From contig NW_001799622.1 of the NCBI RefSeq assembly GCF_000165425.1, forward strand, positions 1 through 64,000: a stretch of 64,000 bases of DNA. The letters are read 5' to 3'. The DNA comes from Paramecium tetraurelia. Lineage: Eukaryota > Ciliophora > Oligohymenophorea > Peniculida > Parameciidae. The position numbers were made by a program, and so were the translations under genes. Every line of letters starts with the position of its first letter. Within the stretch, counting starts at the first letter, position 1. Below, piece after piece: positions 1-64,000 of the stretch. The notes under the pieces are model-generated. The model saw only the letters and a program-made list of their open reading frames with translations, was not told the origin of the DNA and searched no databases.

Positions 1-66
1 GCCACCAAAAATAAACAAAGGCTCCCCTTTTTAAATAAATGTTGCTAAAAAATACATAAAAATGTA

Positions 67-393
67 TCAGTCTGGGATAGAAAATGGTTTAGAAAACTCA
101 AGATTATTTATACGGTGCTTAAACTAACAAATAGCAATTTGATTCGAATGTTATGCAAAAATAGATATAAAATTATGAGGTTACAAAAGGTAGCTTCTTT
201 GATATTTTTTTTGCACACACATACAATATGACAAATTAAAAATACTTCCTGAACCAAAACAGTCATCATTTTTTAAAAAAATTTCATTTCCTGACTTCAA
301 CATGTATGAGAAGGAGTTTAAAATATGTATCATTGATGGATGATTGGTATTAAATGAGTGTCTAGCAGCACCTATGGGTGTGATGCGCATCAT
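67..393 (-). CDS. Possible small protein, 108 aa, unrecognised
   Basis: This frame starts MMRITPIGAARHSFN, reads through TAA/TAG as Gln and ends at TGA (67-69), with no intron. Its residue mix is balanced, containing Cys, Gly, Pro and His rather than only Lys/Asn/Ile, which argues mildly for coding. I recognise no family, signal peptide or membrane segment. In such AT-rich DNA with a single stop codon, a 108-codon open frame is common by chance, so this is a weak call. It could be one exon of a gene starting left of the window or a remnant. Confidence 0.2.
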
Positions 394-1791
394 TTAAATA
401 CTTTTAATCTGGTAATTAATTTGAACTACAACTTTTTATGCATGCTTCTTATTTTTACAATACGATAGATTTCTACTAAGCTTACAAACAAGACAAAGAT
501 TAGTGCTGGATGAAACATTTAGGATATGTAAATTTGAAGCAAATTACAAATAGAGTGGTATTCTACAACAAATGTCGAAAAAATGAGTGATGCAGCAGAC
601 AAATATTTATAAGTTAAGCTTGGAGTAACAATTTAACTCTTCTAAATGACAAGTCTATATTCGAATTAATCTGGTAAATATAATAAAACTGCAATCCTTT
701 GATGAAACGCTCTCGTTAAATCAAGTGGCCCACGCTCATGAAGGAATAGGACCTTGAAATTCTAGAGAAATTAATTGTTCCTAAATGATATATTTAGGGA
801 TAATTTGGCATTTATAAGCATTTTATTTTTGTGTGTGATCACGATACTCTTTATTCCAATTATTATTAAAATAGATACAAGTTCATGCTGCACATTTATT
901 GTGAGGGTAAATATTAACTGAAACTGAAATAAAGTTGATTTGAGGTTGAGGTGATGTGAATATTTTTTATTTTATATTTACTACAAATTAAGTTGTAGTT
1001 TCTGAAAAACAAACAAAGCCTTTACATTCATATTTTCTTGTATAATATAAAATGTGGTTAAATTTTTAATTAAATAATATAGACAATCAGTAATTAAAAA
1101 CATTTTTAATTATTCAAATTAACATCATTTTGTTTAAATAACTGATTATTTACATGTAGAGCCGTCTAAAAGATAATGATGTTGGTTAGAAATTTCATTG
1201 AATATATCTAATAGTTTTCATACTGGTTTACTTTTTCAGATTGATTTGTTGTTGCTGAATTGAATGTTAATGAGACATTTGGATTATTCCTTTAAAAGCA
1301 ATATTTTTACTAGCTTTATAGAGGGGTTTAATTGCTGTTCAAATTTATACTACTTATGTCTTTACTTTTGGCTAACAAATAAAATGAGTTTTCTATAAAT
1401 ATAGTAATTGAACATAACCTTTAAAAAAAAAATATTTAAACAGGAAAAAAAAAGAAGTAAAATTTATATTTTATACACATGCCAAAATTTGTGCAAACAG
1501 TATATACCTTATCTCTTTTTCCTACTGAATGTCTATCTTTTGAAAAGATGTTAAATGTTGTCTAAGCCAAGATATACACTAAGTATTGAATTTTGAATGA
1601 TAGAGCTTTAATTTATATTGTTAGTAGCGTATTAATGGAGGTTAATACTCCATTTAATTTCTTCCAAACAAAATTTACAGTTTAATCTACAGTGATAACG
1701 TTGAATATCCTTTTGAGTTTATGATATATATCTTGATTTAATTTATCCCTATAAGGCTAATAAAGAAATCTTCACAATTATGGAATGAAAT
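394..1791. other. No supported gene
   Basis: AT-rich sequence with frequent TGA in all frames. I see no convincing exon chain, RNA gene or repeat here. A 39-codon frame beginning MSDAADKYLQVKLG near 582 is the only stretch that looks faintly protein-like, and it has no usable continuation. Confidence 0.4.
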
Positions 1792-2292
1792 TCAGCATTA
1801 TTTGTATGATCGAATCATTAGTTTGTGTTAACACATTACTCTCATCTTCAGGTCTTTTTAAACACGCTCAAATCCGTTTACTTCTGGCAAAGCATCTTTA
1901 TTTGAAAAAATTATTTGCTCGTCTTTCTCACAATTACTTTATAACCTACATGTGGCACCATATAGCTATTGAACCTTTTTCTCAAATAATTTTGCCTATT
2001 CAGACAATACCAATGACCCTTTACTTATATATACTAAATCATCAACCCCACTAGTTAGTTTTATACAGCCCCTGTCTCGACTTACATACTTTCCAGCACC
2101 CAGCAAATCCAGATCTATCAGTTCCTTTACTCTTTCCTCTCTCACCGTCTTTTAGTCTCTTGAATATTCTTATTTCGCCCTATTAAAATCTTCCACCTTT
2201 TATAATTTTCTTCGCCCTGCCCGTTCCTTCTCATCCGTTTAACCATATCTTTTTCTTATTTCTTAATTTTCTCTAGGAATACTTATTGGAAT
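1792..2292 (-). pseudogene. Orphan coding-like frame, gene fragment or remnant
   Basis: A 167-codon minus-strand frame ends at TGA 1792-1794 and has TGA just upstream (2293-2295). It has no usable ATG near its start. The translation is rich in Glu, Asp, Lys, Arg and Gly (for example KELIDLDLLGAGKYVSRDRG), quite unlike the Asn/Lys/Ile noise around it. The plus strand at about 2060-2280 is correspondingly rich in pyrimidines. It uses CGG, CGA and GGG codons, which are rare in the other genes of the window. A frame starting MVKAKTGNYQYEQL at about 2392 could be a first exon, but no normal 20-34 nt intron joins the two. I recognise no family. It may be a decayed gene or an exon of one I could not assemble. 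Confidence 0.35.
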
Positions 2293-2754
2293 TCATGATA
2301 TCAAAATATTAATGAATTCACATTTCTTATCAATCATTTATTCATTAGATAATTACTCATATTGATAATTGCCAGTTTTAGCCTTTACCATTTCGATAAT
2401 CCAGCAATTGAATCATTTAAAAAATTTTTTACAGGTCATTCAGATTGTTAATTATGAAGTGTTGTAAAACTAAATGCTATTTTATAAAATAGTTGTTAAT
2501 TAGCAATAAATTGATGTACAATATACAAGTTTATCTTGATTAAAAATATGATAATGTGTTGTTTAAAAACTTGAATATCCTTCTCAAACCTTATTAACAA
2601 TGTTCATATCGGAAGATCTTTATGTTATAATAATGTTAACTGGAAATGGGGGAAAAATTTATTATTAAAAATCACCAAAATAATAATAATAACCAAATAA
2701 ATAAAATAAAATTGCACAGCATTTTATTAGGATGAAGATGTTTTCTAATATGAA

Positions 2755-3886
2755 ATGCGTAGATATTTAAATAATATGACATAACACTTGCACAACATAT
2801 TTTAATTAAGAAAGAAGGTTGTGTCTATTGCTATAATGGAATTGTTGTCGATTCCATTATCTACAACTCGTGCATTTAAATAAGTAATGAGAAACTCTTT
2901 AAATTACCTGATGATTTTCAAAAGATTGCCCAATAGGTTATCGGACGTTGAGGATTATATCTGCTATAAAAATATTTATAAAATATTTTTAAATTTTAAG
3001 TTTATCGAAAATTATAATGACTCGTAATTTAGCAACTTCTCAATTGAATTCCATAGTATTTAATTACTATAATCTTTTATTTCTTTAAGATTAAAAGAAA
3101 TGATACACTTTAAAAGCCCTTCAATCAATTAGTATGTAAATATAAACTTCAATCAAAATTAATTTTACATGACAGCCTTGATTAACTTATGCATATAAAT
3201 CTTAGAAAACTAGAATTGAATTAAATTCTAAATTGACTCAACTAATTTGATTTCAAATTTGAAAATTCACACCTTTAATTAATTTTAAAATAAAATAAGA
3301 ATTTTCTCTTAAAATAAGTTGATAGTTTAAGGCAGACCTTTGAAAAATCAGGAACTAAAAGGAAGCCTTGTTTTAGAATTCTATTTCGGAAGAATAATTG
3401 TTGTCTTGTTAAGCTAAATATTCTGTCTGGTATATGTTATTAATCAATAAATTAAAGAATTTCAAGCCTAAATTAGTAATTATATACTAAATAGGGTACC
3501 TGTTGAATTCAAATTGTTATTAGTTAAGTTATTATGATATTTATAATTTACTAAATTTCGTGTGATATTTCAAATCACAGATTTCTTATTATAAATTAAG
3601 AACTTTGGAAAAAAATTTAATTAAAAGATTGTGCTCTGATAATATTTTTCTCATTATAATAGTATTCTAAAACAACCTTTTCCAAATCGCTCGATCACAT
3701 ATTGGTGATTTTAAGCTCTAAATTTCATCAATTTTAATGAAAATAATTTGTTAATTAATATCAATGCAAAGAATTTTGATTGTAAAATAGAGAAAAACTA
3801 TTAATTTAAAGGGTTTTCAGATTTTTGTTTCATTTTAACATGAATTTGAATACTTAATAAATCGTGGCTTCATTCGAGAATTATGA
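2755..3886 (+). pseudogene. Long AT-rich frame interrupted by one TGA
   Basis: Starting at ATG 2755 (MRRYLNNMTQHLHN), or from 2575 without an ATG, the frame stays open to a single TGA at 3217-3219. It then continues in the same frame to 3495. Two GT...AG segments, 3496-3523 (28 nt) and 3560-3580 (21 nt), join it in phase to a further open stretch ending at TGA 3884-3886. The reading is low in Gly and Pro and high in Ile, Asn, Lys and Phe, as expected of noise, yet the frame survives for about 360 codons from the ATG. I recognise no family and cannot find an intron that removes the inner TGA. It may be a decaying gene or chance. Confidence 0.25.
2833..2860. repeat. Perfect 10-bp inverted repeat, 8-nt loop
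   Basis: ATAATGGAAT (2833-2842) is followed after TGTTGTCG by its exact reverse complement ATTCCATTAT (2851-2860). It lies inside the uncertain plus-strand frame. There is no T-run after it that would suggest a terminator. Its role is unknown. Confidence 0.6.
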
Positions 3887-4226
3887 TATTATGTAATTAT
3901 GGTAATAATTGTTAGTAAATAAATTATATTTAAATAAACAGTAGCTCTTTCAAAGATAATCAGGAAACATAGTTATTATTGATTTCATTTCACTACTATA
4001 ATATAAAAAAAAAATTAAAAAATATTATTGAGGGTTAATTCCAAAATGATTTCAAGAACAATGAAAGCAAACAGAATTGACAACAAGAGATGAATTAATA
4101 TGCAAATAAAATTTACATTATGTGAATTTATTCAAAATTAATGCAAGAATCAACAATTGAAGGCCCTTAATCGATAAATCTGAAGATTATAGATTATAAA
4201 TTAAAGTTTATAACATAATAATACTT
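3887..4226. other. No supported gene
   Basis: AT-rich spacer downstream of the small membrane-protein gene. Short open stretches such as MISRTMKANRIDNK near 4046 stop quickly and could not be joined into a gene. Confidence 0.4.
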
Positions 4227-4604
4227 TCATGCAATCAATCCTTAATTTGTTCTTTTATATTCTCCACAACATCCATTAGGGCAAAAAAATCCAGCCAGAA
4301 ACCATATCACTCCTAAACCAATAAAACCAATTCCTGTATCAGATGAATCCCCCCCAAAATTACCAATAAGTAATACTAAACCAACTAAAATCGAAATAAC
4401 TCCTAAGATATAAAAACTTTTTCTTCTTTTTTATTCAGTGCAACCACAACAACCGCCATCACCATAGAATGCTATATTAAGTTCTCGATTCAGTCTTTTA
4501 AGATCTTCTATTTATTTCATTTATGCATCCCATGCCAAACAATTGCTACATTAACCATCATAACTTTAGATATGTTTGCATCTTTGACATTCATATTTTA
4601 CCAT
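4227..4604 (-). CDS. Small zinc-ribbon membrane protein, 125 aa
   Basis: Intronless frame from ATG 4604 to TGA 4227-4229. The N-terminus has two CxxC knuckles (residues about 7-22, YECQRCKH and GQCSNC), a likely zinc ribbon. A charged segment and a Cys-rich stretch (GGCCGCTEQKRRK) follow. Two hydrophobic spans at about residues 68-84 and 92-108 look like membrane helices, with a second Cys cluster (CPNGCCGEY) after them. This resembles the many small zinc-ribbon/transmembrane proteins of protists, but I cannot assign a function. Five TAA codons are read as Gln. The start is the first ATG and gives the complete ribbon. Confidence 0.75.
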
Positions 4605-5103
4605 TATTAGAAGAAATAAATTATATTAAAATAATCAATTTATTATGTTGCTTAGATCGCTTAATAAATATAATTTAAAAAATCAATCCCATAACCTTTT
4701 TAGCGATCGCTCATTATTGGCTTTAAACAAAATTTTGCTTGATAATGTTCTTTATACCAAATGGTAGAATAACAAAATCAAAATAGAATCTTGTTTCTTT
4801 CTTCATTATGTAGTTGATAAATGAATTTATTTATTCCATCAAATCAGCTAAAAGATTATTTAACTGCTTACTTAATTATTATTACAAATTGTTTTTCGAT
4901 TATCAATTTCAAGATGTAAAGATTTACTAATGACAAAAAAAATTAAAAAGTGAAACTATTTGACTTAGATAAAATTTGGAAATTTTTGTTGATCATAAAC
5001 TATAATGATATGAAAAATATATTTATTTTCAAAATTCTCCAACAATTGCTTTAATTCTTCAAATCTATATTCAATCAAATAATCAAAAAATAATTAAATT
5101 AAA
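4605..5103. other. Intergenic, no supported gene
   Basis: About 500 bases of AT-rich spacer between the upstream side of the zinc-ribbon gene and the 3' end of the next minus-strand gene. No exon chain or RNA gene was recognised. Confidence 0.5.
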
Positions 5104-5575
5104 TCAAATATGATCGTGAGGATATTGGAATTTGATCAAAATTAATTAGGAAATGTGTGTACCATTTAATTTAGAATCAAGAAAGCTTTCCTCAAAGTCA
5201 TTAGGTAAAGTTAATCTTTTCTTATTTGCAGTTGAAAATGTTTTCTTTTGTTGAACCAACCATTAATTAAATAATATCCCTACAATAATTTAATCTTTCA
5301 AATATTAATGCGCGACTTTTGCTCTCATTTTTGTTAACTAATTGACTTTTTTTTAATTAAAATCTACAATATTATATTTTTTTCTATTTTCTTGAAGAAG
5401 TTTAGATCAAATGAGACATTTTTAATTATCTATGGGCTGTGAGGAATCTAATATCATTTTTTTGTATCTTAACGTCTCTGATTATAAATTGAAAGAATTC
5501 AATATTTCTTCAAATTATTCATTTAGGATATTTGATTTCTTTGAAAAGCTAGTTATAATTACGCACTTATTCCAT
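5104..5575 (-). CDS. Unknown basic coiled-coil protein, 138 aa
   Basis: The model begins at ATG 5575 with a three-codon first exon (MEQ). A 28-nt intron (5539-5566) follows, then a coding stretch, a 27-nt intron (5391-5417) that removes the only inner TGA, and an end at TGA 5104-5106. The spliced length is an exact 139 codons. The product is charged and helical (NEQFEEILNSFNLQSETLRY, then NRKKYNIVDFNQKKVNQLTK), with a Lys/Arg-rich C-terminal half. I recognise no family. The first exon is very short and the donor of the first intron is GTGC rather than GTA, so the N-terminus is uncertain. Confidence 0.5.
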
Positions 5576-5681
5576 TTCTATTTTTTATGAGATGTTGTGT
5601 TAAAATTATCATAAAAAAGAACAGTTAATAAAATTAAAAAGTATTAAATAATGTTTAAACCCTATCATAATATATTTAAAA

Positions 5682-8600
5682 TCACATAACATTATACTAT
5701 TTCAAATTTTAATTCTTTCTCTAAAACTTTTTCACACTCATAATTTATCTTACTCCCAACTAATTCTACGCATCAACTTCTTTAATTTATAAAATTGAAT
5801 TTAACAGAAATTGATCTGCCTGTGTGAGCTGGGATAATACTGCTGGATAATTAATTTTTAGACATTGTAAAATATTTTATACTAATTAAGTTTATTAGTT
5901 TTATGACATTATGCGAGTAGTTTCAAGATCTATCATGTTTGGTTTTTCAATCTAATTTTCTTTCTTATAGTTTGACATCTCTTTTAAATGTAATTCTAGT
6001 TGATTATCTTGATATTCTAAATCAAAACTTGGGATATTTTTTTCCATCTAACAATTTGCATATATATATTACTTATTATGAAAAGTTTGGGTTCCCAATT
6101 TTTTAATGAAAAGATATTTTCTCTATATATGCAGCATATTTATTGAGAAAATTATTAAACAATTACTCAATTATCTATTGTCTATGTTATTCTTCATAAA
6201 GAATGTGAGAGTTTAAAATTAAAAAGTGAATGATCGTAAAGTAAAATTTATAATTATAAACTGTTAAGGCTCTTCCGAAAGTCAGGTTTATATAGCCACT
6301 TGTATTAATGATGATTTATCTTAAATGCACATTCAATATTTTAGAATTATCCATAATAACTGGCATAAATATGGAAATAAACGTCTTTGGCAATATTTCT
6401 TTTTATTACAATTAGAGGGAAAGAATTTTATAAAATTATTCTGTAAACAATAAACAACACTCATCTAAATTATAGTACTGATAGAATGTTTGAATTAATA
6501 TTGAAATTCTGATATTATCTTCAATTGAGTCATTTTTATGAAGCTCAGAATATATAAATTTTATCATCTAAAACTTAAAAAAATTTTATATACTATTGAT
6601 ATCCACTAAGGCTTTGATTTTATTACTTCAGAAGCATGAATTGTGCTTGACAAAAAGAGTCTGAAAACACTTTCAATCGTTAATTTACCTTCCTACTCAA
6701 GAATTCCAGGTAAACTATCATAAATTATATATATTATTTCTGTCAAACCCTTTGTATATGCAATGAATTTGGCACTAGCATCAAAGATCTCATCTATAAA
6801 CTACAAATTTTCTGGTTGCAATAACAAATTCATGATTTAAATCAAAGTGGGTTCTAGTTAGGCCTAAAATTAATTATCCAATAAATACAGTATATTTAAG
6901 TGTATATGGTTAGGACAAAATAGTATCAACAATCTTTATGCAACTAAAAACGATTGAGGTATGATTAATATATTAAGTCTGATTCAAATTGATTTTTTTA
7001 CAACCTAAATCAATTCTTTTTGCAATTGCTTTCATTATATCATCAAGGTATGTATCTATGATTACATTACAATTCTAAACTACAATTGATGTGAATTCAT
7101 AATATATGTCAAGATCGCATTATGCTAATTAAACACAAAATTCATTGTGCTAAATTGCAATTGAATCTTCCATTTTTTGTTAAATATCCTAGTTTTACAT
7201 AAGATAAATCAGACATTTAACTGCAAATTACTTTACTCCTCGTTTTTGTTTTGACTAATTTAAGATTCCGAAACAGAATTTTATACATTTAGTAAAAGAT
7301 CTGTCAGAATTACAGAATATTTAAGGCAAAGAAATTTTAATGAATTCCATTCCTAAACATTTCCCCAGAGCATCTGCCTTTTTTTTCATATACTTTAAAT
7401 TTTGCTTTAAAAAATACTCTATACTCTATCTAACATCTTTTCTGGTTGTAAGTTATTTATTTAAAATACAAAAAGACAACATAATTGTATTATATCTTAA
7501 ATCAGGAGAACAAGTAAAAAAGTTACATTAAATTATTTCTTTTTGTAATTTATTGCATATTGAGGTTTCTTGAATTACTTCAAAATGAAACAGCAATAAT
7601 TCGTATGCCAAATCATAATAATTTTTTAAAAATCCATCAATATTTTAAGAAAGCTTATCCAAAATTTATGCCATTAAGCCTTTAATTGTGTCATTCTAAA
7701 TAATCGAATAATATTTACATCAAAATTAATTATGGCTTAGATATTCTCATAAAAGTCTGTGGGGTTTTCATAAAAATTTTCGTGATCATCGTCATCAAAG
7801 ATTAGGTTGTCGAAAATTACATTGAATAATAATTGCTGTTAATTATTTAAAAAAAAGTCGTATGAAAAAGAATAACTTAAGCATTCGTTTACAAACTGTA
7901 AGACTGATAAAGATGTAGAGTGATCAAATTTTTTTTCCAAAAATGATTAAATAAGTAGAGGTAAAATTTAATTAGTCAATTGTGCTAAGTAGGGGACCTA
8001 CTGCGAATCAAATTTTAGTTGAGCTTGAACTTATTATTAGTTTTTAATTAGCATGGATAAAGATTTGACTAAGTGAGAAGTTATTATATAGTCTTATAAT
8101 ATATACTTTTGAATGAATGTTAATAAATGCTGATCTTATGATAATATTAATAATTTTTCTTGTTAGTAACAATTGTACTTTTGAATGCATACTACTATGA
8201 TACTACTTAATGTTTTCCCAACCTAAAGATCAATTTTTGAATAATCAATAAATTGAAATTATTGAAATATCTGTTCAATTATAATTTAAAGTTATTAATC
8301 CAAAGTTCTTATATTAAATAGAAATCTCAACAATTAATCCAATATAAATAATATTGATATAATAGAGGTTGACATTTGTTGGTGACTGCTAGCTAAGGAT
8401 TACGACATTTATTACAATAAAAAGTCAAATAATTCATTTTTCTCTTAAAATGCTTCAAATACCATTGCAATTAAATGGGTTATTAGTTTATAATGAGATT
8501 TGAAATATTTAATACCTAGATGAATGGATAAAGAAAATATTATTTATTGATCTTGTTCTTATGTGATTAATGATAGTTTCCTTAGTTGTTGAGTGGCAAA

Positions 8601-8858
8601 GATAACCATTGATTTGAACCGTTAAGGGTTATATTTCTGAGGATTCATTTGCATGATTGAATCAAAATGATAAAGCGTTCTCATTATCAAAATTAATTTT
8701 AGTGAGAAATTGTTCTCCATGTATAAATCCACAGATTATTAATTTTCTTGGTTGGATTAAACTTTGGCAATATAATCTAAAAATTGATCTAATTCCACAA
8801 TAGGCAATCCTTCAGCTATAGGTTAGGTAAACAATTAGAGTAAATAACTTTAATTCAT
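5682..8858 (-). CDS. Importin-7/8-like nuclear transport receptor, 1014 aa
   Basis: Importin-beta family receptors carry cargo through nuclear pores under RanGTP control. The model starts at ATG 8858 (MNQSYLLQLFTQPIAEG) and ends at TGA 5682-5684. Five introns (7696-7718, 6864-6888, 6568-6593, 6048-6072, 5721-5753) leave exactly 1015 codons, close to the roughly 1040 residues of importin-7. The assignment rests on overall length, an all-helical HEAT-like make-up, and two segments that resemble the importin-7 core as I remember it: an acidic stretch FDDDDHENFYENPTDFYENI near residues 360-380, and LQPENLQFIDEIFDASAKFI near residues 650-670. Codon use is extremely AT-rich and the frame runs through scores of TAA/TAG, so the gene is easily overlooked. 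Exportins of the same superfamily are the main alternative. Confidence 0.7.
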
Positions 8859-9029
8859 GAATATAATGTAATTAAAATATTATACTCAAATTTAGTTTGA
8901 TTAGTATAAGTGAGCAGATAAATAATTAGAGCATAAAATTTAAGAATTTGAGTAATTTTTACTAATAAAGTATGAAGATGAATGTTTAACAATAATATTT
9001 AATAAACTTTTTCTTATTTATTGATTATG

Positions 9030-10925
9030 TCAATGTGAATACCATTTAGGCTATCCATTAGCATCTTAGATAACTAGTCGGCCATCATCTTATAACACCA
9101 ATACAAACGGAGGAGCAAAATTACCAAAGTTTTAACCTGACACCCAATATGGTACTCCTTTGGCATCAATCATTTATAACTCTCCAGAAGGATCAAATTT
9201 CAACCACACAGGTGGAATTGGCTATCGATTGAAATTAATAGCCTATTTTTCTAAAATATCAATACTGAAAAAATGGGTTGCCTAGTTTAATTATGAAAGA
9301 TGTATAAACGACCATCATGGAAGAAAGACAATGTAAATTATTGATTTGGACTTGTTAGCATGAATCCTGAAGTCATAGTTTTGCCAGCTTAAATTATATT
9401 CTAGTCGTCATCTAACCATCTTAATCTATTTCCATGAGCCCAAACTCCTTTTTTCTTTGCTCCATTCACAAATGTCCATTCACTAGATATTTATCGTTTA
9501 TTACCCATTTCCATGCATATTATTATCGATCCATTATCCATCGTATTGTTATCTATTATTCCACACTTGTTTTCCTTATCCATTTTTCTTCCCATTTATA
9601 AATTAACCTTCAAATCGAGAGTCGCCAACTACCAAAACTCCAGTTCCATTGTACTAAAAGATATTATTACATGATATACTTAATCATTAGCCCATTGACC
9701 TTCATAATATCCACCATAACTAAATTAGAGTCTTCCCTAACCATGTTTCAAATTATTCATCATATCTCCAGTATAATGATCTCCATTGGGATAAGTGAAA
9801 TCCACTCTTCCATTCATTGGCTACATTCCATAATTATTTTGATATCTAACTTCATAATTTTGAACGAATTAATTCAATTATTAAGGAAATACTTATTATT
9901 ATTATTACTATGGTTATTATTATTATTATGGTTATTAATATTGTGTTTAAAGTTATTATTAGAAGGACTCTTTTGAAGGGGCTTCTGCTGACTATTTGTC
10001 CTTTTAAAGATAATCTTATGGTTTAGATGTCTTAAATGTGCATTCTATCTCTACTTCCCCAACATTTGCTCCATCATAAAATAATGTAACTGTTTACAAT
10101 TAGTTCTCTTTTAGTGCTAAGGAATCAGTAATTGAAGCATAACCTATTGGATAAATAAAACTATTACCACATCCCAAGAAATCATTCCATCCTATCAAAG
10201 ATTCAGCCCAAACTTCTATGTATAAAGTATCTTCATTGGTCTCTCTAGTAAAGATTATTTCGTCAGTCCATTTTGGTGTGGTATGTCCAGCTGCATCTAC
10301 CGAGGTGTTCATAGTTTCATTGCCAAAATGAACCGTCAAAAATGGATCCATTTTTAGTAATAAATTGGTATTCTTCTTTAACCTACCAAATTTTGGTTTG
10401 ACAATGAATTTTCCTTCAGTATCTGGGGCTTTTATTTCTGGCAAGTCTTTTCCACTAGGATCTAGAGTAAAAGTAGCTTCCAAAGTAATTTCCCCTGCTT
10501 TTTCACCGTGATGGAAGAGTAGGAATGAAATTCTTTTTGGTTCAGCATTTCCTTTTCTTAAAGAAGTCAAAGAAAATGCACCTTCACCAATCAAAATGTC
10601 TGAAGTTATAGTATTTTCACACCACACCTATCCTATTATTACATCTTGTTCTCCCAGCAACTTTTAAAATGTATGTGTGCATCCTTCCCATTTTCTATTT
10701 AAATAATATTAGAATGTATATGTACGGATGCTTTCCTCCTTCCTTTGCTACTGGTGTCTTGAACTCTTGTCTCCCCATAATTAATTTGATATAAGGATCC
10801 ATAACTCCTATGAATCTTACATCCCGTTCTAATAAAGCGTGCTTTATTGTCATAAAAACTGGACCTTTGAATCCAGGCGCTCTATTTTATTCTACCACAG
10901 TTCCTGCACTACTACCGCAACCCAT
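9030..10925 (-). CDS. C2-C2-MORN-B-lectin membrane-anchored protein, 597 aa
   Basis: Four introns (10695-10725, 9654-9679, 9483-9504, 9243-9265) give 598 codons from ATG 10925 to TGA 9030-9032. The N-terminus MGCGSSAG fits N-myristoylation at Gly2 plus palmitoylation at Cys3. Two C2-type calcium/lipid domains lie at about residues 18-140 and 155-285 (PVFMTIKHALLERDVRFIG; TNLLLKMDPFLTVHFGNETM). A Gln-rich linker, largely encoded by TAA repeats, leads to MORN repeats (YPNGDHYTGDMMNNLKHGQG; FEGQFINGKKNGQG). The last 130 residues look like bulb-type (B-)lectin repeats, with FTLSFFHDGRLYIF and FVLVLQDDGRLVIQDANGQP. I infer a membrane-tethered, calcium-responsive scaffold. I do not know this domain order from a described protein. 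Confidence 0.8.
9889..9962 (-). repeat. TAA-rich microsatellite encoding poly-Gln
   Basis: The plus strand carries runs of TTA (TTATTATTATTATTA and similar) that on the minus strand are TAA codons read as Gln. They encode the Q/P linker between the second C2 domain and the MORN repeats of the gene at 9030-10925. Length variation here would change only the linker. Confidence 0.75.
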
Positions 10926-11147
10926 TAAGTAAAGTAATTTATAATTATCAATAATATCGAATAATAGATTTTGTTTGAAATGGTTAAAAAATAATATATG
11001 TATTAAATCCGATTATTACGATTCTATAATTTAATTTTATATTCTATCATTGACACTACATCTATGAGTAACACAGATAGGGTTTGATAAAGTAATGAAC
11101 ACAAATTAAAATACAATTAATATTATTATTGATTTATTTTATTAATG

Positions 11148-13132
11148 TCATTCATTTTTATTTGTATATTATTCGTACTTTTCATATTCAAATTTAATTT
11201 CCTTTAATAATTTATAATACTCTCTTTCAATTGCCAAAGCTTGTCTATATTGTTCCATAATACTTTATCTTTTGTTCTCAGATTATTATAGCTTCTCTTA
11301 ATAAAGTTATAATTATTTTTATAGTTACTAAAGTTAGTTAATATAATACTTTGTAGGTAGAATCTAAATTTTAGGATAATTCAATCTTTCCTTTTTTATC
11401 CTTTAAATTATTGGTATAATTCTCCTTAAATGTTCTATAAATATCCACAAATTAAGCCGCCAGTTATTTCACTTCTAGTAAATTATTATACTTTAATAAT
11501 AATTTTTTATTTGATTCCATCTCCTCATTGATCGAATCGTATAGTTCTAAAAACCTTTGATGATATTGGGCAATTTCAGAAGGCTGTGGAAAAGATTCTA
11601 ACTTTCTTTCTAAGACAACTATCTCCTAATTTAAAAGTTGAAATTGCTAGAACTTCTTTTCAAATTTTTCCTTTTTTTAGTTATATTATGATTTCATCTC
11701 TTTTAATAATTCCTAATCATTTTCTTGTGGCATATTCCTTAAAGCCTCTTCTTTTTCTTTCTCTATTTTTTGTTATTCCTATTTAATCTCCTTTTTTAGT
11801 TCTGTTTTTTATTCTTTCAATTCGATTTTTTTTGCAACTTACTCCTCAGCCCTTTTAATATCTACTTGATTTGCTTTTTTCGTCTTTGAGTCAATTACTT
11901 TTAGCGCATCTACAATCTTAGTAAGACGTGATTTTTCTTCATTTATTTATTCTGTCAATTAGTTGTTTTATGACTCCAGCTACTCTACTTCCTACATATC
12001 CTATTCTATAGCTTTCTCTAAATTGTTAAGGTTTTATTGTTATAATTTAAATTATTATTCAAGAATAATTTTCTCTTATAACTTTATGTTTACAGTATTT
12101 ACTACTTCTTGATCTTCTTCTTAAGTTTATTATTTCAATCCCTCAGCAATTTTTTCTTTCGAAATCAGCTAGGATAATGATTATCCAGCAATAGAATTTC
12201 TTCTTTATAATTTCTGAAACTTCCTTCCTTCTTCTTCATTCAAAGTTGCTTCTGCCGATGGACCAGCTATTTGAGACATTTCCTTTATTTATGCTTGTGC
12301 CTATTACATTTTCTCTTTTTATAGATTAGTTAACTATTCTAATGTTACTTATTAATTTTAATTAGTTTATTTTTTTTCAGGTACTTCATCAAGAAATAAA
12401 TTTTATTGGAATGCTAAAGTTGGATTCTATTGAGTTTTGCTATTAACAGCGCTTACATTCTACTAATTTCCTTATTTTTATTTTTAAATTCCTGAAATCA
12501 AAGCACAAAATTTGTTATAAGTTCTTTGACTTGATAAATCTCCATATTCAATTAATGTAGAATAAACCCGTAAAGGGTCTTTTTTTGATAATTTTTTCAA
12601 ATTCTTAGTTTATCTATTATCTTATAATAAATCTAATTATGATACAATTTCTTAGATTGCCTTCTTTTCTTCTTAATCTTATTAATATAAAGCTTAATTT
12701 GCATTTTTACCAACTAATTTACTTACTCTATAATTTTAATCTTGTCGAAATTCTCTAGTTTCTAAGACAAATTTGATGAGCCATTTAATTACAGGGTAGA
12801 TGGCATTCAAATCTAGACCTTAAATTTAATGTGGTTAAAGATTATATGGGGATTACATCTCTATTAGAGATTTGACAATTTATTCTGAAACCTTGATCTT
12901 CTGCCCTATATTATAGTCATCATTATATTAAATATCAATAGCAAAGTTAGATTATGTAATACACCAACTGAGACCTCCCAAAATCTACATCTTGATATAT
13001 GAGTAATACCTTATCAAATGGCTTAATTGAGGGAATACGAATTCTAAAATAGCCTGCTAAAAGAAGCAAATCCAAGATTTCCTTCAATTTAGGATTAGTT
13101 TCTGGATCCAAATTGACGACTTCACCTTTCAT
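11148..13132 (-). CDS. CCDC93: CCDC93, CCC-complex subunit, 645 aa
   Basis: CCDC93 works with COMMD proteins and CCDC22 in the CCC complex, which recycles membrane proteins from endosomes with retriever and WASH. The N-terminal NN-CH-type domain is very clear: residues 16-50 contain [18 protein letters not shown] and [19 protein letters not shown], followed by [15 protein letters not shown] and [20 protein letters not shown], all family landmarks. The rest is long coiled coil, as in animal CCDC93. Introns at 12985-13009 (25 nt) and a 22-nt one near the 3' end give 646 codons, close to the roughly 630 of the human protein. The start codon agrees with the conserved N-terminus. The end is TGA 11148-11150. 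Confidence 0.9.
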
Positions 13133-13454
13133 TTAATATAAATAATAAAATTATTAATGCAGATTGTATAATCAAGATGAGAATTTGCCTGTTCTATTCC
13201 AATTATCATAAGTCTTGATTTTCCCCTGCAATATATTCTAAGAGTTTTAGATGATATTGATTTCATTCTGCATCCATGTGGTCTGCATCTTTGTTCTCTA
13301 AATGATGTGAAATGACGATATCCAATGATCAATTGCTTTATAATATCAATTATATCATTGAAATAATAAACACAATTAAGTATAAATATATTAAATTAAA
13401 AATATAGAGCAAAATAATGAATTGTGCTATTAATGTATGTAAAATATAGAATAA

Positions 13455-13707
13455 TCATGCATCTGTTTGAGTTTTTTATCTCCAAGTTTTATAATCTGGG
13501 TCATACATGAATCCTTTTTCATTTGAAAACATGTAATCTAATAAATAAGATAGAGGATGATATCATACCTATCATTAGCACTATTCCGAACATAAATGAA
13601 ATGGTTAACCAAGCAAATCTAACACCGTCAATGGTGACTGCAGAAAACAATAATGTGATCAAGACAATGGTGAAAATCAGCGATTAGGAACATGAGCAGC
13701 ACGCCAT
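13455..13707 (-). CDS. Small two-helix membrane protein, 73 aa
   Basis: ATG 13707 starts MACCSCSQSLIFTIVLITLL. One 31-nt intron restores the frame to TGA 13455-13457, giving exactly 74 codons. There are Cys residues at the extreme N-terminus (possible palmitoylation), two hydrophobic spans (residues about 9-25 and 33-47) and a polar tail ending YKTWRQKTQTDA. It lies between CCDC93 and IQCA1, all on the minus strand. I recognise no family. The neat intron and phase support it as real. Confidence 0.65.
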
Positions 13708-13750
13708 TTAATATTAATATTTATTATATATTTGATTTAATGATTATATA

Positions 13751-16339
13751 TCATTTTTTCTTCCCACCCTTTTTCGGGTCTACAGCGACAGCCTTAGATT
13801 TCTCTCTTCTGTCTTTTGTTCCTGTAACCTCATCAAAGAAGGTCTACAATATAAAATAAAGAATACCCTTAATTTGTCATATTCAGCTTAAGACTTTACG
13901 TATGGTTACCTAGCAAGTCTAGCCACAAATTCATCAATAGTGATTGGTTCATCAGGAATTTTTTTTATTCTTTCTGGTGTTATTATTTTATCAAGAGCAT
14001 TTTTGAAAGATCCTGCTGTGTATCCTTCTGTCAAATGAGCCAAAGTGCTCAAAGGGAAATTTGGTTCCAATTTTACTCCTTTCTCTTCAATAAAGTACTT
14101 TAGTAATGTCAACCTAGTATCATAATTTAACATTGGGAAAAAGAACTTTTTTTCAAAGAAGTTTTTCGTATCCTTCATAATCATTAATTCTGGTTAATTA
14201 GTAGAACCTATAAAAACTACTCTTGTGGTTGGTTCAATAAACTTAGCCTTTTTAAAATCTTAGAGTGGCTTTTTTAATTTTGCCCAAGGAGCAGCAGGAA
14301 CACCTTTTTTCTTTTTTGCAGATCCAAAAACTTATTCTATGTTATCCATAAAGATAATCGTAGGGTGTAAAACCTTAGCTACATAAAATACAGTATAAAA
14401 TGTTTTTCCAATAGAAGATTTATCAGAAAACTTTTATTACACTTCAGGGGAACTAGGTGTTATATCGAGTAACATAGCATTGCATTCAGTTGCCAAAGCT
14501 CTAATTGCTAAAGTTTTACCAGATCCTGAAGGCCCAAAGAATAAGAAGTAAGACATTTTATCTAATTTTTCTTTCAAGATTGGGGATCCTAATTACATAC
14601 CAACAAATTCAGCTAATGCTGATCTTAATTAAGGGTAAGAAGGATCAGGTGTAGTTGCAAACTATTATTCTTAGGTTGCTCCCAATACATTTTGACCACC
14701 TTTTAGATCAGCCAAGTTGGCAGGCATTAATTTTTTGACAATTCCATATTCTAATAATTCACTTAATAAATCAAAGACATCTCTTCCTTTAACACCACCT
14801 GCTCCAGGGACTTTGAAATTCTTGGGTTTAGGAGGTTTTGGTGCCTTAGGCTTAGGTGGTCTCTTTCTAGGTTTCTTTAATAAGAACAAATGTCTATTGT
14901 CTAATTCAATTTCAATTAATTCATCAACTAAACTATTCATTTCAGTTTCTACAGATGATCTAACTAGGCCTTTTGCAACATCAGTTACAAATGTTTATTG
15001 AAAATTGGTTGAATCATCTGTTGATCCCCAAGTTGTCAAATATTCTTCAACCCTCTCATTTATTTTAATAACTGTAGTTAAATCTATAGTGTCTTTCTTT
15101 TCTTCCTTCTTGTCTTTTTTCCCTTTTTTACCTTTCTTTTCAGGTTTATTTTCCTTCTTAGCACCTTTCTTTCCTCCCTTCAAAGCATCTAATTCTTCTT
15201 AAGTTGGAGGGTATCTTTTTTTATCATCATAATAATCAATAGCTTTAGCAGGTAGTTTTTCTTAATATTATTCTATTCTTACTTCCTTCTGTTTTATCTA
15301 AATACATATCAATCCAATCAATTCTTTCTTTGATTTTCTTCTCTTTAATTTCTGGTCCTTCTGTTTCCTAAACCAACTTTTTGAGTTCTATTTTTTTAGC
15401 GTCATAATCTTTCATATGTTATTGTTAAATCAAAGTCATTCTAAAAATAATATGATTATATTCTACTTTTATCTTTATTCCTATGCTTTCATAAATTATG
15501 AGTTTTGTTATTTTGGATCTTCTGCATCTCTTTGAATTCCCAAGAATTTCATCTCTTCTTCCCTCATAAAATAAACCTGTTCTCTTCCTTTGTATCCTTT
15601 GAAATACTTTTGGATAATCAAAACTGCTTTCTCATTTTCCTATTCATCAGTAATTTCCTCTCCTTCAGCTAATCTTTTGGTTTTGTTCTCTTTTCTTAAT
15701 CTCTCTTTCCTCAATTATTTGCATTGTAATCCTCTCTAAATACCTTATCTTCCTCTTTCATTTCTCTGAATTATTTCTAAAATATTTTCTTCTTTTGTAT
15801 CTAAAAAGTATTATTCTTCTATAACTGTTTCTTCTGGCTAACCCAAATCCATGTCTTATAAAGTTTTATCAATAATGAAGTTCCTTTCATCCAATCTTTC
15901 TTTGTCTGTTTCCTTTTTAAAATATCTTGGAATAGGCACTTCCAAATAATCTGGAGTAAGTTTTAAGTCAGTAATTAATTCATCTAAATTCACCATGTCT
16001 GATTGATAACTGTTTGAGTGCACATTATATTAGATGACTAATTTTTTATTTTCAATCATTCTAATAATTGCTAATTCTAGCAATTCCTTCAAATTTATTT
16101 TTTTCTATGGATGCACCATCTAATCATAACAATCCTCTAATCTAATAATAATTATTTGTTATTTAAAACTTTTTATAAATCCCAATGTAACGAATGTAAT
16201 TTTGGGCATAATGCTAAAAAAGATCCTGTGATGGCTTCTTTAAAAAGTCTGGCTCGTTTTAGAAGTTTTCCACCTAAATCAAGTCTTGAATATCATTTAT
16301 TGTCTCTTGCCACATATTATTATAGTATTATTTTGACAT
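13751..16339 (-). CDS. IQCA1: IQCA1/DRC11, ciliary AAA protein, 829 aa
   Basis: IQCA1 (DRC11/CFAP191) is a subunit of the nexin-dynein regulatory complex of ciliary doublets. Four introns (28, 26, 22 and 23 nt) give 830 codons, matching the roughly 820 of animal IQCA1. The N-terminus (MSKQYYNNMWQETINDIQDL) and FQHYAQNYIRYIGIYKKLED followed by CYDQMVHPQKK are family signatures. An IQ motif (AVLIIQKYFKGYKGREQ) sits near residue 185. A Lys-rich linker (GGKKGAKKENKPEKKGKKGK) precedes the AAA domain, with Walker A GPSGSGKT near residue 575 and Walker B IIFMDNIEQVF, where Asn replaces the usual catalytic Glu. The C-terminus has TFFDEVTGTKDRR. The 3' end lies 43 bp from the upstream side of the 73-aa gene. 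Confidence 0.93.
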
Positions 16340-17157
16340 TGTTATACAATAATAAAAATAATAAATTCTTAGAAGCAAAAATTTATGCTTTATAACAGAA
16401 TTAATAATTTCAACGATCATATCCGATGCTCATATAACATTCTTAGAATTCTTCCTTTGGAACTAGGAATGGTGTTTATATTATATTAATCAATCATAAC
16501 ATTTGTACTTTTTCTAACATTTATTTATTGGCTAGTGTTCTAATAAGATTGGAAGATTTGATACGTTGTTTTCAATATTAAGAATTTCTTATATGTTAAT
16601 TTAACATGTCTAATCGGATGAACAAAAAAAATAAGGGTATTATATTATTACATCAAAATCTTTATATAAATGTGCAAGTCAAAAAAATTAAGATTAACTG
16701 GAGTAAATTGTTGATATCTTTTAGTATTTACTTTAATATAAAGCTTAAGTAGTATATTCAAGAATTTGATTAAAAAAGGATAGGACTTTTCGAAAAGGAT
16801 TATTTTTTAATAAATCAATTGCATATTTATAGGTAAAGGATAAGAATTCCAATATAAAACATATGATGATAAACTAAGAAGTTTGTTTTTTGATAATTTT
16901 AATATAAGCTATCTATAACTGATAGATATATCTTTGGTAAAATTTGTTTTAGTTTTAAATTAAACTCATAGTCAATTTATGAATCATTAACAAATATATT
17001 TATTCCCTTTATCTTTTCTATTAAATTGGCGTAAATACATTGAATTTGAAATTATCTATATGTTTATAATAAAGGTGGATTCAACATTATTGACTTTTAT
17101 TTTTGCAATAATTCGATTATAATTAAGAATTGGATATAAATAATATTCAGACAATTA
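16340..17157. other. Divergent intergenic region, promoters inferred
   Basis: 818 bases between two divergent genes, IQCA1 (minus) and a K channel (plus), so both promoters must lie here. The sequence is AT-rich with many T- and A-runs. I see no coding exon, tRNA or clear motif. Confidence 0.5.
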
Positions 17158-19630
17158 ATGTAGCTTACAAGCGATCGTGAAGATCCTGAACAATTAAATA
17201 CTTAAGGAGCCTGTTCTGTTGAAATTCCACCCCAAAGAAACAGGTCTTCCTCATAATACTTGTTTCACGGTCCCTAGAACAGAAAATTGAAAACATAAGC
17301 TACTGTTTCTATATTTGGGTATTGGACTTAAATAATTGATAGGACTTTTAATACATACGAAGATAAAACAACTATAACAAGAGACACTAGAAGCGTATTT
17401 ACTAGAATTGTGAAAAAACTGATCATCATACAATGTTTTTTTGATTCATTGGAGTAATATCGAAAGGAGAGGTTGTAATAAAGAATAGAGTTTTATTTTC
17501 AAAAACGCACAAAGGTGATTCCATTTTATCCTGATGATTGTCTAATTGTTTATTGGATGAAAGTTGTAACTCTACTGCAATTTTGCTCTTGTATAATTTA
17601 CCCCATGTTCATAACATTCAATGATTTATAAACTGATTTATCTTGGATTGTGATGATTTTAGATGCTCTTTTCTCCATTGACATATTATTAACGTTTTTG
17701 ACAGCTTACATAGATGAAACATCTACTTTAAAAATATAAATTGTTGATATAACAATGCATTATTTGAAAACATGGTTTATTTTTGATTCTATATCAATTT
17801 TTCCTTGGATTTCCATAGGATTGGAGAATTTGAGGCTTTTTAGACTGTTAAGAATATTAAAATATTTTATATATAAAAGAAAGCATAGCTACAAGGGGTA
17901 AGCAGACTAGCACCAAATAGTACCTTCATTTTTGCCATATAATGATATGTAATTGAAGGAGGGGATTAAATTTCTAATAGATGTGATGGTAACAGCATTT
18001 CTTTTGATTCACATATTTGCTTGTGGATATCATTATTTATTAGGAATAGAATATTTAGATGCCTTTTATCAATCAACCTAAACAATAACAACAATTGGAT
18101 ATGGTGATTGTTCTCAGTCCATCAAGTATGAATATTAAATCTTGTGGTTAATTATTGGAGTAGGGTTTTATACTTTTACAATAGGAGATTTTGCTTATAT
18201 GATGTAAAGATCTGGGGTGAATTAGGATGATGAATATTATTTCCAGCTCGAGCAATTGTCTTACGTATCTGACTTTCCAGAAAGGATAAAAAACTAGTTT
18301 CAAAGGTTCATCACAACCAACCTAAACAACAATGCCTTCTGGTCTAGTTATCATAAAAAGATGGTTCACGATTTACCATATTAAATATAGAATTATCTAG
18401 TTTTAAGTGGGATGCTGTAAATTTGTGAGGCAGTACCTTTTTTCATGTAGGATATTAATTTTACGATTGAATTATTAAATGATGTTCAATTCTTGTTTAT
18501 TGAAGAAAATGATCTAATATATAGAGAAGGCTAGAATTCTAATGAGATATATTTTTTATTGTAGGGCGACGTAAGGATAATGACTAAAAAGAAATTTACT
18601 TTATTAAATATTTTAGAGGGAACTATGTTTGGAGAATACGAGGCTATCGAGGAATCCTTGAGAGCAACTTATGCTGTAGCAATATAAAAGTCTTTGATTT
18701 TAAAAGTGGATTATGCTATTTTCGAAAAATCTATGAAGATGAGTCCAAATTTATATTTTGAAGTTTAGCAACTATTTCATAGAAGAAGAAAGTTGTTGAT
18801 AAATAGTCTTAGATATGAGAAATGTAATTATAAATAAACCATATTAGTTAGCTTAAAGAAAGAAGGTTCGAAGATCGGTTTTAATCCAATTCAGTCATGT
18901 ATAATTACAGTAAACTAGACAAGAGATGAAGAGGCAACGAGAAATCCAAGAACTTAAAAATATTAATGAATATAATCAAATGGTTCTTCAACAATTGATT
19001 GATAAAAAGAGACATAAATATGAATAATTGTTGGCAAGGTTTAAATCAGTTGTGTTTCGAATTATTCATTTTAATCAGTAATTAATCCGAACACCCCCAG
19101 AGGATTGGAAAGATTTAGACAATTACAATTTAATTAAGAGAGTATTTCCATTGCGTTGCTTATCTGATAAGTTGTAAGTTTTCTTTAGGAAATCCTCATC
19201 AGTTCACAGTCAATCAGTTCATCGAAGCTCGATTCGCAAAAGAATAGAATGCCATCCTTAATACGATAAATTTAAATGGCGACTAAGCGATATTTAAATA
19301 AAATAAATTATTTTAATGCACAATAAAAGGTCAGTGAAGGTATTTCCAACTTTAAAGAGCATTGTGTAAAATTATCAAAAAAGTACAGTAGCATCATCTC
19401 CATAGAGGATTAATAGATTCTATCCTAAATGGATAAAAGATTTAGTACTTGAAGATCATACTACTGCAGAAATGGAAAAATTTGTATTGAAGTATCATCA
19501 AATCAATAAGAGATTGGATCAGATTGATAAGATGTGGACAAAGGGATTAATTATTAGATTTGATGAATTTAAATTGAAAAGTTAAAAAGATTTAGATCAT
19601 CTTGACACTGAATCTTCTGATGATAAATGA
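17158..19630 (+). CDS. Voltage-gated K+ channel with CNBD, 815 aa
   Basis: A six-helix potassium channel of the EAG/CNG superfamily. One 25-nt intron (18894-18918, unusual GTCA donor) joins two frames to give 816 codons. S1 begins near residue 115 (LIVYWMKVVTLLQF). S4 is well formed, with basic residues every third position (LRLFRLLRILKYFIYKRK, about residues 220-237). The selectivity filter is TTIGYGD near residue 311. A C-linker leads to a cyclic-nucleotide-binding fold (NDVQFLFIEENDLIYREGQN; GDVRIMTKKKFTLL; EGTMFGEYEAIEE), and a coiled coil and basic tail follow. The start ATG 17158 is the first in frame after noncoding sequence. The kelch gene starts 138 bp downstream on the same strand. 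Unlike the three channels at 52-63 kb, it has no zinc knuckle. Confidence 0.9.
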
Positions 19631-19768
19631 AAAACTCAAAGATAATGATATCTTTTTCTTTGTTAATCTTTTTTATTAATTATTATATATCATTTATTAT
19701 TGAAATTAACTTAAGAATTTAAGTTAGGTTTCCTTTAAAACATTATTTAATTTGCCTATAATCATTGA

Positions 19769-21573
19769 ATGAGTGCAGCTAATTTAAATTTAGAAAGAGA
19801 CAAGTATAAAGATTTGTTGAAGAGTATAAAAGATGAATCTATGTAACTTGCCATTAGACATCAAAGCAATACATCATAAGTTCTGGAGAAAAAGAGGAAA
19901 TTAAAAATGGAATCGGAGCACACAGGAAAATTAGGTATTTATGCAATATAAAATGTCGCTAGCTCTTCCAAGCATAGAAAACAGTACTTTAGAAGATATT
20001 TCATCTCATTTCCATCTACGCAGCAGTTAAGCAGGAGAATTTGTTGAATTGATACCAAACAAATCTCAATAAAAGTTTATTTAGCAAAGCTTTCTTAAGT
20101 TGCAAAGAAATAAAATGTCTTAAACCTATCGAGATATTAGTTTAAGCGAAAAGAAATTTAAATCGCTATAACGTAAAGTTCCACATCAAGAAACATAGAG
20201 CTTAAAATAATTAGAAAAGTAACTGGGAATAGCAAAATCAACAGAAAAACAAACATTACCAACTATTTAAAGAGTATACTAATAAAAAAGAAAAGCCACG
20301 GAAGAAAAAATAGAAGAAGAATAACCAGCTGTTTCATTTTTCGAAGAGACTTTAACTTCATATTCATATGCAGTACCTAGGAGAAGGGAATCTGCACAAA
20401 TAGGAGTCATCAGAGATAGACTTTATGTATTTGGAGGTATGAGTGGAGGAGGAATAACAAATGAAGTTTGGTGGTTCGATTTAAGTATATATTTAAATAC
20501 ATTCAATAGAAAAGCAAGAATGGAGCAATTATTGTTCAAATGTTTAACTATTTATAACCAGTCATTCGATGGTTGTCTGGAAGTAATTTTTGGTTTTCTT
20601 TGGTGGATCAGGTTATTATGATCATAAAATGAAAATCAGGCAAGTTTATTCTACTATTGGTTTATTCAATACTATAAATAACCAATGGACAACTTCATTA
20701 GAATCAGTGGAACCTAGGAGAGAACACAAAGCATCAGTCCTCTTCGGAAAACTAATGGTGATTACTGGTGGATTAGATGCAGCAGAGAAATTGCTAGACG
20801 ATACATTATTTTATTCCTTGGATTCTAAGAGATGGACTGGTTAAAAGTTGTTATTTGAAGAAGGTATTGCATAGCATGCTCAATGTACAGCATATGACAG
20901 CAAAAAAAATATTGAAACTGTTTATATTTTTGGTGGATAAGCCGCCAAATTGAATTCATTTCCCTTAATGAAGATGTTATTTTATGGACTACATCCAGTT
21001 GGTTGGGAGAAAGTACAGTATTCTGGGCAAGCACCAGAAGGCAGATATAATCACACTATGGAAAATGTGGGTGATTATTTAATTTTGATAGGTGGCAGAT
21101 CTTAAGAAAAAATAGAATATCAAAATGAAATTTTTATTTTTAATCTTAAAAACAGCACTTGGATTATAGCTTAAAGATAAGGATTGTCAACAAAAAGGTG
21201 GAGTCATTCAAGTTGTGTTTATGGTAGCAACATTCTATGTTTCGGAGGAATAGGTGAAAATACTTACTTACCCCCTCATATTTATTAAATAGAGACTGAT
21301 AATTACAAAATAAGAGGAAAAATTGGTGTTGTTAAGTAATTGGCTACAATAAGTGAAGAAATCTTTAGCAGCAGGCCTCCTTTGAATATCAACAAAGATT
21401 AGGAATCAGATTCTAAGAAAGTTTGTAGATTGGAGAAATTCAGAAAAACTAGAAAAATGTATGAGCAAATTACAACCTACTTACCTTTGCCAAAATTGAA
21501 AACACCAAGAATGAGATACGATATCTTAATTCATTTTGTTAAAATCGTAATGAAATAAATTGGATACATTTGA
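19769..21573 (+). CDS. Kelch-repeat protein, 583 aa
   Basis: Two introns (19935-19962 and 20485-20509) give 584 codons from ATG 19769 to TGA 21571-21573. About 220 residues of charged, Gln-rich N-terminus precede a kelch propeller. The repeats show the expected Gly-Gly and Tyr...Trp pattern: VIRDRLYVFGGMSGGGI, SVLFGKLMVITGG, TVYIFGGQAAKLNSFPL, NVGDYLILIGGRSQE, CVYGSNILCFGGIGEN. No BTB or F-box was seen. Kelch propellers bind protein partners. It directly follows a K channel, and a second channel/kelch pair occurs at 55.6-60.1 kb, so a shared role or a duplicated block is possible. Confidence 0.85.
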
Positions 21574-22472
21574 ATATAATTTGAGAATAAAATATTCTAC
21601 TCATTTTAAATTATTGTATTCTAATTATTTATTGAAATTATATACTCTATAATAATGATAAGCAAATATCGATTCTCGATAAATCAAATTATAATAAGAG
21701 AAGCAATCAAATATATTAAACTGTGAAAGTATTTTAAACATCATTATTCAACTAGCTACTTCACAGGTTTATTAATAAAATGAGGAATTGAAATTAATAT
21801 CACTTTATCAGAAATATTGGAATTAATGGTTAGTATCATTTTAGAAGTTTATTTATATTATATAATAGCACTTAAATTTAGAAAATAGAACACCTTTTAT
21901 TAAGAAATATCTTTGATCATATAAATCTCAGGGATTTCTATATTTATAATTCCTTATAAAAATGGACTTAAGTATATTCAGTTAACAGAGCTAGTAAATT
22001 TAATCTGATTAGCATTTACTCAATACATTTTTGTAGATAAAAGTGTAAGCTATAAAGAATTTGTCCTCAATTTTCAAATGTCCTAAAAATATACAAATCT
22101 CTAATTGTACAGATATAGATGATTGAGAAAACATATAACATTCATAGCTAATTATATGTGTTAACAAGCTAAGAATTAGATTACCTCATTAAGGAAAAGT
22201 AAAAAAATCCTAATAATTAAATGATGATTATTAGGATTGACAGCACACTCAGAGTATCAGAATCAAGCTTAAAATTGTTGAGATTGCAATTGGAATTAAT
22301 ATATTTATTAGGATTGGAAATTTTAGAAAATAGGAAATTTGATGTAAGATATTTTAAGATTAAATTTAGCTATTGTGATAAATTTATGGATAGGGATTGA
22401 AATAATCTGAATGATTAAATAAATATCTTATGATTATGTTATTGTTATATGATTATTTATATGAAAATACTG
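21574..22472. other. Convergent intergenic stretch, no gene seen
   Basis: About 900 AT-rich bases between the 3' ends of the kelch gene (plus) and the small Tim gene (minus). This is unusually long for a convergent gap in this window, where others are 40-70 bp. I could not assemble any exon chain, tRNA or repeat in it. A short or degraded gene may be hidden. Confidence 0.4.
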
Positions 22473-22731
22473 TCATTGCAGATGCACTGTCTCAGCATAG
22501 TTGATTAAAAATCTCATATGAGTACTTGATGCTCCAGCATGGTACACAGCACATTTCTCTATAGAAATTATTAATTTTGATTAGAATACTTAAACATTCT
22601 GTTTCAGACTCATTAAAATCTCTATTCACTTTTAATGCTCCACATCTTTTACTGCAATCTTTGGTTGCTCTTGTCATATAATGTAAGGCTTAAGCTCCGA
22701 CTCCCCAATCGATTTCTTGTTCCTCAGACAT
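22473..22731 (-). CDS. Small Tim (TIM8/9/10/13-type) chaperone, 75 aa
   Basis: Small Tim proteins escort hydrophobic precursors across the mitochondrial intermembrane space and fold by twin disulfides. After removing one 31-nt intron (22559-22589) the protein shows the diagnostic twin CX3C: CSKRC and CLKKC, separated by 17 residues that include the acidic NESE stretch. The length of 75 aa is typical. The N-terminus MSEEQEIDWGVGAQALHYM has no presequence, as expected. Which of Tim8, 9, 10 or 13 it is cannot be told from sight. The start is the first ATG after a noncoding spacer. Confidence 0.85.
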
Positions 22732-23112
22732 TTGAACAAATATTTAATATTAAAAATATTAATACTTGATTGAATTTAAGTTAATTTTATAGCATTCCAA
22801 ATAAGTATAAATAGGTTCATATACTACATTCAATAATAATATTATCAACCTAATAACTCAAGGTCTAAATCTATCAAAATAACTGTAGTGAAAGTAAATT
22901 AGTGAATTACTTAAAAATCAATACCTACTTATCTAATGTTGATTTACAATAATGAATAATAATCGAAATAGATTTTTGATTAAATGAAAATCGTTTAGAT
23001 CATGATGAGAATATGGCTTTAGATTGTTGAGGAAGATTGAATATTGCTAACAAGTATTAAGGTTTGATAGAAAAGGGAATGGAAAGCTTGAATAATTTTT
23101 TATATATTAAAA
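22732..23112. other. Divergent promoter region
   Basis: 381 AT-rich bases between the divergent small Tim gene (minus) and ABC transporter (plus). TGA is frequent and no exon was seen. Promoters of both genes are inferred to lie here. Confidence 0.5.
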
Positions 23113-25454
23113 ATGTAAAATAAATTATTAGATAAAGTTTAAGAAGAGAATGCAGCAAACAAAATGAGTAAATTGTTCAAAGGAAACTAGAATGATTATT
23201 ATGTTTCAATGAAGGAGGAGGATGGTCATCAGATTGAATTGAATAAGATATAAAGGAAGAAGGTATTTTTATCAGGCAGTGAAGATGAAGAAGAACGATT
23301 ACCAACGTCAACGCCAATTGTTAATAAAGAAGAAAATAAGTGTAAGATTATTTCTTTGAGCGTAGAAATTCAAGTGTACCAAAACTAAGAGAATAGGAAT
23401 AGCGATATTTTAGATGAGGTACCTACATAAGAGAATATTGATGAATTGAATGGGATGCCATAATTTGAATTATCACCATTAAACATACCAACAGGGAAGA
23501 AGAAAACTAAAACAAAGAAAAACAAATTAAAAAAGAAAAAAGTGAAACATTAAGCATTGCCATTTAATTGGAATACTTATAAATTCTTATTACACTATCC
23601 CTTATAACATTTAAAATTAACTATACTAGTGAATGTATTGATAGTATTATCTGCTGTAGCACAAATGTTATTACCATGGATACTTGGTAGATTGATTGAT
23701 GAAATCACTAAAAATGTGGAATAAGCTCAGCAATCAGGTTCAAATCCTGAAAATAATTAGGGCACTCAGAATGTTGTTATTGATGAAGAATTGCATTCAA
23801 CATTATCAAAATAGTTTCTATATGTTTTGACAGCTTATACAATTTTATCTTTAGTTAGAGCATTCATCAATCAAATTTGGTAAGAAATGATATATAATGA
23901 TATGAGAGAAGATGTCCTAAAGTCCTTCTTATCCTTTGATTTAACATTCTTTCACACTTACAGAAATGGTGAAATAATATCAAGGATGACAAATGATTTG
24001 CAATCAGCTAAATCAGCAGTCAGTGGAAATATTATTTTGCTAATAAGAAATTGTTGTTTGACTATCTTCAATATCATAATCTTATTTGCATTGTCTTGGA
24101 AAGTGACTTTAGCAATTTTAGCCCCAATGCCAATTTTTATTGTTCTGGGAACTATCCATACGAAAATGGCAAAAAAGTTTGAAAAATTAGGTCAAGAATA
24201 TCAAGCCAAACTAACCACTTTGGCAGATGAGATCGTCTCAGGAGTAGTAACAGTAAAGAGTTTCTGTACAGAACAATTCGAAATTAAGAAATTTCACAAA
24301 CAATTAGATTTAAATATTAAATTGGCTCAAAAACGAGGAGTAAATACTGGATGTTATTAAGCATCATCCGCTTTATTCACTTAATTGGGATCCTTGATTG
24401 TTTTATGGTATGGCGGTAAACTGGCAATGAATAGTTCAGCAGAATTATCGGCTGGGTATCACATTATATAATTAAATTTAGTGACTTGACAACCATAATC
24501 TTATACTCTCTATAATTATCTTCATCTAGTTCAGATATTAGCGAATCTTTTGCAAAAATAGTAAGTGCCACTGGAGCATTTGAAGGAGTACTCGATATGC
24601 TCAAATGGGAGTCTCTTGTTAAGGAAGCACCAGATGCAATAGATCATATTACTCCAACAGGAGAAATTTAATTTAAGAATGTTGTATTCTCGTATCCAAA
24701 CTCTTAAGTGTAAGTCTTGAAAGGAATCTCGCTTAAAATTACTAAAGGAGAATATGTTGCATTTGTGGGACCTAGTGGCAGTGGTAAATCAACACTCATG
24801 CATTTATTGGAAAGATTTTATGACCCATAATCAGGCTCAATTTATTTTGATGAAATGAACATCAAATAATTCAAACTCAAAGCATTAAGAAAGGCAATCG
24901 GATTAGTTTCCCAAGATCCTGTTTTATTTGAAGGAACTATAGAAACTAATATAATATATGGAACCGAAAATTATACTAAGGATGATTTTGAATGGGCCAC
25001 TAAAGCAGCAGGAGTTTGGTAATTTGTTTCAGATAAATTCAAATTTCCCCATGGATTTGATACTTTCGTTGGTGAACATGGTTATACTTTAAGTGGAGGA
25101 TAGAAGCAAAGAATTGTAATTGCCAGAGCATTATTAAAAAGACCAAAAATCTTAATCTTTGACGAGGCAACTTCTGCTCTAGATGCTGAAAGTGAATTTC
25201 AAGTTTAATCTGCCATTGATGAATTAATCTAAAAGGGAAGCAAAAACATAACTGTTTTAGTAATCGCTCACAGATTGAGTACGATTGTTAATTGCAATAG
25301 GATTATTGTATTATAAAACGGTGTTGTGGCAGAACAAGGAACGCATTAAGAATTGCTTAATAATCCTGAAGGGATTTACAGACAATTAGTGGAGAGATAA
25401 ATATCAGGAGTTATTGATTCTAAAGATAATGATGGAGATTCAGAAGCTTAATGA
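23113..25454 (+). CDS. ABCB-type half transporter, 771 aa
   Basis: An ATP-driven exporter of the ABCB (TAP/HMT-like) group with one membrane domain and one nucleotide-binding domain. The first 165 residues are charged and Lys-rich ([18 protein letters not shown]). The membrane domain follows, with ICL signature [20 protein letters not shown] near residue 280. The ATPase has Walker [10 protein letters not shown], the Q-loop ([18 protein letters not shown]), ABC signature LSGGQKQR, Walker [13 protein letters not shown] and H-loop VIAHRLSTI. One 26-nt intron (24456-24481) lies between membrane and ATPase domains. Spliced length is 772 codons. An organellar or lysosomal half transporter acting as a dimer is likely. 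The basic N-terminus is not an obvious mitochondrial presequence. Confidence 0.92.
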
Positions 25455-25853
25455 AATGAAATATAAATTGTTATTTTACATTACATAGATATTAATTATT
25501 TTTCTATGAATTAGATCAAATAAATATCATTTAGCACAATAATAAGATTTCTTTTTCACGAAGGTTAATTCATTTTGAGGTTTATTAAAATACTCAAAGA
25601 AGAACTAATCATTTGATAATTTACTAATAAAATGTTTATAGGTATACAAAAGATCAATATCTTGTTGTAGAAATATAAAAGTCATTCCCAACTCAATGAT
25701 TAATTGCATCTATTAAAAATTTAAGAAACTAAAAATGAAATAATATGATTGCTACCAAAATTATCTATAAGATAGTTTGAATTTTTGGAAATTGAAAAAC
25801 CATATAGAAAGTGAAAATTAATCTAAAGTAAGAAGAATACAAAATAATGAAAG
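25455..25853. other. Convergent spacer, no gene seen
   Basis: About 400 AT-rich bases between the 3' ends of the ABC transporter (plus) and the basic coiled-coil gene (minus). No exon chain or structural RNA recognised. Confidence 0.45.
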
Positions 25854-26994
25854 TCAATCTTTAACAATTAACCTTCTCTTAAATACGAGATTACTTTTTT
25901 CATTTGCTAATTATTAAGTTAGCTCTGAATTCTCTTTTCTTTCATTCGTAAAGAAATCCAAGGTCTTTTTTTTTCTTAATGATCTATTAACTTATACACT
26001 CTTTACTCTACCTGTGTCCACTTTAGCCTTAGATTTAGCTATTATATCTTTGGAGTTATAAAATTTTTGCTGATTTTCTAACATTTTCAGTTGTCCCAAT
26101 CTAATCATTTCATCGGAATTCTCGCTCACTTTTTTGGTGATCATCTATTTTAGACCTGTTATTCCTTTTTGACTTTACTTTAAAGTAGTATTTCTTCTGT
26201 TATTTCTCTTAACAGTTTCTGGAGATAAATTCTATAAAGATTCTCAAATTTCATTAAAATTAGAATTAATACCTTGTTTTTCAGCTCTATTTGTTAACCA
26301 TGAGAATGCAACTGATGCAGCATATTTAGTTTATATTTTTTCAATTACTAATTCTTTTCTAGTATTTTCGTCCTGCTATTATTATTCATCTATATTTCCA
26401 TAAGAATGCATTGGATTAAGTACTTCATTGGGTTGATCTGCAGTTTTCAATCCAAAAATTGATTGTTTCTTCATTTTATCAGCAGATTAATTTAATCTTT
26501 GTTTCAGTTTCAGTTTCCTCCTGATTACATTAAAAATTGGCTCTAATCTTTTAGCTTTTAATCTGAGAGCAGCTATTTGCATCTCTTCTTTTCTCTCTAA
26601 AATTTTATCGATAAGCAATATTCTAAAGTTTAGTCTTTTTTAGTTACCGTTCTTCTGCAGAGGATAATTACTTTAGAGATTAAATTATCTATTTTTTATC
26701 ATTGAAATCAGATAGTAAATTATAAGCTTCCTTAACCTTTTAACCTTTAATACCATTTTAAATTGACTTTGTTGGATCATAATTTTTGAGATTGGCTTTT
26801 AATTTCTCATACAACTACCCTCTTTCAGATGTCTTAGGGATAGTTGATATATCTCCTATTCTTGGAGACTCAATTGGAGAGACTTAGGTTGTAATGCTGT
26901 AAGGCGTTGGATTATGTGAATGGACAGTAAAAGCAAGGTGTTTTTGATTTGGACTATAAAGTGGTCTGGATAACAATAATTAATCAAAACTCAT
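25854..26994 (-). CDS. Basic coiled-coil protein, 361 aa, unknown
   Basis: ATG 26994 (MSFDQLLLSRPLYSPNQK) to TGA 25854-25856, with two introns (25 and 30 nt) leaving 362 codons. The N-terminal 60 residues are Ser/Pro-rich, suggesting a disordered segment. The middle is strongly basic and helical (LIDKILERKEEMQIAALRLK; RLEPIFNVIRRKLKLKQRLN). The C-terminus is again Lys/Arg-rich. No domain was recognised. The second intron ends in GAG rather than TAG, so a slightly different splice site is possible. It lies 37 bp downstream of the kinase gene on the same strand. Confidence 0.6.
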
Positions 26995-27031
26995 TTAATT
27001 TTAATAATTACTATATGATAATGCAAATATT

Positions 27032-28705
27032 TCATTCATGGTGGTCTATACTTTATCTCTTCTTCCCGACTTCTTCACTTAAACTTGTTTAAAATTCTTA
27101 GAATGTGATTTCGCCATCACCGTTAGCATCAAAAAATTCAAAGCAGGCTTGTATTTCTTCCTAAGAAATATTTGGTTCAATTCTCTTTAACAATTGTCCC
27201 ATTTCGCTTTTATCTAATCTTTAATCAGCTGATTTGTCAAACTAAATCAATCAAATAAATTTTCACTTTTTTAAATAAATCCAACAAATTGATTTTATAT
27301 TTTTAGATTGATAGTTTTAATTTCTCTATAACATAATTAGCTCTCTCTTCAATGGAACTCTGAGACTTTAATTAATGTGGCAGAATAGACAGTTTTTTAT
27401 GTGATCCACCTCCTCTTTATTATTATTATGGATTAGCATTAGTAACAATCTATTCATTAATAGTATCAATTAATTACTTGATTGTCTTCCAACCACTTTT
27501 TAAATTCCTCAAATTCAATCTAATTATTCCCATCGTCATCAAATTTATTAAATATATATTCAATTTCTTCTCTTGTTATATCTTTATCTACTTTCTATAG
27601 AAATTTCCCCAATTCATTGACATCTAAAGCCTTATCTTTTGACATGTCTAAATCTGCAAACAATTTATGAATGTCAATTTTCTCTTTGCATATCATCTGT
27701 CTGATATCATTAATTAAATATTGAGCCTTGTCTTCCAACTTATTATTTCCCTTGATAAAATCCTAAAAAGAGGAAAGGTCATTAATTACAGAAAAATATT
27801 GACTAATGGCTGGATGTTTGTATATTTCTTCCCAAGATAATCTTTTATTTTCGTCAGCCTGGAGACAACCAATGATCAAATCTTGGGTTTCTTATGAGAC
27901 TTAATTTTTATCGGTTGGAAATTTCAATGGTTAGGTCCTAATATTTTTGAGCAATTCTGCTGGAGATCTGGCTGTCCATGGAGCTATGAGAAAAATTAAA
28001 ATTTAGTATTACTTTTGCCAAATAATGCCTCGTAGAAAATAAAACCTATACTCCATACATCAGTTTTTGAATTGTATCTCTTGTGATCCAAGATCTGAGG
28101 ACTCATGTATAATGGAGTACCAACCATTGAAGCCATCATTGTTTTTTTAAAATTATCAACACATTTTGCAAATCCAAAATCTGCTAGTTTGTAAGTCTTC
28201 GATAATTATTGAGCATACCTGTTTGTCTATCAAAATATTCGCTGGTTTGAGATCTCTATGAATTATACCATTTTTTATAAGTTGAGTAAATCCATTAAGT
28301 ACATCAACTAGGAATTTGATCGCTTCTTTTTCTGGGAGTAACTTTCTTTTTTTGAGAAGTCTAAAATTACGATAGTATAATTTACTCATCGAAATCTCCT
28401 CCATCACAGTATTCTTAAACAATATAATAATTATTGTTGGTTTCCATGACATCTAACAACTAGACGATATTGGGACTTTTTAATTTCTGCATAATTTTAA
28501 TTTCTTAAATCAATCCCTCCCTGAGATAATCATCTCTAAATTGATAAATCATAAATTACGCATTGATTACAGATTTGCTTAACATTTTGATAGCTACTTT
28601 TTCTCCAGTTTTTTCATTTGTTCCTTTAAAAACTTCAGCATAAGATCCCTATCCAATTCTATCTTTCACATTAAAAATATATTTGTCTATTCTTTTATCT
28701 GTCAT
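27032..28705 (-). CDS. ULK-like kinase fused to EF-hands (CDPK layout), 514 aa
   Basis: A Ser/Thr kinase followed by calcium-binding EF-hands, the layout of ciliate and plant CDPKs. Five introns (25, 22, 29, 28 and 25 nt) give 515 codons from ATG 28705. Kinase landmarks are the Gly loop GQGSYAEVF (residues about 17-25), VAIKML, the catalytic loop IIHRDLKPANIL, DFG in KLADFGFAK, and the activation segment end GTPLYMSPQI. The style of the catalytic core (HRDLKPANILI, LYMSPQILDHKRYN) recalls ULK/ATG1 and Aurora-like kinases more than classic CDPKs. Two or three EF-hands follow: DLDMSKDKALDVNELGKFL, FDDDGNNQIEFEEF and FFDANGDGEITFQEF. A calcium-regulated signalling kinase is inferred. Confidence 0.88.
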
Positions 28706-28785
28706 CAAAATTAAATAATTTTTTTGATTAAAAATAAATATAATTACAGCCTGTTAATTGTAATGCAATAATGTACAAAAATATA

Positions 28786-28973
28786 TCACCTAGAACCTCT
28801 AACCTTCTTGGCTGTGTGACTTACAAATGGTATAGCGGGAGATTTATGGAAACAAGCAGCTCCTCCAAAGTGTTTTAATTTTTCTCTAACTCTTGGACAT
28901 CTTTATAAAATAGTTCCTGTTCTTGAAAATTATCACAAGTCCCTATTGTTGGAATATTCATATACAATACCAT
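28786..28973 (-). CDS. Short ambiguous gene upstream of the kinase
   Basis: One frame from ATG 28973 (MVLYMNIPTIGTCDNFQEQE) plus a 26-nt intron with a GTAAGT donor reaches TGA 28786-28788 as a 53-aa protein. Over the same bases another frame, ending at the same TGA, reads HFGGAACFHKSPAIPFVSHT. That frame has more A/T at third positions, which is typical of real exons here, but it lacks a normal start or upstream exon. I could not decide between them, and the true gene may combine both with an upstream exon near 29000-29100. Function unknown. Confidence 0.3.
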
Positions 28974-29354
28974 TTTCCCAAAGAAGTAATATATTTTTAT
29001 TTAATTTATGGTACTAGAATATTATCTCAATCTAAACATTTATTACCATTAATTTGATATACTCCAAATTATTAATAGAGTTCTCAGTATCTAATATAAG
29101 AATTTATAATTGAAAACTCATTATTTTAGGTTGTACTTAATTTCTAGTCATAAAAGTCAAGAAGCTATACAGTGTATAATTTCTTGTGTTTTAGCATCAA
29201 TTTGAATAAGGTTAAATTAGTAAGGATAGGAATCTTAGATATAAGTTAAGAACATTGAAATAGTTAGATCTCAATTGATCAATTGATTCTGCCAATAAAT
29301 TTGAAAATGTTTTGATGAAATAATTATTTATTTTATAAAATTAATTCGTTTTAA

Positions 29355-29865
29355 ATGATTTTAGTACTATTGGTTAATCTAATTTTGGCAACAGGTAAAC
29401 TAAAAAAACATCATTTAAATCATTAAGTGATGTTTAAGAGAGAATCAAATGTTGTTATATTGGATGCTGACAATTTTGATGCTGCTTTAATGAGATTTGA
29501 AGTTTTATTAGTAGATTTCTATGCACCTTGGTGTCCACATTGGTAATGAAACTTTTATAAGTAGTTAAAATTTAATGCCAGAATTTGAAAAAGCAGCTAC
29601 TTAATTCAAAGAATAATAAAGCATAATCACATTAGGCAAGGTGGATTGCACTCACGAATCAGTTCTTTGTGATGAATTCAAGGTTAGGGGTTATCCAACC
29701 CTTAGAATTTTCTATCATGATAGAATATATCATTATCATGGAGACAGAAATGCAGAGGGAATTATCGATTTTATGGAAATGCATTTAGAATAAGAAATTG
29801 AAAAAGAATAAGAACATGAACGAAAAAATTCACAAAAGCACAAATAAGATTAGAACTACCCTTGA
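29355..29865 (+). CDS. Secreted thioredoxin/PDI-like protein, 162 aa
   Basis: ATG 29355 begins with a hydrophobic signal peptide (MILVLLVNLILATG). A single thioredoxin fold follows. The active site APWCPHCQNL (about residues 60-69) is restored only when a 22-nt intron (29543-29564), which interrupts the second Cys codon, is removed. Further family marks are DFYAP, KVDCT, and the cis-Pro loop VRGYPTLRIF. The tail is acidic then Lys/His-rich (EQEIEKEQEHERKNSQKHK) with no KDEL-type retrieval signal. A disulfide oxidoreductase of the secretory pathway is likely. The 3' end is 48 bp from the convergent RING/FHA gene. Confidence 0.88.
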
Positions 29866-29913
29866 ACCATTATTATTATAGCAAAAACAAAGTTAAAACA
29901 TAATCTAACAAAA

Positions 29914-31427
29914 TCATGGTGTATGTTCTTCAAAGTTTTGTAATTCTTATTCAATCTATGCTTGATCTTCATCACCCACTGCATTTCCAATTAAATCTGT
30001 GTCATCTTGTAGCATTTAATCCTCCTACACATTTCCTTTATTTGTGGATGAGATTATCTAAGTTATATACAAATGTGATTATACATTCCAATCTTTCGAA
30101 ACTTAAAAACTAACTACACTTCTTCCCACTTAGATGGCCATATTATTGTTACTGTCAACAGACATCTAAGCAGGATTCTTCAATAAGACTAAAGTTCCAA
30201 ATTTCGATTATTAATCTTCAATCACAAATCCAGCTAGAATTACTAACAGAGCATTTACAATTAATAAATTTGATCAAAGCATGACATCTAGATACTGAAA
30301 TATCTGTAATCCTTACATCCGAATCATGACCTCTGCCCAATTTGATTTGTTATTTTTATGCAAAACTGATTATGTGAGTTCCCTTACTCTTATTGCGTTC
30401 TCGACTTAAGATTTCCAAAGTTATGTATGGTGCATCTGGCTTAGGTATAATAATCGTCTCAAAAATTCGGTCCTGATATCTAATTCTACCTAGAAATCTA
30501 ATATTTCAGATAATTACTCGGAATAATTGCCTTGCAAACTTCGCAATCAAATTATCTCCATTGGAATGAAACTGAAAACTTGGTTGTTTTAGGTGATAAC
30601 TTACTAACTAACCAAGTTTATAGACATTATATATGTATGTATTTGACAGAACCTTAACATTTGCAGCAATCAATCAAGGGATTGTCTTTATTTGTTTGAG
30701 AATCGTTATAGCATATTCGACAGCAAGGCTCTTCTGATTAACTTCTTTTATCGTCTTCCTATGTATTGATATTCATTGTATTTAAGCATTTCTCAGATAC
30801 ATATTTTTACAATTCTGGTTCCATGTTACCTTTGTTTGTATTGTTATTATCAACTGAACATTTGATTTCTCTAATTCTAAATCTCACTCTCCCCAATTTT
30901 ACGTAATCTCCTTCCCTTAAATCATATCCCTTTATTGCTCATTATTATTTCATACTTATCCATCAGATAATTGACTTTTGGTTGATTTTACAACTATCCA
31001 TGGGCAGTTGTCATTCAATCCTTCTTAATCTTCTGCCTTTGAGACCCTTAAACTAGATTCAACCTGATATTTAGAAAATTAACGAGTCAATTTAAGTAAT
31101 TCTATGACATCTGGCTAATTTTAGAATTACTATAACAATAAATGTAATTGCTACTTATAATTCCTCTTTCGTTTAGATTATTTTAATATTTTCTTTTTAA
31201 CGAATTAATCTCACTAATTTAGTTGCGTATATTACTTAATTGGGTGTTTGCTTTTATCTGTCCTTTTATAACATTCTTGTTTTCATAATCAAATAGACCA
31301 TGAGAATCACGATTCCAAGTGAAATGTTTTATTGTTCTTTTTTTATCTATAAACATTCTTACAATGAAACAGGTGAAACTTTGTTTGCATTACGGATATC
31401 ATCTTAACTAGAAACACAATTCCCCAT
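29914..31427 (-). CDS. RING-CH and FHA domain protein, 460 aa
   Basis: Five introns (26, 26, 26, 28 and 25 nt) give 461 codons from ATG 31427 to TGA 29914-29916. The N-terminus MGNCVSSQ fits myristoylation. A segment before residue 220 (WIVVKSTKSQLSDG ... YVKLGRVRFRI) looks like a first FHA-type fold. The centre has a RING-CH (MARCH-type) finger, CRICYNDSQ ... CKCQGSVKYIHIQCLQTW ... CEVC, with the C4HC3 spacing. A clear FHA domain follows: IKLGRGHDSDVRITDISVSR, then FVIEDQQSKFGT. FHA domains bind phosphothreonine, so a phosphorylation-directed ubiquitin ligase anchored at membranes is inferred. The tail is acidic. Confidence 0.82.
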
Positions 31428-31538
31428 TTATTAATTTTATATATTTATATACTTGCAATAAATTTATATATTTACTCTTCCTCATACATTTATGATTATA
31501 TTACTGAAATCGAATTAAATTTATGTAAATAATGACAT

Positions 31539-33095
31539 TCACCCTAACAAACCCTCCTCCCTTATTTTGGTTAATGAGAAATATATATTGATTGCTGATT
31601 AAGTTCTATCTTTTGTTTCCCGAACAAACTTCAATATGAAAAACACACCCAAAATACAGCACCCAGTAAAAACGCCAAAAACAATAGCCAGTCTCTCCTT
31701 GTTGTGTTCAATATCCAAAATAACGAACGCAAATGCTATGAATGTGCAGCTTATCCAGTTACAAAGCACTGCTAAAGACATCCCTTTTTCAGACAAGATA
31801 TCAGCATCGTAAATCTAAAATTATAAATTTTAAGAATACCCATGCCACAGGTCCTAGAGATAATTGGAAGGCCCCAAGATATCCAAATATTGCAAACACA
31901 ATCAAGATTTCAATTGTGGTGTTTGGGTCTTCGGAAAATGAGAAACCAAAGGCAATCGATAGGAAAAAGGTACAAACTATAGTTCCATATAACAAAAGAG
32001 TCCTCCTTCCAAACTTCTATAATAAGCTAATAGCCAAAAAACTAAATATGATATTGATTAACCCAACTGCCACATTAGCCCAATTAATTTTTGTCTCATT
32101 ATTATTGAGAATCTAATATATTCCTGCATTAAATAATTACGGATGAAAATATGGTTTTAGAAAAAAACATAATCGCATTTATTCCTGAAAATTGCTACAA
32201 AACTTAGAGTCCACAGCCAATTAATAAACGCTTTCTTTAACTATAATTCATAATCAGATCCCTATAGGTTTCTTTCTAAAGTTTCTTCTATTCAATAACT
32301 GACTTGATCTTCTCTAAGACAAAATCAACTTTTTCTCTTAAATAATATCTCTCCACAATTTATTTTGCCTACTTAACAACTCAAATACCTCTATGAGTTG
32401 ATTTTTTTGGACATAGTAAGATGGTGGCTCATTTTTAAATACAAAAATCAATAATAAAGTCCTAAGTAAACAAAATATAAGCGGCAATTCCAAAAACAAT
32501 CTAAAAACATTATCATTTTATGATTCTTCTTCAATGTCACTGGTTTTGTAAAAACTAAAATTCAAAATGAAGAATACAAAGCTGAAATAAGTCCTATCAA
32601 CACTCCTATGTTAATTGTAAGTTAATTCATTGCTCCTAGTGATCCAGATAATCTATTAGGTGAAAACTCTTTAATATATAATGGAATTAGTGAAGAATTT
32701 AGTCCTACGCAAAAACCAATAAAAATTCGAGCAAGGTAAAACCAATAAATATTGGGTATTATTTCAAGTACTACGCCAATTATTCCAATGAAATCAGTAA
32801 TCATAAAAGATTTTCTTATACTAAATTATTGTAGCAAGTTCCCTGAAAGAATTGCTCCTGCTCCTGCGGATAAAGTGAAAATAGCTAGTTACTATATTTA
32901 AATTGCGATACCTCCAACCAGAGCTTTGAGTAGGTTTTGAGTAGAGACATCATATTCATAAATTAGATAATAAATGGGGTAAAAATTTGAGGCTGAATTT
33001 AGATAGGAAATAGAATATCCAAAAAATAGAGAACCCAGAACTGCATTGACGACTAGCAACACAAATGGCAAGGCTGATTTGTATGGAATATCCAT
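31539..33095 (-). CDS. MFS sugar-porter-like transporter, 486 aa
   Basis: Four introns (23, 20, 28 and 25 nt) yield 487 codons. The protein is a multi-pass membrane protein of sugar-porter type: FFGYSISYLNSA in the first helix, YLARIFIGFCVGLNSSLIPL then YIKEFSPNRLSGSLGAMNQL (the PESPR-like loop after helix 4), LQQFSGINAIMFFS in helix 7, and LGPVAWIYDADILSEK before helix 11. It probably moves hexoses or polyols across the cell or vacuole membrane. ATG 33095 was chosen because MDIPYK directly precedes the first helix. An in-frame ATG at 33125 would overlap the end of LIG4. Only 26 bp separate it from LIG4 upstream on the same strand. Confidence 0.85.
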
Positions 33096-33121
33096 AATTA
33101 AAAAAATAATAATATTAAAAA

Positions 33122-36019
33122 TCAAGATGGTAATATTTTTTACTGTTATTCCTCCATCAATTGCATCATTTAAGTATAGGTAGTTGTTTTGGTATATGGT
33201 TTATCATTAAAAAACTACTTCAGTCTCTCGTTCTGAATGAAAGTCTAATCTTTAAATAAGATTATGAAATCTAATTTCTCGTCGTTAATGCTGCTAACAA
33301 ATGAACCTCCTCTTGCTACTACTCTAGCTTTAAAAGTTTCCAATTCTATATCAGATATTTAGTGACTTAAACAATAAGGGTAGAAATTCTTATGCTAAAA
33401 TATCCACAATTTTTGTAACTAGTATAACAACTCATCCTCTAAAGATAGTAAATCATCTTGATTAATAGGTTCATTAATTTTCATATTATCGCATATATCT
33501 TTGAGAGCAAATTCATCAATCAATTCGAAATAGGAATCACCAAATTTATCGTAGAATTTATTCACTTCATTCATGATAGCCAAAGGGGCAAATAAAATAA
33601 ATCTTGGTGCAATATTAACTAATTGCGACCTTCTAATGCATTCAATAACCCATTGAGGTCTAATTATGGTAGTTGGAAACTTCTCAATGATCGAATTCAC
33701 TCTAAAGTCGATAATTGAAGCCACTACATGAGTGACACTTTCTACGATATAATTTTATATGCAAGTTCCTCCTTAGGCTAGAATTATAGATTCAAAATAT
33801 CATTTATTATAATCTTCTTCTAAGTTAACAATATAAAATTCGCATCCTACAAACAGGTTGGATTCTTTAGTGATGTTTCTTGGATCTAACCCTTAATATT
33901 CAGTCATTATGGTAATCTATTTAGAATGGGCTCCACCTTTTCTTAAGGGTTATTTTCTTTCTTTAGCCTACCTCATAGGTCTGTCTTCATTTTCAACCTC
34001 ATCATCTGTTTATTTATCGTTTCCTTCTTTATCATTCTTCTTTTTGAGATTCTTTGTGTATTATGAGTCATTGATCATACTTGATAAATCTTGTGTGGTC
34101 ATCATTTCATACCAATCTTTGTCCATTCTAGTCTTGTAACATCTTGGAAATCTAAGAGTGTAATCGGTTGGGAAAGTATTCGACTTTGTGATTTCTGCAG
34201 CTTTAACTTCAAATATAATTGAATGAGCTGGATTATTAATATATACATCTGGTCTATCATTAACTCCAGGATTCCAATTCTAAGGTATATAATTAGGTTT
34301 CTGCTTCTTGATCCAATGATTTCTTAATTTATTTCTGATTGTTGATAATTCATTATCAGTGAAACCAGTTCCAACTTTTACAAATGGTAATATTACACTA
34401 TTAGTTGGTTAATTTTTATCTATTTTTTAAGCTAATCCCATTAAAAAATGTGTAATTCTATCAAATTCATCAAAAGTCTCTACTCTATGTGATTATGTTC
34501 CGAAATAACCGCCAATAACCAATAAATCACAATTATCCGTCATATTTTCAACGTAATCTCCCTTCATCTTAACCCATTTAGTGGATCTTTCATTAGGTAA
34601 ATACTAAGAGTCCATCTATTTAATTATGATGCCTTCTTAATTTCTTTCAATAGCCATATCAAACTGTTAAATAAGTTCTTCGAATGATTTAATAGTTGCA
34701 GCTTAAACTACTTCTAATTAGTTTGGAATAGGTACTATAATCCTCTATAATAGACTTCTACGAGTAGATAATGGAGCACTCATAGTGTTGACTTCTTATC
34801 CTTAGTATGTTTTGAGATAAAGAATATCAAAAATCTTATAGCAAAGACCAAAGGCATCATCATTTACATCTTTACTTAGAGCAACAGTTTTATTCAAACC
34901 AAATCTAACATTATCTCCGGTTTCTTTATTCACAACTATGATTTCTCCATCTAAAATTGCACATTATGCTTAAACACTCTATCTAACAATATCTCCTAAT
35001 TTATCCTTGTATAAATAGGTGTAATCGTTGGAATTTCTTGTAAAAAATCTGATGACTTCAGGAGTGAAATGACATTATATTCTTTCTCCATCAAATTTAG
35101 TTTCAACCAATAATTCTTTTCCTTCAATTAATTTTCTTATTTCTTCTGGGGATTTCTTAGCAGCTAACATTGGTTTGATTGCATGGAATATTCTTAATAC
35201 ATTCTTAAGAGTATGATTTATATCAACAAATTCTTTGCATACTTCCTTAAGTGATGATGTTGCATTATAATATTCAGGAGCATCTTTATGAAACAATTAT
35301 AATAGCTTCTCATATTTCAAACCAATTTTTAAGTCTTTCAATATAATTCTTATTATCCAGAGAATCTCATCAGCCGTACACACTTTTATTAAATCAACTA
35401 TCACTAATTCTTATTCTTTTGTATCTTAAGCCTTAACTAAATTGTCTAATAATTGGTCCACTTCTGAAATTGTTATAATGCTGTCCTTTCTGCAATAATC
35501 CTTAATTACATTATGCACAACCATGGGAAAATCACCGACTGGAGCCCCATAGGGTTACATACTTGCTTATTTATAATTGGCCATCCTGTGATAATCATCG
35601 TCTGACAATCCTAAAGCTAATCTAAATAGTTTAGCCAGGTTTTTTTCTTATAATTTATATACTCCTCTATCCCTGTCTTAGAATGGAATGATTAATCTCA
35701 TTATTATGTATGTGTGATCAGGTATTCTAGGAGGTTTGAAAAAGAATTAAGTCAAAACATCTAAAAGCTCACTCTTCTTTTTTCCTCTCACTTTACTCAT
35801 TCTATCGAAGAAGCATCTCAACACATCAAATTTCACTCTAATTGGACCTACTGTTGAACTTACATTCACTTTTTATTAATCCTATTATTCTTTGTTTAAT
35901 TTGTTGGTTTCTTCTACTTTCTCCTTTATTTCCCTTGCGAATTCATGAACTTCCTTCTATTCTCTTATTTCTTCATCCTCATCCTAAATCTCTTCATCTA
36001 AATAATTGTCCTACAACAT
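33122..36019 (-). CDS. LIG4: DNA ligase IV, 965 aa
   Basis: The ATP-dependent ligase of non-homologous end joining, partner of XRCC4. In Paramecium, Ligase IV is known to be required to rejoin DNA after programmed excision of internal eliminated sequences. The frame is intronless, 966 codons, ATG 36019 (MLQDNYLDEE) to TGA 33122-33124. After an acidic start come the DNA-binding domain (GLSDDDYHRMANYKQASMQP), the adenylation motif LLVETKFDGERI with Lys about 308, EGIIIKQMDSQYLPNERSTK, KWVKMKGDYV, and the OB fold. Two BRCT-like repeats close the protein: NITKESNLFVGCEFYIVN ... SVTHVVASIID, and ARVVARGGSFVSSINDEKLD. The linker between ligase core and BRCTs is Lys/Asp-rich. The length is close to the roughly 910 of human LIG4. 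Confidence 0.95.
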
Positions 36020-36146
36020 AATCAGAAATTGATAAGAATAATAATATTTTTATATTGAAATTGGGTAATTAGAGTGTTTAATAATGTAGTCAAAAGTAGA
36101 TTCTTATAAAATTTAATAAATTTTATTTTCATTTTATTTTTCTATC

Positions 36147-37605
36147 ATGAATTTTTGTGAATTCATATAAATCACTGTAGAGGGTGAAGATAAATTAGAG
36201 GAAATTCGAATTGCATTAGCAAGATTAGAAATGTTTGAACTTAACACAGGTATCTATTCTCATCGTTATAGTGAGTGTACAATAGACTAGATTAGCCAAG
36301 ATAGAATGCAATGAAAGAAGAATAAATTCTAGAATTTCTGGATGATAACAATCTTCAAGTTACCTAGGAAGAATCAAATTACATATTTAGAGTGTTGGAT
36401 GTTGATAGGGACAACTTGATAACATTGGCAGAGTATCTTTATATACAATATTTCAAAGTTTCCAATCAGTAATCTTACCTAAAACTAATGACTAAGTAAA
36501 AGACTAAGCTCTTAATCACAAATCCTATGAAATGCCTCAAAGCATGCTACTACCAAAAGAAGTTGAAGCTACATTAACAGCATTCTTCGAACAATTAAAA
36601 ACAAATTATAAGTAAAAAGTGTGCTCAATTTAGTCAATACGCTAATATTTAAGAACCAATCAACCTTAACGAATTAGCAATATTTGAGAGTGAAAATCTG
36701 ATAACATTGGATTCCCTTAAAAATTGGTTATAAAGTATAGGATAGGAGATTGAGGATCAAATTCTAGAAAAGTTCCTTATCATTATAGATGGTGATCCAA
36801 ACAACTTACAAAATCTAATTGAATAGATCTTTTATTAAATTGAATAGCAAGAAGATTAGCAAAACGAAGCTCCACAATAAAATTAAGAATAAGAATAACC
36901 TAAATAAAATTAAATTGAAGTTCAAGATATTAATTACTCTCAACCAGATTTATAGAAGAGTGATGCGCTTTAAGAATCATTTAATCCTAATTAAACATAA
37001 AAATAGCACCAAAATTAAGAATAAAGTGAATAAAAGAAAGATGAACAATAAGATCAAATTGCCCAATCAAAATTTTTGCAAGAAAGTTAACCGTATTATT
37101 CTGAAAGTCCTTTATTAAATTATTATCATTTGCAAATTAGGGATGAAGAAGATAAAATTAAAAAGCTATGTGATGAATTAAATATTACGAATACTTACAC
37201 CTAAAAACGAGAAGAATCCGCATTGATCAAATATTACGAAAAGGAAATAGCTAGAGAATAGGAAATCTATAATAGACTACTTTAAGAATCAAGACAAACT
37301 GGAGCCCCTTCAAAAATTTCAAAATCTACTTTCACCCCAGATCCGTTATATCTGGATGACTATCAAAGAGAAATCAATCGAATAGATAATGAAATAAGAA
37401 AAGAAACAACCAATATCAGTTTCCTCTCATCCAAGTTTGATAATAGCATTGGATTATCAACTAGTTATTTAAAGTAATAATAGAATTTACATTTAAGGTA
37501 TGAAAGTCCCCGTAAACATTAAGAATCTTATCTTTATGACAATTTTTCAGGATAAAAGGTATAACTTATATATATATTATTTAGAAACAATTTGGATATT
37601 AATGA
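36147..37605 (+). CDS. EF-hand protein with Gln-rich and coiled-coil tail, 452 aa
   Basis: Four introns (36265-36290, 36433-36458, 36612-36633, 37559-37584) give 453 codons from ATG 36147. The N-terminal part has EF-hand-like motifs: a canonical loop DVDRDNLITLADF near residue 75 and a weaker one NINELAIFESENLITLDSLK-like near 145, followed by IIDGDPNNLQNLIEQI. A long Gln-rich stretch encoded mostly by TAA follows, then charged coiled coil. A further intron may lie at the start (GTGAATTC...TAG, 24 nt, in phase). Calcium binding is inferred only for the first site. It diverges from LIG4, with 127 bp between start codons. Confidence 0.65.
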
Positions 37606-37656
37606 TTTATCATATAATTATTATCAATAATTTATAATATAATTCTCAAATTTAAA

Positions 37657-39239
37657 TCAATATAATGATTAATTATATTTTTGATAATCATATTTATTTT
37701 ATTATTGAGCCCTACCATTATTATTGTTAGAATTATTATTTTTTTTTTTATTTACATTGTTTTGTAAGTTGTTCATTTGTTGATTTTGATATTGCTATTA
37801 TTAATTATTATTAACTTAATATTAATAGGCATTCATTTATTGATTTTGAAAGCTATTGATATTAAATGCATTCATTTATTGCAATTGCTATAGATTATTT
37901 AATTGAATATTATTAATATTATTTATATTAGTTTTTAGTGTTAGTGGATCCATAGCACCTTTCGGATCTAATAGTTTTTTTTCAATCTAATCTAAATTAA
38001 TTAAATATTATTCTAAAGTAATCCACTTTCCAGGGACTTCCCAAGAGATATTCAACTTGGCTTTGAAGTATTTGTGCTAAAACCATTGATCCATATTTTC
38101 AGTTGTAAATCCTCCTTATATCTAAAATGATAATTATTTTTACTTTTCCAAAATCGTCAAAATAATACCACAAAGATTCTTTTGCAGATCTTTAATGTAA
38201 TTAGGCTTATAGTGAAAACGGAGTAGTTTTAATTTTGTCCCTTGAAATTTTGACAGTAGGTTTTAAAGGTACTTGTTATTTTCTTTGAATATGAATTCCC
38301 ATTTCTTCCAATTATTCAAAAAAGTCATCAGTTTCATTGTTATTGAAATTACTGAAATAGTTCTCTGACTTTTGTTGAGGTTGTTCAACTTTGATGATAT
38401 CTTTTTATTTATTATTGGTAGAAGCTAATACTTATTTTTCAACTTCTTCTACTGATAGCACCTATGAATTAAATGAGGGATTGGCACTCTTGGGTTGTTC
38501 CAATTCAGAGTAGCTAAATAATTCTTATAATTTTGCTTTGGTTTCATTGGCGACTTACAATTGCTTTTCCTCTTGCTCTCTCAATTATCTATACTTTTCT
38601 TTGGCTTATTAAAGTTCTGATATTTCTTCTTAAATGTCTTCATTTTGCTTTTTGGATTTTTGCTCTTGCTTTTTCTCATATGTTCCATGCTATTTTTAAT
38701 ATTCTATTCTCCTTTTTTCCATTTCATTTTCGATATCTAAGATCTAGAAATTGTCATTAGATTGCATCCATTGTGGTTCATCTTCATCACTTTGGATGAA
38801 TAATGCTTAAGACGAAATTAAAGGTTTCTAAGAAATTTTAGAAAACAAATGGGGAATGTTTTCTATGAATTCTTCAAATTCTTTAGGAGGTTAAAGATTT
38901 TCTTGAAATGCAGAAATTAATGTCTAAGAATCATAAATTTTATTTAATGGTTGATTAATTTGAGCTCTTGCTTGATAAAATTACTTGAATAGGTACCTAT
39001 AACAGATTAAGATGAGGGATTCTGCCAATTCTATTGTTTTTCTTATGAATTGTTTCTTCTATTGTATTTATTTTATTTTTTTTGATTCTAACCATTTTTA
39101 TCATCAAAGTTGTTTTGATTGTTATTCATCTAATGATAAGATCATTCATAAATACTCTTCGATAAGATTGACCTTGCCCTTTTTGGTTTTGTGAATCTTT
39201 GCATATATAAGAGAGTTGCTATTGCTATTATTTTGACAT
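37657..39239 (-). CDS. GYF-domain protein, 502 aa
   Basis: GYF domains bind proline-rich peptides in splicing and translational-repression factors (GIGYF, CD2BP2). Three introns (39130-39155, 38971-38996, 38122-38143) give 503 codons. The GYF core at about residues 335-385 reads LWYYFDDFGKIQGGFTTENM then DQWFQHKYF, matching WYY...G..QGPF...M..W. The N-terminus is Gln/Asn-rich (MSKQQQQQLSYI), the middle is acidic coiled coil (EEISELQQAKEKYRQLREQE), and the C-terminus is a long Asn/Gln-rich low-complexity tail. An RNA-granule or mRNA-repression role is inferred. An alternative start is the Met of MNNNQNN at the second exon. Confidence 0.82.
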
Positions 39240-39290
39240 TAGTAAATAATTAGAAATTAATATTGTAAAAAGAAGCTTATTATTAATAAA

Positions 39291-40348
39291 TCATTTGGGA
39301 TGGAACGGGAACATTTTGGATAGATGTTGACTGTGAATTTAATGCAATCTGATTTGTAGATTATTTTTCGGTCTGCATCCCAATTTGAGGAGTACCTTCA
39401 ATTTAAAGATCTTTTCATTTTGATTTGATTCTTCTATTTTATCCTAAGAAGTTGGTTGAGTTCGTTTAGTTAGATTTCTTCCTGAGGCAAAATTACTGAT
39501 AAATGGTTTTAATGCTCTGATGTGATTGTTGACCGATTAATTAACATAATTGTCATCCTCCAAGATTTCGGTCTTGATAATCCTTCTTGGATTATTGATT
39601 ATTTATTTTTAGTAGTTAATCAACGATTATATTTTATCACAATACGAGATGTCATAACTGATAGATCTATTTTAAAATCTATTATTGTTGTTCACAACCT
39701 CATTGTTAACATTCGATTGAGATCTAATTTTCAGATTTTCGTTATTGGCATTTTAAAATGATCTAATTTCTCTGTGTTTTAAGGACTGAGTAATGTTTGA
39801 ATACAATTGATTAATTTATTGTTCTCGATTGATGTAAAGCCTATTCTTACTTAATTGTTATTGATATTGAAAGAGATTATCTACAGATACTTTGATGTAA
39901 TTATCTTATAAAATCTAAGTAATCTAATCTAGCTTTAGTGAATACAATGATCCCTCATATGACTGACAAGTCACTGAGTATTTGTAACATCCTTTTGGTT
40001 CCTCATCTTGATGTTCTATTCCAAAAGTTTCACCTTTTTCCAATAAACAAATCTCAAATTGTTTCCATCTCTTTTGATTATAAAACACAGAATTCTAGTA
40101 CAAGATCCTTTTACTCATCTCTATGTATTAATTTATTGGTTTACTTTAAACTCTCCAGATTTCACAATATATACATTGGCCATCAACTCATTTTCAATGT
40201 AAACACTTTAATTTTTGATAAAGGATTAGATATAGACACAATCGATTAAGGCTTTAATAATGTAATTGTTTAGTCTGCTAAAGGCAGGATGATTACGAAA
40301 AGAATTGTATTTTTCTTAATACTCTTATTTTTGCTTATTAAATTGCAT
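39291..40348 (-). CDS. CNBD-containing protein without channel domain, 331 aa
   Basis: The N-terminal 60 residues look like the start of a cyclic-nucleotide-binding domain (HPAFSRLNNYIIKALIDCVY, then NQSVYIENELMANVYIVKSG). Later ICLLEKGETFGIEHQDEEPK fits the phosphate-binding strand region. To link them, two 31-nt introns must be removed; this gives 332 codons ending TGA 39291-39293. However, removing the first intron deletes the natural strand FKVNQQINTQ, so a one-base frameshift is an alternative. The C-terminal half is Asn/Gln-rich and basic. Near the 3' end another frame (SQSTSIQNVPVPSQM) has better codon use, so the last 35 residues are doubtful. No membrane helices. Confidence 0.55.
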
Positions 40349-40484
40349 TTATTAATTGTTAATTATTATATAATAATATATATTTTGTTTATTTCAGAGT
40401 GAAATTTGGTAAATTGTTACTTGGGTATTCATAAATCTTTTATATTTTGCGCAAAAAATAATAATTTCTCAATAATAAAGGATT

Positions 40485-41591
40485 ATGGAGACCGAAACAA
40501 GTCCAAAGATTTTGAGCTTTAGAATAAATAGCAACGTCAATACTTTGAATTCAGATCTAATACGTACAAACTAATCGCATCTTGATTAATCAATCTCTAA
40601 AATAAATGAGTATTTATATTATATTAATTCTAATAGATAAAATAAGAAGATACATTAATTGGGGGAAGGTGTATTCTCAGAGAACACTGATAGAAACAAT
40701 CAAGACTCAACCAACAATACAAGTTGTATAAGTAACTTGTCACCACTCAAACCTAAACAAGGTTAGAAGGAATTCGAAAACTAATTCACATTTGTCAGTC
40801 AAGAAGACTCATACAATCAATCAACTATCTAGAAGTAATCAAAGTAAGGCAAGAATTCTCGCTTATCTATTTCTAACAAAATAAACACCAGAAAACAGAG
40901 TTCATCTTCAATCAAAGAATAAATACAAGAGGAAAAATATTGTGGGATTTGTGGACAAGCTGATTAATTTTCTAACTTCATCAGACCTTGTCTATGTAGA
41001 TCCAAACAACACAACCATCAATAATGTGAATAGAAGGATTTCTGTGAAAAGTACATAGACAATTAATCCAATAAAATAACAAAACCATTATAATGTGAAA
41101 ATTGTCATTTCAACTTTGTTATAAAGTCTTACAAAGATATTAATTTCACTAAGGCATTTAAGGATCCACTTAAACATAGAAAGGTTCTGATGTATTTATC
41201 GATAAATTTGTCAATACTTATTCTGGTTACAACTTTGATCACTCTCTCCATCTTAAATAGAATGCAGTTTAGATATCATGTGGAATATATTGCAGGTGTG
41301 ATTATAGCCTGTCTGATACTAATTGGAATCAAGATTGTAGTTACTTGCAATTTGATTGAATACATTTCCAATGTAATAAAATAATCTAATTATTAGTTTA
41401 CATGGTACATTTTAGATAGAGAACAAGCAAAGGTCAATGATAATGGAGTTAGGATGAATCAATAAACATTAAATGTTGCTTTAGAACACCATTAACGAAA
41501 AAAATAACAACTTCTATAAATTATGGATCAAATGATATCAAAGAAAGTACATTCTGAACTTCCTATCTAAAACCCAGAACATATCAAATGA
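40485..41591 (+). CDS. RING-CH-like two-helix membrane protein, 368 aa
   Basis: Open from ATG 40485 (METETSPKILSFRI) to TGA 41589-41591, 369 codons. About 150 polar Ser/Asn-rich residues precede a Cys/His cluster: CGICGQAD ... CLCRSKQHNHQQCEQKDF ... CENC, which resembles the RING-CH finger of MARCH ligases though His/Cys spacing is not fully standard. Two strong hydrophobic helices follow (YLSINLSILILVTTLITLSI and YIAGVIIACLILIGIKIVV). MARCH proteins are membrane E3 ligases with this order. A 27-nt in-phase segment at about 40612 could be an unspliced-looking intron. The C-terminus is polar and helical. Confidence 0.7.
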
Positions 41592-41660
41592 TTTACTTTT
41601 GATTTTATATTCAAAATCTATTTAATATAGTTAATAAAGTAATCATTTAAAATACAATCG

Positions 41661-42711
41661 TCATCTGTTACTTTTATTTTATTTATCAAGTATCAGATCT
41701 TTGTAATTTTTCATTATTGCCAGTATATCTGCTTCTAAGTATGTGTATGATTCTTTAATTGAAAGTATCTAGTCATTGTGGATGTTTTGAAGTCTATTCA
41801 TCGCTGCAATAGTTGATTCTAACTAAATGAAAGGTATTTTTTAATCATCCGACAATCGATTGATTTCCTATTAATGATTGCTATGATAGTTAGGATTCAT
41901 ACTTTATCTAAGCTGTAAGTTATGATAATTTAGTTAAGAATTCCTTGTGATAATCGCTATAATTATTTAAACTTTCTGTGTACTTATCCATCGATTTAGT
42001 ATTTTGAAGCAATCTCATTTCAGCATCTTTTAAAGCAGCTTACACTTGTTATTCTAATTTTTTAAATGAGATTTCTTCTTTCTATAATTATTTTTAGAAT
42101 TAATCTTAAAATTACGAGAGTTTCTTTTCGAAAAGGTTCAACTTGGAGAAAGTAGATTCTTCGGTGATTTTGTTCTTTCTTGATTTTAGATTTGAAGTGT
42201 TATTATTAGATTAATCTAGTTACTCATCACAATTATTGGTGCAAGTTGATCTTGATCGACTCGCCTTTTGAAATTTGACTCCAGTGTCTCTTACAGATTG
42301 ATCATCTATCATTTCTGAAATTTGGCTGTCTTGCCGTTTGTATTCTTGCCATGTGTAGTCATCTTTAAGGAATGGATTGCGATTTTATTGATGTTTGAGT
42401 TGATCAATTTGGAATGTGAATTTAGTGAGGTGGTCTTTGTTATCAATTCTAGTTTCAAGTTCTAAAAGCTTTTCTTCAATGTTTTTGAGAATTGAACGAA
42501 ACAATTGATTGCTAACAAATTATTCATTACCGGTAATATTGGCATCATAATATAAGGAGATACCTAATTAATTATATTATGAATGATGGGTATCTTCTCG
42601 ATCATATCTACTGGAATTTGTCGATGATTTAATTCTGTATCGATCATCCTCATTCTTTAAAACTAAGTCTAACAATGTTAATTATTTATTTTAGAATTTG
42701 TGTGATTGCAT
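41661..42711 (-). CDS. Coiled-coil protein, 339 aa, unknown
   Basis: ATG 42711 (MQSHKFQNKQLTLLDLVLK) to TGA 41661-41663, with one 31-nt intron (41823-41853, GTCG donor) giving 340 codons. Almost all of it is predicted helix: IEEKLLELETRIDNKDHLTK, then a Ser/Arg-rich patch (FQKASRSRSTC), then FSKLNLFEKKLSQFQDQFQK and the C-terminal ILESTIAAMNRLQNIHNDQI. No known domain. It is convergent with the RING-CH-like gene, 69 bp apart. A cytoskeletal or basal-body role is possible but not shown. Confidence 0.65.
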
Positions 42712-42903
42712 GATAAATAAATTAATATTATAACAATTCAGATATATTAATAAAAATTCATGATAGTTTTGTTTGTGATAACAAAATTGGGTTTTCTTTT
42801 CTGACAAATAATATGATCAATTTAACTATTTAATTAACTAATTTGAATCTAATTTTGATTCATAGCATCATTAGGTAAAACCACTTCAATGGAGCCATCT
42901 AAA

Positions 42904-45900
42904 TCAATAAAATTAAATACTTTGAGTGACAACATAAACTTTGAGATTGTTATCTAATGATAAATACAACGGGAAATCGTTTAGATTGACTAGTAAGATG
43001 ATCTGCTTCTTATTGTAATTTCTTCCGTAAAGATATTGTAGAGTGTTGAGAATAGCAAAATAAACATTATCAAATCCTTGTGCAGGTATAATTTAAGTCT
43101 AAGCATCAACTGAAGAGTAAAGTGCCTAAGTGTCTTTTTGTGACTATTCAGTGTCTAAATTGCCATGTGGATTCGTTAAGAAATTCACCTAATCAAAGAG
43201 AGTAAACGCAAATGGATATTATCTGGTTGAATTGTAATCTATCTACAATGTTGAAACTACACCAGTATCCTGTTCTATTGCAAAAATTACTCTCTTTTCA
43301 CATTGTTCTACCAATTTACAGACATTTTGTAATTCTAATGCTTTGATGTATCTGATGATATATTCTTGATTCTTGTACAAATGCTCCAAAAAAAAGAGTT
43401 GACCACTCTCATCCAAAACGAATTTTCCTGGAATTGAGTCAAAGATTCCAAAAACGCAGGAAATTATTTTATCAGGTCCTCCTTTTCCTATATGATAGTA
43501 CTAATCATATATATCCAATCTGTCAACATGGATAGTCTTTATTTGACCGAATTCCTATATAAATACTATCTATTTGATTTAAGCATCATAGAAAAACTCA
43601 ACTATTTCCTTTTCCCATTGATACTCAACGAGCAATTCAGCCGTGTCCATTCTCCATAATTTAACTATACCTTGATTAAAGGTTGTGACTAAAATGTTAT
43701 CTTCAACCAATTTGCATAGCTTAATCTCAATTTCACTTTAATCACAATTTGAAGCATTCAGAAGAAAGTATTATTTTGTTGTAAAAGATATCAGATAAAT
43801 ATTGCCATTAGCCAATCCGAAGATTCCTTGAGTGTGAAAGGGGTCCAACACATACGATGAAACCATGGCCGGTAATTGGATTCTCTAAAAGGCAAACCCA
43901 GAATCTAAGAATTATTACAAACTTTAAACAGATTTAATATCCATTATAAAAAAAGAATGCTCTGTACTACCTAATATAATCTTACCTGCTGCTTAATTCA
44001 CTTTAAGATAAGTGATTTCAGCATTGGTAATTTGTTTTCTATAGATAGATTTAAATTCTCCATATTTCATAATTACAATTTCCCCTGACTTTAATCCCAA
44101 GATAAGCAATTAAGTAATTTAATTTTTATTTGATTGTTACTATTACTATTATTATTTCATTGATTCTTGAGTTGGTTCTTATTATAATTAAGGAAATGAC
44201 ATTTAATTCTTAGAACCTTCTTCCAAAAGAATCTCTTCAGTTTTTACAGTCTATGATTATTAACTATTATCAAAAGATACTCTCTCAGATAGATTTAATG
44301 ATTACGATGTTTATTTGTTTCTATGACCCTCGTAAACTATATAATCAAAAGCAGTTATCTCTTCAAGTTCATTAGTATTGACATTCTTAGGAATGAAAAC
44401 ATCGAAGTATTCCAATTTATGATCCTTTGTGAAAGCCCATAAGTATATTTGATCTCTACCAACTGTTGCAAATTCGATTATTCTTTCTTTAGAAAATGAA
44501 TACTTTGATAGTTTGATATCATTAATTCTATCCAAAGTATATGAAGAAGTGATTAATTTTTTGGTTGAGAAATCCCAAATTACAACAGTGCACTCTTTTC
44601 CATTACCTACAGAAATGAGGTACTTTTCATCTTCAGTCAGCAGAATTTGATGAACTCCTTGAGTGTGGAAATTCATTTAAGCAATTTATTTGAATCCCAA
44701 TTGACTAGCGTTATTTTAGATTTCATATACATATATTGGAGCAGCATCCTATACTTTTTGTGCAAGACCAACAATTAAGTGTTTCTCAGTTTTATCAAGA
44801 TAGATGACACTCACTGTAGCATTAAAACTCAAAATTTATTGTTATCTATCTTATTATAATTTTTCAAAGATTATGTAATTTTGGGATGTATAAGCATACC
44901 AACCATAGGATTAACACCATATGATATTATCATGTGTTTTTGTATTATAGCCAACCATGTACTTGCAAGATAAAGTAGGTTGTTATGATTGCCCTTTATT
45001 TTGTGGTAAAATGTATTGTCTGAAAGGCAATTAGGTGGATTAATGTTATCTATTTTATTGTTTTTTAATTTGACTTCTTGATCTTCTTTTATTTAAAATT
45101 TATCTTTCAAATTCAAAAGTGATAGGCTTAAATTCTTATTACAATCTGGATGGTTTGAAGTGATCAGGCTTAAATGGTGTGTTGACATTTTTGTTGGCCA
45201 ATCCTTATTCTACCTCTTATTCCTCCTTCTATGGTATTTGTCTAACTAAACTAAACATTTCCACTAATTAACTTTATTAAAATGTATGCAAATGAGCATC
45301 TTTATTTGGTTAAACATTCTCATTGTTTTCTTAGAGATCATAATAATCATCTAACTTTTCATTTTATTCATCTTGTTACTCTTATTAATCAAATTAATCC
45401 GGTTGCATATCAATTTTAGTACATTATTATACTAATTACTCCTATTCCATTCTAATCAATCTTTCATTCTTACCTGTATATCCAAGGAACTTCCAAACAA
45501 ATATTCCTTCTTTTCCTCCTGCTGTTATGATGGTACTGCCATTATCAGCACAATCGATAGAATTTATTTATGAGGAATGACCAATGAAGACCTAACAAGA
45601 TCCTGGTCCCTTAATTTAAAATTCATAATCCCAAACCTTCAAATACTATTCAGCACCTACAGAGAATAGATATTTCATATTTGGAGAGACAACAAAGTCA
45701 TTTAATGATTACTTATGCATGAATGTCTATTCTCTCAAATAGTACGCTGTGATAGTGTCATTAACTCTTTCAATTCCATATATAATAATTCTACCATCTG
45801 TAGTTCCACACAGTAATTCTACATTATTCTCTGCCCACTTCAATATTTTCAAATTGAACCTTGTCTAAATCTTCAAAATTTGTTATAATGATAAAGTATC

Positions 45901-48272
45901 CCACAATTCAATATTGGTAGAATTCTCAATTATTGATAAAATAGCAGAATCCTTTGAAAATTGTCCACATACATTTTGAGATTATATTGAATGTTGAATG
46001 GTCTTGATAGGCTGATAATCTCTACTCACATCATAGATTTTGTAGATTGATTTAGCATCTCCAATCACTAATTACTAGCCATTAGGACTATATTGAATGC
46101 TTTTGATCTCTAAATCATGATACTTTCCTTCAAAAAGTATTGATGTCTGCTCAATATCAAATATTCTATGTGTTCCAGACTTGAATCCAGCTGCAAAATA
46201 CATTCCAATTGGAGATGATGACAAACAAACACACTTATCATCTTATGGGAATGTGAATTCATATACTTAATCAGATTTCTCAATGTCCCACAACCTAATT
46301 GTGCAATCCTCTGATAAAGTAATTAATAACTTTGAGTATGGATGCACCTAAATCTAATTGATCACATTTGTGTGTGATCTTATAACAGTCTTATAATGAT
46401 GACTGCTGATATCTAAAATACCCAATCCTCCTGTTGAAGTTCCACATGCCACTTGTAGACCATCAATTGAAATGTCCAATGAAGTAATTATGCCTTCATG
46501 TTTAGCTTCAATGTAAAACTCATTGAAATCTAAGGGCCAAACTCTAAGGTACTAATCTAAACTACCAGTAATACAGAATCCAGCAGATAAACATACTGCT
46601 GTGACTGCATCGTTATGTACTTTATACACTTACATTAATTTCTGAGATTGATAAGCAACTTAAAATAGATATCCATTCTTGGATCCAAAATAAATATTAC
46701 TAACATTCTGATCTTCATAATTGAATTCAAAATCAAAGTTAGTAAATGTAGTATTTCTCGCATGATGATTTAACACAACACTTGCTCCAGGGAGATGTTC
46801 GTCTTTGATTCTCCAAAATCTAATATTCTCATGTCCACAAGACAGTATTTTATTATTATCAACAGGCGAAAATTTGATTGCCAATATATTACATGAACTC
46901 GTTTATTTCGCAAATAAAATAGGTTTTCTATTACTCTCTATTTTCTCTAAACCCCAAACTATTATAATTTCTCTATTATGCTCATCTTGCCCAACAGTTA
47001 CTAACATTTTTCGATCTTAACTAAAAGATAAATAATTCAATTATGAATATGGAGTAGCAAATGCACTCAAACAATCGCAATTATTCTTCCATATTCTAAT
47101 GATTGCATTCTTTTCACTCTGTCCACTCACTAACCATTCTCCATCTTTGCTGACATCCAAACATGAAATTGCTTTAGAATGCCCCATAAAAAACTTCTAC
47201 TTGCCATCTTAGATATTGCTTTAAATCAACAACTATCCAGCTGCATATGTAATCTATTTTTGTGTATCAGTTTGTCTACCCCATTTAATATCAGGACACG
47301 AATTGACAGTAAATCCTATTATTCTCTCTAATTATTGAATTGGATATGGCTAAAGTGGATGATCTTGTGCATCTACAGACTTACTCTAAGCTATATTCTA
47401 ATCTCCTGGTCTCCTTTTCACCAACTCTTCAATTTATTAAGTATTGTGTTGAATTTGACCTTACTTGAAAGACTTTTGAGTTTCCTATTTGTACTTCTCC
47501 TTATTTTCCTGTATTTTCTAGAGGTTATCCAGAATATCAGTAGTCACTTCTACTAAGGGTTATTTGAAGACGTGAGGTTGGACATCTAAAGCAGGCCAAT
47601 AAGCAATTTGATATTCCTCTGTCCATTTTTATCCTTTGGCCAATTTAAAGAGCATCTATTTGGGCATAGTATCCCAATCATAGAGATTATCACTTGTGTA
47701 TATGCCTCTGATGTTCATGGAACTGCAAATTTGAAATGACTTTAATGAGTGAATTCCTTTAAAGGACTTATACAAACTGCTCGGTAGCAATCCAAAACTA
47801 CCCAAGAAGTATTCAACATCCAAAATTAGGATGGTCCATTTGTTGGGGGCATTTTTAGGGTATGGAATCAATAGTTGTGATTGTTGAACCTATCGGTTAG
47901 ATTGATGAAAAGTACTTTGTGAACATCATACATGTTAGAGACTGTTAGTTTGATCAAAGGATCTCTGTCTTTAATTTGCAAATCAAAATGAATAGTAAAA
48001 TATCTACCCTTGATTGGGATGAATTCAATGTAAATATATCGACCAGTTAATCCGAGTTGTTTGATTCCTTAACAAGGATCTGGAATCTATACCATATTGT
48101 TTGCTGATATTGCTCCTAACAATCTAATTATCTTTCTGCCAATTGAATTATCCTAATAATCTATTCAGAAAGTTACTTAAACCACTGAAACCTATCCCTT
48201 AGATTAAGTGTGTGCTATCTCAAATACACCGAACTGCTTGAAGACATCAACGAATGGGTGTTACCAATTCAT
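42904..48272 (-). CDS. WDR90: WDR90/POC16, centriolar WD40 protein, 1780 aa
   Basis: WDR90 (POC16) sits on the inner wall of centrioles and microtubule doublets. A single 26-nt intron (47890-47915) in 5.4 kb gives exactly 1781 codons, like the roughly 1750 of human WDR90. The N-terminal CFA20-like domain is unmistakable: NWQHPFVDVFKQFGVFEI, QLGLTGRYIYIEF, FTIHFDLQ, then MNIRGIYTSDNLYDWDTMPK. Dozens of WD repeats follow (GHSKAISCLDVSKDGEWLVS; LWDIEKSDQVYEF; IGHSSQINSIDCADNGSTI), broken by Gln/Asp-rich linkers, for example near residues 1010-1060 and 1350-1400. The C-terminus ends in PLYLSLDNNLKVYVVTQ. ATG 48272 directly precedes the conserved HPFVDVF, which fixes the start. Confidence 0.92.
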
Positions 48273-48442
48273 TTATTCAAATTCAAATATTATTTATTTA
48301 TTTTCAATTTTATTCACTCATTTTATATAAATATTTTATTACATACATTACATACTCTCTACAATTATCAATTTAATATTTGTAATAAAATCCAAATAAA
48401 TCATTACATATTTCAAAGACAATCCGCATATTTAGTATTTCT

Positions 48443-49869
48443 ATGGAAAAACCCACCATCGAAGAAATGTTCAAAATCATATTTGAAGTCAACAAAGATC
48501 AGCGTTTCATTTTCTGCTATGTCTGTCAAATAAGATTCCCTATTGTTGAACCAGAACAAGCAACCCTCTATATCCATCACTTCTCCAAAGACCATGTTTA
48601 CAACCTTTCAACCATAGCCACCAGAGAAATCATGAAAACCAGGGATAACATAAAAACCAGAGAAATCATAAAAACAAAAGAAACTACCAAAAAGTATAAT
48701 CCAGTCTCATAAGCAATCCCCTTATTCGATCTAGAAAAAGCACTCAACATCCAATAATAACAATCAAAGAATGGTAATCCTATTTATCCCTATCCTCAGC
48801 TCTTCATCAGTACCTCAAAGACTGCATTACCAAATTGCACAACCTCTATGATCAATTGGAACTGAATAATTTGGAAGCATACATTAGCACTCTTCGAAGA
48901 TTGTACTTGCATTTGCTCAATCACAATACATCCATCCTGACTCCTGAACTTTGCTTCTCCTTTGTGGACATCTACAAAACGGACAAGGATCTCCAATTGA
49001 TTAGGAAAATCGTCAGGGCATTCAATTTTCCTTTGACCAATGAACAGAACAAAATTCTAAACCCTCACAAATAAAGCAATCCAAATGTATCTCAGGATTT
49101 GTACATTGAATTTTACCAAACCTTTATTAATGATCTAACAGACCTCGGATTATCTAAGGAGTCCTTGGTTTATCATCTTGCCAAAATGGGAACACCAATT
49201 AACAAGATCATCGATTTGAAACTCTACGAAATCAAGAATAAAATTAATGATTTCATTAATAAAGGCATTAATGAAGAGCAAAACATCTTCTTTTTAAACA
49301 TCATTGAGAAATTAGAACGCTACGAAAATCTTAATAGTCACTCCTATGTCTTTACTAAGTGGAACACAGAATGTTAAATGAGAAAATGCGTTAGATAAAT
49401 CAGGAATCGTCTCAGAGACCAAACAACTGATGAAAAATATAAATTATTCTTGGCCGCTGCTTCTCTCTAGTAAGTATAGCAATGGCATAAAATTCTAATT
49501 CAAAATGAGAAGAACAGTACTAAGGATATGATATCCATACTAGAAACAATTAATGAAAATAAGAATAAATCGAAGAAAAGGAAATTGAATGTTAAATAAT
49601 ACAGTATTCCTTCTAACCTCAATTTCAGTGATTTTGAAGGAAAAGGCCAAGAGGAAGCAGACAACAGTGAATTCGACATTAGTATTATTGATTCAACATC
49701 AGAACGTAATGTTGATGAAGGATTAAATCTTAAATAATTCAATGAAACAACTAAGCAAAATTCAACAGAAAAGAAGAATTTGAGTGAAACAAAACATGCA
49801 GATTCTATGAAAGAGAAATTAGATAATTATAAAAATAAAGCCTTACTTAAGAAGTCTTCAAAAAGATGA
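48443..49869 (+). CDS. Unknown protein with C2H2-like finger, 466 aa
   Basis: ATG 48443 (MEKPTIEEMFKIIFEVNKDQ); one intron (48774-48799) gives 467 codons to TGA 49867-49869. Residues about 25-50 contain FCYVCQIRFP and HHFSKDH, a possible C2H2 zinc finger. A short tandem Lys/Thr/Arg repeat (KTRDNIKTREIIKTKETTKK) follows, then a helical region of about 280 residues without a recognised fold, and an acidic then Lys-rich tail (STEKKNLSETK ... KKSSKR). The first half prefers C-ending codons (ATC, AAC, ACC, TTC) and uses few TAA/TAG, unlike neighbours, which may mark strong expression or a different history. It diverges from WDR90, with 170 bp between starts. Confidence 0.65.
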
Positions 49870-50079
49870 AAATTATATTACATTTAACAATTACAATATG
49901 ATTCCTGTGTGTGTTTCTTTTTGTCATCAAAATGAATTATTCTCTTTTCTTGAATGTTTATTTTACGATTATGAATAAAACCAATCGCTGCTTAAATTGA
50001 AAATTAAAATATATTGAAATTTTATAAATAACAAATATTATAAAAAAATCGAAAGGGTGTTGGATGCTAATAATAAAAG

Positions 50080-50430
50080 ATGGTCATCTGTAATAACACT
50101 GAGGTTTAGTTGATAGTGTCTCAATAACCCTAAAATAATTAATTTACTAGATAGCCTCACTTGGTTTATTGTACTAGTTGTAACAATCAAATTTAAAAGA
50201 TGTTAAATTTAAGATCGGCAAGGTCAATTATTTATGGCCTTAATAATATTGCCTAAACTGTTATGGTAATTGTTTTAATAACTCTTTGTGTTAGTGTTAG
50301 TTTTAGTTCTTATGTCATTTTGTTATTGATGGATGACTACTGAGATGAGGTTCATTTATGTCCAGTTTGCTAGGCCGAAGTAGTGAGGAAAATTTCATCT
50401 TTGAATGATTTAAGCAACAATGAAATAAAC
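50080..50430 (+). pseudogene. LITAF-domain frame with internal TGA
   Basis: From ATG 50080 the frame shows the first CxxC knuckle (YCTSCNNQIQKML), a basic patch, a hydrophobic span (TVMVIVLITLCVSVSF then VILLLMDDY), then TGA at 50341-50343. Directly after it, in the same frame, comes DEVHLCPVCQAEVVRK, the second knuckle with the HxCPxC pattern of LITAF domains (endosomal membrane zinc proteins). So the stop falls inside the domain. A 36-nt GT...GAG segment (50314-50349) could be an intron that removes it in phase, but it is longer than every other intron here, lacks the TAG acceptor and would cut the membrane segment. No stop occurs before the next gene starts. Nonsense mutation, recoding or an odd intron are open. 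Confidence 0.45.
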
Positions 50431-50537
50431 TTAATATATATTTAATTATTTAATCAAAAACTACGATATGATAGGGAATCTTATGAGTTAGGAAAGCTTT
50501 CAAAATCAAATAATATAATAATAAATTTAATTATAGA

Positions 50538-51550
50538 ATGTCTATCGAAGCTTTGATGGAGCAGATTCCAGAATTAAAGTATCATTTTATATATTATATA
50601 GATGGATCATTTTTTAAAAGTATAATCCTAGTTTATTAAATGTTTCAATAATCTTATACGTCATTAAAATAATAAGAAAAAATCTGGTATAATAGTGCTG
50701 CCTTATTAGGGAGCTCAATTTTATGTACAATACTAAATTAATTTATCAAGGTCCACTTTAAGGATGAAATAAATCTAAAAAAAGCTAAAGTCTTTGAATC
50801 TACCGATAGTAACTTTGGATAGTTCTCTTTATTAAAGCCTTAACTGCCATTCATACCTTGTAATTACTATAATGATATTTAGTTTCACCATTCCAAACTA
50901 TACCTCCTCATTACTCTTAAGAATTATTATTCTAAAGGATGAATCCCATGATGTAGAGTCAAGACAGGTTTCCTGCTCAGCCCAAACAAACTAAACAATA
51001 AGCCAAACACTTCAAGTTGAAAGAGAAATTTCTGGTTTTTTCAGGTAAGGCTGAAGAATCACAATCATATCACTCAGAAGATTAAGATTATGATGAGAAG
51101 GTGTCAGATCATTCTTTCTCAATTAGAAAATCAAAGAAGATCAACAAAGTCAATGACACTAAAAACATCACCAAAAACTTTTCGAAGGCTATCATAAGTT
51201 ACATCACTCAAAACAAAGACATAGGATTAAGGTTGTTGGACGCTAGAGAGTTTGAAGATTTTATGACAATACTGAAAGAGAAGAAAAATAAGATGACAAA
51301 TATCCAATAATTAAGGGAATTGTGGGTTGATTGTGATGATGAAAAACTAAAGTAATTCAATCATACCTTTAGAATATTTAGGTATAGTAATATAGTTAAA
51401 TATAATAGTCAATATTTCTTAAGGTAATAATCAGTTGCATACATCTACAATTCTCGAATCATGAATACAGGATGGCACTTAAAATATAGATATAATTTGC
51501 TAAGAGCATTAAGAGAACCCTAAAATTTCAAATACATTAAAGATATTTGA
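50538..51550 (+). CDS. Unknown intron-rich protein, 296 aa
   Basis: Five introns (50579-50601, 50687-50709, 50725-50750, 50860-50882, 51382-51408) give exactly 297 codons from ATG 50538 (MSIEALMEQIPELKW) to TGA 51548-51550. The N-terminal third is hydrophobic/aromatic, the middle is Gln/Pro-rich (FSPFQTIPPHYSQELLFQ), and the C-terminal part is dense and charged (FSKAIISYITQNKDIGLRLL; REFEDFMTILKEKKNKMTNI; QQLRELWVDCDDEKLKQF; YNSRIMNTGWHLKYRYNLLR). The C-terminal block looks like a conserved folded domain, but I cannot name it. The high intron number and consistent phases support a functional gene. Confidence 0.65.
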
Positions 51551-52075
51551 AATATGATGTATATCTATAAATCACAGATCATATTCTTTTGAATTTTGCA
51601 TGGTGTGTCTACACTAGATTTATTATATAAGCATCCATCGATTTCATTGTTGTAATCAATTCTAAATATATTATTTTAAACATCCTCTTGATTCCCTCCA
51701 TTCCACTAATTGGTTTACTGTTATTAGTAGGACTGGACTATAAAAAATATAAAATTAACACCTAAAAAGCCAAACATTTATGAAAATTTATCTCCTATTT
51801 CAATATCAGTATATTATTCCAATGAGCAATATGCTACTACTTATGTTGATGTATTCATGAGGCTGTTAATCTCACTCACAAAGGATAAACCATTAATCAC
51901 AATATTAATTTAGTATAGCAAAATGAATTATCAATTAGAAATCGATTTAATGACCTAACATATTGGTTTTCGGGGACATTTCTATATTTCTTTGATTTTA
52001 GTAGCTCTAATACTATCTAGAAATATTCCTGTGTTTTATATATACTTTGCATTTGTTCCCAATGTATAGTATTGA
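51551..52075 (+). pseudogene. Broken coding-like sequence, membrane protein remnant
   Basis: One frame, open up to TGA 51781-51783, reads a hydrophobic protein (IDFIVVINSKYIILNILLIP then PLIGLLLLVGLDYKKYKI). A second frame, open from 51692 to TGA 52073-52075, reads YYSNEQYATTYVDVFMRLLI then HIGFRGHFYISLILVALILS. Together they look like one multi-helix protein with a frame change near 51730-51770. No GT...AG intron of normal size joins them. There is no start codon separate from the previous gene. This suggests a decayed gene or an exon structure I failed to resolve. Confidence 0.3.
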
Positions 52076-52838
52076 TATGCATATGAATCCAGTTTTATAG
52101 AAGCCAATTATTCTTATTTCATATAAGCAATAAATGATTAATCTTTAAGAATATACTTATTAATATTTAATAATAGATTGAATTTTATATGAAATTTCAA
52201 AAATTTATGTCAATTTGAGATATCAACCTATTATTTAGAAATTGCAAAGACGGGTAATCATTAAGATCTAATTTATTTTCAATAAAATTGTATATCTAAA
52301 TAGCTGCTTACATCTTATTATTATATTTTTGGGTTTATTGAAGTTTATTTATCATTCCAAGGAATTTTAAATTAATAGGAAAAGTTTAATATCTATACTA
52401 CATGTTATGATTATTATTTTTTAACAAGTATGTAATTCAGGTAGATACTCTGTTTATACAAAATATTTTTACAATAAGATAATACTACACAGATTTTCCT
52501 TAAACTAAGCAACGAGATTATGAGAGTTTTAATTTGCTCGACCGAACTCTAATAATTAAGGATGAGTGGTTTTATATAAATGAACTATATGTTTTCCATA
52601 TTATTTTTTAATTGTACTAGATGCTTATTTAAATACGTTGTTTTTAATTCTCGAATGGTTTGTGATTGTATAACTGTAAATCAAGTGTTGTTTTATTGAG
52701 TGATGGCAAGGATCAAAAGAGAGTAAGACGGTTTTTTTCACAACCATTTATTTTGAAATGAAAATCTTTAAAATTTGCAAGGTTATGTTAAAAGTTAATA
52801 ATAATTTCAGCAATCATTAATTTATAAACGAAAATTAA
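52076..52838. other. Intergenic, no gene seen
   Basis: Roughly 760 AT-rich bases upstream of the K-channel gene at 52839. I see no supported exon, RNA gene or repeat. The promoter of the channel gene must lie at its right end. Confidence 0.45.
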
Positions 52839-55519
52839 ATGCTCTCATAAAGGAGTAGTAGAAAACTTTTAGACAATGCAATTGGGCCATCTTTGAGATA
52901 TGATCCTCAGGCAAACAGATGTTATGAGAAAGATAGATCGCCTTCGAGACTATCAATAGATTCTGAGCAGCAGCTAAAGATAAATAATAGTGAGGGAATA
53001 AAGTTGAGCATACACGATACTGCAGACAAAAAGAAAACTATAAATTTAAATATTGCTAGAAGGAAATCTGCGCGAACACAATAAGTAACATTGTTGTAAA
53101 ATACTAAAAGATGAGCAAGCGAAAATCAGAGCAAACAAAAAAATTTGAAGGATTGTCCATCTTAAGAACTATGCAGCAGAATTAACTTATTTAAAAATTT
53201 GTGAATACTTTATTAATGAAATCCTATATCTTGTCAGAACATAACAAGTACCTACTAACTCAAGAAAGCTACATGCAATCTAAAGTTGATAAAACTAAAT
53301 ACTAAAGTAAAAATATTGTCATAAAAAACAGATTAAAATTAGAGTAGCACTACGAATATATTCGCACCAGGAAGCTAATTGGTGATGATATGGGATGTGA
53401 GTGCGACCTTCTTTGATTGCTTTAGTTTATGGCTTTGTCCATTTGTATCGTCATTTGTGGACGATCAAAGTTGTCGAGCAGCAGAGATGTTCTTAATTAT
53501 CCATATCATAATTGACATAATCATCCATTTGAATAGGCCCATCATGATCTAAGGAGAAATCATTTTCGATAAATTGCAAATTATATAACATTACTTTAAA
53601 GGTCAATTACTGGAAGATCTCATTAGCTTGACCATGTGGTTTTTAATGTATTTTGATTTTAATTAAATACCTGTGACTAATGAGATTATAGCACTCATTC
53701 TCATAACGATTTCTATTTTGAAGGTGAAACGAAATTATGAGAACTTTATAGAATCTCTCTATTTATAAGGTGCTGTAAACTAGTTGGTTGATCTGATCAC
53801 TCTAATAATGATGATCTACTTCTTTGCTCATTTCATGGCGTGTGTATTTCATCACGTTGGCGATTTAACCTCTGATTCTGAAAATTGCTGGTTAATACAC
53901 TACAATCTTGCGAACAGACCCATCTCAGTCAAATATAACCATTCTTTCTATTGGGCCACTATGACTATGGTCACTGTTGGTTATGGGGATATCACACCAC
54001 AGAACGAAGCAGAATTGGTCACAGTCAATTTGCTAATGCTGTTATCCAGTTGCATGTTTGGGTACTCAATGAGTTCCATTGGAATGATTCTCAAGAGCAT
54101 ACAGGATGCAAAATACAAATGCAAAAGATCCCTCATTCTAATGAATTCCTACATGAGATAGAGTCAAGTAGACCAACAGATTCAGAGCAGAGTAAGGGAC
54201 TTCATCAAGTACCAAGTTGAAATGGAGTCAAAAGAGAACAATGATGATGTCAACTAAATTATTAGTGATCTACCTAATTAATTGAAGTAAGAGTTGTAAA
54301 CCAATGTGTAAATGAACATCATGCAAAAGATAAAGATAATCACGTCCTAATTCACCAAACAAATCTAATCCGAGGTGTCTTAGAATCTCGTACAACTAAA
54401 ATTCACCCCTGGAGATTACATTTTTCATTAGGATTAGATTGACAATAACTTGTAATTATTATGCACCTATATATTTATAGATATTATATAAAGGAGGGAT
54501 AAATACAAATCACTGAAGAAAAAAGTGGTAAAGTATTGTAAGTAATTAAATCTACTAATACTTTTGGAGAATATTAGTTTTTCACAGGTCTTTCTACTAA
54601 AACCTCTGCTTAAAGCATAGGATTCTCTGAAATCTATTAAATTAAAAGAGACATCTTTCTAAAAATTATACGGTCTTCCAATAAAGATTTTGAGAGGTTT
54701 CACAATATCAAAGACAATTTGATTCTTAATTCAAATTATTATGTGATCTTCCAAAATTGCAATTTCTGTAAAATGTACACTCATTCAAACATTGATTGTC
54801 CATTGCTCAACTATAAACCAGATGCCCAAATTCTATCGATAAAAAAGCAAAGAGAACATCCATTTCAACAGCGAAAAACCTTTGTCAGAATGGGCAATAA
54901 AATTAAGTCCATGTGTATATAGCAACAAATCACCTTGGCAGTGGAGGAGTTCTTGGAAAAGCAGAGTTCATTTCACGAAGTAATTAGAGAAATCCAGAAA
55001 CACTCCGAGGAAAGTCCTAATACCTAACAGGAACAATAGCCAATCTAAATAGAAATCAAGGCCAGCGAAGATCAGCCCATAGAGAATTAAGGATCTAGTC
55101 TGCTTCCTCCCAATACGACGGCTTCAACCAATACTGGACCACCTTCTTTAGCGATGATGAGAGGAAAATCTAGTAGATATGTCTTCAATCAATCTTCAAA
55201 AGGGTCTCATCCCAAAAACTACTTTGTTATGGCCCCTAGCAATAAGGAACCGGTTAAGGAACTAATTTTAAAATAGAATTCATTTATTTACTACCTTTAT
55301 TTTATTTACTAGTTTCACTCCAATGAGATCGATTAGATGAGAGAATATCAGACTTACATGCCCTAAAATAATTGTTCCAACTCCATCAAATTAAGAGAAA
55401 AATACCTTGACAAAAAGCAATCCGTTAGATCAGGAGGAGACAATGGCTAAACCAAAACCTATATTCATCTTAGATAAAGAGATTTACTCTCTTCATAAAT
55501 ACTATCGCCTTACAATTGA
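52839..55519 (+). CDS. K+ channel with CNBD and CCHC zinc knuckle, 866 aa
   Basis: Three introns (53085-53110, 53307-53331, 54452-54480) give 867 codons. The membrane part begins near residue 163 (FAPGSQLVMIWDVSATFFDC). The S4 region (ALILITISILKVKRNYENFI) has few regular basic residues, so voltage sensing is doubtful. The pore contains FYWATMTMVTVGYGDITP (residue about 362). A C-linker leads to the CNBD (LKFTPGDYIFHQDQIDNNL; NTFGEYQFFTGLSTKTSAQS). Right after it, at residues 614-627, lies C-x2-C-x4-H-x4-C (CNFCKMYTHSNIDC), followed by PLLNY. The tail is Ser/Gln-rich. It is tandem with a close relative 74 bp downstream. Confidence 0.9.
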
Positions 55520-55593
55520 AATCCAAATATTAGCAACATTTTAAATAACCTATCAAGAATAACCTATTTACTAAATTATTATTATTTATAAAT

Positions 55594-58246
55594 AATGGAT
55601 TCACCTAATTTAATCGTCTTAAATACTGAACTGCCAATAATGGGACCTTAGCTTTCTCCAAGATCTTCCTATATCAAATATGTTAAGAATTGTTCATCTT
55701 CATACATTTAACAAGAAAGCGAAAGAAACGAAGATGAAATGTTCAGTCCAAATTTAAGTGATAATCACTAGGAACAGAAATTAATTAATTTGGAATCTAG
55801 TAGAAGAATATCAAAAAAGTTAGAAACATTTAAATTTACTTAGATAGCAAAATAAAACAAAATTATAGAGAAATTCAAAAACAATCTGTTATAATTTTCG
55901 TACATAATGCCATAGAAATTTAAAACAAAGTTATTATCAATTGAAAATTATTTGCAGAAAGACAAACTGAAAAAAACATCAAGTATTAAGTCCAAATAAT
56001 TTATAGCTTAGATCACCGGCAAGAATTAAAATAATATTATTTCTCCCTCTAATATATTGTTATTTTATTGGGAAATTTTCAATATTCTTATACAATTCAT
56101 TTCTCTCTGGATTTGTGCTCTCATTGTATCGTTTTCAAATTCATAAGAAGTTAACTTTCAATTCTTTGGTTGTTTATTTATTAGCATAAACATTATAGAG
56201 ATGATTATCACAATAAATAAAGAAATATATATAGAAGGTTAAATCATTAATACTCGAAATGATATTCTTGTTAATTACTTAACTAAATCATCCTATTTGG
56301 ATGTCTGCTCAATATTTATCTGGATTATGATATCCTTTAGAATGATTGAATAGAATAGCATAGTGCAAGTGTTTGCAATCCTTCTTTTGATAATTATATT
56401 TGCCAGAATCTTTCGTGTATATGATTACATAGTGGAATAGCTATATTAAAAAGGGTTTGGTGGTTATGCTTTTGATCTGTTAACTCTAGTTGTAAGCATC
56501 TACTTCTTTGCTCATATAATGGCTTGTTTATGGCTGATGGTTGGATTGAATTCAAGTGGGGAAAGGATGAATTGGTTACGGGATAATGATTTGGAAACTG
56601 AAAGTATTTGGACTCAATACAATAATGCGTTCTATTGGGCCACAATGACAATGGTTACAGTTGGATATGGAGACATTACACCAAGGAATAACTATGAAAT
56701 GACCTTTGCCAATGTAGCTATGTTTTTTTCAAGTTGTGTATTTGCTTATTCGATGAATGCAATTGGTATTTTACTGAAAGGATTCAATGATGTCAAATAA
56801 AATTACAAGTAATAAATCGAAATATTAGAAGAAAGTCTGTAATCATAATGAATCAATACATGAAATCAAATAATATTGACGATGAAATCCAGAACAAAGT
56901 TAGAAACAATCTAAAATATTTAATATAAAATTAGGAAGGTGATAATATCGATGCAAACAAATTAGTTAATAAATTATCAATAGGACTTTAATAAGAATTG
57001 TAGGCAGATTTACTTGAAAAGATTATTAAGAATATAAAAGTGTTATCCTGCAATTTTAGTAAATAAATTTTACAAGAAATCCAGGGATTAGTAAAGATAG
57101 TCTAATTTTCACCAGGAGAGTTCATTCAAAAGAGTGGAAGTGTATTAAATGAAGATGAGATATTTTTGTAAGCAAGATATAATATCTTAGATATTATATA
57201 ATGAAAGGGAATGTGAACTTTATTTCAAATACCACAAATTCATTGATTTACAAATTAGGAGCAGGAGAAACATTTAATTAATATCAATTTTTTACTGGTT
57301 TTGGTGATTAGAAAATTGATATTATAAGTGATGACTTCTGTCAATTAGTTAAATTGAACAAATCCCAGTTCATAAAATTAATATTTGAATCCAAAAGAGA
57401 TTGGGAAATATATCATTCCATCAAAGATAATGCAGCTAATAATAATGATTTGATTGACTTAAATTACAAATGCTAATTTTGTCAAAGGAATACACATTTA
57501 AGACAAAGTTGTCCTCTGCTAACCTACTAACCCAATATACAGCATAAAATAAGAAAGCAAGATTAAAAGAAGTATGAGCAAATTAGATCTCAAGTGAGTA
57601 GAAATTGTGTAAAATTGAATAGTAAAATGATTCTAGACGAAGTGAAAATGACTATCTAATAATATATGATGAATAATATCAATGACTTTAATGATAATCT
57701 TTCTAGGAAGGAATCAAAAGTGATTGAATAGGACGATGATTAGTAATTCAAAAAGATTGAATTTATTTCAAGTACTCCTATTTAGATTAACAACCCTTCA
57801 GCTAAGAAAGCAACTATAATTTAGAATCTGGGGAGTCAAAATTACATACGAAGTAAGCTTCCAGCTGGTACTCCATTAAGAGCAAATAATCAATTGAAAT
57901 TTCATAAATAAACGTCCCATCAAAATTCAACAAATCAATCATAACCAATAGCATCTCAAACTAATGTGTAACCGGCAATTTAATTTAGGATGCTCGATCA
58001 TGTTTTCGACTCTATGAAGTTTACTTATATTAACATTGATAAAATGCATAATTATATCAATTATTTACCTCACAACAATTTACGACGGATTTTGATTCAG
58101 ATGGATGCTTAAAATTAGCATCTCAAAGAAACATCTAAAGGGTTGATCAAAATTGATAAATCTCTTGGATTCACTGCCAAATTGAAAAGTGGGAAACAGA
58201 GGAGCAACAATGCTTTAAAATAAAGTTAGCCCAATATCAAGGCTTG
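55594..58246 (+). CDS. K+ channel with CNBD and CCHC zinc knuckle, 869 aa
   Basis: Two introns (56809-56828, 20 nt; 57168-57190, 23 nt) give 870 codons from ATG 55594. The layout matches the channel just upstream. S4 (VFAILLLIIIFARIFRVYDY) carries only two arginines. The pore reads FYWATMTMVTVGYGDITPRN. The CNBD includes KIVQFSPGEFIQKSGSVLNE and GAGETFNQYQFFTGFGDQ. The CCHC knuckle CQFCQRNTHLRQSC is at residues 612-625, followed by PLLTYQPN. The C-terminal 220 residues are polar and Gln/Ser-rich. The kelch gene starts 28 bp downstream, so the two may be transcribed from a very tight spacing or share a history as a pair. Confidence 0.92.
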
Positions 58247-58274
58247 AAAATATATAAATAATTAATATATATAA

Positions 58275-60127
58275 ATGAGTGAACGACACAGATTTTCCAG
58301 TTAATAAAAACTTCCAATCTTAGATTTGACATAAACAAATAGATTTCCGACGGAAGGACTTAAAGTTAATGTAATGTCTTTTTAAGGAAATAGATTACAG
58401 TCTAATCAGGTGATGCATAATTCGTTAGTTTCAGATCTTTAAACGAACTCAATCCTAAGTTTGGCTTTCCTATAAACTCCATGGATTCATCATAACAATT
58501 AAATTAAACAATCTAGAACGACCTAACCTAGAATAAGAAAATGCTTTTGATGTTAGGAAAAACTCTTTACAAATAAAAAAATGAATACTAAGAATATCAG
58601 GAAAACATGATTGTAATGATTTGCTTTAAATTAGAAAAAAATAAGAACCGTCACCAGAATGTAAAAGTAAGTTAAAAAAGTTCCACATCGAATCGAGTCT
58701 TTTAAAAATACTTATGATAATTCTCCAAATGCTATCCCATAATTTGCAAAAAAGAAAGTGTCATTCCCAATGTATTTTAATGGAGCATTTTTTACAAAAC
58801 TTTAGCATGTTTGGGTACCTACAATTAGAGAAAACACTATGGCAGCAGATTTCTAAAAAAAAATATACATGTTTGGTGGAATAGGAAGTGAAGTTATGGG
58901 TGATTTAATTGAATATGAAATACAAACAGGTAAATTTCGAGAGATTAAACAAAATGGTGATATTCCTCTCAATCGTTATGGTCATTGTTTACATAGTATT
59001 GGTTACCCAATGACTTTGTCGACTCAATTTTCTTATGACAATTAACAGTATAGTTAGATCAATGGGAAACAACTCATAATGTATGGAGGGGAAATGTAGT
59101 ATAATTCTGCTTTGAAACTAAGAGAAAATCTGAGTGACACTAGAATTTTTGATTTGGAAACAGAAACATGGTAAATACTAAAACCAAACATTGAGAATAT
59201 TCCTGAAAGTAGAAGATCCTTTGGTAGTTGTATAGTAGGGAAGGGATTGATTGTTATGGGTGGTATTCGAAGCAGATTCTCAGTTTTCAATGACATTCAT
59301 TATCTGAATTTAAGTAAATTTTAGTAGTAAATTTAACTTTAGATCTTTGTAAATGGAATCCATTAGATACATTTAAGAATCCATTTAATAAAGGATTGGC
59401 ATTCCAGTAATTAGTTTGTGCTTATAATAAGCCATAACTGATCTTTGAAAAAAAGGATACAAGAAGCAAACCCTACAAACCACTTGAACATGAGGGAATC
59501 TATTGTTTTGGAGGGTGCTATATAGATGAAATGAAAAATACGTAATTCTACAGCAATTTTATGGCACTCTTAAAATTAGATTAACCCAATAATCCCTGGG
59601 TAATTCCTGAAACTTCTGGAAAACAGCCTGCTCCCAGAATTCAACATACAGCCTCCTATGTATAAGAGATGAATATCATAATCATCTTTGGTGGTCGAGA
59701 TGACTCTAGGAGCAACCCTTATTTTAATGACTTATTCGCATATAAGATTTAAGAAAAGGAATGGGTTCAATTAGACATTTATGGCAATCTTCCAAGGCCA
59801 AGAGCATCTCATTCTGCTGTGGCTTACAAAAGTCAAGTGTTATATTTTGGGGGAGTGAGTATGAATGGATACCTGGAATTTTCAGTTAATGTGGCAGAAT
59901 TTAATTAAAATCAGATCAGACAATTACAAGCAGAAATGAAAGCCTATGAACAAACAACAGAAATTCAAAGTCCAAAAGAAGAAAGACAATCGATTTTAAC
60001 TAAACAGTATTTCTCATTGCATTAAGCTGCCCCCATCTAAAAACCTAAATAATTGACAAAGGCTGAGGAAATGAATTAACAGATCTAACAACTGTCCTTT
60101 TCAAATTTTCCTCTACATCTTAAATGA
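58275..60127 (+). CDS. Kelch-repeat protein paired with a K channel, 592 aa
   Basis: Three introns (58371-58393, 58613-58634, 59314-59342) give 593 codons. A polar N-terminus of about 150 residues with a coiled-coil-like part (KTLYKQKNEYQEYQENMI) precedes kelch repeats: QKKIYMFGGIGSEVMGDLIE, INGKQLIMYGGEMQYNSALK, GKGLIVMGGIRSRFSVFNDI, GIYCFGGCYIDEMK, MNIIIIFGGRDDSRSNPYFN, YKSQVLYFGGVSMNGYLEF. A Gln-rich C-terminal tail follows. The order channel-then-kelch repeats that at 17.2-21.6 kb. The stop is 40 bp from the convergent stop of the third zinc-knuckle channel. The substrate or partner is unknown. Confidence 0.87.
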
Positions 60128-60167
60128 ACTTTATGATTGATATATTATTAATATAAATTTATAATTT

Positions 60168-62761
60168 TCATTCAATATTAACAGTTTTTAAATACAAGAG
60201 TTTCAATTTAAGAGCTTTGATCTTCACATTATAGAAGAATGTGTACTTATTCATATTCAAAACATGCTTTTCAAGCTTCTTTTGGTACTTTATATTGTTT
60301 TTTTCTAAAGATTAGATAATGTTTTCGAGGTTTTATCGTGGATAATACTTTTCATAGGACTGTTACCTATCACATTGGATAACTGGAGGGTACCACCTTG
60401 CATTTATGTATAAATCATCAATCATATTGAAATCTTTAGGTGTATTCGTTTATTCCTTATGAATTTATCTAGACTGAGAAAGTTAATTTTCAATTTAAGA
60501 TTATTGGTCTGCTTTAATTCCAATTCTATTCAAAGAGCAGTCATAGTATTATTGTTTTTATTCTTAATCCTAGTCTTCAGTGACAAAGCAAGATGATCGC
60601 TTTTACTCAATATTTTGAACTTCAGAATAATTACTAGTTTTAGATCTATGGGCTATTATAGCCACTTACAAAGAGTGAGAGAATTCAACTCCAGCAGTTG
60701 TATCTTCTGTAAAAAATTTGACTGATTTGGATATCTCCGATTATTATAGAATGCTTTTTATCTTACTTCCAAATCTTCTCCTCTTTTGTCTTTGTTAAAT
60801 TACAGGGTAAAAATTACCCTTTTTTATCCTCTGCTCAAGATCTGGCTTATATGTCAAAACAGGACAGTCGATTTCTTAATGATTCTACCTTTCACAATAT
60901 TTACATTCCATAGAAAATAATCTATAATTGGAATTAAAAATAATTTAATCTTTTATGAAATGAAACATTTCTAGATCTCTCTTGTTGAATTATAAAATAT
61001 CTAAAAATTTGTTCCTACTAATTCTATAAATATTGGAAAATCCCACACTGACAGCTGATGTTTTTGGAGGAAAATCAGTAAAGAATTAATAAATTCCGAA
61101 TTGTTAATGCTAAAATAGTTTTGAGAATTTCATTTTGCTTTAATCATCCTAAATATCCACTTCTCCTTCTATGATGAAGTAAAGGTTCTTATCAGAGACA
61201 TCTCCTCTTTTATAAATGATATCTCCTGGAGCATACTTAACTAATTCTAAGCTTTTCGATAATAATTGCTAAGTATTGCATGAGAAATGGTTTATAACTA
61301 GTCTTGCCTTATTGATGACTTTTCTCTGGATATCAGTATTTAGATCCAATTATAAATTTTATGGCAGAATCCCTACAAGTCTATTGATATCTTCTAAATT
61401 TTCATTCTATTCAGATTCGATATAATATTTGAGATAATTTCTAATTCTACTCTAAATTTGTGGCTCAACACAATTCTTGCTCATGTATGTATTCATCTAT
61501 AACAGAGATCTCTTATATTTCAATTTGGCATCATAGATGTTCTTGAGGATCATGCCTATAGAATTCATAGAATATGCGAATATTCCACTAGACAAAAACA
61601 TTACTACATTAACAAAGATAATCTCAATTTAACTTTATGCAGTAATATCTCCATATCCCACAGTTGTCATAGTCATTGTGGCCCAATAAAATGCATAATT
61701 ATACTTCTTCCAGATGGCTTCGTGTTCCAAATCATATTTTATTAGCCAAGATTATTCTCCTGATTTAACCCCAACGTAATGCCAGGCACAGGCAACTATA
61801 TGAGCAAAAAAGTATATGGAACAAATCAGACTTAACAAATCCATTATATAACTAGATACTCCTTTAACAAAGACATATTGGAAATAATCTGAAAAATATT
61901 TTTATATCTTATAGAATGTAACGATTAATTGGCATATAACGATGCATTCTCCAAGAATTTGATAAGACGTTAAGTTTTTTTAGATCAAAATCCATAAGGT
62001 TAAATTAGTTAAATCAGTGGTTGCATTGGTTTAGAAATATTATTGAATCAGTTTTTTTCTCTTTTTAATCACAATCCCTTAAACAATGATGCCTTTGTTA
62101 AAGGAAACAAGGATGTCACTGATTAGGAAGAATGTTGTTAATTACATGATAACATCAAAGGAGAAATAGTTTTCCATGTTGTCAAAAGATAATAAAAAAG
62201 GAGTGAACCACAGAATTATCAAATTAAGCAATATTCCTAAGGCATCCCAGACAATGATTGCTATGCTCGTTGGCATAATGATTGGGATCCTTGATTAAGA
62301 GAGGGATTCTTAAAACATTAAATTATCATATTACCCATGCTTTATTGTTTGTTTCCTTCTTTAAGATATTCATCATTCAAAATTTATTTTTTATTATTCT
62401 ATAAAACATATGAGTTTGTAAAAAGATTATTAATAAATTGCTTTTTAATACGTTCTGTTTTCAAAGCCTTCAGAAAATAGTTATAACCTGCAGAATTTCC
62501 GATTGTTTTAGATGATTTAAAAGGAGTTGTGGATTCGCAGGTTTTTCTCTAAGCAGTTTGAGTCAATTGTTGTTCCTGTATAACTAATCTTGGTTATCTC
62601 AAATTGTGGCGAGTGTTTGATTTGCTCCTTTCACAATCTATTATTTGTCTTTCACTATCTTCTGAAATTTCAGACAATCTGGATGCTGACTCACTTTTAA
62701 ACGTAACTTGTTTTGTGATCATCCTTGGCTTTTGATTAGAATATTGATCCTGCTGAAGCAT
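60168..62761 (-). CDS. K+ channel with CNBD and CCHC zinc knuckle, 855 aa
   Basis: One intron (62309-62334) gives 856 codons from ATG 62761 (MLQQDQYSNQKPRMITKQ). The N-terminus is polar, and the first helix starts near residue 155 (IAIIVWDALGILLNLIILWF). The S4 position (QILGECIVICQLIVTFYKIQ) has no arginines, so it is probably not voltage-gated. The pore reads FYWATMTMTTVGYGDITAQS. The CNBD has LVKYAPGDIIYKRGDVSDKN, LYFIIEGEVDIQ and FFTDFPPKTSA, a fair phosphate-binding cassette. The knuckle CKYCERQNHQEIDC is at residues 611-624, followed by PVLTYKPD. It is inverted relative to the two sister channels, with a kelch gene between. Confidence 0.92.
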
Positions 62762-63185
62762 ATTTAAAATTAAATAATATATTGGAATTCATTCGCATTA
62801 ATAAATCTTTTACCTCTTATAAAGGGATTTAAATTATTGATTAATGTAATATCTAATAATTAATAATATCTCATCTCAGCAATCATAAATCAATTATAAT
62901 GAAAGTGTTGATAATTACAATATATGAGATATGATATTTTAAAAATATATTTTGTTTTTACTAATATCCCTTTTATTTCATCCTGGTTTTGTATCTCTAG
63001 AAACTTTCTATAATAATCAATTTAGGTTTAAATTACAGTTTAAAACTATGCACACCAGATGGAATTATATTTAAATATAATTTAATATAATCTTAAAGTA
63101 GATATTTGAAGTAATTAAATTCTGGTATTAAAATATTATTATTCTTTAAATTTAAAAAAACACAAATATCAATTCTTCAATTAGT
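62762..63185. other. Intergenic, promoter of the channel inferred
   Basis: 424 AT-rich bases upstream of the minus-strand channel gene and downstream of the next minus-strand gene. No exon or repeat recognised. Confidence 0.5.
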
Positions 63186-63823
63186 TCAATCATGAATTAT
63201 ACTCGAACTAAAATAATTAGACTTAATATTTACTATGTTGAATTGGGTTCCCATGGGAGAGATCCATCACCTGAAGCGGATCTATAATTTGTCAGCTCGT
63301 CATTTGCCTATCGCATGTTGAAGTTGAGGTTCTCTTTCTGACCTGTGATGATTTACCATTACGCTAAGTTGCTTTCCCCTTAGAATTCCTTGAAACACAC
63401 GCACAAAACTTGAGTTTAGTTTTCAATTTCTGCTGGTTGTTCTTCAAATTTTTGGTGGATTTTTTTCATTGGTTATGGCAATCTGTCGCCAATCGAATAT
63501 GCAAGACCTTGTTAGGGTCTCAATTTCAAATGCTAATAACTAGTAAGGACTTAATTGGTTTATTCTTCAATATCTTGATCGTCATTGCATTCAAACACTT
63601 TCTTAGCTGAAGGATTTGGGCAAGGCACCAATCTTGAATTCAATCTAGTCAAATATGATCTGGATGCTAATTCATATGGCGGATAATAATTTAGAGTGTC
63701 CATTTGATAATTGATTTCCTCCATATAATTTACCTTATTCATTTTGATATTCATCGTCTTCTATTCTATCTGCTCCATATATTGATCCATCTCTTCTCTG
63801 AGTTTGAGTAATGTTTATCTCAT
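63186..63823 (-). CDS. Unknown polar protein, 203 aa
   Basis: ATG 63823 (MRQTLLKLREEMDQYMEQIE) to TGA 63186-63188, with one 26-nt intron near the 3' end giving 204 codons. The N-terminal 30 residues are coiled coil. The centre has TLNYYPPYELASRSYLTRLN, then SRLVPCPNPSAKKVFECNDD, and LKLRPQQGLAYSIGDRLPQP. The C-terminal half is Gln/Asn-rich and ends SSIIHD. No known domain. The central Pro-rich, arginine-containing segment recalls proteins associated with ciliary microtubules, but this is only an impression. Confidence 0.6.
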
Positions 63824-63863
63824 AATTTTATAAAATAATTGTTATTATTATTAATAATACTTC

Positions 63864-64000
63864 TCAGAAATATGTATACTACATTTTTGGTTTACAATTA
63901 ATTTATACAAAATCTAACTGTTTACAATAATATTCTATTTGATTGAGTTCATCTCCTTCATACTCCATTAAAGTATAGACCACCCCCTCAATTAGTGCAA
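63864..64000 (-). CDS. 3' end of a gene cut by the window edge
   Basis: The last 137 bases on the minus strand are open to TGA 63864-63866. They read LIEGVVYTLMEYEGDELNQI, EYYCKQLDF, and either QINCKPKMQYTYF or, if an in-phase 30-nt GT...AG segment is an intron, YTYF. Tandem with the gene at 63186, 40 bp apart. No family recognised from this fragment. Confidence 0.45.

Follow-up and report, generated by a model that had tools for sequence, protein, structure and literature searches.

The window analyzed here, 64,000 nucleotides of Paramecium tetraurelia DNA (contig NW_001799622.1), contains three K+ channel genes in which a cyclic nucleotide-binding domain (CNBD) is followed by a putative CCHC zinc knuckle with the spacing C-x2-C-x4-H-x4-C (Table 1). 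The proteins of the window were obtained from our own splicing, with introns of 20-29 nt and with TAA and TAG read as Q; the least certain intron is the first of gene 1 (AAG end), and the bounds of gene 2, previously given as 55594-58246, were corrected by one position at each end. A T-V-G-Y-G-D filter is located at residues 362, 355 and 358 of genes 1, 2 and 3, and all three combine this K+ filter with a PF07885 match above the cut-off (41.3, 41.7 and 38 bits), gene 2 also matching PF00520 with 39.5 bits. The PF00027 cut-off is passed by gene 3 (46.4 bits) and gene 1 (32.2 bits) and not by gene 2, whose CNBD exon, scored as an exon fragment, reached 12.8 bits.

Table 1. Coordinates of the CNBD channel genes and knuckle-related features in the window
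Feature	Position	Strand	Details
Gene 1, six-TM K+ channel with CNBD and knuckle	52839..55519	+	866 aa; spliced model open in one frame
Gene 1 exons	52839-53084; 53111-53306; 53332-54451; 54481-55519	+	
Gene 1 CCHC knuckle	54758..54799	+	CNFCKMYTHSNIDC; residues 614-627; six-frame scan and spliced model
Gene 2, CNBD K+ channel with knuckle	55595..58247	+	869 aa
Gene 2 exons	55595-56808; 56829-57167; 57191-58247	+	
Gene 2 CCHC knuckle	57471..57512	+	CQFCQRNTHLRQSC; residues 612-625; six-frame scan and spliced model
Gene 3, CNBD K+ channel with knuckle	60168..62761	-	855 aa; intron 62309-62334
Gene 3 CNBD core	60990..61241	-	PF00027 match, open-frame residues 360-443; helices B and C then extend to about 60933
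Gene 3 CCHC knuckle	60864..60905	-	CKYCERQNHQEIDC; residues 611-624; six-frame scan and spliced model
Gene 3 post-knuckle segment	60768..60863	-	P-x-L-x-Y-x-P-D followed by a basic part that includes the well-conserved Arg of alignment columns 119 and 124
Fourth CNBD channel (contrast)	17158..18969	+	filter TTIGYGD; PF00520 40.9 bits, PF00027 43.1 bits

Six-frame translation of the 64 kb yielded exactly three stop-free matches to C-x2-C-x4-H-x4-C, at +54758, +57471 and -60905, and the spliced models place them at residues 614, 612 and 611, as the initial annotation had reported. In each gene the knuckle begins about 10 residues past the end of the CNBD C-helix, which bears out the earlier placement behind the CNBD of K+ channels, and the proposed shared continuation P-[LV]-L-x-Y-x-P is likewise found directly C-terminal of it (PLLNYKP, PLLTYQP and PVLTYKP in genes 1, 2 and 3). 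The AF2 model of the gene 3 region has block-mean pLDDT values of 83-92 for residues 91-200 and 64 for residues 201-210, with helix C at model residues 190-206 and the knuckle following directly on it. With five window rows as input, AF2 returned a pLDDT of 43; the addition of five bacterial channels raised the values for the C-linker and CNBD and not those for the knuckle, over which both models stay below 50.

Conservation of the motif in Paramecium

The CCHC motif is a family trait of one very large Paramecium K+ channel family, of which 150 members were scored out of 205 candidates in the genome. When the DNA of 91 related loci was read, the exact spacing was found in 77, a form one residue shorter (C-x2-C-x3-H-x4-C) in 12, and the loss of the His alone in two, which are paralogues of one small clade; all four ligands are thus present in 89 of the 91, and further members do conserve the Cys and His residues, the point on which the earlier proposal could have failed. 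Across the 85-row alignment the four ligand columns have the lowest entropy of all 126, while Arg columns 124 and 119 of the post-knuckle tail rank 7th and 10th in conservation. This tail carries a family mean net charge of +4.8 over about 32 residues. The first Cys comes 18-25 residues after the Glu of helix C, and exactly 22 after it in 52 of the 85 rows.

Codon comparisons were made over 22 non-overlapping paralogue pairs. Among the 88 ligand codons, all 33 differences are synonymous; the absence of non-synonymous ones is partly built in by the choice of rows as class A, yet just two of the 91 loci fail. In the other 220 knuckle codons, 67 synonymous and 54 non-synonymous differences were counted, giving a non-synonymous rate of 0.245 for non-ligand positions versus 0.158 in the 60 codons preceding the knuckle. 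The view that the motif arose by chance and has no function, for which we found nothing in favor, has a practically negligible probability: 60 paralogue regions, 251,396 bases in all, contain 65 stop-free matches, every one a channel knuckle, against an expectation of 0.0 per mononucleotide shuffle (5 shuffles), and the conservation of the ligands already refutes it.

Conservation is higher in the zinc-binding-type motif than at the residues expected to bind a nucleotide. A PF00027 match at E <= 0.1 was obtained for 70 of the 85 rows, and the canonical Glu and Arg of the phosphate-binding cassette, at positions that we take to correspond to those of HCN2, are both kept in just 23 rows and in none of the three window genes; the knuckle is therefore retained where nucleotide-binding residues have been lost.

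Distribution of the knuckle and comparison with known domains

The knuckle channels share the six-TM pore domain, C-linker and CNBD with bacterial SthK, CNG, HCN, KCNH and plant SKOR/AKT channels: CNGA1/B1 and SthK chains head the Foldseek matches of the model, and gene 3 matches the PDB sequences of SthK, CNGA1, HCN4, SKOR and KCNH. The fourth CNBD channel of the window, not mentioned in the initial annotation, has no contiguous C-x2-C-x2-6-H-x3-6-C at 17158-18969 in six frames. Together with eight further loci it makes up the nine other CNBD channels of the genome that were examined, in all of which the knuckle is absent, so that a near-universal occurrence in CNBD channels of this genome was rejected. 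In the five nearest bacterial channels the sequence stops at helix C and no knuckle follows. Among the listed PDB matches to the family profile (60 of 154), the CNBD-knuckle-tail match occurs in one Tetrahymena chain only, and in the other CNBD entries the best-matching stretch ends before the knuckle. This chain, a "Cyclic nucleotide-binding domain protein" (PDB 7W5Z chain C, from a Tetrahymena complex IV entry), carries the knuckle CYNCKKIGHISSSC and the same tail, is homologous to gene 3 residues 6-684 (E 8.8e-67), and matches the family profile over positions 4-125 of 126; the 50 Foldseek matches listed for the model do not include 7W5Z. When viruses and prokaryotes were scanned with the CNBD-knuckle profile, the 90 and 116 stretches matching its peptide patterns included no relative. 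Full-text literature searches found no paper on a channel family with a CCHC knuckle, in keeping with the earlier statement that none had been described.

The ligand spacing is shared with the retroviral-type CCHC zinc knuckle (PF00098, zf-CCHC; Lin-28, TUT4/TUT7). Unlike knuckles of that type, the channel knuckle is a single copy behind a CNBD, seldom has Gly before the His, is near-neutral, and leads into a basic tail specific to the channels. At E <= 0.1, 23 of the 85 rows have a match to the zf-CCHC profile, and 14 channel loci are among the 34 genome matches scoring at least 20.8 bits, the PF00098 cut-off. None of the three window genes reaches this cut-off: genes 1 and 3 have no zf-CCHC-type match at E <= 1, and the gene 2 knuckle scores 18.4 bits with PF21890 and 12.4 bits with PF13696, both below the respective cut-off of 27. 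The profile is a poor indicator of absence, matching behind just 10 of the 36 compared CNBD places of the knuckle family itself.

Two known K+ channel systems offer partial parallels. The T1 domain of Kv2-4 has a structural zinc site in a cytoplasmic assembly domain, as is proposed here for the ciliate channels, but that site is N-terminal, lies between subunits, and differs in fold and spacing. In KCNH channels an intrinsic-ligand segment follows helix C and the CNBD no longer binds nucleotide; the use of the stretch behind helix C is alike, while the KCNH segment differs in being without a zinc motif.

Possible roles of the knuckle

We propose that the knuckle is a constitutive structural zinc site capping the lid helix of the CNBD in one greatly expanded ciliate K+ channel clade, a reading whose probability we consider evenly balanced. 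Lying in line about 10 residues past the C-helix, the ligand lid, the knuckle would most likely hold one Zn2+ constitutively and form a small cap jointly with the conserved tail P-x-[hydrophobic]-x-[Y/F]...R-x4-R. This cap would pin the end of the C-helix and stabilize the tetrameric C-linker/CNBD ring, and may be needed for folding, assembly and ring-to-pore coupling whether or not the subunit binds a cyclic nucleotide. Zinc binding, the geometry of the cap and its effect on assembly or gating are what we infer from sequence. The short, near-fixed distance to the helix C Glu is more in keeping with an integrated cap than with a loose tether. Also counted in its favor were the conservation of the four ligands across loci and codons, the retention of the knuckle where the CNBD Glu and Arg are lost, the conserved tail Arg columns and the near-complete Tetrahymena match. 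Counted against it were the other CNBD channels examined, which evidently manage without such a cap, the His loss in the small clade, the low pLDDT of both AF2 models at the knuckle, and its fast-changing surface, which could equally reflect diversified partners.

This last point leads to the possibility, which we consider rather unlikely, that the zinc fold is a mere scaffold whose variable surface and basic tail bind paralogue-specific partners (ciliary targeting, cytoskeleton, lipids) and so sort the many K+ channels to different places. The faster non-synonymous change around unchanged ligands, the basic tail and the size of the family agree with such docking, but the helix C spacing and the tail Arg, conserved among paralogues and in the Tetrahymena sequence, suggest one common job instead of many partners. 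The position directly after the lid helix, and retention where canonical nucleotide-binding residues are lost, would also suit a sensor whose knuckle, through reversible uptake of zinc or oxidation of its Cys residues, shifts helix C and gates the channel in place of cyclic nucleotides; as zinc is usually bound too tightly in CCHC knuckles to serve in sensing, we regard this as improbable. Scarcely more probable is a zinc-locked ring, into which the cyclic-nucleotide-binding ring would have been converted: knuckle and tail would lie folded against the C-helix and stand in for the nucleotide, and in most paralogues, those that have lost canonical nucleotide-binding residues, gating would depend on the zinc or redox status of the knuckle or on partners bound at its surface. 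The RNA role at which the initial annotation had hinted, in which the knuckle would bind RNA like those of nucleocapsid or TUT type, for instance to localize channel mRNA, was not supported and appears very unlikely. The zf-CCHC matches, an aromatic first knuckle position in 54 of the 85 rows, and a family-profile match to TUT4/TUT7 (whole-sequence E about 1e-6, no single stretch passing alone) point weakly toward it. RNA-binding CCHC knuckles have Gly before the His and are basic, however, whereas here this Gly occurs in just 7 of the 85 rows, the mean net charge of the knuckle is -0.05 over these rows, the non-ligand surface is not conserved and changes faster than the preceding codons, and a single knuckle sits on the ring of a membrane protein.

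The knuckle provides a compact marker for a very large ciliate K+ channel radiation that keeps its zinc ligands while canonical cyclic-nucleotide-binding residues are often lost, so that the regulation of these channels becomes a testable question. The putative metal site may also offer a handle with which to switch or dissect the C-terminal ring.

Distribution of the knuckle among CNBD channels

The CCHC knuckle behind the CNBD occurs in a long form, C-x2-C-x4-H-x4-C, and a short form, C-x2-C-x3-H-x4-C. TAA and TAG were read as Gln, and this code and the short introns suggest a Paramecium-like ciliate. Six-frame translation of the 64 kb yielded exactly three long-form motifs, one in each of three K+ channel genes, and the spliced models place the first Cys near the same residue in all three, as the initial annotation had claimed.

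Channel genes and other features of the window, with residue numbers from the spliced models
Feature	Position (strand)	Motif	Model (aa)	First Cys	T-V-G-Y-G-D filter
Channel gene 1	52839-55519 (+)	+54758	866	614	362
Channel gene 2	55595-58247 (+)	+57471	869	612	355
Channel gene 3	60168-62761 (-)	-60905	855	611	358
Fourth CNBD channel	17158-18969 (+)				
Kelch-repeat open frame, between channel genes 2 and 3	59396-60127 (+)				
Kelch-repeat open frame	20443-21573 (+)				
1655-residue open frame, EML/WDR90-like beta-propellers, CFA20 domain stretch at start	42904-47871 (-)				
ATP-dependent DNA ligase, all three domains present	33800-36247 (-)				

The genome searched comprised 231 contigs (69 Mb). 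A query of 124 residues of gene 3, running from the CNBD to the knuckle, gave 150 scored matches out of 205 candidates, and DNA was read for 71 of these, window genes included. The motif was uninterrupted in 67 of the 71 loci, present after an intron in one (C9:198646; C-numbers denote contigs of this genome) and of the short form in another (C80), while in two (C20 and C23) the His is replaced by D or N. Both of the latter belong to one small clade of four paralogues (L020, L024, L026 and L027, on C13, C20, C23 and C26), two of which have lost the knuckle His; no canonical K+ filter is seen in the DNA fetched for any of the four. Because selection by the knuckle was to be avoided, a second query ended inside the CNBD, and its matches without a first-query neighbour comprised 56 places, 22 of which were read. 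The 20 best-ranked of these 22 all carry the knuckle, nine in the long and 11 in the short form, and in five of the 11 (paralogues L074, L077, L079, L080 and L084) an intron of 22-37 nt interrupts the codons of the knuckle immediately ahead of the final Cys; at the other two places read, C227 and C208 near the bottom of the list, no knuckle was found. The family thus amounts to 91 loci, 77 with the long form, 12 with the short form and two without the His. The seven short-form rows with a contiguous motif cluster together in the tree (100/96), a grouping to be read with caution as two long branches meet in it. The filter T-[VILM]-G-[YFLI]-G-[DEN] was not found in 15 of 60 fetched regions (L009-L068). 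Four of the 15 contain ISVGYGD, and the rest yielded no filter with the patterns used; K+ selectivity may therefore be lacking in part of the family, unless their pore exon is split or lies outside the fetched stretch.

The fourth CNBD channel of the window, with the filter TTIGYGD, represents another subfamily, to which C182:17176 is related (87% identity to the window gene). No uninterrupted motif was found in it, nor within the 441-501 bases read at eight more CNBD channel loci chosen from its matches; such searches could be escaped by an intron-split knuckle, and none was spotted by eye. Across the genome, 37 of the 74 zf-CCHC profile matches at E <= 10, and 14 of the 34 scoring at least 20.8 bits, fall within knuckle channels. 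With the Pfam cut-off reached at 14 channel loci, some of these proteins may already be labelled zf-CCHC in automatic domain databases. No profile match lay within 300 bp at any of 95 CNBD places outside both query lists, a comparison (131 of 150 listed places typed) that is weak because only 10 of 36 knuckle-family places have a match behind them. Of 247 loci of bacterial relatives found through the pore, 80 were kept; none of these contains a stop-free knuckle, and the five whose CNBD is complete stop at helix C, the lid helix of that domain. When the CNBD-knuckle exon was used to scan contigs of prokaryotes and viruses, no relative appeared among the stretches that fitted its peptide patterns.

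Conservation of the putative zinc ligands

The alignment comprised 85 rows and 126 columns, and left out only six of the 91 loci, those in which an intron precedes or splits the knuckle, all of which carry the full motif once spliced. In rows located by a pattern requiring the Cys, the three Cys are invariant, and the His is kept in 83 of 85. The four ligand columns have the lowest entropy of the 126, followed mainly by columns of the CNBD and helix C, together with two Arg of the tail, a conserved basic segment after the knuckle (net charge +4.8 on average, from -2 to +9). Across 22 paralogue pairs, ligand codons showed 33 synonymous and 0 non-synonymous differences, a zero that is partly built in by the use of class A rows only; the corresponding counts were 67 and 54 for the other knuckle codons, and 436 and 208 for the 60 codons before the knuckle. 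The canonical phosphate-cassette Glu and Arg, with positions assigned after HCN2, occur together in 23 of the 85 rows, but no window gene has both. Conservation is therefore far stricter at the putative zinc ligands than at the canonical nucleotide-binding residues.

Candidate functions of the knuckle

The spacing from the Glu of helix C to the first Cys varies between 18 and 25 residues and is 22 in 52 of the 85 rows. In an AF2 model of gene 3 built with ten rows, the C-linker and CNBD (residues 1-200) have block-mean pLDDT values of 71-92, and residues 201-210 a value of 64; helix C spans model residues 190-206, and the first Cys is residue 216 by coordinates, so that the knuckle starts about 10 residues past the lid helix, in a low-confidence part of the model (knuckle pLDDT < 50). 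Strictly kept ligands with a freely varying surface, together with the nearly constant spacing and the conserved basic tail, fit a structural zinc site, which would cap the end of helix C.

The main rival to such a cap is that the knuckle would dock partners, and next comes zinc or redox sensing. RNA binding is the least supported because the knuckle is near-neutral and seldom has Gly before the His, though it may still apply, given that the profiles show a resemblance to zf-CCHC and TUT4/TUT7. Among the papers listed by full-text literature searches, none concerns CNBD channels with a zinc knuckle; an earlier mention may exist, as Haynes et al. 2003, reportedly on the many Paramecium K+ channels, lay outside their reach. 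Zinc is not mentioned in the passages retrieved by word from PMC8535419, PMC8964087, PMC3283738 and PMC10227065.

A probable Tetrahymena relative and the age of the knuckle

The top PDB sequence match to gene 3 was a 1471-residue 'Cyclic nucleotide-binding domain protein' (7W5Z chain C, E 8.8e-67). The 85-row profile matches this sequence at positions 4-125 of 126 (E 1.2e-30), running through CYNCKKIGHISSSC and the tail, both Arg included. Two citing papers give 7W5Z as a Tetrahymena complex IV structure (PMC10060162, PMC10263302), and our guess is that a CNBD K+ channel sequence under a respiratory complex IV entry reflects a fused gene model. If the sequence is truly Tetrahymena's own and the genome of the window that of a Paramecium, the knuckle would predate the Paramecium-Tetrahymena split, since the profile match extends through it.
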